Shown here: positions 1 through 41,906 of the stretch, one piece after another
Numbering within the stretch: the first letter of the stretch is position 1
Layout: each line of letters begins with the position of its first letter
Source of the DNA: a virus
Virus record (IMG/VR): IMGVR_UViG_3300033388_003167
Span: 1 to 41,906 of that record
DNA: 41,906 bases
Strand: one strand, 5' to 3'
Notes under the pieces: model-generated
Database searches by the model: none
Told to the model about the DNA's origin: nothing
The model's input: only the letters and a program-made list of their open reading frames with translations
Translations under genes and position numbers: made by a program

Positions 1-114
1 GGGATTCCTCGTTTAATTCATCCAATATTGTGCCTATTCTAGCTAATTCGACAGCACCAAGTTCCCCCGAGTCTTTCAATTGACTGAGTAAGTAATCTGT
101 TAACTTGCTTCCCT
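1..114. repeat. Terminal direct repeat, left copy
   Basis: This segment is identical base for base to 41793-41906. It lies inside the tape-measure gene, and joining the two ends keeps that gene in frame. It is therefore the overlap of a circular assembly, not a biological repeat. The unique genome is about 41,792 bp. It could in principle be a phage terminal redundancy, but 114 bases inside a coding sequence is typical of assembler overlap. Confidence 0.95.
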
Positions 115-2086
115 CTTCGGCACTTCGATACCACGCATCCGAAACATAACCGAGATTGGCGGTTTCAACACCTGCTTTGTCAAGCTCAGAAACAAGAGAT
201 TGCACGTTGCCAGCCATCTCTTCAAAGTTGGCTTGAGCCTTTTCCCCCTGTTCAAAGATGGTTTCGAGGTTTTGGTATTCGGGCGTTGCGCCCGGTGTGG
301 GAGGTTTGATGCCCGCCATGCCCATGCGATATCCAAGCTGCCGCTTGAGTTCATCCGTATTCTTTAGTATCGCGTTGCGCTCGGAATCCCAGCCGCTAAT
401 AAGGGACGGGAAGTTGGCAGCAATTTGATTCTGTACGTCAGTCACTTCTTTTGTCGCATTTATATATTCCTGCGATCCCTCAGCGGCCTGCTCTTGTTTT
501 TGCCGCACCGCTTCAAGTTTAGTGACAAGTGGAACTGTGGCGGCGGCAAGTTCGCCTTGAGACTTTTGGTATTTGGTAAGTTCCCTGGCTGCTTTTGCCG
601 CTGATCTTTCGGTTGATACCATGTCGATAATCAACCACGCGAGACCACCAGCAGCAGCAATACCCGCAACGCCAAGGCCGGTTATAAGAGGATGCGTTGC
701 AGCTAGTACCGGAAGAGCATTCGCGGCGGCAACGTGCAGGGCAGTAAAGCCACCGGCGATAGAAGACGCGCCAGTCGAAAATATCCCCACCAATTTTAAG
801 GCGGCAAGCGCTCCAACCACTCCATATATCGCGGGCTTCACGCTCACAAGAGCTTCGGCAAACGAGGCGGCGGCCTTGGCCGCGCCTTTCAGGAAGCGCC
901 CGGCAGTATTGAACGCTTCGTTTTTGCCCTCGACAATATCCCCCAACTTTTGAACGGCTGAGATAGCAACTGGCATTATCTTTTCGCCGATTTCAATAAG
1001 CGTTGCGCCGACCTTATTTTTGAATTCCTTGAATTGATATTCAAGAGTCTTTTGCATTTGCTCTACTGCGCGGTTGACGTTGCCAGTTGTATCCCCAAAC
1101 TCCTCAAAATCTTTAACAACTTCTTGGAAGCTCATACCCGTAAGCGGCAAGAGGGCGAGCAGTTCTCGGATGTTGGGAAACATTGCAGCCATAGCCTCAG
1201 CGTTCCCGCCGTAAGCGTGGGCCAGTTCTGTTATCACCCCTTGCAGGCCGATAGAATCCATCATTGCCTGAGCATTGGCAAAACCGAGTTTGTGTATCCA
1301 TTCCGTTGTTTCCTTGGTGGGTTTGTTGAGACCCAGCAGGGTTCGATTAAGAGCCATAAGGGTTCTGTCGGCGGGTATTCCAACGCGGGTCAGAGTGGCA
1401 ATCGTAGCACCCAAATCTTCTATTGGAACGTTCATCAGGGCGGCAGAGGTCGCGGCTTTGGAGAAGTTTGCGGTGAGTTCGGGGATTGTCGTTTTGCCTC
1501 GACGTACTATTTCAAAGAGTGTATCCGCAACTCGGGTCGATTCGTCAACACTCAAGCCCCATGCGTTAAGAGCGGTCGTTACGAGGTCAGCGGTATCAGC
1601 CATATCCGCGAGGCCAGCTGTGGCAAGCTCACTCGATACCTTCAGGACTTCCATGCCTTCAGCGGTTGAAGCATCGGGAAGAGCCGATTTCACCCAATAC
1701 ATACCCTGCATTAGTTCCTTGGCTGCATACTCTGTATCTTTAGACATATCAAGAATGCTACTCTTGAGGCGGTCGAAATCAGCCTCAGAGAGATCGGCCA
1801 AGGTGTTTACTTCGCGGGCTACGTGATCGAAATCGGCAGCCATTTTCAGCGAAACGGCGCCTACCGCGGCCCCGGCGATAGCGGTTATCTTTCCTATTTT
1901 GGCGAATCCGGCGATAACGCTATTTGCCGTGAAAGTAGCTCTGCTCGCTGCGGCGGTCATCGAGGCGTCGAGGCCCTTCATCATGCCCTGAGCTTTGGTA
2001 ACACCGCTTGCGAGCGGCCCTGTTTTAAGTCCTACCGAGGCCCAGACAGCACCGAGGCCGCCCGTGCCTCCTCCTAATCCGAACAT
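1..2086 (-). CDS. Tail tape-measure protein, N-terminal part
   Basis: This is the first 695 codons of the tape-measure protein, which sets tail length and lines the tail lumen. It starts at the ATG at 2086-2084, directly after the TAA of the tail-chaperone extension (2089-2087), with GAGG eight bases upstream. It runs open off the left edge and resumes at 41792; the joined gene is 3,930 bp, or 1,309 residues. The N-terminus is Gly- and Ala-rich, followed by a helical region of the phage minor tail (TP901-like) type. Two hydrophobic stretches near residues 400-480 are typical of tape measures. Family assignment is by composition, length and position after the chaperones. Confidence 0.93.
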   Translation of the reverse strand, partial: MFGLGGGTGGLGAVWASVGLKTGPLASGVTKAQGMMKGLDASMTAAASRATFTANSVIAGFAKIGKITAIAGAAVGAVSLKMAADFDHVAREVNTLADLSEADFDRLKSSILDMSKDTEYAAKELMQGMYWVKSALPDASTAEGMEVLKVSSELATAGLADMADTADLVTTALNAWGLSVDESTRVADTLFEIVRRGKTTIPELTANFSKAATSAALMNVPIEDLGATIATLTRVGIPADRTLMALNRTLLGLNKPTKETTEWIHKLGFANAQAMMDSIGLQGVITELAHAYGGNAEAMAAMFPNIRELLALLPLTGMSFQEVVKDFEEFGDTTGNVNRAVEQMQKTLEYQFKEFKNKVGATLIEIGEKIMPVAISAVQKLGDIVEGKNEAFNTAGRFLKGAAKAAASFAEALVSVKPAIYGVVGALAALKLVGIFSTGASSIAGGFTALHVAAANALPVLAATHPLITGLGVAGIAAAGGLAWLIIDMVSTERSAAKAARELTKYQKSQGELAAATVPLVTKLEAVRQKQEQAAEGSQEYINATKEVTDVQNQIAANFPSLISGWDSERNAILKNTDELKRQLGYRMGMAGIKPPTPGATPEYQNLETIFEQGEKAQANFEEMAGNVQSLVSELDKAGVETANLGYVSDAWYRSAEEGSKLTDYLLSQLKDSGELGAVELARIGTILDELNEES

Positions 2087-2646
2087 TTATTTTTCCTCGA
2101 ATCTTGAATCCAAAATGTAATCCCGGTCGTACTTGCCAGCCGCCTTGTTGGCGGCCTTCTTCTCTTCCTGCGCCAGGTTGTCCAAACGCTCCAGCACCTG
2201 CCAGAAGTCGGGCAAGGGCAAGCGGTCGATGTCGTGGTATGTCCAGCTAAAGCGGAGCGCGAGGGAGAAGTAAGCGCGATCGATAAAATCCTCAAGCGTT
2301 AATCCGCGTCCTTTTCGCCTTCGCTTTCGCTTTCCTTCGTCTGCGCGGAATCTAAAGGGATTTCAGTAATAGCGTTAAAAACCTGGGCAACAAAAAGTGT
2401 TGTCAGGCAAGACATATCCAGTCCCTCAAGTTTGTTTTTGGTAAGTTCGGGGTAAGTGGGATTCAAAAGTGCGTAATAGAAATTTATCATTACGTCCAAT
2501 CCCTCTTCTTCAAAAAGGTTATTCCCGATCTCACCATACTTTTCAGAAATCTTTTTGTGCGCCTTGATAACCTTGCGCCAGTCTCCGGCAGTTAATCGGG
2601 GTATGTCGTAATTTTTTTCGCCAACTTTGATTTTTAGGTCAGACAT
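2087..2646 (-). CDS. Tail assembly chaperone, G-T frameshift fusion
   Basis: This is the long form of the tail chaperone, made by a -1 ribosomal shift. Translation starts at the ATG at 2646 and reads 98 codons in the first frame. It slips at CCCTTTA (2359-2353) and continues for 88 codons in the -1 frame to TAA at 2087, giving 186 residues. The extension is strongly protein-like: a very basic linker, then LTLEDFIDRAYFSLALRF and LPLPDFWQVLERLDNL, features seen in T-type tail chaperones. In lambda-like phages the short and long forms coat the tape measure before the tail tube polymerises. The tape measure starts right at its stop codon. Confidence 0.85.
2299..2646 (-). CDS. Tail assembly chaperone, short form (gpG-like)
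   Basis: This 115-residue protein lies between the major tail protein and the tape measure, the invariant position of the G chaperone. It is small, helical and acidic at its C-terminus (SESEGEKDAD). SD AGGGGAGG lies upstream of the ATG. This is the product of normal decoding past the slip site. It would bind the tape measure and be removed before the tail is complete. The sequence itself resembles no enzyme; the call rests on position, size and the frameshift arrangement. Confidence 0.8.
   Translation of the reverse strand: MSDLKIKVGEKNYDIPRLTAGDWRKVIKAHKKISEKYGEIGNNLFEEEGLDVMINFYYALLNPTYPELTKNKLEGLDMSCLTTLFVAQVFNAITEIPLDSAQTKESESEGEKDAD
2353..2359 (-). promoter_or_regulatory. Slippery heptamer CCCTTTA for -1 frameshifting
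   Basis: Read on the minus strand in the chaperone frame, this is C CCT TTA. It fits the X XXY YYZ rule, so the P- and A-site tRNAs can re-pair with CCC and TTT. It lies 17 codons before the zero-frame stop. The -1 frame is open from just upstream of it to 2087, so it is the only canonical slip site in the usable overlap. Confidence 0.82.
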
Positions 2647-2667
2647 AATTCCTCCCCTTGGGGTGAA

Positions 2668-2700
2668 GGCCCACCGCCCCAGGGAAGGGAACGGCGGGCC
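2668..2700 (-). other. Hairpin between major tail protein and chaperone genes
   Basis: GGCCCGCCG and CGGTGGGCC form nine-base arms with one G-T pair, in the 61 bases between the two genes. No run of T follows, so it is not a standard terminator. It may protect the 3' end of the abundant major tail protein message or lower chaperone expression; this is inference. Confidence 0.4.
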
Positions 2701-2707
2701 AAGTCGG

Positions 2708-3298
2708 TCAGTCTATTGCGTCAACTACGAGTGATGATGTGACGGGCTTGCCGTCTTCGTCGTAGTTCTGGTTGCCGCTGCATTTGATGTTTGCGTCCAG
2801 TGTCGGATACTCTTGCTGTCCCCCGCCTTCCGAGAAATACGTCGGTGCGCACTGGTAGAAGTGCAACCGTTTGTATCCCGTGACGTTGGAGCCTTCCACG
2901 ACTCTGAGGTATATTTTGACCTCGTAGTCAACGGCGGATTCCTGCTCTTCGAGCGTGGGATGTTCGTAACCGATAGCACACGGTGGCGAACTTTCATCGT
3001 AGGTAATCGTGCCCACCGAGCCTGCCACAATGTATTGTATTTCAGGGTCTTCGCAGCACAGGGATACCTTGAGCGTACCGCCTATAAGCTGGTCGTCCTC
3101 CTGAAATACGTTTTTGATGCGCCCGCCGCAACGCAGTGGGTCGCGTTTTCCCTCCTCGATTTCGGGGGCAAAATCCCAGTCGATGATATTGTCCGACTTA
3201 TACCATTCGCCTGCGTCATCAACAGAGCCGTCAGTATTCAAAGCCCTGAAATGTATCTCGACGGGATCGCGCAAGATCGTACAATCGCAATCAGCCAT
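2708..3298 (-). CDS. Major tail (tube) protein
   Basis: This 196-residue protein lies immediately before the tail chaperones, the usual place of the tube subunit. It is acidic and rich in predicted beta strands, as tube proteins are. It contains about ten cysteines (for example CDCT near the N-terminus and LCCEDPE mid-protein), which is high for a tube protein. The start ATG has GGGAGGG five bases upstream. A strong terminator-like hairpin lies only 21 bases before the start. The call rests on size, composition and gene order. Confidence 0.75.
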   Translation of the reverse strand: MADCDCTILRDPVEIHFRALNTDGSVDDAGEWYKSDNIIDWDFAPEIEEGKRDPLRCGGRIKNVFQEDDQLIGGTLKVSLCCEDPEIQYIVAGSVGTITYDESSPPCAIGYEHPTLEEQESAVDYEVKIYLRVVEGSNVTGYKRLHFYQCAPTYFSEGGGQQEYPTLDANIKCSGNQNYDEDGKPVTSSLVVDAID

Positions 3299-3319
3299 TT
3301 TTCCCTCCCTTCGTGAACT

Positions 3320-3341
3320 AAAAAAGCCGCCCGTGGGCGGC
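3320..3341 (-). terminator. Intrinsic terminator-like hairpin before major tail protein
   Basis: On the minus strand a GC-only stem GCCGCCC/GGGCGGC is followed by six T. It lies between the stop of the 74-residue gene and the SD of the major tail protein. Only about 20 bases remain before the start codon, so no promoter fits downstream of it. Confidence 0.8.
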
Positions 3342-3364
3342 TGGACAAACCGGGTTGAGTCGGT

Positions 3365-3589
3365 TTATTCTGCGAACTTTTGAGCTTTCAAGTATTCGCG
3401 CTCCTGGCGCTTGAGGCCGTGCACCTCACAGCCTTTTTTCAGCTTGACCTCGGTGCCGTCCGAGAACCGCACGTTGCAGGTCTTCAGGGCCACAAGCGGC
3501 TTGCGCTCGTAGCTCTTTTTCTTTGGCTTCTCCGGTTGAGGCTCGGATTCGCCAAGAAATGTATTTATCACTGGATTCTCAAAATCCAC
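3365..3589 (-). CDS. Small phage protein of the tail operon
   Basis: This 74-residue basic protein has the motif VALKTCNVRFSDGTEVKLKKG and a Lys/Pro-rich linker near residues 13-23. The best start is the GTG at 3589-3587, which has GGGAGG five bases upstream; the further upstream GTG codons lack a site. It lies between the tail terminator candidate and the major tail protein. It may be a tail completion or accessory protein, but no family is recognised. It is followed by an intrinsic terminator. Confidence 0.6.
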   Translation of the reverse strand: MDFENPVINTFLGESEPQPEKPKKKSYERKPLVALKTCNVRFSDGTEVKLKKGCEVHGLKRQEREYLKAQKFAE

Positions 3590-3646
3590 TTTTACCTCCC
3601 TTCGCACCCGACCGGGGCGCACACGCTTGCATCACCGGCCCACCGC

Positions 3647-4045
3647 TTACGCCCAGAAGTCGGTTGGTATCAAAAATTTTATGCGTATTCCGCAGGCGTT
3701 GAGACGCTCTGACCATATGTCCATTCTGGAATCGCGCACATACTCGGGCAATGTTGTCCTGCCGTCCGGCGTTGCCACCGCCTGATGGTGCAACGCACTG
3801 ACCACGTGGTCAGCCACGGGGTCAAGCGCGAGTATGTTCGACTTTTCCCCGAAAACGAGCACTTCCAGCTGTTGGTTCATGGCGCACTTATTGGGGGAAG
3901 GTATCTCACCCAGAAAAGCAATCTCAATCAAGGGCTTTTCGGTATCGGCGGGGGCAGTCCACTCCCAGAATACCCGCCCGCCAACCTCTGCTATCTCTGC
4001 TACGAGGTAGTCGTACAGCCCATGTCTTATATCTCCGTAGTCCAT
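3647..4045 (-). CDS. Putative tail terminator / tail completion protein
   Basis: This 132-residue protein comes after the HK97 gp10-like gene and before the major tail protein, where siphoviruses encode the tail terminator. Its N-terminus (MDYGDIRHGLYDYLVAEI) and mixed alpha/beta pattern fit small terminator proteins that cap the tail tube and join it to the head. The start overlaps the previous stop as TAATG, indicating translational coupling. Function is inferred mainly from position. Confidence 0.6.
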   Translation of the reverse strand: MDYGDIRHGLYDYLVAEIAEVGGRVFWEWTAPADTEKPLIEIAFLGEIPSPNKCAMNQQLEVLVFGEKSNILALDPVADHVVSALHHQAVATPDGRTTLPEYVRDSRMDIWSERLNACGIRIKFLIPTDFWA

Positions 4046-4413
4046 TATTTACCAAACCTGAATCCGAATCCGCGCCCCGCCAGTATCATCGCTATCCTTG
4101 TCCAGAGCCACGCGAGGTTATGGTTGCGGGCGGCCTCGATGATTTTGTAGCGGCCCTCGAAAAACCACGCCCGCTCAAGGTAGAGGTTGTGTTCCACGCC
4201 GCCAGATATGGTCGATTCGATAGCCGCCGGGCTGGATTCCGTCTGACTCTGTATTGCTTGCGTTGCATGCCCCGTTATATCGTCCCAGCGGTGCTCGCGT
4301 TGCGCGAAACTCACGCTGTCCTTTATGTGCCTGTCCATCTCAGCTTCCAGCTGCTTGTGGATTCCCGTCAGCCAGAGGGCCAGGTTCGCGTTCACGACAT
4401 CGGAGCCGGGCAT
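4045..4413 (-). CDS. HK97 gp10-like head-tail joining protein
   Basis: This 122-residue protein has a long N-terminal helix (ANLALWLTGIHKQLEAEMDR), then ESTISGGVEHNLYLERAWFFEGRY, a layout typical of the HK97 gp10-like neck or tail component. I choose the ATG at 4413 because it begins one base after the preceding TAA; the upstream in-frame GTG at 4428 would overlap by 14 bases. It lies second in a run of four small connector genes. Confidence 0.65.
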   Translation of the reverse strand: MPGSDVVNANLALWLTGIHKQLEAEMDRHIKDSVSFAQREHRWDDITGHATQAIQSQTESSPAAIESTISGGVEHNLYLERAWFFEGRYKIIEAARNHNLAWLWTRIAMILAGRGFGFRFGK

Positions 4414-4414
4414 G

Positions 4415-4768
4415 TTACACCGCCACACAATCGGCCTGAGTGTGAGCCGCGATATTTACTTCATCGTAATAACGCACTCCAGTAATCCTGTAGTTGCGGC
4501 CCGAATGCTCGAAAGTATCGTAGGAATCATGGCTGACGACTATGTCCGCTTCACCATCAGCAAGCAGTCCGAGGGATACCTCTTTGACCTCCCCTTCCGG
4601 CAAAGTCACCTCGCGCTGGTTGTGAGTCGATATGTTGTATAAGCGCACGGTGATAGGGTCAAGCTCTGTTTCGGCCCACGAAAAGCCGCCGGCGTTCGGC
4701 ACTTTGGCGTGGCGGGTTATCGTTATTATTGCCGAGTCAAACCCTACGAGGGTATCAATAACGCTCAT
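4415..4768 (-). CDS. Putative head closure protein
   Basis: This 117-residue protein is mostly predicted beta strand (DSAIITITRHAKVPN, ITVRLYNIST, ADIVVSHDSYD, NYRITGVRYYDEVN). This fits the small beta-barrel head-closure or stopper proteins that plug the portal channel. It overlaps the connector gene before it by four bases (ATGA). Gene order (adaptor, this gene, gp10-like, terminator) supports the call; sequence identity to a named family is not certain. Confidence 0.55.
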   Translation of the reverse strand: MSVIDTLVGFDSAIITITRHAKVPNAGGFSWAETELDPITVRLYNISTHNQREVTLPEGEVKEVSLGLLADGEADIVVSHDSYDTFEHSGRNYRITGVRYYDEVNIAAHTQADCVAV

Positions 4769-5148
4769 GCAGTCCTAAACCTCGGATCGGGGCCGTCGTG
4801 TGTGGCCCGTGTGTCTGTTTCGTCACGCCTTGGGGCCGACACGGATTCGCCGCCAAGTAGCTCGTGGGCGCGGCTCATGCAATAAGCCTTGTCAACCTGT
4901 ACGCTTATGTCGCCCACGCGGTAACTCGTGAGCTTGTTGGATTCCTGCCCCCCGAGCCAAAGCCACGCACGGCCTGCGGCGCGGTCAACGTTGTAGGTAG
5001 CCGTGTAGCCGTCCTCATTCGGCCTGTACCCGTCTTCATCCGCCACCTTCTCCATGTCTAAAAACTCTTGTATCTGCTCATCGGTGAAGGCGTAAATATC
5101 CGGGTAATGAACCAAAAATTTAAACCTGTCAAATGCGCTCATTGACAT
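4765..5148 (-). CDS. Head-tail connector (adaptor-like) protein
   Basis: This 127-residue protein opens with a helical segment (FTDEQIQEFLDMEKVA), and has the pattern DRAAGRAWLWLGGQESNKLTSYRVGDISV. Gp6-like head-tail adaptor proteins of siphoviruses have the same pattern: helices, then a TSYRVGDISV-type segment. It starts in a TAATG overlap with the last gene of the glycan cassette. It therefore resumes the virion-assembly genes right after the four-gene insertion. Confidence 0.7.
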   Translation of the reverse strand: MSMSAFDRFKFLVHYPDIYAFTDEQIQEFLDMEKVADEDGYRPNEDGYTATYNVDRAAGRAWLWLGGQESNKLTSYRVGDISVQVDKAYCMSRAHELLGGESVSAPRRDETDTRATHDGPDPRFRTA

Positions 5149-5762
5149 TACAAGTACTCCCTGAATTTTCTCTCGCGCTTTCGCAGTATGTCGTAGTACA
5201 CTTTCTTGTCTCTCACGCGGGCGGGCGGTCTTTCAAGCTCGTGGTGCTGGATATGCGAGCCTTTGAGTATCGCCCACCTGTAGTTTTTCCCCACCTTGCC
5301 CACAAGCGCGAAGGTGTTACCGTGGGCGTCGTGGAGCCAATAATGCTTCTTTTCGTAGTGCAAACCGGGTATGTGCTTGAACAGCCGAACGCGGTCTATC
5401 TCGTGGTACGGCTTCTCGCGCTTGAGCTTCATGACATAAGCGTCAAGCTCCGGCGCGGGCGAGGGCCGTGGGCCTATCCATTCTTCGTCAGCGTCGAGCA
5501 TGACGTACCAGTCGCCCGCGCTTCCCACCAGATAAGAGTTGCGCTTGTGGACTTCGTCCAGCCCGGAAACACAAACAACATGGACATCGGGGATGCTCTG
5601 CAGGTATTCAAGTGTCCCGTCAGTCGAGTATTCGGAGTCGCCGGGGAAGTCCGCAAACCTGCCGTCAACCGCTATAATCTCATCGACCTTGTATCGCAAG
5701 GATTCGATACACCGCTTTATAAGCGGCATATCGTTGTAGGTGATTACCGTTCCCCGTATCAT
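5148..5762 (-). CDS. Family 2-type glycosyltransferase (GT-A)
   Basis: The protein begins with a GT2-type N-terminus (RGTVITYNDMPLIKRCIESL). It has a DXD-type metal and sugar-nucleotide motif DADEEW around residues 90-95, preceded by GDWYVML. At 204 residues it is a minimal GT-A catalytic domain without membrane segments, so likely cytoplasmic. I choose the ATG at 5762 because it overlaps the previous TGA as ATGA; a start eight codons upstream is possible. Substrate is unknown. It is the last gene of a four-gene cassette. Confidence 0.85.
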   Translation of the reverse strand: MIRGTVITYNDMPLIKRCIESLRYKVDEIIAVDGRFADFPGDSEYSTDGTLEYLQSIPDVHVVCVSGLDEVHKRNSYLVGSAGDWYVMLDADEEWIGPRPSPAPELDAYVMKLKREKPYHEIDRVRLFKHIPGLHYEKKHYWLHDAHGNTFALVGKVGKNYRWAILKGSHIQHHELERPPARVRDKKVYYDILRKRERKFREYL

Positions 5763-6805
5763 CCTGATCTCAACGCCTTGATCCATGTTCCGTAATAATC
5801 AATTTCTTTCGATTCCCAGCTTTGGGCCTCTGCCTGCGCCCGCGCACGGCGGGAATATTTCGCGGTGTCGATTGTGAGCAACCACTCCATGCGCTCTTGC
5901 AACTGGTCTACCGTGACCTCGTTATAAACGGTGTTGGTAACCCATTTTTTGTTTAACAGCCACTGCTTTGCGGGAGGTATCAGGAAGTTGGGGTCATGCT
6001 GATACAGGTGCATCGGGTCTGCGTCCACCGTCAGCACTGGCATACCGCAAGCCATGCCCTCCAATATCGAGCGCTCGTACCCCCCGTAAGCTATAGGCGC
6101 AAGCAGTATGTCGCCTTCGGCGTAAACGTCAGCAGGCTCCGGTTTTGTACCCAATTGATAGACGATGCGCGGATCATCCACTTTCACTCCTGCGGGCCAA
6201 CGCTCCTGCGAATGCAGGATGAGCCGGGCGGCAGGATCGTGGATGCGCTTAAACGCCTCTACCACCTTCGCTGATTGCCTGCGATCCGCAAGGCACCCGT
6301 AGCCGATGTTGACAACAAACGTATGCCCCGTGCGCTCGCGAAACGGAAAGAGCTTCAAACCTATCGGCAAAAACAAAAAACTTTTACGTGCGGCGCGGGT
6401 TTTCTTCCACGCAGAGGAGCAAGTGCAAATCAACAAATCACTTTCCAACCGCTCTGCTGATAATGTTTCGTGCATCGGGATACCAACTGTCTTTGCCCCG
6501 TGCTTCCGAGCTAGCGGGTAAAGCTGATCGGAAAACGGCGTCTCAATAAATAGCACCACCTCGGGGGCAAAGCGGGCTAGGTAATCATCAATAACAGTAG
6601 GATGGGGCGGGCGTTTGCTTGTTACCTGCCTATCCGTCCAAACCTTCTGACCTTTTATCCCGCTTGAAATCGAGAGTATGCTATCGGCTTTGAGATACTG
6701 CCAGAACTCCCAGACAAAGACTCCTATCCCTGAAGTTTTGTTGGTGTATCCGACAACCCCGATTCTCGGAGGATTCTCCAAAAGTCCTCCATTCTCGCAT
6801 CCCAT
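5759..6805 (-). CDS. GT-B glycosyltransferase, group 1-like
   Basis: This protein of up to 348 residues has two Rossmann-type halves. The N-terminal half opens PPRIGVVGYTNKTSGIGVF. The C-terminal half has YAEGDILLAPIAYGGYERSILEGMACGMPVLTVDA (residues about 225-262), the nucleotide-sugar binding region of GT4-like enzymes with the conserved E-x7-E-like pattern and GMPV. It overlaps the upstream glycosyltransferase by 82 bases if the ATG at 6805 is used. A TTG near 6781 after GGAGG would shorten it by about eight residues. It transfers a sugar from an unknown donor. Confidence 0.85.
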   Translation of the reverse strand: MGCENGGLLENPPRIGVVGYTNKTSGIGVFVWEFWQYLKADSILSISSGIKGQKVWTDRQVTSKRPPHPTVIDDYLARFAPEVVLFIETPFSDQLYPLARKHGAKTVGIPMHETLSAERLESDLLICTCSSAWKKTRAARKSFLFLPIGLKLFPFRERTGHTFVVNIGYGCLADRRQSAKVVEAFKRIHDPAARLILHSQERWPAGVKVDDPRIVYQLGTKPEPADVYAEGDILLAPIAYGGYERSILEGMACGMPVLTVDADPMHLYQHDPNFLIPPAKQWLLNKKWVTNTVYNEVTVDQLQERMEWLLTIDTAKYSRRARAQAEAQSWESKEIDYYGTWIKALRSG

Positions 6806-7617
6806 GTATGATGCGCGTGGGCATAAGCGCAGCCAGCTTTTGCTATTCGCTCACGCTCCGCTGAGTGTTTGAGGTAATAGTCAATCTTCTCGAAAAGGTT
6901 ATTCGGCTCATAGGTCACAAGGTGCTTACCCGGCGTGAACACCCGCTCCAGCCCCGGTGTGGCGGGGTGGAGGACAAACCCACCGCAAGCAAGGTGCATA
7001 TAAACCCTATTAGACCAATAGCCGGGGATGTCATCTCTCGCGCTGGCGCAGACCATGATTTTCGAATTCGCGCAGACGCGAGCATGATCAAGCCCCCGGC
7101 AGTTGTTATCCTTGCCATACTGCTCAAAATCAAAGCGGCGTTTCAGGTCGTGCATCAGCCAGCGCCGCGAGGGGTCGCGATCGTGGCCGATAAATGCAAC
7201 GTCCCTGATCCTGCGGCCCTCAACAGGGTAATGCTCGCTCGGGTCAAACGCTTGCGGAAACCAAACTCGCTTTATACCCGCCTGTTTATAAGCCGATGAA
7301 TCAAAACCGTCAGTTGAAAGCGTGAGGTCAAAATCGCGCAAAGCGGGAAAGTAAAGCCTGTCACGGTTGTACCAGCCAACGATGAGATCAAAATAGTGAG
7401 CAACCTTTATACCCTTTTGCGACCGCCAGAACTCCGACGAAAAGGCGTGGGGTATTGTTGTCAGCACCAAGTCATATGCGCGTTTGGTAAACTTCCCTTG
7501 GTTGAGATGCTTTACGTGATAGCGGTCAACCTCCACATCGGGGTAGCGTTCCAGCGCGGCGGCCACTCCCCATTCGGTGTGCCACTTGCCAAAGTGCCCT
7601 ATGTAGCCGACGCGCAT
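6724..7617 (-). CDS. CgeB-like glycosyltransferase
   Basis: This 297-residue GT-B protein starts MRVGYIGHFGKWHTEWGVAAALE. It carries DLTLSTDGFDSSAYKQAGIKRVWFPQAFDP and RDVAFIGHDRDPSRRW, the hallmark middle of the CgeB / glycosyl transferase group 1_2 type. The C-terminal half has PGYWSNRVYMHLACGGFVLHP, where the protein recognises its sugar nucleotide. It overlaps the FkbM gene by 19 bases and the next transferase by 82 bases, so the cassette is tightly coupled. It is cytoplasmic, with no membrane segment. Confidence 0.82.
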   Translation of the reverse strand: MRVGYIGHFGKWHTEWGVAAALERYPDVEVDRYHVKHLNQGKFTKRAYDLVLTTIPHAFSSEFWRSQKGIKVAHYFDLIVGWYNRDRLYFPALRDFDLTLSTDGFDSSAYKQAGIKRVWFPQAFDPSEHYPVEGRRIRDVAFIGHDRDPSRRWLMHDLKRRFDFEQYGKDNNCRGLDHARVCANSKIMVCASARDDIPGYWSNRVYMHLACGGFVLHPATPGLERVFTPGKHLVTYEPNNLFEKIDYYLKHSAERERIAKAGCAYAHAHHTWDARMEDFWRILRESGLSDTPTKLQG

Positions 7618-8336
7618 TTTTGCAAAAATACCTTCGGAAAGCCGCTATTGCGGCAAACTGTTTCGGTAAACGATTTGCTTCCAACGACATCCGGCCCAAG
7701 GATTGTTTGCGGGACAAACCCAAACTCAAGAATTTTATCTATGGCGCGGGCAAGCCGTGTCTTGTCCGGGCCACACTTTAATGGATGCAAATCTATAAAC
7801 ATCCAGCTTCCAACCGGCATAGCCGCGAGAGTCTTTTCACCTCCGGAAACCATATGAATCTCCGCACCTTCGATGTCACAGCGAATGAGGTCAACTTGTT
7901 CAATGTCATTTTCAGCCGCAAAAGTATCTAGCGTGATTGCATCTACTTCGATGTTCCCGTTAGGCGACAACCGCCCCCGGTCAGAGCGACCGGGGGATTG
8001 GTAAAATAACGCCCTCCCGTTCTCGGCGGCTACAGCATAATTAAAAATATCAATGTTCCGGAGGCCGTTAATATCCTTGGCCATGGTCATGATTTCTACG
8101 TTGTGGGGGTCAGCCTCTATCGCGTAAACCCTAGCTGCCTTTTTAGCCTCAAGCAACATGTAAAAGCCAAGGCAAGCCCCCATTTCAACAACAGTCCAGT
8201 CCGGCTGAATAATGCTATCAAGGATATCTGGCGCTTCGCGTTCCCATCCTTCACCTTCCAAAAGCTGTGCGGACATACCGACGTCTTCGGTATCGAGAAT
8301 CATCTTGAAATTTCTGACGTCCTTCTCGATTAACAA
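7599..8336 (-). CDS. FkbM-family methyltransferase
   Basis: This 245-residue SAM-dependent methyltransferase shows motif I as VVEMGACLGFY (residues 49-59), then ARVYAIEADPHNVEIM. The FkbM signature is VDAITLDTFAAEN followed by VDLIRCDIEGAEIHM. FkbM enzymes O-methylate hydroxyls on polyketides and sugars. Here the neighbours are three glycosyltransferases, so a methylated glycan is likely. The open frame begins with TTG at 8336 immediately after the previous TAA; the ATG at 8303 is an alternative start. Confidence 0.85.
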   Translation of the reverse strand: MLIEKDVRNFKMILDTEDVGMSAQLLEGEGWEREAPDILDSIIQPDWTVVEMGACLGFYMLLEAKKAARVYAIEADPHNVEIMTMAKDINGLRNIDIFNYAVAAENGRALFYQSPGRSDRGRLSPNGNIEVDAITLDTFAAENDIEQVDLIRCDIEGAEIHMVSGGEKTLAAMPVGSWMFIDLHPLKCGPDKTRLARAIDKILEFGFVPQTILGPDVVGSKSFTETVCRNSGFPKVFLQKCASAT

Positions 8337-8624
8337 TTAATCGCATTCCCTTTTGTGAGCGGCAAGGTCGCTTGCTGTTTTTGCTACAAATCCGCAAGCG
8401 CAAATATAACGAGGGGGTTCCATATAACCCCGCTTTGTTGCGGAAGGCTTTGCCGATTGTGACCCAAACTTCGAAGAATTAACCGCTGTTGTCCTTTTCC
8501 CAATTGGGTAAGCCTCGACAAACCCTCTTCGTATCCACTGATCAGCTTGCTTGTCCGCTATGTCGAGGACTTGGCCGGGCCGCCATACGCAGCCCGGCCT
8601 AGCCTTAAGTACCCGCACCTTCAT
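8337..8624 (-). CDS. Small capsid-adjacent protein with C-terminal zinc finger
   Basis: This 95-residue protein starts with MKVRVLKARPGCVWRPGQVL, a segment common in short proteins next to phage capsid genes. It ends with CACGFVAKTASDLAAHKREC, a C2HC-like finger. The ATG overlaps the capsid stop as TAATG, so it is translated with the capsid. It may be a decoration or head-completion protein, or bind DNA or protein through the finger. It is the last gene before the glycan cassette; its role is not known. Confidence 0.65.
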   Translation of the reverse strand: MKVRVLKARPGCVWRPGQVLDIADKQADQWIRRGFVEAYPIGKRTTAVNSSKFGSQSAKPSATKRGYMEPPRYICACGFVAKTASDLAAHKRECD

Positions 8625-9544
8625 TAGTGGGGCACTCCGGTAACCTTGCTCAGAACATCGTCGAGCTTCACCTCGAACGCTTTTCGCATTCTGAAGCGGA
8701 GCGCTATCATGTCTTGCTCTGCCAGGTTAACATCCTCGTCTGACGGGTTTTCGGCGGTCAACGTCGCCTGATCAAGCAACTTGACCTGTATTCCTATCCG
8801 GTCGCCCACGTACAAGTAGGGCGTATAGGCAAGTAGGATTTCAGATGCCGTCGGCGAACCGCTCGCGACAACCTGCCGCGTGAACCTGATCGGGACTCCA
8901 TAAACAGAATAGTCGCGGAAGTTGTCTCTCAGATTTTCCACGAATATTGGGTTGTTGTTAGCATCCCGAAGCCCGCGAAGCAGTGCCTTGACGCGAGGGT
9001 GACCCACCATTCCCGTGCATTCGTAACCGTTTACCTCTATCGCGGATATTGCCTCATTGAGGTCATCCGCGAGGTCAGCGGCAGGGCTTGTGCCGTAAGC
9101 GATGGTGTTAGCCGCCGGCACGTTGCCCGACCACGAGGAAGCGAACGGTGTTCCTACATCATATCCCAGCGTAAACGCGTCATACTTCTCAGCCAGAGCC
9201 TGTACAACGTCCTCTTTCACGAAGCTGATGGTGTCGATGTCTGCATCTTCAACCTCTTCCTCCGTGAAAGGCACGATGACGGCTATAGTCTCGGCAATCA
9301 GAACGACCTTGGTGAAAGTCTGGGCGTCCTTGGGCTTCACGCCCTTTTCGTCCACGGCTTCCGGCGATACGCTGGTCAACTGCCGCCTTATGACCTTCCG
9401 GCTGGATTTCATCGGCCAGTGACGGGCGAAGTAATCAACCACGCTCTCGTCGTGCACCAGCTTGTTGATCTCGGCTGCGACCTCATCCGTGATGAGTACG
9501 CCGCCGGTGGCGTCAGTGAGTGTATCTATTGCAGGGATAGCCAA
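8624..9544 (-). CDS. Major capsid protein, HK97 fold
   Basis: This 306-residue protein has the typical HK97-type body: an N-arm region, FTKVVLIAETIAVIVPFTEEEVEDADIDTI (E-loop and P-domain border), LADDLNEAISAIEVNGY, and a C-terminal AEQDMIALRFRMRKAFEVKLDDV where capsid proteins finish the A-domain. It starts with TTG at 9544, with GGGAGG eight bases upstream and no better codon. The scaffold precedes it. It lacks a long N-terminal delta domain, consistent with a separate scaffold. Confidence 0.9.
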   Translation of the reverse strand: MAIPAIDTLTDATGGVLITDEVAAEINKLVHDESVVDYFARHWPMKSSRKVIRRQLTSVSPEAVDEKGVKPKDAQTFTKVVLIAETIAVIVPFTEEEVEDADIDTISFVKEDVVQALAEKYDAFTLGYDVGTPFASSWSGNVPAANTIAYGTSPAADLADDLNEAISAIEVNGYECTGMVGHPRVKALLRGLRDANNNPIFVENLRDNFRDYSVYGVPIRFTRQVVASGSPTASEILLAYTPYLYVGDRIGIQVKLLDQATLTAENPSDEDVNLAEQDMIALRFRMRKAFEVKLDDVLSKVTGVPH

Positions 9545-9565
9545 TATCTTTACCTCCCTTCATTT

Positions 9566-10132
9566 TCATTTGGCAGAGCGCCCCTTGCCCTGAATGGCGG
9601 CAAGCATCGCCTTCTCGAAAGCGTGTTCCTTGCCGCTGGATATGGGGGGGCCGCCTGCGCCCGGTGCTGGAGGTGGAGGTTGCCCGGACTTCATGATCTC
9701 GGGGTATTCCCTAACCAATTTGTCCAGCGCTTTTTGCACGTCTTTCGCGTTCGCCGCGCCGTCCTCGACCTCGATATCAGAGAGGTCTAACAACTTGTAG
9801 GCCGCCTCCGGGTACTTGATACCCATCTGAGAGGCGGTACCCACAACCGCCGCCTTGACCGACATCTCGGTAAGCATCCGGTCGCGTTCTTCGACTTCAC
9901 GCTCCAGCCGCGCCTTTTCCTCATTCACACGCTCCAGCTCTGTCTTGTCAGCGTCCTTGAACTTTTTGACCTGGACCGTTAAATCCTCAACCTGCTTCGC
10001 GAATTTCTGCTTTTCGACGCGGTGCTTGGCCGCCTCGTCGCGAAGCTCTTTAACGTACTCCTCGTCAAAAGTTTTAGGTTCGCTATCTTCGCCTTTGCCT
10101 TCCGGCTCCTGTCCTTCTGGCTCCTCGGCCAT
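9566..10132 (-). CDS. Scaffold protein, GP20-like
   Basis: This 188-residue protein is highly charged with a long coiled coil (residues about 25-90), then a small folded stretch TASQMGIKYPEAAYKLLDL. A Pro/Gly-rich hinge (PPPPAPGAGGPP) and a basic tail follow. This layout matches the phage minor structural GP20 scaffold family, which directs procapsid assembly and is later removed. It lies directly upstream of the capsid gene. A terminator-like hairpin ends 31 bases before its start codon. Confidence 0.85.
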   Translation of the reverse strand: MAEEPEGQEPEGKGEDSEPKTFDEEYVKELRDEAAKHRVEKQKFAKQVEDLTVQVKKFKDADKTELERVNEEKARLEREVEERDRMLTEMSVKAAVVGTASQMGIKYPEAAYKLLDLSDIEVEDGAANAKDVQKALDKLVREYPEIMKSGQPPPPAPGAGGPPISSGKEHAFEKAMLAAIQGKGRSAK

Positions 10133-10163
10133 CTAGACCACTTCCTTTCATGCTCCCGGCACT

Positions 10164-10188
10164 AAAAAAGCCCCCGGATTCGGGGGCT
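10164..10188 (-). terminator. Terminator-like hairpin before scaffold gene
   Basis: On the minus strand AGCCCCCG and CGGGGGCT form a perfect eight-base stem with a four-base loop, followed by six T. It lies between the 58-residue gene and the scaffold start, leaving 31 bases, too few for a promoter. It must be leaky, bypassed by antitermination, or act on RNA stability. Confidence 0.8.
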
Positions 10189-10209
10189 ATACAAACCGCT
10201 TATCGCGGG

Positions 10210-10386
10210 TTATTCCTGTTCGTACTCTACCGTCTCCTCCAGCTTCGCAAGGTACATCAAAACGCAACACCCTTCACGGTCGACGCCGTTCTCATCTATG
10301 CCGATCCACGCGTCCCACCAGGCGCACTCTTCGCCCACGCACTGGCGCGGGTCAAGATGCCCGAGGGACAAGAGCGGGCAAATCAC
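10210..10386 (-). CDS. Small cysteine-rich phage protein with CAWW motif
   Basis: This 58-residue protein begins with GTG overlapping the previous TGA as GTGA, with GAGGA seven bases upstream. It reads ICPLLSLGHLDPRQCVGEEC, then AWWDAWIGID and DREGCCVLM. The spacing of CPLL, C-x4-C and CC, with two Trp after the third Cys, looks like a small metal-binding protein found near head genes of Gram-positive phages. The final CVLMYLAKLEETVEYEQE is probably a helix. Function is unknown; it is coupled to the gene before it. Confidence 0.65.
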   Translation of the reverse strand: MICPLLSLGHLDPRQCVGEECAWWDAWIGIDENGVDREGCCVLMYLAKLEETVEYEQE

Positions 10387-10688
10387 AGAAACATCCTCGT
10401 AAACTCAGGGTTGTCACGCAGAACCGCGCAAACCATGTTCGACACGGCAGTCAGCACCTGGTGACTGAACTTGTCTTTGTCATACTCCAACTGCCATTTA
10501 ATGGACTCGAACACCTCGTGCATAATGTCGTTTTCCGGGCGGTTTTTTAGCCTCGAATCAAACCAAATAACGCCTTCAACCGGGTCGTGTTGCGCGTCAG
10601 CGTCAAAGCGCTCGGCCATCCTCTCGGCCTGCTTTACCTTGTATTCGTAAGCAAGCACTTTAATCTTCTTGATCACGCCGCCAACCAC
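10383..10688 (-). CDS. Small HE-motif phage protein (degenerate metallopeptidase-like)
   Basis: This 101-residue protein has VEGVIWFDSRLKNRPENDIM, then HEVFESIKWQLEY and a C-terminal MVCAVLRDNPEF. Related small phage proteins carry HEILHA in this place, a zinc-peptidase-like HExxH helix, and end with LRDNP. Here the motif is HEVFE, so the second His ligand is Glu; catalysis is doubtful. It overlaps the MuF-like gene by 16 bases and the following small Cys-rich gene by four. The link to peptidases is by pattern memory, not proven. Confidence 0.55.
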   Translation of the reverse strand: MVGGVIKKIKVLAYEYKVKQAERMAERFDADAQHDPVEGVIWFDSRLKNRPENDIMHEVFESIKWQLEYDKDKFSHQVLTAVSNMVCAVLRDNPEFTRMFL

Positions 10689-11527
10689 CCTGCTATTCCT
10701 AGCTCATCCCTGCCCGTGGTCATGTAATCATCCAGCGCACGGCTCCACTGTGTGTCGGACATCGCTTCCTGCTCCAAAATGCAAGCGCATTGCGGGTGCG
10801 GGTCCATCGGGATCACGTCGCTGGGCCCGTACCTGTTGCCCTCCAGCACGTCACATTCCGCGCATTCGTCCTGGCCCGTCCTCCTCCAGATAAGCGCCGT
10901 AACCCACGGCGACCTGCCAAGCGCCTCTTTCGCCGTTTCCCGGTAAGCCCTCATGACTTCCGTGCGGGCGAGGCGCATAGAGTCAAAGTTAAGCGAGCGC
11001 CCGTAGGGTGTGGGCGTAGTAACCTGGCGGCCTGGAAGCACAAACCCGTCAAGCTGGCGTGATATCGTCTCCGCGTTGAAATTGCTTGCAATCCCGTTGC
11101 GGATTATCGCCGTGATATCGCGCTCGTAACGCAAATCCCATATCCTGCCTGATAGGGTCATCCCGCTCGGCAGGTTGCGGCCTAAAGCCTGCTCCGCCAA
11201 GACTTGCGCGTCAGGGACGTGGGCCAAGAGATGAGCCGCAAGCCCAGCCGTTATAGCCGCTTCCACGAACGGCACACCCTGGAGCTTCACGCCTTCAGCC
11301 TCGAAACTCGCGGCCCGCTCTATGTTCGCCAACAGGGTTTGCTCGTAAGCCCCGGTGTAAGTCTCCAGAACCCCCTCGACCTGCCGCTCGAACTTCGCGT
11401 CAACTTCGTCGGGGATATATATCGCTTTCCGCAAACTGCGCAAGAGGCTTGCGATGTCATTTTCGTTCTTCCGCAAGAGCTTGACGCGCTGGCGATTGTA
11501 CGACCTTCGCCACGCGGAATAATTCAT
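10673..11527 (-). CDS. Minor head protein, MuF-like
   Basis: This 284-residue protein follows the portal region, as MuF proteins (SPP1 gp7-like) do. Its C-terminal domain shows the signature: SMRLARTEVMRAYRETAKEA, then VTALIWRRTGQDECAECDVL, NRYG and MDPHPQCACILE. The ATG at 11527 has GGGAGGGG upstream; a longer frame to 11611 lacks a ribosome site. MuF proteins enter the procapsid with the portal and may leave with DNA. No toxin domain is attached at the C-terminus. Confidence 0.82.
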   Translation of the reverse strand: MNYSAWRRSYNRQRVKLLRKNENDIASLLRSLRKAIYIPDEVDAKFERQVEGVLETYTGAYEQTLLANIERAASFEAEGVKLQGVPFVEAAITAGLAAHLLAHVPDAQVLAEQALGRNLPSGMTLSGRIWDLRYERDITAIIRNGIASNFNAETISRQLDGFVLPGRQVTTPTPYGRSLNFDSMRLARTEVMRAYRETAKEALGRSPWVTALIWRRTGQDECAECDVLEGNRYGPSDVIPMDPHPQCACILEQEAMSDTQWSRALDDYMTTGRDELGIAGWLAA

Positions 11528-11544
11528 TGCCCCTCCCTGAGTAT

Positions 11545-11790
11545 TTATCCGGCGGGGTGAAACGTGCCGCCGTTTTTTTTGCAATCGGCGCGGGCCTCCG
11601 GCTCCGACCATGAGCCAACCGGGTATCTGAGTGCTTGCGTGGTCGTTTTTGACGCGCCTTTCAGCCTGCCGATTATTACGCTTATGCGCTTGCCGGTCGA
11701 TTTCTGCGTCATGCTCATCCGCCTGAATGAGTTAGCCTGAAAGTCGCCGGGATCACGCAGGCGGCAGGAGTGCTCGTTTGGATACGGCAC
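11545..11790 (-). CDS. Conserved small phage protein, PNEHSCRLRDP type
   Basis: This 81-residue protein starts PYPNEHSCRLRDPGDF. It continues ISVIIGRLKGASKTTTQAL, RYPVGSW and EARADCKKNGGTFHPA, a pattern I recognise from short proteins near portal and protease genes of many phages. The GTG at 11790 has AAGG nine bases upstream; the GTG at 11796 is too close to that site. It overlaps the preceding zinc-ribbon gene by about 38 bases. The biochemical role is unknown. Confidence 0.65.
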   Translation of the reverse strand: MPYPNEHSCRLRDPGDFQANSFRRMSMTQKSTGKRISVIIGRLKGASKTTTQALRYPVGSWSEPEARADCKKNGGTFHPAG

Positions 11791-11932
11791 AATCACACAC
11801 CTTCTTCACCTTGTGGCATTTCGAGCAAAACTCTATTTCGACAACCATCCGCGATTGATTAGGGACGAGCTTGCCGCCGGGCTTTGGGTTGCCCTCGCGG
11901 TCATATTCCATGATCCGCCGCGTCTTAAGCAC
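11753..11932 (-). CDS. Small zinc-ribbon-like protein
   Basis: This 59-residue frame begins with GTG at 11932, overlapping the portal TAA by eight bases; an internal ATG at 11911 would give 52 residues. It has FCSKCHKVKKVCDC, a tight set of four cysteines and one His that could bind one metal. It overlaps the next gene by 38 bases in another frame. Both frames look protein-like, so this may be a genuine overlapping pair. Function is unknown. Confidence 0.5.
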   Translation of the reverse strand: MLKTRRIMEYDREGNPKPGGKLVPNQSRMVVEIEFCSKCHKVKKVCDCAVSKRALLPPA

Positions 11933-13490
11933 CTGATAACTGCTCCCGTTCCTTCTTATTCAACTGCTTGCCGAAAGTGTCAGAGTCGAGGAACCGCTCG
12001 CGCTCCGCTATGATTTCGGCGATTTTGCGCAAGGGGTACTTTTCGCCTAACTCCTGCATGGCGCCCTTCACGCTTTGCAGGCTGTTGGCCATCTTCTGCG
12101 CTTCTATCGCCACCTTCTCAGCCTCATTTTCGGGCAGGGGCAGGTGGCAGATAATCCTGTTTTCATAATTGCCGTCAATCGAGCTCGCGTCGTAAACCGC
12201 GCCCTTGCTCCCCGCGTAAGTCTCTATCATGCGAAGGGTGTATTCATTAGCCTTCGCGAGGCGTGACTTCCAAACCCGCCAGTCGCGCATCGTGGCTGAT
12301 ACCAGGTCGGAGTAAAGTAACTTCAGAGCCACGCCCGAAACAAGCCCGAAACCCTTTATGTGCTCCGGCGTTATGTCGGGAACCTCCGCGAGCAGGTGCA
12401 TCATGTTCTCAAGGCGCTTCAGGAAGTTGTCGAGGGCGGTCGCGTAGTTGAAGCCCGACTCCAACTTCTCGGCCTTCACGTCGTCGCCTGATATGTTCCA
12501 TACCTCGCCCGGCGAGAACTTCAAGTTTTTGTGCGCGTCGGGGGCCGCGTTTAAAAGCACGTTGATGGCAAAGAGGTTGAAACGCAACGCGTCAGCGGAA
12601 TCCGACATCGAGCGGTTGTACTGGTCGAGGAGCGGTATTAAGTCCTTCAAATAAGACGTGCCGAAAGTTTCGCCCGTCAGCTTTTCGTGCGGGAATATCA
12701 AAACCGGGATAAAGTCCAGCCCGGTGTCAACTTCGTTGTGCTTGACCTCAATCGGGTTCAATTGGAGGTCATATGTAGCCTCGGTCAAATAACACCTTTG
12801 ATCCGGGGGATTGCCGGCAAGCCTCCATGTTTGCCGCCACACCGTCTTTGTATTGTCGAGGAAGCTCGCGAAGTGTATCGCGGAAAAATCGTCCGGGTTC
12901 TCTTCGTCCGGTATCGGGAATATCTCTTGAGCGGGCGCGAACTGGTAAAGTATCCCGCGATAGGGGATGTACCTCAATTTAAGGGCGCAGGTCCCGCCGA
13001 TGAGGTAATCACGCGCACCCTCCATGATGCGCTCTTCGAAGCTGTTCGCCTTCCACGAACCGTACAGGATGCGCTCGCGCCCGCTCGCGTTGTCGTTAGC
13101 CCTCTTCTGCTTGCCGGAAGGCTTATAATCGACCGACTCCATCTTTTCGGGCCTGTCTATGCTTTCAGGAGGGCATTCGATGTCCGGAGCATTTTCGAAA
13201 AGCCACGCCGTGCGCTTTCGCACGAACCAACGTGCGAGGTTCACGGGCATTATCGTAGGCTCGTAATCCAGGCCGGTGACGTTCCAGTACTGCCCCGTGC
13301 CCTGCGATTCGTCGCCAAGGTTGTAGTACTGGTAAAACTCGTTCACCTCCGATATGCGCTTGAGCGCCTCCTCTTTCAAAAACTGATAATCAGTGCCGTA
13401 AATATCCCGCATGAGTGAACGGGCCAGCGAATCGGTCAGCCTGCGCTCATCCCCGATAGCGGTCGCCTTGTAAAAATCTTCACGCCCCAT
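11925..13490 (-). CDS. Portal protein, SPP1 gp6-like
   Basis: This 521-residue protein has a portal-type N-terminus (YYNLGDESQGTGQYW, TIMPVNLARWFVRKRTAWLF). It shows RIMEGARDYLIGGTCALKL, then IPVLIFPHEKLTGETFGTSY and LIPLLDQYNRSMSDSADALRF, the order seen in SPP1 gp6-like portals. The dodecameric portal forms the DNA channel and docks the terminase. It directly abuts the TerL stop. Length is usual for the family. Confidence 0.9.
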   Translation of the reverse strand: MGREDFYKATAIGDERRLTDSLARSLMRDIYGTDYQFLKEEALKRISEVNEFYQYYNLGDESQGTGQYWNVTGLDYEPTIMPVNLARWFVRKRTAWLFENAPDIECPPESIDRPEKMESVDYKPSGKQKRANDNASGRERILYGSWKANSFEERIMEGARDYLIGGTCALKLRYIPYRGILYQFAPAQEIFPIPDEENPDDFSAIHFASFLDNTKTVWRQTWRLAGNPPDQRCYLTEATYDLQLNPIEVKHNEVDTGLDFIPVLIFPHEKLTGETFGTSYLKDLIPLLDQYNRSMSDSADALRFNLFAINVLLNAAPDAHKNLKFSPGEVWNISGDDVKAEKLESGFNYATALDNFLKRLENMMHLLAEVPDITPEHIKGFGLVSGVALKLLYSDLVSATMRDWRVWKSRLAKANEYTLRMIETYAGSKGAVYDASSIDGNYENRIICHLPLPENEAEKVAIEAQKMANSLQSVKGAMQELGEKYPLRKIAEIIAERERFLDSDTFGKQLNKKEREQLSGA

Positions 13491-14711
13491 TTATCTTCCG
13501 CCTCTTCTGGACACCGCAAACCCCTGACGCTCGTTTGAATAAATCATGTACCTCAACGCGTCCATGGCGTGGTTGTCCCTGTCTATCGGCCTGTCTTTCA
13601 GCACCTTGCCGTGATCGTCTTCCGCGTACTGGTAAACCTCGAACTCCCGCGCCGTCGCCGGGCAAGCGTTGAAGTCTATGTGGAAAAGCCCCTGCTCGAT
13701 CTTCCGCGTAACCGCCGCGATTCCGGGGTCGATCTCGTTCTTCCCCTTGCGCGAATCAAGCCCTGCCTCTCTGAATTTCTGAATATACTCAGGGCGCGAG
13801 GGGTCACACCAGAACGTCCTTACCCCCCACTTGTTGCGCATAGCTTGAGCCACTTCCGCAATCGTCTCAATCGGGGTGCGGTTGCGGTAGAACTCCTCGA
13901 CCAGGTGGAAAGCGTTGTCAGCGCCCACAAGTCCCACGAGTATCACCGACGGATCGGCCCATCCCCAGTCGGTGCCCGCCAGCGCGTAGCGGTATCCGGT
14001 TGTGTCTTCCGGCGCGTCTTCGTGGTGCGCCTCTACCGTGATTTGCGGGTACACGAGCCCCTGCCACGCGATAAACTCCCCTAAAAACTCCTGCTCGTAA
14101 AATGAGCCCGAGTACGATTCCTTCAGGGATTCGATGTAGTCGCGGGAAAGGTGCTTGTTTTCGTCGGTCGCACCCGTGAAATATTCGTAATTGCGGCGCT
14201 GCCTCTTGGCGAACTCCTCCCATATCCAGTTGCGGCCCTTTGGGGTAGTCGTTATCCACCCGCGCTCCGGGGGCTTGCGGAGGCGGCCCAGCATGATCTT
14301 CCAGACGTTAAGGCTTACCTTCGCGCCTTCGTCTATGAAAAACCATCCGAGGTTCGGGCCGCGCAAGTCCTGCTCGCGGTCGCAGGAACGCAAATAAATT
14401 TTCGAGCCGTTTCGGGCAGTGGCTATAAGCTGCTGCTTGTTAAAGCGGGGAAACCAATAATCCCAGCCGTCAGGCACCCCCGCCGCTTCCCACAGTTCTT
14501 GGGTCAGCATCGGGATCACGAAGTCGTGAAGGTTCCTGTATGTCGATGCTACTATCGCCCCGTCGCACTTCTGTTTGAGGGCCGTCTCCACCGCCTGCTC
14601 GCAGCCGATGAACGTTTTCCCCGCTCCCACCCCGCAAATCATCGCCCTGTACCGGGCAGTCGATGACATGAAGTCCGCCTGCGTCTCCGACGCCGTTATG
14701 TTCAGGTTCAT
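13491..14711 (-). CDS. terL: Terminase large subunit
   Basis: This 406-residue packaging motor and nuclease shows Walker A GVGAGKT (residues 27-33), Walker B FFIDE (124-128) and coupling segment TTTPKG. The RNase H-like nuclease has Asp in GTDWGWADPS (D248), WCDPS (D303) and NHAMDALRY (D384). All catalytic positions are intact. The ATG at 14711 lies within the small-subunit reading frame. It drives ATP-dependent DNA entry through the portal and cuts genome ends. Confidence 0.95.
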   Translation of the reverse strand: MNLNITASETQADFMSSTARYRAMICGVGAGKTFIGCEQAVETALKQKCDGAIVASTYRNLHDFVIPMLTQELWEAAGVPDGWDYWFPRFNKQQLIATARNGSKIYLRSCDREQDLRGPNLGWFFIDEGAKVSLNVWKIMLGRLRKPPERGWITTTPKGRNWIWEEFAKRQRRNYEYFTGATDENKHLSRDYIESLKESYSGSFYEQEFLGEFIAWQGLVYPQITVEAHHEDAPEDTTGYRYALAGTDWGWADPSVILVGLVGADNAFHLVEEFYRNRTPIETIAEVAQAMRNKWGVRTFWCDPSRPEYIQKFREAGLDSRKGKNEIDPGIAAVTRKIEQGLFHIDFNACPATAREFEVYQYAEDDHGKVLKDRPIDRDNHAMDALRYMIYSNERQGFAVSRRGGR

Positions 14712-15129
14712 CTTTCCCCATCACCGTCACGTTGACTTCAAATTTTTCAGTAGTGGTGGTCCTGCGCTCATCCCTGCCCGCCGTGAGCATGGCAATCTTG
14801 TCTATGAGCACAGCCTGCGTAACCGCCGCGTCTTTAGGCTTGTAATCCCCGCTCTTCGCCGCCGCCGCCACGATCTTCGAGAGGTCGTGTATCGTCTTCC
14901 AGTTTTCGTCCACAAAGCGGCTAATGTTCTTCTCGCGTGCCTCCTCGAAAGCGGGGTCGAGGTCTTCCCGTGCGTTATACCGCCTGACCGTGGAGACGCT
15001 CATCCCCAGCTGCTTGGCGACGTGCGGGTCTGTGTAGCCGAGGGATTTGAGCGCCTTAACCTGCTCTACAAGGGCGGGATCGACACCCGCGCCGGGTTTT
15101 ATGCCGGACTTATTGGTTTGTTTTGGCAT
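14470..15129 (-). CDS. terS: Terminase small subunit
   Basis: The first ~140 residues look like a terminase small subunit. A helix-turn-helix (DPALVEQVKALKSLGYTDPH, then LGMSVSTVRRY) spans about residues 17-52, and a helical oligomerisation region follows. The start has AAGGA six bases upstream and follows a terminator. The frame runs 242 bases into terL. The last ~80 residues are Gly/Arg-rich and look like shadow translation of the overlapping gene. Either a true long overlap or a reading-frame error may exist; a +1 shift would stop at 14721. Confidence 0.8.
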   Translation of the reverse strand: MPKQTNKSGIKPGAGVDPALVEQVKALKSLGYTDPHVAKQLGMSVSTVRRYNAREDLDPAFEEAREKNISRFVDENWKTIHDLSKIVAAAAKSGDYKPKDAAVTQAVLIDKIAMLTAGRDERRTTTTEKFEVNVTVMGKDEPEHNGVGDAGGLHVIDCPVQGDDLRGGSGENVHRLRAGGGDGPQTEVRRGDSSIDIQEPSRLRDPDADPRTVGSGGGA

Positions 15130-15156
15130 GAGATTCCTTGTAATTAACTCCCATGT

Positions 15157-15177
15157 AAAAAACCGCCCGAAGGCGGC
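15157..15177 (-). terminator. Terminator-like hairpin before terS
   Basis: On the minus strand CCGCC-TTCG-GGCGG forms a UUCG-capped stem followed by six T. It sits 27 bases before the terS ATG and separates the early-region genes from packaging genes. As with the scaffold and major-tail hairpins, no promoter fits between it and the start codon. Confidence 0.8.
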
Positions 15178-15274
15178 TAGCGAGGGGGCTGGCCCGTGGG
15201 CCCAATCGCCGAAGCTATGGGGGAGTGGTATCCACGGTGCTGTTCTCGGTCAATTCCGGCAGCCCCAAAATTAG
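15178..15274. other. Short untranslated gap
   Basis: I see no convincing gene here. The minus strand holds TTGACC near 15255 without a good -10, so a late promoter is possible but not supported. Confidence 0.3.
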
Positions 15275-15661
15275 TTACATTCCCCGAGTTCCGCCTATCA
15301 TTTCACCCTCCTGCATTCTCATTGTCGAAACCGGGTTTACTCCCCACCTGCCTGTTGGTGAGGGCTTGTATGGCGCTTCTTCGCAAATCACGTTTGCCAG
15401 AATTGTCCTTTTGGACACCTTCGCTCCAACCTGGATATCCACACTCACTAAAATGTGGTGGCAGGAGTCGGAAACACGCTTATCGGAAATAACAGCATAT
15501 GACAGGAGATTGATATTGCCGTAAGTATCTTTGAGCCTTTCGACATTCCATCCGCGTTCGAAAGCAGTTTGTTGAAGCTGGGCGGCCATCAATGGCCAGT
15601 CCCTGTGCTTCCATGCTTCAAGGTAGTTGGTGATGGCTGCGTTATTGGAAGCTTTGCTCAT
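15275..15661 (-). CDS. Hypothetical protein before the packaging genes
   Basis: This 128-residue protein begins MSKASNNAAITNYLEAWKHRDWP with SD GGGAGGG upstream. It contains LLSYAVISDKRVSDSCHHILV and ends YKPSPTGRWGVNPVST. The helical start followed by strands could be an NTF2-like fold (one-domain cone), but this is only a shape guess. It is the last gene before terS, followed by an intrinsic terminator. A late regulator or packaging accessory would fit the place; no function is claimed. Confidence 0.6.
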   Translation of the reverse strand: MSKASNNAAITNYLEAWKHRDWPLMAAQLQQTAFERGWNVERLKDTYGNINLLSYAVISDKRVSDSCHHILVSVDIQVGAKVSKRTILANVICEEAPYKPSPTGRWGVNPVSTMRMQEGEMIGGTRGM

Positions 15662-16102
15662 ATTCCCTCCCTGGGTCTTTTTGTTGGTCAGTTTATTTTC
15701 GGGGTGTAAGGGACACTTTTATTGTCATAATGTTGGGGGGTGAGGATCTCCCACGCTCCTGCTTGCTTTGCATAACCCCCCTCTTATTTACAGGCTGTCA
15801 GTTCCTTGCCAGTTATCCTTGTTTCTCAGGTTTACACAATGTATGTTACCGGACATTCCATAATCCCCGTTTTCCGCATGGTTAAGCCATTCTTGCTTTT
15901 CGCCATAATTATGAGTTGTGCGCTTCGCCAAATTTCCTCGATAACTATGTCAGTAACACTATATGCGGGGTACCCCTGTATCGTATGCACTAGCATACCT
16001 GCGTTGGGGTACCTAGCAGTGTCAGTAAAGATGTTTAGCTTAATCTGCTAGGGAGGCCGAGCACCACCCCTCCCGCACTAACACCCTTTCTTCCCTGCTC
16101 AC
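15662..16102. other. Low-density region with palindromes and a possible short gene
   Basis: These 440 bases lack an obvious well-started gene. They hold a perfect palindrome GGGGTACCCC (15967-15976), a second GGGGTACC at 16015-16022, and a hairpin GTATGC-ACTA-GCATAC (15983-15998). GGGAGG/CCTCCC arms lie at 16051-16056 and 16069-16074. A minus-strand frame is open from 16044 to 15832, and an antisense plus frame also exists. The site could be a control region for late transcription or a replication origin. Confidence 0.45.
15832..15996 (-). CDS. Possible short gene, weak start
   Basis: The frame from ATG at 15996 to TAA at 15832 encodes 54 residues (MLVHTIQGYPAYSVTDIVIE, then EIWRSAQLIIMAKSKNG). 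It looks protein-like. The open frame continues upstream to an ATT at 16044, giving KLNIFTDTARYPNAG before the ATG, but no standard start or ribosome site is found there. It may be a gene that lost its start, or use a rare start codon. It is antisense to an 81-codon plus-strand frame, which I do not accept. Confidence 0.35.
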   Translation of the reverse strand: MLVHTIQGYPAYSVTDIVIEEIWRSAQLIIMAKSKNGLTMRKTGIMECPVTYIV

Positions 16103-16276
16103 TTACTGCTCTTTCACGCCGTGTGCATGACTGCGTTCATGCTTGAGTATCAACGCATCCATAAACACTTCGACTTCGTCATCCTCATAGCCGTCAAGGT
16201 GATCTCTCTCATACTCCTCGATGTACGATCTCGGAGTATCCTGCTCTGAGTACAACCACCTGTTGATTCCAGTCAC
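16103..16276 (-). CDS. Small acidic protein
   Basis: This 57-residue protein starts at GTG 16276, overlapping the previous TGA as GTGA, with GGGAG and AAGG upstream. It reads GINRWLYSEQDTPRSYIEEY, ERDHLDGYEDDEVEVFMDAL, then ILKHERSHAHG. It is helical and strongly acidic in the middle, with a His-rich end. No family is recognised. The overlap makes translation with the zinc-ribbon gene likely. Confidence 0.65.
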   Translation of the reverse strand: MTGINRWLYSEQDTPRSYIEEYERDHLDGYEDDEVEVFMDALILKHERSHAHGVKEQ

Positions 16277-16527
16277 GCTACCTTCACTCCCTTAGACATG
16301 GGCGGTGGAAGACCCGGAACTTCAACTAGTGCATTCATCGGTTCCCCACCAAACTCAGTCACGTCTATGCCTTGAATCCAGTCCTTCCAGTGCATCCCCT
16401 CTTCTGCCTTACAAAAGTGGCAATCGTCCGGGATGGTTGACCTGAGACGATGTGGCATACCCAGGAAGTTCACCCAGGTGCTCCTTGCGCCGCACAGCGG
16501 GCAACGTGGTTGACCGTTTTCAGACAT
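16273..16527 (-). CDS. Small zinc-ribbon protein
   Basis: This 84-residue protein has CPLCG near residue 9 and CHFC near residue 36, a four-cysteine zinc ribbon. WKDWIQGIDVTEFGG and a Pro-rich end follow. The start ATG follows GGAAGGGG. A hairpin lies about 30 bases upstream of the start. It is coupled to the 57-residue gene. It could contact nucleic acid or protein through the ribbon; its function is unknown. Confidence 0.65.
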   Translation of the reverse strand: MSENGQPRCPLCGARSTWVNFLGMPHRLRSTIPDDCHFCKAEEGMHWKDWIQGIDVTEFGGEPMNALVEVPGLPPPMSKGVKVA

Positions 16528-16557
16528 GACAAACCCCTTCCATTGCTATTTTGGATA

Positions 16558-16582
16558 TAAAGAAACCCCGCGCTCGCGGGGT
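16558..16582 (-). terminator. Terminator-like hairpin
   Basis: On the minus strand ACCCCGCG-AG-CGCGGGGT forms an eight-base GC-rich stem followed by TTCTTT, a weaker tract than the others. It stands between a possible promoter (16595-16630) and the 84-residue zinc-ribbon gene. Confidence 0.6.
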
Positions 16583-16594
16583 CTTGAGATAACT

Positions 16595-16630
16595 GTCTAC
16601 GTTAATTATACCTTGTCAAGTAGACGTCTA
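16595..16630 (-). promoter_or_regulatory. Dyad with promoter-like hexamers
   Basis: GTCTAC (16595-16600) and GTAGAC (16620-16625) are inverted repeats 19 bases apart. TAGACGTCTA (16621-16630) is a perfect palindrome. Between them the minus strand reads TTGACA (16619-16614) and TATAAT (16610-16605), only three bases apart. They cannot serve one promoter, but TATAAT may be a -10 with a weak -35. The dyad looks like a regulator site. Confidence 0.4.
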
Positions 16631-16673
16631 TTAAAACACTAGCCTATCGGCGGGGGGGTTGCTGCGCAACAGA

Positions 16674-16700
16674 GAGAAACCGCCTCTGGGCCAGGCGGTT
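16674..16700 (-). terminator. Terminator-like hairpin
   Basis: On the minus strand AACCGCCT-GGCCCAG-AGGCGGTT is followed by TCTCTCT, a stem with a weak T tract. It lies after the 116-residue gene and just before the dyad region, so it likely ends the upstream early transcript. Confidence 0.55.
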
Positions 16701-16754
16701 GTAATAATCTAGAGGTACTTCTACTCCTCCCACACTATGATAACATATCTGTTG

Positions 16755-17105
16755 TCAAGCAGGCAAGTCTTGTGCCTTCTTGCGTTCTTCAAGCACACAT
16801 ATGGGGCAAAGGTTGCTGTCGTCAAGCGGCTCGTAAAACAAGCCGCAACGCGGGCACCTGCGCTCTGTCACATACAAGCCGTCGCTCCTGCGCTCAAGCC
16901 ACGAGGCGAGGCGGGCGAACGCGGGGTCGGCGCGGGCGAGGAGGCGGACTGCCCGGCGGCAGGGGATGTCGTTGGACACCGGCCCCCCCTTCTTCTTTCG
17001 CCTGACGGCATACGGCTCGACTGCCCTTGGCGAGCACATGGCAGCGTCGTTCAGCGCACCCACGATGCGCTTCAGCCTTATCCATCCCGTTTCAGTCTCA
17101 GTCAC
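16755..17105 (-). CDS. Zinc-ribbon protein, early region
   Basis: This 116-residue basic protein has an N-terminal helical part (MTETETGWIRLKRIVGALND), a central Arg-rich region, and a C-terminal zinc ribbon CPRCG-x13-CPIC at about residues 84-104. The start ATG overlaps the previous TGA as ATGA. The layout suggests nucleic-acid or protein binding. No known family is assigned. It is the last gene before the terminator and dyad block. Confidence 0.65.
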   Translation of the reverse strand: MTETETGWIRLKRIVGALNDAAMCSPRAVEPYAVRRKKKGGPVSNDIPCRRAVRLLARADPAFARLASWLERRSDGLYVTERRCPRCGLFYEPLDDSNLCPICVLEERKKAQDLPA

Positions 17106-17467
17106 GCTTCCCCCCTGTTAGTTGTCCTTTTCTCCGCACGTTTTGCCTTCTCGCGTTCCTTCACGCGACGCCTGACTTCTTCCACCTGCGTGTCACGGCA
17201 GTCGTAGCAACGCTTTGACCTGCCGGGATATCCCGATATATCCGCGCCGCAGTCGATGCAGTACCGCTTCTTCCTGTGGCGATCCAAGTACTTCCGGCGC
17301 TGTTCCCGCCAGCGCCTTCGCTGCTCCTCCTCTTCCGTTAAGACCCGTTCGCCGAGAAGCGCATGTACCCCGATAATCCACCTCGCGTCCTCCGGCGAAA
17401 TTCCCCGTGGAGCGGCGAAATAATGGCCGTTCACCGGCAAAAACTCAACTGGCGGGCTTGAGCTCAC
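17102..17467 (-). CDS. Zinc-ribbon protein with basic helices
   Basis: This 121-residue protein begins at GTG 17467, with GGAGG six bases upstream. It has a helical, Arg/Glu-rich middle (VLTEEEEQRRRWREQRRKYL), a zinc ribbon YCIDCGADISGYPGRSKRCYDC (residues about 69-90), and a charged helical tail. It overlaps the preceding gene by 23 bases. The ribbon with flanking basic helices is typical of small phage nucleic-acid binders; function is unproven. Confidence 0.65.
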   Translation of the reverse strand: MSSSPPVEFLPVNGHYFAAPRGISPEDARWIIGVHALLGERVLTEEEEQRRRWREQRRKYLDRHRKKRYCIDCGADISGYPGRSKRCYDCRDTQVEEVRRRVKEREKAKRAEKRTTNRGEA

Positions 17468-17672
17468 CTCTTACCTCCTCGATCATCGACACTGCCTCCC
17501 TCAATTCATCCACGCCGGGCCTTCCTTTGTATTCGGGACATTGTTCCGGTTCTGCCATTGATACTTCTTCCCAGCGTTCAATCATCGGACTCGTGCAAAG
17601 GAAAAAATGACCCACGGGCCAGCCGTACTCCTGAAAAAAATATAATTGGCAGACTTCACACAACCGCTTCAT
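17445..17672 (-). CDS. Small Cys-containing protein
   Basis: This 75-residue protein starts MKRLCEVCQLYFFQEYGWPV with SD GAGGAGG. It has FLCTSP and EQCPEYKGRPGV, four spaced cysteines that could bind metal, then a helix DELREAVSMIEEVRGEL. The last codons contain the segment ATGATCGAGGAGGTAAGAG. That segment is also the ribosome site for the next gene and is repeated near 17680-17700. Function unknown. Confidence 0.6.
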   Translation of the reverse strand: MKRLCEVCQLYFFQEYGWPVGHFFLCTSPMIERWEEVSMAEPEQCPEYKGRPGVDELREAVSMIEEVRGELKPAS

Positions 17673-17823
17673 CTCTCACCTCCTCGATCATCCCCATAAT
17701 CCGCGCAAATAACATCCATTCATCCTCGTGCGAAGAGCCGTCGCCAACCGTGAGTACGGCCTCCCTTGTCACGCTCGGCTCCAGCATATCCGTGACCACA
17801 ATTGCAATCTCGTACCTGTTCAC
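17656..17823 (-). CDS. Small hypothetical protein
   Basis: This 55-residue protein uses GTG at 17823, with GGAGGGAG upstream. It reads NRYEIAIVVTDMLEPSVTRE, AVLTVGDG, then WMLFARIMGMIEEVRDEAV. It has two strands and a helix, and no cysteines. Its first 104 bases overlap, in another frame, the end of the Cys-rich gene 17720-17950. The longer frame to 17913 has no ribosome site. No function can be given. Confidence 0.5.
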   Translation of the reverse strand: MNRYEIAIVVTDMLEPSVTREAVLTVGDGSSHEDEWMLFARIMGMIEEVRDEAVV

Positions 17824-17950
17824 CCGGATACTCCCTCCTCTCAAAATGCTCACAAGCTGGGTCGGTCTCCCTAACAAATCTGTTAACTTTCGGGCATTTG
17901 CGAACCACGTCATACGCGCTGGGGCCGTGGACGCAGTTGACGCAAGTCAT
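17720..17950 (-). CDS. Small Cys-rich protein, MTCVNC type
   Basis: This 76-residue frame starts MTCVNCVHGPSAYDVVRKCP, then KVNRFVRETDPACEHFERRE, typical of small phage proteins with CxxC, C and C-x-H metal ligands. The ATG overlaps the previous TGA as ATGA. After FERRE the frame runs on for ~30 residues (including CNCGHGY) over the start of the next gene, and this tail may be partly shadow. A stub of the same gene start is repeated at 18279-18311. Confidence 0.55.
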   Translation of the reverse strand: MTCVNCVHGPSAYDVVRKCPKVNRFVRETDPACEHFERREYPGEQVRDCNCGHGYAGAERDKGGRTHGWRRLFARG

Positions 17951-18261
17951 CGCTCCTCATCTTTGGCCGTTAGTAAACTAGCAACATCTTCTTTTAGTTT
18001 TTCCCATCGCACTGTTAATTTCTCCAATTTCTGCTCTAGTGTTTCAAGGGTCGTTTTGACATCAACGGTAGGTGCTGTTCCCCGTGGTGGACTACTGATC
18101 ATGATTGAATATTCATCATTCCCGCTAATAATCATGTAATCGTCACTAATAGCTACCTCGCGCCAACAATCCGAACTGTGTCTTTCCCTAATAGTCAGAT
18201 GTGAGGATTTGACATTGATCGAAGTTCCCTCATATAAAATTTTTGCATCTATTTGCGGCAC
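17947..18261 (-). CDS. Hypothetical protein with C-terminal coiled coil
   Basis: This 104-residue protein starts at GTG 18261, after AAGGGGTG; two further GTG codons lie just upstream. The first two-thirds is beta-rich (AKILYEGTSINVKSSHLTI, DDYMIISGNDEYSIMIS). The end is a coiled coil (LETLEQKLEKLTVRWEKLKE). Its ribosome-site segment of 17 bases is identical to that of gene 18308-18682. No family recognised. Confidence 0.6.
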   Translation of the reverse strand: MPQIDAKILYEGTSINVKSSHLTIRERHSSDCWREVAISDDYMIISGNDEYSIMISSPPRGTAPTVDVKTTLETLEQKLEKLTVRWEKLKEDVASLLTAKDEER

Positions 18262-18275
18262 TCTCACCACCCCTT
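18259..18275 (-). repeat. Repeated translation-initiation segment, copy 1
   Basis: The 17 bases AAGGGGTGGTGAGAGTG on the minus strand are identical to 18680-18696. Each copy carries the ribosome binding site and GTG start of a different gene. It marks one border of an apparent tandem duplication whose middle has diverged or been replaced. Confidence 0.8.
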
Positions 18276-18278
18276 AAA

Positions 18279-18311
18279 TTAATTGCCGATGACGCAGTTG
18301 ACGCAGGTCAT
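18279..18311 (-). pseudogene. Stub of a duplicated MTCVNC gene
   Basis: Ten codons MTCVNCVIGN then TAA begin in an ATGA overlap with the stop of gene 18308-18682. The first seven codons match the start of gene 17720-17950, including the same ATGA arrangement with its upstream gene. The DNA around GACGCAGTTGACGCA is shared by both places. The simplest reading is a truncated second copy left by duplication and deletion. Confidence 0.6.
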
Positions 18312-18682
18312 TCTTCGCAAGCCTCAACATGAGCAAGGTTACAGATTCTTTCCAAGTCGGCCACGCGTTCAAGTAGCCCTGCCAAAAAAGCAGAAAGCTT
18401 CTTCTGATCACTCATAACTTCCTCACTGATGTATTTCTCAATTGTCACCATCTCGGCACTCCCCCTCATATTACCCGCCTGGATTTGCGACACATTAATG
18501 CTTACAACTGGTCGATATTCCGATGCGATTTTCCGGTAATAATCCCTCCGCTTCTTCCGGCTACTTCTCTTGGGGAGTTCCCGTGCGCGACGCTTGTGCG
18601 CTTCAATGAGAACCTCCAAACCGTGTAGTTCGTGATTTGGGTGAACCGTTCCACAAACTGGGCAAATCTCTGGTCTTTTCAC
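18308..18682 (-). CDS. Zinc-finger-like protein with helical tail
   Basis: This 124-residue protein starts at GTG 18682 after AAGGGGTG. It has KRPEICPVCGTVHPNHELHG at the start, giving CxxC plus two His as likely metal ligands. A basic helix (RRARELPKRSSRKKRRDYY) and a C-terminal coiled segment ending CNLAHVEACEE follow. Nucleic-acid binding is plausible. It overlaps the membrane protein gene before it only through their ribosome site. Confidence 0.62.
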   Translation of the reverse strand: MKRPEICPVCGTVHPNHELHGLEVLIEAHKRRARELPKRSSRKKRRDYYRKIASEYRPVVSINVSQIQAGNMRGSAEMVTIEKYISEEVMSDQKKLSAFLAGLLERVADLERICNLAHVEACEE

Positions 18683-18696
18683 TCTCACCACCCCTT
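18680..18696 (-). repeat. Repeated translation-initiation segment, copy 2
   Basis: Identical to 18259-18275. It contains the ribosome site and GTG start of gene 18308-18682 and overlaps the 3' end of gene 18685-18894. Confidence 0.8.
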
Positions 18697-18894
18697 GTCC
18701 TTTTCTGTATTCTGCAATCCGAATCCCCGCCAGAACTCCATCTCATCGCGGGCGTTCTCGGCCTCGGCCCACGCTGCGGCTACGCCCACGAGCGCCCTGT
18801 CTCTTTCGCGCTCTACTTCCCGGCGGGCGACATGAGAACGGAGCGCCCACGAAAAAGCGGCGGCGGCGAAGAGTATCAAGCCAAGCTCGATCAT
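18685..18894 (-). CDS. Single-pass membrane protein with coiled coil
   Basis: This 69-residue protein has an N-terminal membrane helix (MIELGLILFAAAAFSWALRS), then a charged helix (VERERDRALVGVAAAWAEAE) facing in or out of the cell. The start overlaps the previous TGA as ATGA. The gene before it encodes another tiny single-pass protein, so the two may act as a pair. A spanin-like or membrane-anchored accessory role is possible but the pair lies in the early region, far from the lysis genes. Confidence 0.62.
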   Translation of the reverse strand: MIELGLILFAAAAFSWALRSHVARREVERERDRALVGVAAAWAEAENARDEMEFWRGFGLQNTEKDKGW

Positions 18895-18980
18895 CTGTTA
18901 CACCTCCAGTCATACCACGCCACGATCACAATGACGGCTACGAGCGCGGATACAGATAGGATTATGTTTACGTTGCTCAT
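18891..18980 (-). CDS. 29-residue membrane microprotein
   Basis: The frame has one of the best ribosome sites in the region (GAGGAGGGAGAC before ATG) and ends in an ATGA overlap with the next gene. It encodes MSNVNIILSVSALVAVIVIV followed by AWYDWRCNR, a single membrane helix with a basic end. Its start overlaps the stop of the Ala-rich gene. The strong site and overlaps on both sides support a real gene despite its size. Confidence 0.65.
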   Translation of the reverse strand: MSNVNIILSVSALVAVIVIVAWYDWRCNR

Positions 18981-19495
18981 GTCTCCCTCCTCAAATATCT
19001 CCTAATCATCAATACCTGACGCTCGTGGGCGGGGGCGATGTAGGCGGCGGAGACGGCGGCACAGGCGGCGGAGACGGCGGCGGCGAAGGCGGCGGAGACG
19101 GCGGCACGGGCGATGTAGGCGACGGCATGGGCGGCGGCGGTGCGGGCGGCGAGGTAAGCAACATTTAATTCCTCATCCGTTATCTCACCCTTTAGCCACC
19201 TGCGCTTTGCCCGTATGGCCTCCCAGCTACGCTTATCGGGTTCGCGCCCCGCCTTTACCTCAGCCTCCAGCGCGACCTCCGCAAATCTGCAGGCCAGTTC
19301 GTGCAGGTCGAGCTCGGGGATAAGCTCGGGGCGCAGAACCGCCCAGAGCTTGTCGATAGCGGGTATGTCCATGTCGAGGATGTCCAATGCCGTGACTGTC
19401 TCGCGCCCGGCGAACAGCTCAGTGACATAATCCCGAGTGTACGGCGGGTCACACGGCCCAAAAGACACTATCTGGTCAACCGTTACGCTATTCAT
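18977..19495 (-). CDS. Ala-rich phage protein, Imm5-like type
   Basis: This 172-residue protein has ALDILDMDIPAIDKLWAVLR, LHELACRFAEVALEAE, then WEAIRAKRRWLKGEITDEEL and a run of Ala-rich repeats (AAVSAAFAAAVSAACAAVSA) before HERQVLMIRRYLRRE. I recognise this plan from phage and bacterial proteins annotated as putative immunity (Imm5-like). Whether it confers immunity is unknown. The Ala repeats come from GC-rich DNA repeats at about 19028-19165. Its last 46 bases are duplicated at 19939-19986. Confidence 0.6.
   Translation of the reverse strand: MNSVTVDQIVSFGPCDPPYTRDYVTELFAGRETVTALDILDMDIPAIDKLWAVLRPELIPELDLHELACRFAEVALEAEVKAGREPDKRSWEAIRAKRRWLKGEITDEELNVAYLAARTAAAHAVAYIARAAVSAAFAAAVSAACAAVSAAYIAPAHERQVLMIRRYLRRET
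18986..19033. repeat. Duplicated 3' end of Ala-rich gene, copy 1
   Basis: This stretch matches 19939-19986 with a single mismatch over about 46 bases (19011 against 19964). Here it encodes the C-terminus HERQVLMIRRYLRRE and carries the AGGAGG site for the 29-residue membrane protein. Confidence 0.8.
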
Positions 19496-19934
19496 GTCTC
19501 CCTCTCCTCACTCTGTCATAAAGCACTATTGATCCCGCCGTGGCTACATTGAGACAAAATGCAGCACCGGGAATTTCAATTATCCTGTGACATTTCTCAA
19601 TCGCATAACCACTTAGCCCTTCATCTTCCGCGCCTAGCAGGTAGCAGGCCCGCTCCGGGTGTATGAATTTCGGAAGACTGACAGACTCGGGAACAATCTC
19701 CACGCCGACAAGCTGACAACCAAAAGGCAAGTGTTTTACAAGGTCATCAATATCGGAAAAGTGGAAAAGTGGTACATGATTGACCGCCTTGTTGGTATCA
19801 GTAGGCTGCCGTCGGTATCTCTTCCCCACGGTGAAAATATAGTCGGCTCCAAAGGCGTATGCCGACCGCCAAAGGGTGCCGATATTCGTTTCATTTTTAC
19901 TGTGGAATACACCGATGCCGAAGAAGCCTCTCAT
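19488..19934 (-). CDS. SpoU-family RNA 2'-O-methyltransferase
   Basis: This 148-residue protein has the three SPOUT motifs in order: FHSKNETNIGTLWRSAYAFG (motif 1), ACYLLGAEDEGLSGYAIEKC (motif 2) and IEIPGAAFCLNVATAGSIVL (motif 3, the knot). The family methylates 2'-OH of tRNA or rRNA using SAM, as a dimer. At 148 residues it is a bare catalytic domain, like TrmL. The ribosome site AGGAGG lies inside a DNA segment duplicated from the Ala-rich gene. A phage copy may protect or alter host tRNA. Confidence 0.88.
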   Translation of the reverse strand: MRGFFGIGVFHSKNETNIGTLWRSAYAFGADYIFTVGKRYRRQPTDTNKAVNHVPLFHFSDIDDLVKHLPFGCQLVGVEIVPESVSLPKFIHPERACYLLGAEDEGLSGYAIEKCHRIIEIPGAAFCLNVATAGSIVLYDRVRRGRHE

Positions 19935-19938
19935 CTTT

Positions 19939-20028
19939 CCTCCTCAAATATCTCCTAATCATCGATACCTGACGCTCGTGGGCGGCGGAGACGGTGGCGG
20001 CATCAGCCGGAGCAGCAGACGGGGGCCA
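19939..20028 (-). pseudogene. Remnant of a second Ala-rich gene
   Basis: The minus strand reads SAAPADAATVSAAHERQVSM, then IRRYLRRK, the same ending as the Ala-rich protein 18977-19495, but it has no start and a stop lies just upstream. DNA identity is about 46 of 47 bases at 19939-19986. The remnant now supplies the ribosome site of the RNA methyltransferase. It marks the scar of a duplication or recombination event that inserted or exchanged genes here. Confidence 0.65.
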
Positions 20029-20352
20029 TCATGTGGCCCCTCTCCTCAGCACCAATTTCGCCTCGCAGAGAGCGCAGAGCTCATCCTTGCCTACCAGACA
20101 AACAGCAGGCCGGCCACATGAGCAGGTCGCCTCCTCTGGCATCACATGCGGCTGCAGCGGTTCGCCCTGCCAGATGACCATGCCGCTGCCCTTGCATGTC
20201 TTGCATTCATACTCGCCCTCGCCTTCGCACCAGCCGCATTCATGCTCGGCTTCGCACTTACTGCAAATGCACTCGCCGGACCCTTGGCAGCACTCACATT
20301 CGATGACACCAGCACCGCCGCAGTCGGCGCAAGGAACCTTGAACAAGGTCAT
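20029..20352 (-). CDS. DnaJ-type zinc-finger protein without J domain
   Basis: This 107-residue protein is nearly all CxxCxGxG-like repeats: CADCGGAGV, CECCQGSGE, CSKCEAEHE, CGWCEGEGE, CKTCKGSGM, then CSCGRPAVC and CALCEAK. It resembles the central zinc domain of DnaJ, binding probably two or three zinc ions, but lacks the J and substrate domains. SD GAGGGGGA precedes the ATG. Small phage proteins of this kind are common but uncharacterised. Confidence 0.75.
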   Translation of the reverse strand: MTLFKVPCADCGGAGVIECECCQGSGECICSKCEAEHECGWCEGEGEYECKTCKGSGMVIWQGEPLQPHVMPEEATCSCGRPAVCLVGKDELCALCEAKLVLRRGAT

Positions 20353-20371
20353 ATGCTCCCCCTCACATTAC

Positions 20372-20545
20372 TTATCGCCAAGTGATGTAAACCGTATCGG
20401 TACACTCATTTGGGTTTCCCTCTCGCGCACTTTCCTCCCTGTCGCACTCCTCCAAATCGCAAACATACCAATGCGTCAGCCCTTCTCCCGCGACGTGGCG
20501 GTGTGGACAGCCTTCACACTTTTCGTCGGGGTTTATATCACGCAC
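20372..20545 (-). CDS. Small Cys-rich protein
   Basis: This 57-residue protein begins at GTG 20545 with AAGGGG upstream. It reads RDINPDEKCEGCPHRHVAGE, LTHWYVCDLEECDREES, then NPNECTDTVYITWR. Six cysteines and two or three His could hold one or two metals. It is likely cotranslated with the DnaJ-type gene, with a short spacer. Function unknown. Confidence 0.68.
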   Translation of the reverse strand: MRDINPDEKCEGCPHRHVAGEGLTHWYVCDLEECDREESAREGNPNECTDTVYITWR

Positions 20546-20563
20546 CTTATCCCCTTAACGCTT

Positions 20564-20788
20564 TCATGTAATGTTGGACGCACCACCTTGTCGATAGCTC
20601 GTACCCCAAAAGCGGTGCAGCTCCACCTTGTCGGGGTTGACTATTACCTCGCTCCCATCCTCCATGTAGATGTGTAGCCAGTTGTCCATGCGAAACCCTG
20701 TAATGTTCCGAAGAACTGTGATGTGGCCGCTCTCAAAGTAGATTTTCCGCAAGCTCTCCCTAACCATGTGGCTATCTTCTGTGCTCAT
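20564..20788 (-). CDS. Small hypothetical protein
   Basis: The ATG at 20788 has an excellent site (AAGGAGGTC), so I use it rather than the longer frame to 20902. The 74 residues start MSTEDSHMVRESLRKIYFES and include WLHIYMEDGSEVIVNPDKVE, two strands. It overlaps the zinc-ribbon gene before it as ATGA. A small beta-sheet regulator or adaptor is conceivable; no family is recognised. Confidence 0.65.
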   Translation of the reverse strand: MSTEDSHMVRESLRKIYFESGHITVLRNITGFRMDNWLHIYMEDGSEVIVNPDKVELHRFWGTSYRQGGASNIT

Positions 20789-20964
20789 ATTGACCTCCTT
20801 ATAGACGACTGCCCTCTCCCCAATGCAAGAATGCGAACGCTCTTGAACGGACCAACAGAAAACCGTCCGTGACATCTCAGGCACTCGTAAAGATTGCCCC
20901 ATACCAATTCACGGCCTGACGTACTGCCGCAGTAGGGACATTCAATTCCACGTGCTTTTTTCAT
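20785..20964 (-). CDS. Small zinc-ribbon protein
   Basis: The start is ATG 20964 with AAGGA upstream; the longer frame to 21000 lies in the preceding gene. The 59 residues read KKARGIECPYCGSTSGREL, then YECLRCHGRFSVG: a classic four-Cys zinc ribbon (CPYCG...CLRCH). A basic tail follows. It overlaps both neighbours by four bases. Likely a nucleic-acid or protein binder of unknown target. Confidence 0.68.
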   Translation of the reverse strand: MKKARGIECPYCGSTSGRELVWGNLYECLRCHGRFSVGPFKSVRILALGRGQSSIRRSI

Positions 20965-21623
20965 ATTGCCGTCCTTATCCCCTCGACAGTCTGTATCCAC
21001 TCCGGCGGGTTCCCCACACAGTAGCCCTTCAAGTCATGAGCCGTCTGGTAAGGCGACCACACCGGATACTGAGTGATAAACGTCGCCGCGCCCTGTATCG
21101 CCGTCTCCCAGTCCGGCCACCAGCACCAACCGCCAGAGCCTTGTATCCCCACAGCCGCAACGCGCCCGTTGTGCTTCATGCCCCACGCGTTGTGATTTGT
21201 CCGGCAGAGGTAGCCGTCAGTGGCAAGCGAACTCTCAGCCGCCGTAAGCCCTACGAGGAGCCGCGCTGAAACGCCTGTTCGCTCCTGCGCCTCGACGAAG
21301 ACGTGACCAAGGCCCGCCAGGGGTGAGCCGCGAGAGGAGAGAAGCGCGTCAATGCGATTGATAAGGTCTTGACGTTGCTCAAGTGCTATCGACTGCTCGA
21401 TGATGTACTGCCACTTCGCCGCGTCGAGCATTTCTGGGGGTACCAGGGGAGCCGCGCTCTCTAACCGGACACCGTGACCCGTACGTTTATTCGCTTTCGG
21501 CTCCCCCGATGATGTTAGAATATGGGAAGCGCCTGCCGTTACAAACGTGGCTATCGCTATCAGTGGAATGAGGGTGACTAGCACGGGGTGGGCGCTTAAT
21601 TTTCTTCGTTTTCGTTTTCGCAT
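20961..21623 (-). CDS. Membrane-anchored muramidase-like protein
   Basis: This 220-residue protein has a basic start and one membrane helix (residues 13-31). A linker and a lysozyme-like domain (about 100-215) follow: ARLLVGLTAAESSLATDGYL with candidate catalytic Glu 130, then NHNAWGMKHNG and WETAIQGAATFITQYP. This is the pattern of transglycosylase/glucosaminidase folds. It sits among early genes, not with tail or lysis genes. It may remodel the wall during early infection or be a weakly expressed late enzyme. Confidence 0.7.
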   Translation of the reverse strand: MRKRKRRKLSAHPVLVTLIPLIAIATFVTAGASHILTSSGEPKANKRTGHGVRLESAAPLVPPEMLDAAKWQYIIEQSIALEQRQDLINRIDALLSSRGSPLAGLGHVFVEAQERTGVSARLLVGLTAAESSLATDGYLCRTNHNAWGMKHNGRVAAVGIQGSGGWCWWPDWETAIQGAATFITQYPVWSPYQTAHDLKGYCVGNPPEWIQTVEGIRTAI

Positions 21624-21910
21624 AGAGCCTCCAATGCCTTGATTAGTTTTCTCACTTGGCCATCTCGCAGCACAACATCTTTCCAGGGCGGGTCATCTCG
21701 CAATATTCCCCACGCGTCCCCAAAAGCTCGGTGAAGTTTTACTTTCCAGGCAATTCGTTTGGAATAACAATCAGAACAGCGTCCATCCCTAGTAGCGATA
21801 CCAACCAATAACGGTTGTCTGCCGTCAGATTCTGCATAAAGAACAACTTCAATTTCTGCGCCACAGCCGCAATCACAGCTTGCGTTGAATGTAATGCTGC
21901 CCTCTTCCAT
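21596..21910 (-). CDS. Hypothetical protein with CDCGCG motif
   Basis: This 104-residue protein starts at ATG 21910 after GAGGAG, sharing bases with the previous stop. It has ITFNASCDCGCGAEIEVVLY, then GRCSDCYSKRIAWKVKLHRA, so four or five cysteines may bind zinc. The C-terminus is helical. It overlaps the muramidase-like gene by 28 bases. The name and role are unknown. Confidence 0.65.
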   Translation of the reverse strand: MEEGSITFNASCDCGCGAEIEVVLYAESDGRQPLLVGIATRDGRCSDCYSKRIAWKVKLHRAFGDAWGILRDDPPWKDVVLRDGQVRKLIKALEALCENENEEN

Positions 21911-22074
21911 CACTCCTCCTCGGTTTCGCGGGAGGCCTCCTGTCTGATGGGGAGAACCTCAAATGCTTTATCGGCGGCGCAATCGGCATGAGCGGGGCCG
22001 TAATAACCAAAGGTATTTAGGAGGATAACGTTATGATATGGAGCTATCGGATTTCCACAGATAACACACTCCAT
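21910..22074 (-). CDS. Small Cys-containing protein
   Basis: This 54-residue protein starts at ATG 22074, overlapping the previous TGA, with GAGGAG upstream. It reads ECVICGNPIAPYHNVILLNT, GYYGPAHADCAADKAFE. CxxC, His and C-x3-D/H form a treble-clef-like or LIM-like small zinc site. The longer frame to 22143 is not preferred. Function unknown. Confidence 0.65.
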   Translation of the reverse strand: MECVICGNPIAPYHNVILLNTFGYYGPAHADCAADKAFEVLPIRQEASRETEEE

Positions 22075-22361
22075 CACTCCTCCTCGGGTTTGCGGGGTTG
22101 CCACAAAGAACAAGGCCAGCAATATTGCGGCTCTCTCAGCCAACAGTGGTACTCCTCGCCCTGTCTTTTACCGGGGTATCCCCATTTGCACGTCTCACAC
22201 TTCCACTCTCCCGCTATCATTGCGCGGAGGATGGGGAAAAGGTCGGGAGTTATCTCGCAAGGAAATCTGCAAGAATGATGAATCAGAAAGCCATTTGCCA
22301 TTTCACTTTGGAGAAACGGACACCCGCCATTTTGCTGGCATTTTATTTCGCTGTTCCCCAT
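22074..22361 (-). CDS. Cys-rich small protein
   Basis: This 95-residue protein starts at ATG 22361 (GGAAGG upstream), overlapping the HNH gene by 19 bases. It carries EIKCQQNGGCPFLQSE, HSCRFPCEIT, WKCETCKWGYPGKR and EYHCWLREPQYCWPC, about ten cysteines. The pattern CETCKWG...C fits small phage zinc proteins. It could bind two metals. No function is known. Confidence 0.65.
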   Translation of the reverse strand: MGNSEIKCQQNGGCPFLQSEMANGFLIHHSCRFPCEITPDLFPILRAMIAGEWKCETCKWGYPGKRQGEEYHCWLREPQYCWPCSLWQPRKPEEE

Positions 22362-22777
22362 GATTTTTTTGTCCTTCCCGTTCTCAATCTCCAATCACGC
22401 ATATATGTTGCTCGACCCACTGCATTTCTATTTCTTTCTCTCTGGCATTCGCGGCAAAAACGGCGACCTTTATAAAACCGAGTGTTCTCCAGTGTATATT
22501 CATGCCCTTTTGGACAATGTGTTTTATCTTGTTGACCATTGTCCATTGAGCTATGCGTTGAAGCAGTAAGAAGAATTAGATGCTCAGTATTTACACAAGA
22601 CTTATTGCCGCAAGTGTGATGTAAAACGTGGCCTTTCGGCACCTTGCCAAATTTTTGCTCCCATACAAGTCTGTGCGCCAAGACCTTCCGGCCCTGAACT
22701 GTTGCACGACCATAACCCTTCTTCGTTGTGTGTCCCTGCCAAAAGACACATTCGTCGCCGTTCTCTTCACACTTCAT
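22343..22777 (-). CDS. HNH homing-type endonuclease
   Basis: The 144-residue protein starts at ATG 22777 with AGAGGAGG; the longer frame is not used. It has GYGRATVQGRKVLAHRLVWE, then GHVLHHTCGNKSCVNTEHLI, the HNH_3 ββα-metal nuclease core, with HH, the second Cys pair and N-x2-HL. A second zinc knuckle follows (CPKGHEYTLENTRFYKGRRF then CREC). Such free-standing nucleases are often mobile genes. Here it overlaps both neighbours, so it is built into the operon. Confidence 0.85.
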   Translation of the reverse strand: MKCEENGDECVFWQGHTTKKGYGRATVQGRKVLAHRLVWEQKFGKVPKGHVLHHTCGNKSCVNTEHLILLTASTHSSMDNGQQDKTHCPKGHEYTLENTRFYKGRRFCRECQRERNRNAVGRATYMRDWRLRTGRTKKSWGTAK

Positions 22778-23162
22778 CCTGCCTCCTCTTTCCGGTGCCT
22801 TTGCAGGTGGGGCATTCCCTGTCATCCAAGTAGCCAATTTTATGAGTGGGTATTTTGGTCTTCTCTGTTTGCACCCACTTAAAAATCTCTCCCGTTCCCC
22901 TACAGTTAGGGCAGACTTGACGTTTACTGGCGTTATCAATAGTTTTTTCCAAGACTTCTCGCACTTTCGTCAACCGCTCCTCACTAGCATCCGGTAGAGC
23001 GCGGAGGATGGGAGCGTAGGGGCAGGTGTCGGGTCTAGGATCATTTCTCACTTCATCGAATACGCCCATTAGGCACCAGTAGAGTTCGTTAACACCAACA
23101 CTCAAAGCTGGGCAATATCCCCCGAATGGCTCCAATTCCCAACCTTCATCACATACGCTCAT
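22767..23162 (-). CDS. Protein with C-terminal DnaJ-type zinc motifs
   Basis: This 131-residue protein has an N-terminal part with FGGYCPALSVGVNELYWCLM and DPRPDTCPYAPILRAL. A C-terminal pair CPNCRGTGE and CPTCKGTGK (DnaJ-type) follows. The zinc pair is separated by about 30 residues. It starts in an ATGA overlap with the replication gene. It resembles other phage early proteins with isolated DnaJ zinc motifs; role unknown. Confidence 0.65.
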   Translation of the reverse strand: MSVCDEGWELEPFGGYCPALSVGVNELYWCLMGVFDEVRNDPRPDTCPYAPILRALPDASEERLTKVREVLEKTIDNASKRQVCPNCRGTGEIFKWVQTEKTKIPTHKIGYLDDRECPTCKGTGKRRQDEV

Positions 23163-23986
23163 TTTAACTCCCAGCCTTTTTCAGTGCGCTTGCAAGTCTC
23201 CTCCGCTTCTTTCGCAGTGATCCACACACCGTCAGTGCGGCGGACTTTTGGATTGCCGTATTCGTCCAGGGGTATATCAGGTTTGCGGGGTTCGTCTTCG
23301 GGGAGAGCGCGTTTACACCAATTTCGCAAGGTAGAGTGGAGGTTGGTATATTTTTTGGCTGGCTTCTCCTGGTAAACGCGCAGGTCTTCAATCGTCTTTT
23401 CGATAACCTCTTGTGGGTAGCTGAGAAGAAGCCGGGCGAAGAAGTCTGTATCCTGCTCTTCCGTGAAGTTCCAGCCTCGAATTTCTTTTGCTAGGTGAAT
23501 GAGTTTTTGAATGTGTGCGGGGGCCTCTTCCCTTATCTTCTCTTCCCTTAACTTCTCTTTACTTAACTTCTCTTTACTTAACTTAGGGGCCTGATTGGTG
23601 TTCGGGGTCACCACACTTGGTGTTCGGGTACACCGGTCTTGGTGTTTTCCTTCGGGAATTATTGATGGTTTTGCAGATCGCCCATGCCAGGAGCCTTCCT
23701 GGTATCTCATCCACTGCCGGATCGCGTAATACTGTCCACCATCTATGGTGTACCAATCGATCAATCCGGCCTCGGAGAGATCGAACATCATGTTTTCTAT
23801 CTTTTTCAAACTCCACTTGCGGTTTGGGTAACACATCGTTAGTGTTTCCGGGTCACCCTCTCCTCGGCCCTCATCATCTGCCTCCAGTATCAAGCCGTAA
23901 AAAAGTAAGTGTGCGCTATCGGTCACCTTTGATAGTTTTTTACTGCGAAAGCTGGCTCTTGCTATCATGCGCCTCTCTCTAGCCAC
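23159..23986 (-). CDS. Replication initiator-like protein (DnaD/phage replisome organiser type)
   Basis: This 275-residue protein starts at GTG 23986 within GGGAGGGATAGTG, overlapping the previous TAG. The N-terminal half is a winged-helix-like domain (KVTDSAHLLFYGLILEADDE, WSLKKIENMMFDLSEAGLID). A low-complexity hinge is made of KLSKEK repeats. The C-terminal helical part (FFARLLLSYPQEVIEKTIED, YTNLHSTLRNWCKR) resembles DnaD-like or phage replication C-domains that load helicase. It probably starts phage DNA synthesis at an origin in or near this gene. Confidence 0.7.
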   Translation of the reverse strand: MARERRMIARASFRSKKLSKVTDSAHLLFYGLILEADDEGRGEGDPETLTMCYPNRKWSLKKIENMMFDLSEAGLIDWYTIDGGQYYAIRQWMRYQEGSWHGRSAKPSIIPEGKHQDRCTRTPSVVTPNTNQAPKLSKEKLSKEKLREEKIREEAPAHIQKLIHLAKEIRGWNFTEEQDTDFFARLLLSYPQEVIEKTIEDLRVYQEKPAKKYTNLHSTLRNWCKRALPEDEPRKPDIPLDEYGNPKVRRTDGVWITAKEAEETCKRTEKGWELK

Positions 23987-24294
23987 TATCCCTCCCCGAA
24001 AAGTACAGCCTGCCCGTCTTCCGCCAGCGCGTCCTCGATTAACCTCGCGTCCCTCATGTGCTTTGCCCCCATGTCCTTTAGCCACGCGATGCAGTGATCC
24101 GCGTCTTCGAGCGACGTTGGATACCAGTACCCGATACCGGGAGCGGAGCATATCGGGTGCCCGTTTTGCCTCTCCTGCTCCACCTGCGCTTGCACTTCGC
24201 GGATATTCCCAAACTCCATCCTTTTGGCTAGAGCATGGCCGCCGATAGCGTTGTCCTTGCCCCTGTGATAGCGTTCGAGGTACCAGCCGATCAC
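23986..24294 (-). CDS. Winged-helix DNA-binding protein
   Basis: This 102-residue protein starts at GTG 24294 with GGAGGG seven bases upstream. It reads LERYHRGKDNAIGGHALAKR, then IREVQAQVEQERQNGHPICS and IGYWYPTSLEDADHCIAWLK. This is a known phage replication-region helix-turn-helix pattern (YHRGK-ENAI, then a wing with GYY). It is the partner gene of the replication initiator next to it. Confidence 0.7.
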   Translation of the reverse strand: MIGWYLERYHRGKDNAIGGHALAKRMEFGNIREVQAQVEQERQNGHPICSAPGIGYWYPTSLEDADHCIAWLKDMGAKHMRDARLIEDALAEDGQAVLFGEG

Positions 24295-24302
24295 TTACCC
24301 TC

Positions 24303-25022
24303 CTAATAAACTACGAGCGTTTCACCATCGAACGAGCATGGGTAGTGCCCTGCGCGGTAAACTTCCATAAGTTTTGAAAAGTAGCCATCTTTTATGCCTC
24401 TCGTTATTTCAATCGCAGTCCTAGCCGCAGACCAAGTCGCATCCCAAGCCGCATCCTTGGCCGTATCCCTAGCCGCATCCCAAGCAGCAAACCTAGCCGC
24501 AAACCAAGCCGCAGTCTCAGTCGCATCCCAAACCTCAATACTAGTCGCATCCCAAACCGCATCCTTGGCCGTATTCCAAACCTCAATACTAGTCGCAGCC
24601 CAACTGTCAACCTGCTCTAATTTTTTAGCCCAACTTGGCTTCTCATACGGTTTTCCAACGTTTTCAAACCAGGGAACGCCAGCGAGGGAATCAATAAATG
24701 CTTGCACTTGTTTTCCCCGCGTTCCGTAACCCTTCCAGGCTGGGACTTCTTCTAACACCTTAAGCTTTGATACCCGTACCTTGTGTTTGTCTTCGCCCAG
24801 AACATCATGCCGTGAATAATCGCAACGAAACACGGCTCCCGGCACTGAGTAATGCCCCGCGCCTTTAATGGTTTTTCCAAGGTGGTAACCTTCACCACAT
24901 GCATCTTTGGATTCCGTGTCGGGGTCGGGGTGTGTGAGTTCCTTGCCGATAGCCTCGCGGTAGTTGACCGACCCAGAATAATGGTCGGTTCCGTCTTCTC
25001 TCGTGAATTTCCAGCCCTTCAT
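24303..25022 (-). CDS. DUF7666-like protein with Trp/Ala repeats
   Basis: The 239-residue protein starts at ATG 25022 with TAGGGAGGG. Its N-terminus KGWKFTREDGTDHYSGSVNY, GEGYHLGKTI and VFRCDY fits the DUF7666-type domain found beside repeat proteins. Residues about 145-205 are a run of W-x-A-A and I-E-V-W repeats (AAWFAARFAAWDAARDTAKD). These come from DNA repeats at 24410-24610. The last 30 residues close the protein (AGHYPCSFDGETLVVY). Function unknown, likely a structural or decoy repeat. Confidence 0.65.
   Translation of the reverse strand: MKGWKFTREDGTDHYSGSVNYREAIGKELTHPDPDTESKDACGEGYHLGKTIKGAGHYSVPGAVFRCDYSRHDVLGEDKHKVRVSKLKVLEEVPAWKGYGTRGKQVQAFIDSLAGVPWFENVGKPYEKPSWAKKLEQVDSWAATSIEVWNTAKDAVWDATSIEVWDATETAAWFAARFAAWDAARDTAKDAAWDATWSAARTAIEITRGIKDGYFSKLMEVYRAGHYPCSFDGETLVVY
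24410..24610. repeat. Degenerate tandem repeats inside a coding gene
   Basis: The plus strand shows many units like CGCATCCCAAGCCGCATCCTTGG with short variants, the complement of codons for Asp-Ala/Trp repeats. It looks like slippage-generated repeats that stay in frame. Confidence 0.7.
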
Positions 25023-25270
25023 CTTACCCTCCCTAGGTACTCTCATCCCCGAATAGGGGCCAACTCCCGGCAACCCCATGCCTCCGAAGCCGGGATAAGC
25101 TCAACCGGTTAACTCCGGCAACACGCGAACGGAAAGCTCGTGTATCGTTAGAACCAAGCTCTGACCCCTGCTCGTGTATTGTGTCACTCAAGCCTTGGCC
25201 CCCCTCGGGGAAAGGGGCGACGGCAGTAGAGCAGGATAAGGAGGTGAGATAATTACCGCCGCCCCGAAGA
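25023..25270. other. Intergenic region with inverted and direct repeats
   Basis: No convincing gene lies in these 248 bases. GCTCGTGTAT occurs twice (near 25137 and 25170), CCGGTTAACTCCGG gives short arms, and CCCCCCTCGGGG near 25200-25212 forms a GC-rich stem without a T run. It may be an RNA leader, a processing site or a terminator with poor tract. A frame 25033-25284 exists but lacks protein character. Confidence 0.4.
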
Positions 25271-26107
25271 TTAAACAAGCTCACTTATATCTTTCTCCCC
25301 GATAACCTTGCACTTTCTCACGCGGAATTTTCCATCGGTGGCTGTGGGTACGCAGGCTATGTCGTCAGCGGTGAACTCACATATCAGGACTTTGTATCCG
25401 GGTTGATATACTTTGAGGCACCAATCGAGAGTGGATAGGTTAATGCCCGCCGCGCATTGTTGGTTTGGGTCAGTGTTTGCATTCTCAATTTCTAACGTCT
25501 TACCTACTTCGTATTTGAGGCCGCCCATATATATTCCCTCGTTTTTCTTGTTGACGATTTTATATGCGCGGATAAATCCGGGTTGATCCATCAGCATGAG
25601 TAACGGAGTACATCTTTCAGGTGTTATTCCTCTCGCGCCGGTCATGTTTGCACCGGCCAAGTACGCACAAGTCAAGTCTGCGTGGGTCAGGTTAGCACGG
25701 GTCAGGTTCGCACCGGACAAGTACGCACCGGTCAAGTCTGCGTGGGTCAAGTCTGCATGGGTCAGGTTAGCACAGGTTAAGTCTACATGGGTCAGATTAG
25801 CACGGGCAAAGTCTGCACCGGCCAAGTCTGCACAGGTCAAGTCTGCGTGGGTCAAGTCTGCATGGGTCAGGTTAGCACAGGTCAAGTCTGCGTGGGTCAA
25901 GTCTGCATGGGTCAGGTTAGCACAGGTTAAGTCTACATGGGTCAGATTAGCACGGGTCAGGTTAGCACAGGTCAAGTCTGCATGGGTCAGATTAGCACGG
26001 GTCAGATTAGCACGGGTCAAGTCTGCATGTTTTCCACCTTCACCGCGCAACCACATTCCATGCTCTTCAATGATTTTTTTAAGCTCTACCTTAGTGTAAG
26101 TTTTCAC
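25271..26107 (-). CDS. Pentapeptide-repeat protein
   Basis: This 278-residue protein has a helical N-terminus and about 25 pentapeptides of ALT-type (ANLTH, ADLTC, VDLTC...) from residue 28 to 158. A folded C-terminal domain of about 115 residues follows (FIRAYKIVNKKNEGIYMGGL, VLICEFTADDIACVPT). Pentapeptide repeats form a right-handed beta-helix; some mimic DNA and bind gyrase (Qnr, MfpA). The C-terminal domain resembles those linked to repeat proteins of the DUF5758 kind. Target unknown. Confidence 0.85.
   Translation of the reverse strand: MKTYTKVELKKIIEEHGMWLRGEGGKHADLTRANLTRANLTHADLTCANLTRANLTHVDLTCANLTHADLTHADLTCANLTHADLTHADLTCADLAGADFARANLTHVDLTCANLTHADLTHADLTGAYLSGANLTRANLTHADLTCAYLAGANMTGARGITPERCTPLLMLMDQPGFIRAYKIVNKKNEGIYMGGLKYEVGKTLEIENANTDPNQQCAAGINLSTLDWCLKVYQPGYKVLICEFTADDIACVPTATDGKFRVRKCKVIGEKDISELV
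25630..26030. repeat. 15-base tandem repeats encoding pentapeptides
   Basis: The DNA repeats units such as GTCAAGTCTGCGTGG and GTCAGGTTAGCACGG in arrays, with longer blocks (for example 25841-25875 and 25881-25920) repeated almost exactly. This suggests recent expansion by unequal recombination or slippage, while the reading frame is preserved. Confidence 0.85.
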
Positions 26108-26123
26108 TTTGCCCCCCGAAGAA

Positions 26124-26384
26124 TCACTTGACCTCCAGATCGTCTTTCATCCAGCACTTGATACATATCGGGTGAGATATCCCCGCCTTGATATCATCTT
26201 CACTTAACCACGCAACACCCGCGCTCTGCTTTTTGGGTTTCCACTGCCCGCAAAAACGGCAGTAGAAAATGCCACGATCTCTGAGGTAATAATCCTCATA
26301 GTCGCCACGGCTAACGACGTCCACCGAGTCTTCACCCTCGCGGTAGATGTAGCTCATAGCGCAGTTGCCGGAAATCCTAGTCAT
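26124..26384 (-). CDS. Small zinc-ribbon protein
   Basis: This 86-residue protein overlaps the ERF stop by eight bases. It has a charged start (YREGEDSVDVVSRGDYEDYY), a ribbon FYCRFCGQWKPKK, and ICIKC near the end (CRFCG...CIKC). It is probably cotranslated with ERF. A role in DNA or protein contact is possible; no family recognised. Confidence 0.62.
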   Translation of the reverse strand: MTRISGNCAMSYIYREGEDSVDVVSRGDYEDYYLRDRGIFYCRFCGQWKPKKQSAGVAWLSEDDIKAGISHPICIKCWMKDDLEVK

Positions 26385-27189
26385 TCAGACCTGCCATGAC
26401 TTGCTCTTCGACCCACTTCTCATAAGCGTCTTTAACTTTACGGTGAACAACCTGCGCCCAACTGATTTTCAGGTCATGCACATTTGTGGTGAATCTCATT
26501 ACCGGCTCACCCTTTTCATCAACCAAGGGTTTGCCTGTCTCCTGATCCTTTTTGGGGAAAGCTGAATAATCAGCAAGCATTCCTGCCGCTACCGCTTCCT
26601 CACCCCCCGACATCTCGATCAGCCAGTCCCATATCTCCGAGCGCAGGTCTTCGACGCTCTGCTTGCCTTCTTGCTTTGTAGGTTTCTTTGCGGTGGGCTT
26701 CTTCTCTGATTCAACTGCGTTCCCGTCATCATCTTCTTCACCCGCTATGCCGCAAATAGCCTCTATGCCGTATCGTCTGAAATAGGTTTGCATGGAACCT
26801 GCCGCCTGTGCGCCATCCTTCTCTGCTCTTGCAGCGGGCGACTTGCTTGTTATTGAACCGCCGCTATTATGTATAAGGTCAGTCTGAATTCGGAATACTG
26901 GTCGCAGGGCCAGCTTAATCAATTCCACCTTTAAGTTTTCTTCTATTTGTGATTGTCCGATGATGTTCAGGACGTTGATTTCTACGTCTGAAATAGGTAT
27001 CACTTCTGTTGTTTGGGTTATAGCAAAATTGTTTTTTACAAAAAGCGGTCGCAGGTATTCCAGTTCTTTATCTAGCGGGGCATACTTGCTACCATAAAAT
27101 GGATTATCTTTTGTACGTTGTGGGTTGGTGAGTTCTTCCTGTAGTGCTATAAAATCCTCCCACATTGTTTTTTTGGTTGTCTCAGCCAT
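26377..27189 (-). CDS. erf: ERF-family single-strand annealing recombinase
   Basis: This 270-residue protein has NPFYGSKYAPLDKELEYLRP, then INVLNIIGQSQIEENLKVEL. The signature is RAEKDGAQAAGSMQTYFRRY and GIEAICGIAGEEDDDGN. The Erf fold anneals complementary single strands and promotes phage recombination and circularisation. A Lys-rich linker and a C-terminal domain for partner binding follow. No SSB gene is seen nearby. It lies in a TAATG overlap with the small gene before it. Confidence 0.85.
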   Translation of the reverse strand: MAETTKKTMWEDFIALQEELTNPQRTKDNPFYGSKYAPLDKELEYLRPLFVKNNFAITQTTEVIPISDVEINVLNIIGQSQIEENLKVELIKLALRPVFRIQTDLIHNSGGSITSKSPAARAEKDGAQAAGSMQTYFRRYGIEAICGIAGEEDDDGNAVESEKKPTAKKPTKQEGKQSVEDLRSEIWDWLIEMSGGEEAVAAGMLADYSAFPKKDQETGKPLVDEKGEPVMRFTTNVHDLKISWAQVVHRKVKDAYEKWVEEQVMAGLND

Positions 27190-27422
27190 TACTCCCCCTT
27201 GTCGTATATCTTTTCGTTGTTATCGCAAATGGCGACATATTCAAATTCGATATCATCAAAATCGATGTGGAGATCAAAGTGGGGTTCCTCGCCACCAAGG
27301 TTCAAAACAATAACCCTGAGTATCTCCATCTCTTCTGGGTGCCCGTCTCCATTTCTCTCTATCGCGAAAATACGGTATGACTTTTTCCCGGCAGTTTCAT
27401 TTATCTTTGTTCTTAGTTCCAT
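27189..27422 (-). CDS. Small hypothetical early protein
   Basis: The start ATG 27422 has GAAGGGGGAAG upstream; the longer frame to 27464 is unlikely. The 77 residues start ELRTKINETAGKKSYRIFAI and end FDDIEFEYVAICDNNEKIYD. It is acidic and strand-rich. It is coupled to the ERF gene. No function. Confidence 0.65.
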   Translation of the reverse strand: MELRTKINETAGKKSYRIFAIERNGDGHPEEMEILRVIVLNLGGEEPHFDLHIDFDDIEFEYVAICDNNEKIYDKGE

Positions 27423-27469
27423 TCTTCCCCCTTCGATAAGGCCCGTTTGTGCTAACCCAAACATCTCGC

Positions 27470-27718
27470 CTAGTCGAAAGCGACTTCGTTACTGGTTGCG
27501 ATTTCTGCTTTGGCTTGCCGTTCCACGACGGATCTCGTCTGCTCTTCGGCAAGGCTCACCACCTCCCACAAAAGATGCTCTGCATTGCGATTTGATAGCC
27601 TCCCCGCAAGTTGCGAAAGTGCTATTGCCGTCCACTCCCATTCCGTACATTCTAGCTTGCAAATCACCTCTTCGCACTTGCGAAGCGCGTCCCTAGCTTC
27701 AGCGAAAACAAGCTCCAT
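27470..27718 (-). CDS. Small helical early protein
   Basis: This 82-residue protein is all helical: MELVFAEARDALRKCEEVIC, KLECTEWEWTAIALSQLAGR, then LLWEVVSLAEEQTRSVVE. The start follows TGAGGTGA. It has an amphipathic character like small regulator-binding or host-takeover proteins, but I cannot name it. Confidence 0.6.
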   Translation of the reverse strand: MELVFAEARDALRKCEEVICKLECTEWEWTAIALSQLAGRLSNRNAEHLLWEVVSLAEEQTRSVVERQAKAEIATSNEVAFD

Positions 27719-27721
27719 GAC

Positions 27722-27964
27722 TCACCTCAAAACAGCGTTAGTTGCTCTGGCCCGCTTTTGAGTATCATTTGCAGCTGGCGGCAAATCGCATCCTGCGCCA
27801 TCAGTGTGTCCCATATCAGGGCGGTCGCTTTTGCGAGGTCTTGAGTGCGGCACTGCAAATCCATGACCGTCTCTGATATGAGTTTTGCTTTCTTGATTTC
27901 TTTGCTTACCATTTCTTTTTCTAGCCGCAACTACCATAGCGGCAAGCTCTTCAATAGCTGTCAC
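27722..27964 (-). pseudogene. Early gene with an apparent frameshift
   Basis: Translation would start at GTG 27964 in a GTGA overlap with the upstream regulator, giving TAIEELAAMVVAARKRNGKQ. After about 20 codons this frame becomes Arg/His-rich and loses protein character. From the A-rich run near 27913-27921, the +1 frame reads EKEMVSKEIKKAKLISETVM, then TALIWDTLMAQDAICRQLQM, ending at 27727. A one-base indel in the A run is the simplest cause. A +1 recoding event or sequencing error are alternatives. Confidence 0.5.
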
Positions 27965-28218
27965 CAGCCGAGCGCCTCCCTTAGTTTTCTGTTGGGGTAT
28001 AGCTTCTTGGGTGTTGCATTCAGTGCCTTGCAAAGCAGGTAAAGCTCCTCCACATCCGGGACGCCCCGGTCGTTTTCCAGGTCATTGATTCTCTGAAACC
28101 TGATGCCTGTTGCGGCCTCTAGGGTTCTACATGAGTAGCCGCCCTTGTCCATGTAGAGCCTTATCTGATTCTTTTTGGTTTTCTCTTCGCTTGTCTTTCT
28201 CCGGTTTTTGCGGCTCAT
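27961..28218 (-). CDS. XRE-family regulator (Cro-like)
   Basis: This 85-residue helix-turn-helix protein is the first gene of the minus-strand early operon. It has SCRTLEAATGIRFQRINDLE, then VPDVEELYLLCKALNATPKK, a usual XRE domain. A very basic start (SRKNRRKTSEEKTKK) precedes it. The ATG at 28218 follows GGAGG, but at a long distance. By position it would be the Cro or early regulator acting on the shared operators at 28284-28315. Confidence 0.78.
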   Translation of the reverse strand: MSRKNRRKTSEEKTKKNQIRLYMDKGGYSCRTLEAATGIRFQRINDLENDRGVPDVEELYLLCKALNATPKKLYPNRKLREALGW

Positions 28219-28269
28219 TTTTGTAGTTACACCTCCGGAAAATCGTCCCGACAACTTTGTCATGGATAA

Positions 28270-28299
28270 ATTAAAGCATACAGAATACCGTATTGTCAA
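28270..28299 (-). promoter_or_regulatory. Early leftward promoter
   Basis: On the minus strand TTGACA (28299-28294) is followed after 18 bases by TTTAAT (28275-28270). It lies directly upstream of the XRE gene. The -35 falls inside the operator dyads, so a repressor bound there would block it. This is likely the main early promoter. Confidence 0.72.
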
Positions 28300-28315
28300 T
28301 ACGATATAGTGTATT
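28284..28315. promoter_or_regulatory. Operator dyads of the lysogeny switch
   Basis: AATAC-C-GTATT (28284-28294) is a perfect dyad, and AATAC (28298-28302) pairs with GTATT (28311-28315). GTATTG-T-CAATAC also forms an inverted pair across 28290-28302. The array covers both divergent promoters, as expected for repressor and Cro-like binding sites. Confidence 0.65.
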
Positions 28316-28323
28316 TCTATATT
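28293..28323 (+). promoter_or_regulatory. Repressor promoter, plus strand
   Basis: TTGTCA (28293-28298) could be the -35, with TATATT (28318-28323) 19 bases later as -10; the spacing is long. It precedes the plus-strand repressor gene by 40 bases. It overlaps the operators and the -35 of the leftward promoter. Confidence 0.45.
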
Positions 28324-28362
28324 TTTTAACAATTGAACTCTGATTCGAATTAGAATTTAGAC

Positions 28363-28710
28363 ATGGAGTTGAATGACATCTTAAGAAAAGAAATGAAAAG
28401 CCGTGGGTTTGAAACCAATAAGGCTTTCGCTGAATTTTTGGGTATACGAGACTCTTCACTTGGCAGATATCTCAAGGGAGCAGAGGAACCAGGATACTAT
28501 AAATTAAGAAAGATGGCCGATGCTCTGGGCTATGAATTACTTGTTCCTGAAAATAAAAACCAGCGAAAATCCAGAATAGACAATTCCGTTAACCTCAAAT
28601 CGACTGACAGGGAACTTCGGGAAATGCTTGAGAGGCGTCCCGGTCTGTCACCTTCTGACGTTGACATACTCATGAGGCTTATACAAAAATTATCGGCAAC
28701 AGCTAAATAG
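28363..28710 (+). CDS. Small XRE-family phage repressor
   Basis: This 115-residue protein has an N-terminal helix-turn-helix (RGFETNKAFAEFLGIRDSSL, GRYLKGAEEPGYYKLRKMAD) and a helical C-terminal tail (ELREMLERRPGLSPSDVDIL). It lacks an autocleavage domain (no S24 peptidase), so induction would need another route. It is the first plus-strand gene opposite the Cro-like gene, the standard place for the lysogeny repressor. It is followed by a lipoprotein gene 31 bases away. Confidence 0.75.
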   Translation: MELNDILRKEMKSRGFETNKAFAEFLGIRDSSLGRYLKGAEEPGYYKLRKMADALGYELLVPENKNQRKSRIDNSVNLKSTDRELREMLERRPGLSPSDVDILMRLIQKLSATAK

Positions 28711-28741
28711 GGGACAAGGGAAGAGGTCGAGGAGGGAGAGA

Positions 28742-29077
28742 ATGTATCGTAATACCATTTCCGCGTTTGTAGTGTTTGTCATGCTTGTGCTGCTTTTGTC
28801 CGGGTGTGGTACAGCGGTCGAGCCGGGCGTTTATGTGAAGCAGTCAGACCAACAGGAATACCTTGACTTGAGTGAGTCGGGCAAGTATACCCACCACCAT
28901 GACATTGCTGGATATGATTTCGGTTTCAGCAGAACCTATTTCGATTTTAGCGGAACCTACACGGTGATGGGAAAACACGTTGTACTTGAAGACGAAAACT
29001 CAGATCATAAAGAGAAATGGAAGATCGACGGAGACAACCTGCGAAATCCGGACGGCGAACTTTACCTCCAGATGTAG
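28742..29077 (+). CDS. Prophage-encoded lipoprotein
   Basis: This 111-residue protein has a hydrophobic signal (SAFVVFVMLVLLLSGC) with the lipobox LSGC, Cys 22. A mature beta-rich domain follows (EPGVYVKQSDQQEYLDLSES, YDFGFSRTYFDFSGTYTVMG). SD GAGGAGGGAG precedes it. It lies in an operon with the repressor, so it should be made in lysogens. Lipoproteins placed this way often exclude superinfecting phages (as in TP-J34 Ltp) or alter host surface; function here is inference. Confidence 0.75.
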   Translation: MYRNTISAFVVFVMLVLLLSGCGTAVEPGVYVKQSDQQEYLDLSESGKYTHHHDIAGYDFGFSRTYFDFSGTYTVMGKHVVLEDENSDHKEKWKIDGDNLRNPDGELYLQM

Positions 29078-29128
29078 TTACCCCTTGACTTATCCATGCA
29101 TCAGCATATGATACAATGGGGGTAACTA
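29075..29128 (+). promoter_or_regulatory. Inverted repeat holding the integrase promoter; attP candidate
   Basis: TAGTTACCCC (29075-29084) and GGGGTAACTA (29119-29128) are perfect ten-base inverted arms around 34 bases, total 54. Inside, TTGACT (29085-29090) and TATGAT (29107-29112) form a promoter with 16-base spacing. It directly precedes the serine integrase. Serine-integrase attP sites are ~50 bp imperfect dyads next to int, so this is one of two candidates. Confidence 0.55.
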
Positions 29129-29144
29129 ATTTAGGAGGTTTGTC

Positions 29145-30533
29145 ATGAACTCGAAGGCCGTTGGATATGTCCGGGTCAGCACTCAAGAGCAGGCCCGTTC
29201 CGGCATCAGCATCCCCGACCAAGAGCAGAGAATCCGCGATTATTGCACCGCCCGCAAACTTGAACTCGTTGAAATCTACCGCGATTCCGGGGTGAGCGCA
29301 GGCGTGAAGTTGTCCAACCGCCCGACAGGTCATAACCTCCTCGCTTGTCTCCAAAACGGCGTTTGCAATGTCGTGGCGGTGAAGCTCGACCGCCTGTTCC
29401 GAAATACCGTCGAGTGCCTTGAAACGGTTGTCGAATGGGATAACCAGGACAAGGCATTACATCTTATCGACTTTGGCGGTGCGGCACTTGACACTAAATC
29501 GGCGATGAATAAAACATTTCTGACGATGACCGCCGCCTTCGCGGAGCTGGAGCGCGAGCTTACCCGGGAACGCATTCTCTCAGCGCATCGCTATATTGCG
29601 CTGGAAGGCAAATGGAAGGGCGGGCGACTGCCGCTCGGATACCGATACCACGACCGCGAGTCAAAAGACTACACGCCTGAAATCGACCCGGACACCGCGC
29701 CGCTCGTGCGATTCATGTTCGAGTCCAAAGCCAATGGCTGGAGTAATGCCGCGATACTCAGGGGGCTTGCAGAAAAAGGGTACAAAACATACGTTGCTCA
29801 GATAAATAATATACTTGCCAACAGGTACTATATAAGTGAGCGCGAGGTCGACGGCAAGGTTTATCCGGTTGACATCCCCCCTCTGATAGATCGTGAATTG
29901 TGGCACAGGGTTCAGGCTGCAAAGACTTTCAACGGTTATACACCCGGTCGCAGGCGATACATTTTGAGCGGCATATTGCGTTGCGGGCGTTGCGGCGAAT
30001 TGATGATACGCTGGAACCGCGCCTCGAAGGGCTATGCCGAGTACGCCTGTAAGGGCCGCAAGCATTGGGGAACCTGCAAGGGCGTGGGGATTCGCGAACG
30101 AATAGCCGAGAAAGCGGTACTTGAGCCATTCTTTGCTCACGTCGATGAGCAAAACTACTCAAGGGCGATAGCTCAAGCGAACGCCCGCGAGCGGGAAGAC
30201 ACCTCCAGAGTCAGCTGCATACGCTCGGAAATAGCCGCCTTAAAAGATAAGCAGGCCCGGCTGCTGCACCTCCACCTGGAGGGCAAGTTATCGGAAGGTC
30301 AGTGGGATCAGGAAAGCAAACCGCTCAATCAGCAACTACAGATACGGCAGGCGGAGCTTAACCGCGCCGAGGCCGAGCTCGCCCTGCCCGCTGTATGGGA
30401 GGGCGACATACGGGATGACTGGAAAACGCTTAACCTAGACGAACGCCGCCACGCGCTCAGGCTCTTTATCAACCACGCTGTTGTACACCCCGGTAGAGGC
30501 CCGGAGAGGGTAGAGATTAGCTGGCGCGAGTAG
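29145..30533 (+). CDS. Large serine recombinase (integrase)
   Basis: This 462-residue integrase has the resolvase domain with nucleophile Ser12 in GYVRVSTQEQ. LDRLFRNTVECLE and the E-helix follow, then the recombinase domain (RLPLGYRY, NGWSNAAILRGLAEKGYK, about 160-265). A zinc ribbon has C280, C283, C302 and C311, and a coiled coil spans about 340-400. SD AGGAGG precedes the ATG. It catalyses attP x attB integration without host factors; excision would need a directionality factor, not identified here. Confidence 0.95.
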   Translation: MNSKAVGYVRVSTQEQARSGISIPDQEQRIRDYCTARKLELVEIYRDSGVSAGVKLSNRPTGHNLLACLQNGVCNVVAVKLDRLFRNTVECLETVVEWDNQDKALHLIDFGGAALDTKSAMNKTFLTMTAAFAELERELTRERILSAHRYIALEGKWKGGRLPLGYRYHDRESKDYTPEIDPDTAPLVRFMFESKANGWSNAAILRGLAEKGYKTYVAQINNILANRYYISEREVDGKVYPVDIPPLIDRELWHRVQAAKTFNGYTPGRRRYILSGILRCGRCGELMIRWNRASKGYAEYACKGRKHWGTCKGVGIRERIAEKAVLEPFFAHVDEQNYSRAIAQANAREREDTSRVSCIRSEIAALKDKQARLLHLHLEGKLSEGQWDQESKPLNQQLQIRQAELNRAEAELALPAVWEGDIRDDWKTLNLDERRHALRLFINHAVVHPGRGPERVEISWRE

Positions 30534-30713
30534 ATATTACCCAACAATATTGTCGCATACTGTTAATTACTGACTGCTATTGCTATTTGTTGTTGTCTGT
30601 ATTACCAATACCTGGCAAGAAAAGGTGCTTGTTAGACTATGCATGTGCACCTTTTAAGTGCTTAGAATGGCTCTAATGGCTCCAAATTTTTTTATTTTTT
30701 TCTGTAAAAACCC
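30534..30713. other. Downstream region of integrase with second attP candidate
   Basis: No gene is seen. AAAAGGTGC (30620-30628) and GCACCTTTT (30647-30655) are perfect nine-base arms 18 bases apart. The final TTTT could make it a weak terminator for int, or the dyad could be the attP core. Downstream is T-rich DNA (30687-30701). Confidence 0.45.
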
Positions 30714-30742
30714 TTGACATGCGCACCCGCCGGGTGCATAAT
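30714..30742 (+). promoter_or_regulatory. Strong promoter with operator in the spacer
   Basis: TTGACA (30714-30719), 17-base spacer and CATAAT (30737-30742) form a near-consensus promoter. The spacer contains GCACCC-GCC-GGGTGC (30723-30737), a perfect dyad, so a regulator bound there would block polymerase. It drives the 105-residue gene. Confidence 0.75.
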
Positions 30743-30779
30743 ATAACTAGAGTCGGGGTCGAGAGAAAGGAGAGGGAAG

Positions 30780-31097
30780 ATGAAAGCAATCATCAACGGA
30801 CTCAGGTATGACACGGAGACGGCGACACTGGTCGGCGAAGCACGGGCTGGCTGCCCCGCAAGCGACTTTGGCTACTGGGAGGCTGGACTCTACCGGACAC
30901 CGCGATCGGGCAGGTACTTCGTCGCGGGTCACGGCGGCCCCATGACACAATTCGGCAGGCCCGCTCCGGGCGGCGGTCGTGGCGGGGGTGAGCGCGTCAC
31001 TCCCATGACCAAGGATGAGGCGTTTGCGTGGGCGCAGGAGTACCTTAATGATGATGAGATCGAGGCCGCCTTCGCGGATGCGATAAAGGACGCGTAG
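30780..31097 (+). CDS. Conserved small protein of mobile elements
   Basis: This 105-residue protein reads MKAIINGLRYDTETATLVGE, ASDFGYWEAGLYRTPRSGRY, then FVAGHGGPMTQFGRP and a Gly-rich loop (PGGGRGGGERVTPMTKDEAF). I recognise the plan INGxRYDTxTAxLVG...LYRTPxGRxFLxGxGGPMT from many plasmids and integrative elements, where it is unannotated. It has its own promoter with an operator and ends at a strong terminator, so it is a separate unit, likely expressed in lysogens. Confidence 0.7.
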   Translation: MKAIINGLRYDTETATLVGEARAGCPASDFGYWEAGLYRTPRSGRYFVAGHGGPMTQFGRPAPGGGRGGGERVTPMTKDEAFAWAQEYLNDDEIEAAFADAIKDA

Positions 31098-31117
31098 GAT
31101 TTCATTGTCAATGTGCA

Positions 31118-31143
31118 AATAACCCCGCTTAGGCGGGGTTATT
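31118..31143. terminator. Bidirectional terminator between convergent genes
   Basis: AATAACCCCGC (31118-31128) and GCGGGGTTATT (31133-31143) are perfect 11-base arms with a four-base loop, and T-rich/A-rich tracts lie on both sides. It stops the plus-strand gene and, reading the other way, the long minus-strand late transcript ending at 31151. Confidence 0.9.
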
Positions 31144-31150
31144 TTTTATT

Positions 31151-31474
31151 TCATTCAAAATCCGAGTGCATAATCTCTAAAAGGTCTTCAAGTCTGAGAA
31201 TCGCAATCGGCTTTGAATCTCCACGTTCGCGGGCAAACACAACGGGTGTTTTAATACTGCTATTGTGTTTGTATGATTCGGCTTGCTCAAGCCAACGTAA
31301 GGCGGCAATCCTTGAGCGATACTTGCATTCGACAATGAGATTATCAGTCTCGATATCGGGCGCACTTTCTGAGTAATCTGCCCTTAGATTACGCCGCACC
31401 CCCAAGCGCTTTGCAATCTCACGTTCGAACCTTGCTCCGATATCACGTTCTTTTTTACTCAAGGGGTGCCTCAC
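31151..31474 (-). CDS. PD-(D/E)XK nuclease, resolvase-like
   Basis: This 107-residue protein has the motif in APDIETDNLIVECKYRSRI: Asp, then Glu-x-Lys (ECK), with an upstream Glu in FEREIAKRLG. This is the restriction-endonuclease / Hjc-like fold at minimum size. It could resolve Holliday junctions or branched DNA before packaging. The start is GTG with a weak site. It is the final gene of the minus-strand late block. Confidence 0.8.
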   Translation of the reverse strand: MRHPLSKKERDIGARFEREIAKRLGVRRNLRADYSESAPDIETDNLIVECKYRSRIAALRWLEQAESYKHNSSIKTPVVFARERGDSKPIAILRLEDLLEIMHSDFE

Positions 31475-31751
31475 TTTATCCAGTTTAATGACGATATGTT
31501 GCCATTATTGTCTAATAGTTGTGACATTATGGTCAGCTTCCTAGACACTAACGGGGAATAATAAGACCCGCTCTGACGGGTTATCGGGTCACATGGACAC
31601 AAATATACAATTTTTAACTCATGTGGCTAAGTAGGGTTGGGGTCAACGCATGTCTAGTATCATACCAATGATTTCTTGTGATTATTTGATGTATTTCGGG
31701 GGCCGTAATGCTATATTTTAATTTTGCCCCGAATGAAAGATTTACTTATTT
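31475..31751. other. Intergenic region with weak terminator
   Basis: No gene found. ACCCG (31566-31570)/CGGGT (31577-31581) on the minus strand makes a short stem followed by CTTATTATT, a weak terminator. TTCGGGG/CCCCGAA (31695-31733) are 7-base arms with a 25-base loop. CACATG/CATGTG arms also occur. A promoter for the nuclease gene likely lies here but is not clear. Confidence 0.4.
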
Positions 31752-31952
31752 TTAGGCCACTGCTTTTGTAATGTTTTTTATAAAATTGGCCTTATCAACG
31801 GGGAACCGATACTGCTCCGCAAGCCATTTCCCATCCTTTGTGTAAGTTCCAAACCATTCGGTACAATTGGATCGAGCCAACCGCTTGCACAATTCGCGAT
31901 TTTCTGAGTAGATGCACCTCCATCCACCTTCCACGGGCCATATCTCAAACAC
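31752..31952 (-). CDS. Small hypothetical protein
   Basis: The GTG at 31952 has GGAGG eight bases upstream, and the preceding stop is just before it. The 66 residues read FEIWPVEGGWRCIYSENREL, CKRLARSNCTEWFGTYTKDG, then KWLAEQYRFPVDKANFIKN. It looks like one small beta-alpha domain. The longer frame to 32006 overlaps the previous gene with no ribosome site. Unknown role. Confidence 0.65.
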   Translation of the reverse strand: MFEIWPVEGGWRCIYSENRELCKRLARSNCTEWFGTYTKDGKWLAEQYRFPVDKANFIKNITKAVA

Positions 31953-31954
31953 TT

Positions 31955-32290
31955 TTACCGCCTCCCCATGCGAAGAGGGTAAAGGCCACAGTCGGTATCG
32001 TTGCAATCTTTAACATATTCCCGTGCATCTACCCCCCCTCCCATACAATAAACACATTCGGCGTAAACGGTTTTCATGGTCAAATTTTCGGTAGCCTCCC
32101 CGACTTCAAGTCCTCGTTTTCTCGCCGTCACGGGCGGTATTCCAAACCGATGCGGCCACAGAATGCAATCTGCAATCGGACATTCCTTGATGCGTTCTGT
32201 TTCGCCGCCCATGCAATCGAGGCACTTCTTTTTGACGGCCTCCCGCGTTGTCTTCGGTGTTGGTATGCTTGTCCTGTCGTACTCAGTCAT
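31955..32290 (-). CDS. Two-repeat Cys-rich zinc protein
   Basis: This 111-residue protein has two similar units: KKKCLDCMGGETERIKECPI then ADCILWPHRFG, and ECVYCMGGGVDAREYVKDCN then DTDCGLYPLRMG. Each has CxxCxGG...C...DC-x-L-P-R, so four Cys per unit. I recognise the unit from many phage early and late proteins. The duplication is internal. No function is known; zinc binding is likely. Confidence 0.75.
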   Translation of the reverse strand: MTEYDRTSIPTPKTTREAVKKKCLDCMGGETERIKECPIADCILWPHRFGIPPVTARKRGLEVGEATENLTMKTVYAECVYCMGGGVDAREYVKDCNDTDCGLYPLRMGRR

Positions 32291-32304
32291 TTTAGATCCC
32301 TCCC

Positions 32305-33123
32305 TTAAGTCCAGTAATCCTTCGCCCGTATCACCCTATCCGCAACGTGGAATTCCACAGACGAACATCCGAGCGCGGAGGGCGGGTAATATTTCTTCTC
32401 ACCATACCCGCAAGAGCCGTCGCCGCGCACAAAGTAAGTGCGCATGAACGTCCCCGCGAGAACATAGTGCCTTTGCCGCGCCCTTACGTCTGTAGCATCA
32501 TCATTAAGTGAGATGTACACGTCGTTGTTATCAGCGGCGCGGCGGTGAACGTGGGCCATTGCCGCAACGTCACAGCCGAACGGCGCGGATATGCGCTTGA
32601 GGTAATTCATTTGACCGGCCAATGTGGTGGCCCCCGTCGCGCCGTGAATCGCGAAAAGAATGGGTGTCCATTCCTTGCCGCCACGCGTGACAAGTCGCAA
32701 GCGTATGAGCGCGGTATGTCCTAGAAAGGGATTGTTTAACGTGGTGGCAATTCGCAAGGCAGGATTAGAACCGTTGGCAAGGTACTTGTCCTCATGGTTC
32801 CCCATGATAAAGCCAATGCCCTTGCGGCGGATAGGCTTGAAATAATTTACGTTGCGGTCGACCTGAAGGTCGATATAATTCGAGACGTGGTAATCAGGGT
32901 CAAGTGCGCCGATATCCCAGCGGGGATCCTTGCTTGTGATATACTCCCCGGTGTCCCCCAGGTGTATCCAGCGGGCAAGGGGGTCATCTGCCACAGCGTC
33001 GATCTCGCGCTGTAATCGGTCGTAAGATATTCCCGCGTGGCCAAAATGTGTGCAAGCGAATGTCACGAGCTTCACAACGCCGCCACGCGGGATATTTTTT
33101 ATCACCGCTTCCGATACTTCCAT
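32305..33123 (-). CDS. Calcineurin-like metallophosphoesterase
   Basis: This 272-residue protein shows KLVTFACTHFGHAG, HLGDTGEY, MGNHED, IHGATG and AHVHRRA, the ordered motifs of binuclear metallophosphoesterases. In most of the family motif I is D-x-H; here it is C-T-H, so one metal ligand looks replaced. The second motif has GD but no following Asp. It may use another ligand or be weakly active. It lies next to lysis genes with SD GGGGGAGG. Substrate unknown. Confidence 0.78.
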   Translation of the reverse strand: MEVSEAVIKNIPRGGVVKLVTFACTHFGHAGISYDRLQREIDAVADDPLARWIHLGDTGEYITSKDPRWDIGALDPDYHVSNYIDLQVDRNVNYFKPIRRKGIGFIMGNHEDKYLANGSNPALRIATTLNNPFLGHTALIRLRLVTRGGKEWTPILFAIHGATGATTLAGQMNYLKRISAPFGCDVAAMAHVHRRAADNNDVYISLNDDATDVRARQRHYVLAGTFMRTYFVRGDGSCGYGEKKYYPPSALGCSSVEFHVADRVIRAKDYWT

Positions 33124-33139
33124 TGCTACCTCCCCCGAG

Positions 33140-33298
33140 TCAGTGCGGCTTTTCGGCGTACTGGCCGAAAAAGAACCCGGCTATCGCGCCGAGTATTCCG
33201 AAGGCCGCCGCTTCGGAACACTTGCCGAAAAACAATAGCCACGCAAGGGCTATTATCAAGAGACAGGCAACCAATACGCGGGGCCATATCCCGTTCAT
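33140..33298 (-). CDS. Small membrane protein after the endolysin
   Basis: This 52-residue protein has SD GGGAGG nine bases before ATG 33298 and starts six bases after the endolysin stop. It has two hydrophobic stretches (PRVLVACLLIIALAWLLFF and AAAFGILGAIAGFFFG) separated by a Cys-containing turn. It could be a second holin or an antiholin by size and place. A different minus-strand frame over the same bases is basic and not accepted. Confidence 0.65.
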   Translation of the reverse strand: MNGIWPRVLVACLLIIALAWLLFFGKCSEAAAFGILGAIAGFFFGQYAEKPH

Positions 33299-33304
33299 CT
33301 TTTA

Positions 33305-34189
33305 TCACCTCCCGTATATTGAGATTCCAGAAACAATGTTAGGACTCTTGCTTTTGATTACCGTGGTGAAACCGCCGGTGACCCCCCGGTCTTTTGTCAC
33401 TTGGTGGAACGGCAGGGCTTGCCGCTCCCATCCCTGCAGTTTTTGCTTGATGATTCCCGTGGAGGGCGCGGTGTAGATTTCAACCTCGGCGGGTTCGTTG
33501 TCTTCGTTGTAGAGCAGGAGCCAGCACTGTATCTCTGACAACCCCGGCATTTCGTTGAATCCCTCCACAAAATTCCAGACAAACTTGTCTCCCTGCTTTG
33601 GCATGGATTGCGGCGGTATGAACATCATCCCCATTTCCTCTTCCTCCTCCTCGACTTCCGGTTGTGTGTATGCAGGGCGGACAAACCACATACGGCAATG
33701 TGGCCCTGCGGTGCGTTCACGCCTACCCACCCGGTTATTGACGTTACCTTCAATGGTTCGAAACGTTGTTGGCCCGAGCCGCTCCTCGATTATCCCGATG
33801 TGGTCGGTGATCCCCCCGTCGCCGTAGTCATAGATGACCAGGTCACCCGGTAACGCTTGTGCGATAGAAACTTCCTCTCTGTATTTTCGCCCCTCCTCAA
33901 GAAAAGTGCCGGAATATGCAGATTTCAATCCGCGTATGAGCGCCGGGTCCGTGTGGTGAAATACCCAGTCCACGAATATCGCGCACCACTGCCAGCCTTG
34001 CGAGTGTGCGCCGAACCACGCATGGTAGGGAGTCCCGCGATTGTTTCCCCCCTGCTCACACACGCCTATCTGTGAGCGGGCGAGGTTTAGAATGTCATCG
34101 GCGGTTGCCATTTCTCCTCCAAGTGACACTGCGGGCGTGAGCAGGAATACAAGCAAGTAGACGGAAAGGAACAGCGCAAGGGGTCGCAT
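33305..34189 (-). CDS. CHAP-domain endolysin with possible signal peptide
   Basis: This protein of up to 294 residues starts RPLALFLSVYLLVFLLTPAV, a signal or anchor, then a CHAP domain with Cys 69 (WQWCAIFVDW), His 130 (ITDHIGIIE) and Asn 149 (IEGNV). An acidic linker (EVEEEEEEMG) leads to a beta domain likely for cell-wall binding. The first ATG (34189) lacks a ribosome site. An internal ATG at 34111 has GGAGGAGAA and would make a 268-residue cytoplasmic form. Both forms may exist. Confidence 0.85.
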   Translation of the reverse strand: MRPLALFLSVYLLVFLLTPAVSLGGEMATADDILNLARSQIGVCEQGGNNRGTPYHAWFGAHSQGWQWCAIFVDWVFHHTDPALIRGLKSAYSGTFLEEGRKYREEVSIAQALPGDLVIYDYGDGGITDHIGIIEERLGPTTFRTIEGNVNNRVGRRERTAGPHCRMWFVRPAYTQPEVEEEEEEMGMMFIPPQSMPKQGDKFVWNFVEGFNEMPGLSEIQCWLLLYNEDNEPAEVEIYTAPSTGIIKQKLQGWERQALPFHQVTKDRGVTGGFTTVIKSKSPNIVSGISIYGR

Positions 34190-34193
34190 TGTA

Positions 34194-34298
34194 CTAGCTC
34201 AGCCGCCGCCAGCCGTCTATAATCGGGGTCAACGATTTGTCGATAAATAAAAAAACCGCCTCTTGGAGGCGGCGCTTAAAGCGTCTCCAGCGTCTCAT
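34194..34298 (-). CDS. Possible 34-residue basic protein
   Basis: ATG 34298 overlaps the holin stop (TGATG), giving MRRWRRFKRRLQEAVFLFID then KSLTPIIDGWRRLS. It is basic and amphipathic, so could bind membranes. The sequence also forms a strong terminator hairpin (34249-34272), and coding may be incidental. It fills the space between holin-like and endolysin genes with tight junctions on both sides. Confidence 0.45.
   Translation of the reverse strand: MRRWRRFKRRLQEAVFLFIDKSLTPIIDGWRRLS
34249..34272 (-). terminator. Terminator-like hairpin between holin-like and endolysin genes
   Basis: On the minus strand CCGCCTC-CAA-GAGGCGG is followed by seven T, among the strongest terminators in the window. 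It lies inside the small basic frame and 60 bases upstream of the endolysin ATG. Endolysin would need read-through, antitermination or a promoter between. Confidence 0.8.
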
Positions 34299-34603
34299 CA
34301 GACCACCCGGCTTAATACTGCGACAACTAGGCCCACGACTATCGAGGAGAGCAGGGTTATAAGGACGGCCACGGCATACGAGACCTTGCCGCTGCGGGCC
34401 TCGTCTACCTTCTCGTCCATGTCTTTGCGGCACTCCTCGCGCTTATCCACCTCGCGGCCCAAGAGGGACAGGAACTGGTCGTTCTGCTCGCGAAGGACTT
34501 TGTGGACTTCACCGATCTCGCGGCGCGTCTCCTGTACCTGCTTCTCTATCCGCAGCAGGGAGCCATTCAATTCTGCTCTCGTGACGTAGTTGCTCTCAGC
34601 CAT
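34298..34603 (-). CDS. Holin-like / XhlA-like protein
   Basis: This 101-residue protein has a coiled-coil N-terminus (YVTRAELNGSLLRIEKQVQE, then EIGEVHKVLREQNDQFLSLL) and one C-terminal membrane helix (SYAVAVLITLLSSIVVGLVV). This fits XhlA/hemolysin-type lysis proteins, which act with a partner holin. It is adjacent to the endolysin. SD is in the end of the preceding tail gene. Confidence 0.7.
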   Translation of the reverse strand: MAESNYVTRAELNGSLLRIEKQVQETRREIGEVHKVLREQNDQFLSLLGREVDKREECRKDMDEKVDEARSGKVSYAVAVLITLLSSIVVGLVVAVLSRVV

Positions 34604-35040
34604 TACCGTCTCCTGATGTCAACTGCCCACTTGAGATTAGCGAAGAGTACCGTAGTGTTCGCCGCTCTTAATCTACCCTGAATGTTAATGCTTTCTCCGG
34701 CATTGACATTCATTTCGTATAAACACATCGCGCCTTCCGCCTGTGGTCCTGTCGAGTGTGCGGTTCCGTAGAAAGAATCCAGAGCCGCACTGGTATCAGT
34801 AGAAAGGGCTATAAATAGCTGTCCGTATCTGTAATTCGCCTCTTGGGGGTGTATCGAGGCTTTAAAAAATACTCTTATCCGCGAATCTACCTCTGGTTCG
34901 ATGGTGCTGGAATAAACAAGCGTGCCGGGATATGTGCTGCCAACACCATCAATATTCCCTGCATCGTCTTGATAATCAAAACCCCGCCAGTAGTTTAGAA
35001 GAGGCTTATCAAAATCCTGCCTTGCGGGTTTCAATGGCAT
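34603..35040 (-). CDS. Tail-associated beta-rich protein
   Basis: This 145-residue protein reads RQDFDKPLLNYWRGFDYQDD, then RIRVFFKASIHPQEANYRYG and NINVQGRL-like strand-rich sequence. It follows the tail protein 35040-36134 with a TAATG overlap. By place it may be a small fibre or baseplate component. No family is recognised. Confidence 0.55.
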   Translation of the reverse strand: MPLKPARQDFDKPLLNYWRGFDYQDDAGNIDGVGSTYPGTLVYSSTIEPEVDSRIRVFFKASIHPQEANYRYGQLFIALSTDTSAALDSFYGTAHSTGPQAEGAMCLYEMNVNAGESINIQGRLRAANTTVLFANLKWAVDIRRR

Positions 35041-36134
35041 TAATAATTGCTCCTGTTTTCGATTTGCGCGAGCAGCACCGCCACCGTGTCGGGAGGCTCG
35101 CCCGGCGAGAATGTCACCTTACCGTCCTTGTACGACACTTCCGCAATCTCCCACGTGGTGGTTTCATTTGTCACGCCGTCCCCCGCTATCGTCTCTTCGG
35201 TGGAAAGCAGGCGTTCGACGTAGATTACTCCGTCAGCCTTCGCTTCTTCGGGGTCAATGCGCCCGCCGTATCTGTCATGTACTTTGTCGGTGGTGAGGCT
35301 GGAAGAGGGACGCAAGTCCTTGTGCTGCGCGATAAAGGTATCGGCTATCTCCTGCGCTTCCGTTTCCCCGCACTTGCCGGATACCGACCCCCAGTAACAC
35401 CGCTTGCCGTGGCGCTCCTGCGAGTCGGTGTCCTCTGAGGTGACATAGCCGTAAACACTGCCGTCACCCGTGTACGCCCACTGACACCAATTATAGATTT
35501 CCGTGCGGTTGCGGTTTAGCTCCGATTGCTCACAGTCTTCGAGGTGGACGTAGTATTTAGGAGTTTCGTCGCGGGGCTTGAAGTCGAGTGCCCATCCCCA
35601 ACAGGCAGGCCTCCAGCCGTTATACTCGTTGCCCGCGTTTATGGCGTCTTCATAGCTTTTGCCGGGAAAAAATTCAATGCCTGTCGTAATCTCAAAGTCC
35701 TTATCGCTAATGTCCCCCTGCTCTATCGGCAGGTCATCGTCTGAGGTAATGTGGTCAACGATATAGGTTGATAGCTTTTCCCCGGCCTCCAGGTTGAGGT
35801 CGTAATCCGCGTCAGTCCCCTGTATCTTTAGCTTCGCCGAAGGCCCAACACACTCCACGCGGTGCGGTTCGTCGGTTCCTATCTGGCGGTTGACCCCTTC
35901 AATGTCGCCCTCCCAAACCGTGCTGCCCTTATGCAGGACAACAACGCGGTTGGAGTCTTCGAGGTCAACCCAGTACATCGAGGGGTCGCGTCTGACAGTG
36001 AAGGTGCACGTCGCGTATCCCCAACGGTTCGACCCGTACTCAAGGTCGGAGTAAGCGTAAGTTTCGTCAGGCGAATCCGGGGTTAGCGTCGATAATCTTT
36101 CGGTTCCAGCCCTATCCCACAGTTCTATAATCAT
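35040..36134 (-). CDS. Tail/baseplate protein, likely tail-associated (Gp37-like)
   Basis: This 364-residue protein has NRWGYATCTFTVRRDPSMYW and VVLHKGSTVWEGDIEGVNRQ, then PHRVECVGPSAKLKIQG. This pattern is of baseplate hub / Gp37-type siphovirus proteins that bind the distal tail. The middle has WGWALDFKP and a C-terminal strand region (VSYKDGKVTFSPGEPP). It is coupled by ATGA to the large propeller protein and works with it at the tail tip. Confidence 0.68.
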   Translation of the reverse strand: MIIELWDRAGTERLSTLTPDSPDETYAYSDLEYGSNRWGYATCTFTVRRDPSMYWVDLEDSNRVVVLHKGSTVWEGDIEGVNRQIGTDEPHRVECVGPSAKLKIQGTDADYDLNLEAGEKLSTYIVDHITSDDDLPIEQGDISDKDFEITTGIEFFPGKSYEDAINAGNEYNGWRPACWGWALDFKPRDETPKYYVHLEDCEQSELNRNRTEIYNWCQWAYTGDGSVYGYVTSEDTDSQERHGKRCYWGSVSGKCGETEAQEIADTFIAQHKDLRPSSSLTTDKVHDRYGGRIDPEEAKADGVIYVERLLSTEETIAGDGVTNETTTWEIAEVSYKDGKVTFSPGEPPDTVAVLLAQIENRSNY

Positions 36135-39100
36135 GTTACCGAGGTCGCGGTCAGGAGGTAGGTCGGATTATATATTAGACATATGTCGCAAATAGGAGAC
36201 AGTTCATCGTCGAGTTCGTTTTCTTTTACAGCCAAGAGCGTCAGGTTCATGCCGTCCGGGTCAGCCTCGAAAGCGGGCGGGCCTTTCCAGTTCTGGTGGT
36301 CGTAAGCCGCAGCCGTGTTCAGCGTACCGTCAAGGGATACCAGCACCGCACGACCGGAGCGCGAGTCGAGAATCATCGAGTCGGCATCTGTCCAGTTGGT
36401 TATTTCGGTTATTGCCCTGTCGTAGTAGAGCAGGGCGATATGGTCGTACCAAATATCTTTATCGTTCAGCGGGTCGGTGGCGACGCGCACAACCTGGTTA
36501 AGATATGAGAGGTCAGCGTTAGTGGATACAGCGTGGGAGGGTATCGAAATTTTGACGCGGGCTAGTTTGAAAACCTCCTGAAAGTCTGTGTTGGCGTCAC
36601 CGATATCAGCGGTTTTGAGTTCAATGTGCGGGGTTATCTCGGCATCGGCGGCTGTACGAATAAACGTATGTGAGGTCAGTTCCCCGTATTCGGAGGTAGC
36701 GCCAAAGGAAAAACCGCCGGAGACGAAAGCGCGGCCCTCGTGTGCGTCAATCGGAAAAGCCGCCTCGATATATTTCGAGTCGAGCTCGGCGAAGAGCATA
36801 TCATCAAAATGATGATACCCGTACAGGCTGGGAGTCGTCCCCTTGCAGGTGAGCCTTATCGCGGCCTGAGTCGTGCCAACCGGGAAGTCATCGGGATAGA
36901 CATAGCCGATAATCTTTGTCCAAAGGTTGGGGGGGTATCCAGCCCAGAGCGCCTTTTGCCCGAGCTTATTGTCTCCAACGTCGTAAAACTCGATTATCAG
37001 CGACGAAGTCAACTTCCACGCATGGGGGCCAGAGCGCTCAGTCCAAAGTTGTGCGACGTAAGTTTCTCCGGGGTCAACCGCTATTTTGTCGCTCAATAAT
37101 TTTTCGTTGCACGTACCCCCGGAAGAGCGCCCCATGCGAACGCTTGCCAAACCCGCGTGGTGATAATCCGTGGTGGCTGTAAGCACAGCGCCCGATATGC
37201 CGGAGCGCGTGGCCGTCCAGTTGCCCCACGCCACGGGATCACCGGCGTAAGTCTCAAAGTCAGGGTTAAGCAGGAGGTTGGCAAGCGCACTTACGGTGTG
37301 ATAATCCTGCGAGCGCCGCGTCCAGAGAATTACCTTTGTATCGCCGCCCGGCTCTTGCACGGGGTCGAAATCGGCGCTGTATAAGTCACGTTGCGCCAGC
37401 ACAAGGTCGGTAAAGCGGTCATATACAACGTCGAAATACCAGTCAGCCCGCGTGGGCAGTATCCCGAAGATATCCGTCGGGGGAATGATAAAGCCCATCG
37501 CGCCCGAAACCTTGTAGCCCGCAATGTACTCAGTGCATCCGAACCACAGCCGGTCAACGCAAAGGGTGGAAGCTACGGTGGAGTTATTGCGGATGGTGCG
37601 CTTGATCTGCGTTGTGCCCGCCGGGAACGCCGGCGCGTCACCGCCCACGGGGTTTATCACGCCGTCCCCGCCCACCTCGCAGATGTCATACCACTTTGCA
37701 GCGTCAGGATCATAATCCTCGACGATGTTCAGTGTATCAAGTAGCACCGCCGCGTCATCATAGCAGGCAATATCTACCTCCACGTTGGCGTTTCCCGAAT
37801 ATTCGTAGGCGAAGACCATGCATTGGTAATGGAGTCTGGAATTGACATCGATATAGCCAGCATCGGTTATCGCTGCAACGTCAGTCCCGCCGTCAGTCGT
37901 TTCAAGCTCAATAGAGGCGTCACCATCGAGTGCTACATAACTGCCGATAGCAACAGTTCCAGCATTAGTTTCTGTAAAATCCCAGCCTGTCGCTCCCCCC
38001 GCACATACTGTCAATATGCCGGTGTAGAGCCTTCCGCCGTATATTCCAGCTATAATGTTGGAGCCGTCATCATCCAGGTTGCAACAGTTCCAAAGTTTGT
38101 TCACCGGGCCAGCAGGTCGAAGTTCCATCCATGTAGCACCGTTATCTTCGGATAAGTATAACCTGCCACCATATACTCCCGCTATAAGATTAGAGCCGTC
38201 GGAGTCGGAGGAGCAACATGACCAATCTTTGTTGACATTCCCCGCCGGTTGCCGCTCATCCCACGTCGCGCCTGAATCGTCGGAGGTGTAGAGCCTTCCC
38301 CCATATATTCCAGCTATCAGATTACTGCCGTCCGAATCAGAAGAACAACACCGCCAGTTTAAGTCATTGTCCCCGCCAGGTTGCCGCTCATCCCACGTTG
38401 CCCCTGAATCGTCAGAGGTGTAGAGCCTCCCATTTTCAACACCGACAATGAGGTTGGAGCCGTCACTATCCGAGGCGCAGCACACCCAATTTTTATCATT
38501 ATCTCCAGCGGGTTGCCGCTCATCCCACGTTGCCCCTGAATCGTCGGAAGTCCAGACTCGACCGCCATAGTCAACGGCGATAAGATTAGAGCCGTCAGCG
38601 TCGCTAGCACAACACCGCCAGTTAGCATCGATGTCTCCTGCCGGTTGTCTCTCAGTCCATGTTTCACCGCTATCATCCGAGGTGTAAAGCCTGCCGCAGT
38701 ACACTCCTGCGATAAGGTTAGAGCCGTCGGAGTCGGAGGCGCAGCACCGCCAGTTAAGTATCGGAGGGGGACTGCTGGTGACGGTGACGGTTATGTCATC
38801 CCAGTAGACAGACCCATTAGACCAACTATCGCAAGCACCGCGCACCCTCACCCCAATCTCAACGGTTCCACTAGGATAATCGCCAGGTTCAATACTGATA
38901 GTCTTTTGTGTCCATGAGAGGGGGGCGGTAAATGAACTTGAGGTCTTGAATCCCAGGAGAGAGCCGCCAGAGTTGTAGAAAAAGACGCTCCAGTTTACGC
39001 CAATTTGGTTTGTGGAGTATGACATACACCAAACTTTAACATCATAAGATGCAAGTGGATTAATACTCGCCCTGTTATTACTTTTGGTAGTTACGTAATA

Positions 39101-39952
39101 TTGAGGTGAATGGCTACGTATTTTACAAGAATATGTTCCACTCTTCACGGAGGCGCTGGAGCGTTTAACATTTAATGGGTCAGTACTAGACCTATCAAAA
39201 TAGGTGAAAGCATCCCCAGCACCCGCCTCGAATCCGGGATCAGCGAAAGACGGTACTGTGGGTTCTTCAACCTCGCGCTCTGCCCAAGTCGCGCCTGAGT
39301 CATCTGAGGTGTATAGGCCGCCGCCATAAACACACGCTATGAGGTTGGAGCCGTCGGAGTCGGAGGAGCAACATACCCAGTTAGCGTCGGTGTTTCCCGC
39401 CGGTTGTCTTTCAGTCCAGTTAACCGTACTTTGCGTTCCCATCTCAAAACTATCGTTAACGCCTAAAGCCTCCAGCACGGTAAGCGTCTCGGTGTCCAGC
39501 TTCACCTCGTGGTCAACGGGAATTTCTGTAACCACATTAAGGATGAAAGAACCCGTGACACTCCCTGACGGCTGGATAATGTGTTTATCGCGCACCATGT
39601 CGGGGAGTTTGGGGAGCGCGGGGTAAGTGTGATAATAAACTGATTCGTCAGCACCCCACAGGCGCACCTCTAAAGTCTGCTCTTTGAGAAGTTCGGCAAG
39701 CAGGAGATTTAGGTTGTTGTAAGCGTCCTGTTCATTTGTACCGCGCACGGCAAGGTTAAGCGTTATCGCGTTCCCGCCGATGCGCCAGTTAGCAAGCCTG
39801 CGCCCGTCTGCAAGCACATTCTCCACCCAGTTGTAGAGGACTTCCGGCAGGGGGAATAAAGTATTGTCGGCAAGGTAGAAGGTAACCTCATCATTAAGGT
39901 CGAGTATTGTCTCCCCACCTATGCCGCCGACGAATCGACATCTAATGCTCAT
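36131..39952 (-). CDS. Large tail-tip protein with Dit-like domain, seven-repeat Asp-box propeller and lectin-like domains
   Basis: This 1,273-residue protein follows the tape measure (ATGA overlap), where distal tail proteins lie. Residues 1-165 look like a Dit-like domain. Residues about 178-645 hold seven units NWxCCxSDSDGSNLIAGVYG, then GRLYTSDDSGATW-x-ERQPAG, with Asp boxes (SxDxGxTW), typical of BNR/sialidase-like beta-propellers. A jelly-roll-like domain (227-396) is inserted after unit 1. Two more jelly-roll-like domains occur near 660-800 and 880-1040. It probably binds host surface glycans; hydrolysis is uncertain. Confidence 0.78.
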   Translation of the reverse strand: MSIRCRFVGGIGGETILDLNDEVTFYLADNTLFPLPEVLYNWVENVLADGRRLANWRIGGNAITLNLAVRGTNEQDAYNNLNLLLAELLKEQTLEVRLWGADESVYYHTYPALPKLPDMVRDKHIIQPSGSVTGSFILNVVTEIPVDHEVKLDTETLTVLEALGVNDSFEMGTQSTVNWTERQPAGNTDANWVCCSSDSDGSNLIACVYGGGLYTSDDSGATWAEREVEEPTVPSFADPGFEAGAGDAFTYFDRSSTDPLNVKRSSASVKSGTYSCKIRSHSPQYYVTTKSNNRASINPLASYDVKVWCMSYSTNQIGVNWSVFFYNSGGSLLGFKTSSSFTAPLSWTQKTISIEPGDYPSGTVEIGVRVRGACDSWSNGSVYWDDITVTVTSSPPPILNWRCCASDSDGSNLIAGVYCGRLYTSDDSGETWTERQPAGDIDANWRCCASDADGSNLIAVDYGGRVWTSDDSGATWDERQPAGDNDKNWVCCASDSDGSNLIVGVENGRLYTSDDSGATWDERQPGGDNDLNWRCCSSDSDGSNLIAGIYGGRLYTSDDSGATWDERQPAGNVNKDWSCCSSDSDGSNLIAGVYGGRLYLSEDNGATWMELRPAGPVNKLWNCCNLDDDGSNIIAGIYGGRLYTGILTVCAGGATGWDFTETNAGTVAIGSYVALDGDASIELETTDGGTDVAAITDAGYIDVNSRLHYQCMVFAYEYSGNANVEVDIACYDDAAVLLDTLNIVEDYDPDAAKWYDICEVGGDGVINPVGGDAPAFPAGTTQIKRTIRNNSTVASTLCVDRLWFGCTEYIAGYKVSGAMGFIIPPTDIFGILPTRADWYFDVVYDRFTDLVLAQRDLYSADFDPVQEPGGDTKVILWTRRSQDYHTVSALANLLLNPDFETYAGDPVAWGNWTATRSGISGAVLTATTDYHHAGLASVRMGRSSGGTCNEKLLSDKIAVDPGETYVAQLWTERSGPHAWKLTSSLIIEFYDVGDNKLGQKALWAGYPPNLWTKIIGYVYPDDFPVGTTQAAIRLTCKGTTPSLYGYHHFDDMLFAELDSKYIEAAFPIDAHEGRAFVSGGFSFGATSEYGELTSHTFIRTAADAEITPHIELKTADIGDANTDFQEVFKLARVKISIPSHAVSTNADLSYLNQVVRVATDPLNDKDIWYDHIALLYYDRAITEITNWTDADSMILDSRSGRAVLVSLDGTLNTAAAYDHQNWKGPPAFEADPDGMNLTLLAVKENELDDELSPICDICLIYNPTYLLTATSVT

Positions 39953-41906
39953 TGAGGCACCGCCATCCTTAATCTAGCGCCGCGCATCTCACGGGCAAAA
40001 TCTGAATAATCCCTAACGTTAGGCAAGACAACCTCCAGTGTGTCGAAGTGGTAGTCGTACCTGTTGCTTGTATTGGAGGCAGGTATCACGTGTTCACCCT
40101 TGTGGACTAATGCCATACCGGTGCGCATTACAGGGCCGCCGTACTGGTAGCTGGGGAAAGCGCCGCCGCCTGCCGCTCCAGCCCCCATCTGGCGGTTAAG
40201 CTCTTCCTGCGCCGCTATCATCTCGCGGTAGTGGCTCATGAAATTGGAGTGCATGTTGTTGATAGCCGTCTCGAAGCTCTGGACGTGCTTGACTGCGTTG
40301 TCGTACTCTACTTTCAGTTCCCAGACCTTGTTGCGCTCGCGGACAAGTTGCTCTTCAATCTTCCTCAGTCTGATTTGCTTTTTGCCCAGCGCGACCTGCT
40401 CTTTTTTGATTTCAGCGCGGAGCTTTTTGTATGACATCTCCTGTTGGCCAAGAGGATCGAGGAGCTTTTCAAGAGCGCGTTTTTTTGCGTCGTAATTGAC
40501 CCCGGTTTCGAGGTCGTATATCTCTTTCTGTTTCCCAAGCTCCGCCTTTTTGCGGGCAAGGCGGGCGGCCTCGTTGAAGTCGCCGCGCTCCTGCGCCTTG
40601 AGAATGCCAAGCTGGAGCTTGTTGATGTCCTGTTGCATCTTAAAGGACTTGTCCTCGCGCTTGCCTTCGCCCGCAATCTTCATCCGCTGGAGGTCTGACA
40701 ACCTGCTTTGGTGCTCGGAGATAGCGCGATTAAGCTTTTCCTGCTTGTGGGTGAGTACGCCTATACTGTTTTGGTGGGTATCAATCTCCTCTTCGTATGA
40801 CTTCAGGGCCGCTTTCGCCGCGTCGTAAGCGTCTCGCATATTGCGCCAAGCGGTAAGTTGCGGGCCTGCCATTTCTTTTCCGAGGTCAGCGATAGCCTGC
40901 TCGACCTGCCCGAATTCTGTCGCGTCAACGGCGGCAGACCAACCGACAAGGGCGGTTTGATTGAGACCCGCCCACGCGGTGTTGAGCGCGTCCACTTCGT
41001 CGGTAAGCGGGCCGAGGTCAGTGCCGCCAACGCCCGCGCCGGTGAAACCGACGGCGGCTTTCAGTTGCCCCGCGCTGGCGTAGTAGCCCTCCTGTATGCC
41101 AGAGGATATCCAGCGCCCTATTTCGAGAGGTGATCGCTTGGTGAATGGCGAATGCTCCGTGCCTGATTCAGCAATAATTTTGATCCGCACCTCAGGCGGT
41201 ATATTATTGGCTATGCCCCAAATTTGGGTTAGCTTCCTTACCGCTTCATTTGCGCCGGGGGTAGTAACCTTAGACTCAGGGTCAGATTTATCAACCTTGT
41301 CAGCCGTTTCATATACTCCATACAGAGCTTTTTGTACTAAATCGCTTCCGGTTTCTTTTACTTCAATCATAAATTCGGAGGGCCTGTCACCGAAAAGATC
41401 GCCGAGGTCAACTGCGCCAAAAGCCGACTGGACGGCTTCTGCTACATCAGCCTTTTTTAATTGTTCCCTTATAACGGCAAGAGCGGCGTCTACGGCGGCG
41501 ATTCCCGTTGATTCAAAAGTATGTGTATTAAAAAGTTGTTGTGCTATCCTGCCAGCTTCATCCGGGGATATATCAGACGCACCCTGAATCCAGGCGGAGA
41601 TACCCTGCACTCCAAGTTCTTGGAATTCCGGGATGCTTGAGGTGAAGGCTTTAAGAAGCTCGCCGGGAACCTCCCGGCCAGCCTGTCCGGATTCCTTCAT
41701 CTTTTGTAAGAATCCGTCAACAGCCGCTTCCCACTGCGGGCCGGAGGTTATTATTTGGTCATTCAGATAACTTAGGGTGCCGCCCCACAACAGGGATTCC
41801 TCGTTTAATTCATCCAATATTGTGCCTATTCTAGCTAATTCGACAGCACCAAGTTCCCCCGAGTCTTTCAATTGACTGAGTAAGTAATCTGTTAACTTGC
41901 TTCCCT
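39949..41906 (-). CDS. Tail tape-measure protein, C-terminal part
   Basis: This is the remaining part of the tape measure, in frame with 1-2086 across the circle junction. It is open at 41906 and ends in an ATGA overlap with the tail-tip gene. It has a long coiled coil (AWRNMRDAYDAAKAALKSYE to KVWELKVEYDNAVKHVQSFE), then a Gly-rich hinge and a C-terminal VMRTGMALVHKGEHVIPA, a segment seen at the ends of many tape measures. No obvious peptidase or lysozyme domain is embedded. Confidence 0.93.
   Translation of the reverse strand, partial: GSKLTDYLLSQLKDSGELGAVELARIGTILDELNEESLLWGGTLSYLNDQIITSGPQWEAAVDGFLQKMKESGQAGREVPGELLKAFTSSIPEFQELGVQGISAWIQGASDISPDEAGRIAQQLFNTHTFESTGIAAVDAALAVIREQLKKADVAEAVQSAFGAVDLGDLFGDRPSEFMIEVKETGSDLVQKALYGVYETADKVDKSDPESKVTTPGANEAVRKLTQIWGIANNIPPEVRIKIIAESGTEHSPFTKRSPLEIGRWISSGIQEGYYASAGQLKAAVGFTGAGVGGTDLGPLTDEVDALNTAWAGLNQTALVGWSAAVDATEFGQVEQAIADLGKEMAGPQLTAWRNMRDAYDAAKAALKSYEEEIDTHQNSIGVLTHKQEKLNRAISEHQSRLSDLQRMKIAGEGKREDKSFKMQQDINKLQLGILKAQERGDFNEAARLARKKAELGKQKEIYDLETGVNYDAKKRALEKLLDPLGQQEMSYKKLRAEIKKEQVALGKKQIRLRKIEEQLVRERNKVWELKVEYDNAVKHVQSFETAINNMHSNFMSHYREMIAAQEELNRQMGAGAAGGGAFPSYQYGGPVMRTGMALVHKGEHVIPASNTSNRYDYHFDTLEVVLPNVRDYSDFAREMRGARLRMAVPQ
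41793..41906. repeat. Terminal direct repeat, right copy
   Basis: Identical to 1-114. See the left copy: it is the overlap showing that the sequence closes into a circle inside the tape-measure gene. Confidence 0.95.

Follow-up and report, generated by a model that had tools for sequence, protein, structure and literature searches.

A cassette of glycosyltransferase and methyltransferase genes in the head operon of a temperate phage and its probable role in virion glycosylation

Gene content and layout of the cassette

The window, i.e. the whole stretch of 41,906 nt analyzed here (IMG/VR record IMGVR_UViG_3300033388_003167), represents a complete phage genome with a 114-bp direct terminal repeat. 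Four overlapping genes at 5148-8336 encode an FkbM-family methyltransferase and three glycosyltransferases (CgeB-like, GT-B, and GT-A), each with Pfam support and in agreement with the gene content described in an earlier note made from the sequence alone (Table 1). That note had placed the cassette between a capsid gene pair and the head-tail connectors; the position stands, with the correction that the pair consists of the major capsid protein (MCP) gene and gp95, which encodes a small protein predicted to contain a zinc finger. The scaffolding protein and MCP genes are located upstream of the cassette, while neck genes, one of which matches a PHROG annotated as head protein, and a tail-tube match follow downstream.

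Table 1. Features of the cassette and the adjoining head genes in the window.
Feature	Coordinates	Strand	Supporting evidence
Scaffolding protein, start of head block	9566..10132	-	PF06810 (Phage_scaffold) 2.6e-11
MCP, HK97-type	8624..9544	-	PF05065 (Phage_capsid) 3.3e-25; phrog_10 4.5e-35
gp95, small MCP-adjacent protein	8337..8624	-	zinc finger kept in relatives; predicted beta-beta-alpha tail
FkbM-family SAM methyltransferase, 245 aa, TTG start	7599..8336	-	PF05050 4.5e-13; TIGR01444 fkbM 2.3e-21
CgeB-like GT-B-type glycosyltransferase, 297 aa	6724..7617	-	PF13524 (Glyco_trans_1_2) 8.1e-27
GT4-like glycosyltransferase (GT-B), 348 aa	5759..6805	-	PF13692 (Glyco_trans_1_4) 3.7e-9
GT2-like glycosyltransferase (GT-A), 212 aa, probable start Met9 (5762)	5148..5786	-	Glycos_transf_2 1.2e-4, just short of the Pfam cut-off
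First head-tail connector gene after the cassette	4765..5148	-	weak phrog_4055; connector role assigned from position

Annotated overlaps from FkbM through CgeB-like, GT-B, and GT-A to the connector gene were 19, 82, 28, and 1 nt. The GT-A start in relatives corresponds to Met9 of the window protein, which reduces the GT-B/GT-A junction to a 4-nt ATGA. The TAATG junction claimed for GT-A and the connector gene was present and was also found between MCP and gp95. The connector gene is kept in four relatives and is 45-52% identical to the first post-cassette neck gene of G002 and G003. Promoter and terminator scans of the cassette region gave no clear excess over shuffled sequences, and late expression is suggested by position only. 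No transmembrane helices were predicted in the four cassette proteins.

The phage is temperate, encoding a serine integrase (29145-30533) approximately 18-21 kb from the cassette on the circular map. Its portal finds its nearest cultivated match in Bacillus subtilis phages (33%). The CgeB-like protein, GT-B, and GT-A were without matches among 50,697 phage records, and no prophage was detected when 84,980 genomes were scanned twice.

The same slot in other phages

The earlier note described this slot as usually empty, and in line with this it holds nothing in five annotated phages that have a related capsid or portal protein. All three close relatives of the window (G002/L006, G003/L035, and L058) carry a sugar cassette there, in which GT-A is conserved as the last sugar gene and the enzymes ahead of it vary. 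The exchangeable first part is FkbM or a different methyltransferase, the latter sometimes accompanied by an SGNH hydrolase, or consists of GT2s together with a sugar dehydrogenase. Across four related phages GT-A is the final sugar gene ahead of the connector (46-55% identity), and relatives of the CgeB-like protein (43-54%) and of GT-B (50-62%) each occupy the same slot in three other phages. The non-sugar exceptions, a LamG protein and a beta-helix protein, were both found in L006.

Similar cassettes were also observed in phages with different heads. Contig 3300033145_003419 (G001/L004) has an unrelated head, with an MCP assigned to phrog_1623 versus phrog_10 in the window and no match to the window MCP, portal, or connectors, yet its slot encodes relatives of CgeB (54%), GT-B (50-61%, frameshifted in L004), and FkbM (39%). 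A third lineage (L016, L068, L067, L072, L073, L076, and others) carries different sugar genes between the MCP and small protein genes and the first connector gene; its enzymes differ from those of the window and its MCP is only 29% identical to the window MCP. The last slot gene in this lineage is a conserved glycosyltransferase of approximately 745 aa that overlaps the connector gene, a uniformity that is partly by construction since these phages were gathered mainly with that glycosyltransferase as query. In an MCP-based scan, sugar genes were present in the slot of all four contigs recovered. As judged from sequence, a single operon slot keeps a modular sugar cassette, with putative capping and extending enzymes swapped, across lineages with unrelated heads. 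FkbM also had matches in phages of Rhodococcus and Streptomyces, which at 22-26% identity were rejected as cassette relatives; in the two such phages inspected, Peregrin and Navo, the gene lies outside the head operon.

Resemblance of GT-A to polypeptide glycosyltransferases

In both sequence and predicted fold, GT-A is nearest to the polypeptide glycosyltransferases GmaR, SunS, and ThuS, which were its only credible matches in PDB sequence searches. The same searches returned no matches for the CgeB-like protein and GT-B. The closest solved sequence was the catalytic domain of GmaR, the Listeria flagellin O-GlcNAc transferase (E 1.3e-4), followed by ThuS (7e-4). The glycosyltransferase domain of GmaR spans approximately 180 aa and acts on a protein (PMC9638930). 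GmaR also carries TPR, linker, and antirepressor domains, all three of which are absent from GT-A, including the TPR-type region proposed to recognize flagellin. The sole NCBIfam match of GT-A was TIGR04195 SunS (1.3e-6), at 27.5 bits against a curated cut-off of 350, which places it outside the SunS family proper.

The earlier note had suggested a structure search for protein-glycosylating relatives, and the best Foldseek matches to the predicted GT-A fold were indeed the peptide S-glycosyltransferases SunS (4.9e-9) and ThuS (1e-7), with the next class at 3.3e-6. Fold comparison of GT-A with this pair of enzymes gave Z scores of 15.4 and 14.4; GT-A is about half their length. WrtF, an annotated fucosyltransferase whose structures contain oligosaccharide acceptors, nearly equals SunS in fold score (14.2 vs 14.4). 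TarP, TarS, and RmlT were also among the fold matches and ranked below SunS and ThuS.

Probable virion glycosylation and alternative explanations

The best precedent for the window cassette comes from cluster O mycobacteriophages, whose capsid and tail tube are reportedly glycosylated (PMC4351075, PMC11600133, PMC12619734). In cluster O (Corndogvirus; e.g. Firecracker gp33-gp36), the head operon contains a tandem array of one O-methyltransferase gene and three glycosyltransferase genes, and the window likewise holds a sugar methyltransferase and several glycosyltransferases contiguously within a virion operon. The cluster O cassette is located in the portal-protease interval, whereas that of the window occupies the MCP/gp95-connector interval; the enzyme families also differ (TylF-type methyltransferase and GT25-like in cluster O), and BLAST of the four window proteins against Firecracker gp33-gp36 gave no significant match. 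Homology to the cluster O enzymes is not required for function. A GT2 in the slot of L004 is related to Firecracker gp35 (28% over 195 aa; 5e-5 collection-wide) and accompanies the CgeB, GT-B, and FkbM genes that the window also has. A further parallel is found in Clostridioides difficile type B flagellin (GT1-GT3), where the first glycosyltransferase adds GlcNAc to the protein, the second extends it with rhamnose, and methylation of the glycan has been proposed for a methyltransferase domain (PMC5207246). The glycosyltransferase genes are located directly 3' of the modified-protein gene, a layout that the window cassette would share, but the acceptor is flagellin, the locus is chromosomal, and GT1-GT3 all belong to PF00535.

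The four genes probably constitute a small cytoplasmic pathway for virion-protein glycosylation, made together with the late head proteins. Decoration of the virion with a short, probably methylated glycan, as the earlier note had proposed, is the best-supported reading because of the same-slot cassettes in unrelated heads, the likeness of GT-A to polypeptide glycosyltransferases, and the gene set shared with cluster O. Because comparable sets recur at this position in viruses with no other relationship, this virus probably sugar-coats its own particle, a trait shown to date for some mycobacterial viruses. Gene content, coupling, and fixed position form part of the same basis, and the fusions of gp95 to enzymes (see below) and the lack of predicted transmembrane helices count in its favor. 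In the putative order of transfers, GT-A would attach the first sugar to a virion protein, most likely the candidate acceptors MCP or gp95, GT-B and the CgeB-like protein would extend the chain, and FkbM would O-methylate it, presumably as a cap. The resulting short glycan may shield the particle or tune adsorption. Counted against this pathway are the missing TPR-type region, the WrtF fold score, the divergence from cluster O enzymes, and the C-terminus of the window MCP, which is not S/T-rich. Mycobacteriophage glycans have been reported at C-termini; on inspection no convincing S/T-rich acceptor tail was seen on the MCP or the tail tube, which ends ...PVTSSLVVDAID. We know of no general sequence rule for glycan acceptor sites.

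An unlikely alternative is that late in infection the phage modifies a glycan on the host surface (e.g. wall teichoic acid), which would mask the receptor, block superinfection, or keep released progeny from attaching to debris. Prophage-encoded glycosyltransferases that modify the host surface exist (TarP), the phage is temperate, and TarP, TarS, and RmlT resemble GT-A in fold, but less closely than SunS and ThuS do. Furthermore, the cassette lies inside the head block and not beside the integrase, its position is conserved across unrelated heads, none of the four proteins has a predicted transmembrane helix, and apart from the tape measure no protein with several membrane helices, as expected of a flippase, was seen in the phage. 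The traits of GtrABC-type systems (membrane flippase, membrane-anchored polyprenol glycosyltransferase, integration-region neighborhood) were absent at the cassette, in keeping with the earlier view that serotype conversion is less likely; the argument that the genes would not be lysogenic is weaker than originally stated because the phage is temperate.

Strongly variable gene content among relatives and the L004 frameshift would also suit a slot prone to recombination that has picked up passenger genes (morons) functionally unconnected to the virion. This is improbable given that the slot is repeatedly sugar-related rather than filled with random cargo (the L006 genes excepted), that translation is coupled, that gp95 is fused to enzymes, and that the last glycosyltransferase is conserved in two lineages. 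Phage glycosyltransferases can modify DNA (PMC12619734), and glycosylation of DNA bases, as in hypermodified-DNA phages, would account for their presence here. No base-modification gene was found among the proteins scanned (a subset of ORFs), location and relatives tie the cassette to head genes, and an FkbM-type O-methyltransferase fits sugars, making this explanation very improbable. Least probable of all is a glycocin-like pathway in which GT-A would attach an S- or O-linked sugar to a secreted peptide (bacteriocin) instead of the virion: GT-A is most similar in fold to SunS and ThuS, the former derived from the SPbeta prophage, but the TIGR04195 score is far under its cut-off, the genes lie in a head operon, and leader peptide, C39 transporter, and oxidoreductase genes were not noticed nearby in a non-systematic look.

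Covalent virion glycosylation has so far, as far as we found, been shown mainly for actinobacterial phages. Conservation of the slot turns the question of whether it is a mycobacteriophage speciality into one that mass spectrometry of other phages could answer. Short soluble pathways of this kind may place methylated glycans on a self-assembling particle, and could be of use in studying the effects of particle glycans on adsorption and stability and in glycoengineering.

Under the virion glycosylation reading, gp95 is a candidate enzyme anchor or a candidate acceptor. It comprises an N-domain, an S/T-containing linker, and a zinc-finger-like tail (CxC-H-C) conserved among relatives. No gp95 homologues were found in phage records, and its similarity to the third-lineage small protein is merely suggestive (hhalign probability 52%). 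The finger alone was discarded as a cassette marker because a zinc-finger small protein near the MCP also occurs in phages without sugar genes. The N-domain is fused to a methyltransferase in L006 and to a double GT2 in L058, and in L004 a GT2 is in frame with a gp95-like protein. We tentatively consider gp95 the dedicated partner of the pathway, a possible though doubtful role in which either a capsid-bound N-domain would recruit the enzymes or the Cys-rich, S/T-linked tail would serve as a glycosylated display element. In the latter case the linkage may be O- or, conceivably given the SunS-like fold of GT-A, even S-linked. If gp95 has such a role, the L006 and L058 fusions and the in-frame GT2 of L004 would represent naturally tethered forms of a modular system for coating capsids with sugar, which occupies one place in the operon in three or more phage lineages.

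Late gene order and the sugar-gene cassette

The genome is that of a tailed phage and is complete, given the 114-bp direct terminal repeat at its ends, and the serine integrase gene indicates that the phage is temperate. Minus-strand late genes are ordered small and large terminase, portal, head morphogenesis, scaffold, major capsid protein (MCP), gp95 (a small MCP-adjacent protein), FkbM methyltransferase, CgeB-like glycosyltransferase (GT), GT-B, GT-A, connectors and tail. The four cassette genes proved to be real and coupled; the GT-A start in relatives corresponds to Met9 of the window protein, producing an ATGA overlap, and a TAATG junction joins GT-A to the first connector gene. The cassette almost certainly assembles a glycan, and its expression is very probably late, together with the head. 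The hairpin upstream of scaffold raises the possibility that scaffold, MCP and the cassette are transcribed as a separate unit.

The earlier note considered the place between gp95 and the connectors (the slot) to be usually empty. The position is indeed unusual, sugar genes being absent by annotation from the corresponding region of five comparison phages (Listeria vB_LmoS_293, Microbacterium Juanyo, Bifidobacterium Bbif-1, Oceanotoga UFV02 and Bacillus 268TH002), where no annotated sugar gene was found between MCP and tail genes and many of the small proteins present are annotated merely as hypothetical.

Features of the window and of other phage contigs
Genome	Positions	Strand	Feature
Window	5148-8336	-	Four-gene cassette
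Window	8337-8624	-	gp95
Window	10169-10188	-	Strong hairpin, terminator-like, with 8 pairs (7 G-C) followed by TTTTT, just 5' of scaffold gene
Window	20961-21623	-	220 aa, N-terminal hydrophobic segment, weak glucosaminidase match; 46% identical to a protein of L004/G001, a phage unrelated in other respects
Window	25271-26107	-	Pentapeptide-repeat protein (PF00805, 1e-50), early region; its coding DNA is a 15-bp repeat array
Window	28742-29077	+	Predicted lipoprotein of 111 aa with lipobox LLSGC, adjoins integrase; no Pfam match
Window	29145-30533		Serine integrase
Window	36131-39952	-	Tail-region protein of 1273 aa; its matches are BNR/sortilin-like and carbohydrate-binding (CBM_4_9)
L004	10200-11259		Frameshift splitting GT-B; assembly error or decay
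L006	12065-14874		LamG-domain and pectate-lyase-like beta-helix (spike-like) proteins, between GT-A and connector
L038 (another phage)	348-2405		Protein of 685 aa, extremely rich in Thr; a large sugar-gene cluster follows directly

Slot contents beside related and unrelated heads

The head and tail block is common to the window and three metagenomic phages, with identities of 61-63% for terL, 56-58% for portal and 50-59% for MCP (figures for two of the three), and the slot is filled in all three. It contains a gp95-methyltransferase fusion, CgeB, GT-B, GT-A, a LamG protein and a beta-helix protein in L006/G002; gp95, methyltransferase, SGNH hydrolase, CgeB, GT-B and GT-A in L035/G003; and gp95 fused to GT2-GT2, a 157-aa methyltransferase-like protein, GT2, UDP-sugar dehydrogenase and GT-A in L058. 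The L006 and L035 methyltransferases were assigned by a SAM-binding motif (LNLGCG), without a Pfam match. GT-A is the last sugar gene in the window and all three relatives. The LamG and beta-helix proteins are possible capsid-surface fibres.

The head module of L004/G001 (contig 3300033145_003419) is unrelated to that of the window, its MCP falling in phrog_1623 and BLAST between the two yielding no match for MCP, portal or connectors. Its slot encodes CgeB (54% identity), GT-B (50-61%) and FkbM (39%), as well as a zinc finger like that of gp95 (53% over 38 aa). The same enzymes thus occupy the same slot beside an unrelated head, and therefore the cassette moved between phages with its address kept. 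L016 and its relatives form a third lineage, in which MCP shares 29% identity with that of the window and the slot holds other sugar genes: an epimerase, WbqC, DegT aminotransferase, GT2, a DXD-motif GT (PF04488), methyltransferases and a GSCFA protein; in all contigs with a complete slot the last gene encodes a GT of ~745 aa and overlaps the connector gene. As a rough guide, we estimate chance use of the same junction in two further lineages at the order of 0.5%, assuming ~14 late-block junctions.

GT-A, gp95 and candidate acceptors

A GT-A profile matched only GmaR (1.3e-4) and ThuS (7e-4; name taken from the Foldseek result) in the PDB at E < 0.1, with SunS next. In NCBIfam, SunS alone was matched, at 1.3e-6 and well short of the score required for membership. 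Foldseek of the AlphaFold model (pLDDT 72, pTM 0.73, alignment of only four sequences) placed SunS (4.9e-9) and ThuS (1e-7) ahead of the next class (3.3e-6), and structural Z was 15.4 for ThuS, 14.4 for SunS and 14.2 for WrtF. Because the acceptors of GmaR (a flagellin O-GlcNAc transferase), SunS and ThuS are all polypeptides, GT-A likely makes the first protein-sugar bond. The TPR region proposed as the flagellin-recognising part of GmaR (PMC9638930) is absent from GT-A, and acceptor recognition must therefore differ.

The predicted structure of gp95 (low pTM) has three parts: an N-domain; a linker that is disordered and contains several S/T; and a zinc-finger-like tail of beta-beta-alpha form, which relatives keep. 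Two relatives, L006 and L058, have the gp95 N-domain fused to enzymes of the cassette, and in L004 a gp95-like protein follows a GT2 in frame; these arrangements link the small head protein to the sugar pathway, making gp95, with MCP, the first candidate acceptor or anchor. The proposal that virion proteins are decorated with a short methylated glycan is supported by the shared slot across unrelated heads, the likeness of GT-A to polypeptide GTs and the cluster O precedent; the target is probably a virion protein. Whether this is MCP or gp95 rather than a tail protein is evenly balanced, and FkbM has about an equal chance of methylating the glycan as a cap or not. Small C2HC zinc-finger-like proteins also occur downstream of MCP in another phage group (L010, L013, L028, L029), whose slot is without sugar genes. 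Among candidates for a virion protein with heavy O-glycosylation, the Thr-rich L038 protein is a natural one.

Cluster O precedent and other genome features

Cluster O mycobacteriophages carry an O-methyltransferase and three transferases between portal and protease. Capsid modification was proposed in 2015 from this gene set and poor capsid peptide recovery, all four enzymes being detected in infected cells, not virions (PMC4351075), and passages in later papers attribute modified capsid and tail-tube proteins to Freeman et al. 2023 (PMC11600133, PMC12619734). Against the phage collection, the L004-slot GT2 matched cluster O glycosyltransferases at 5e-5, and Firecracker gp35 is related to it (28% over 195 aa). 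Virion glycosylation is thus already known in kind; the novelty, as far as could be found, lies in the lineage, the position, the enzyme families and the modular swapping.

Elsewhere in the window, the predicted lipoprotein is possibly a lysogen-expressed superinfection exclusion protein, and the 1273-aa tail-region protein is a possible receptor-binding protein.
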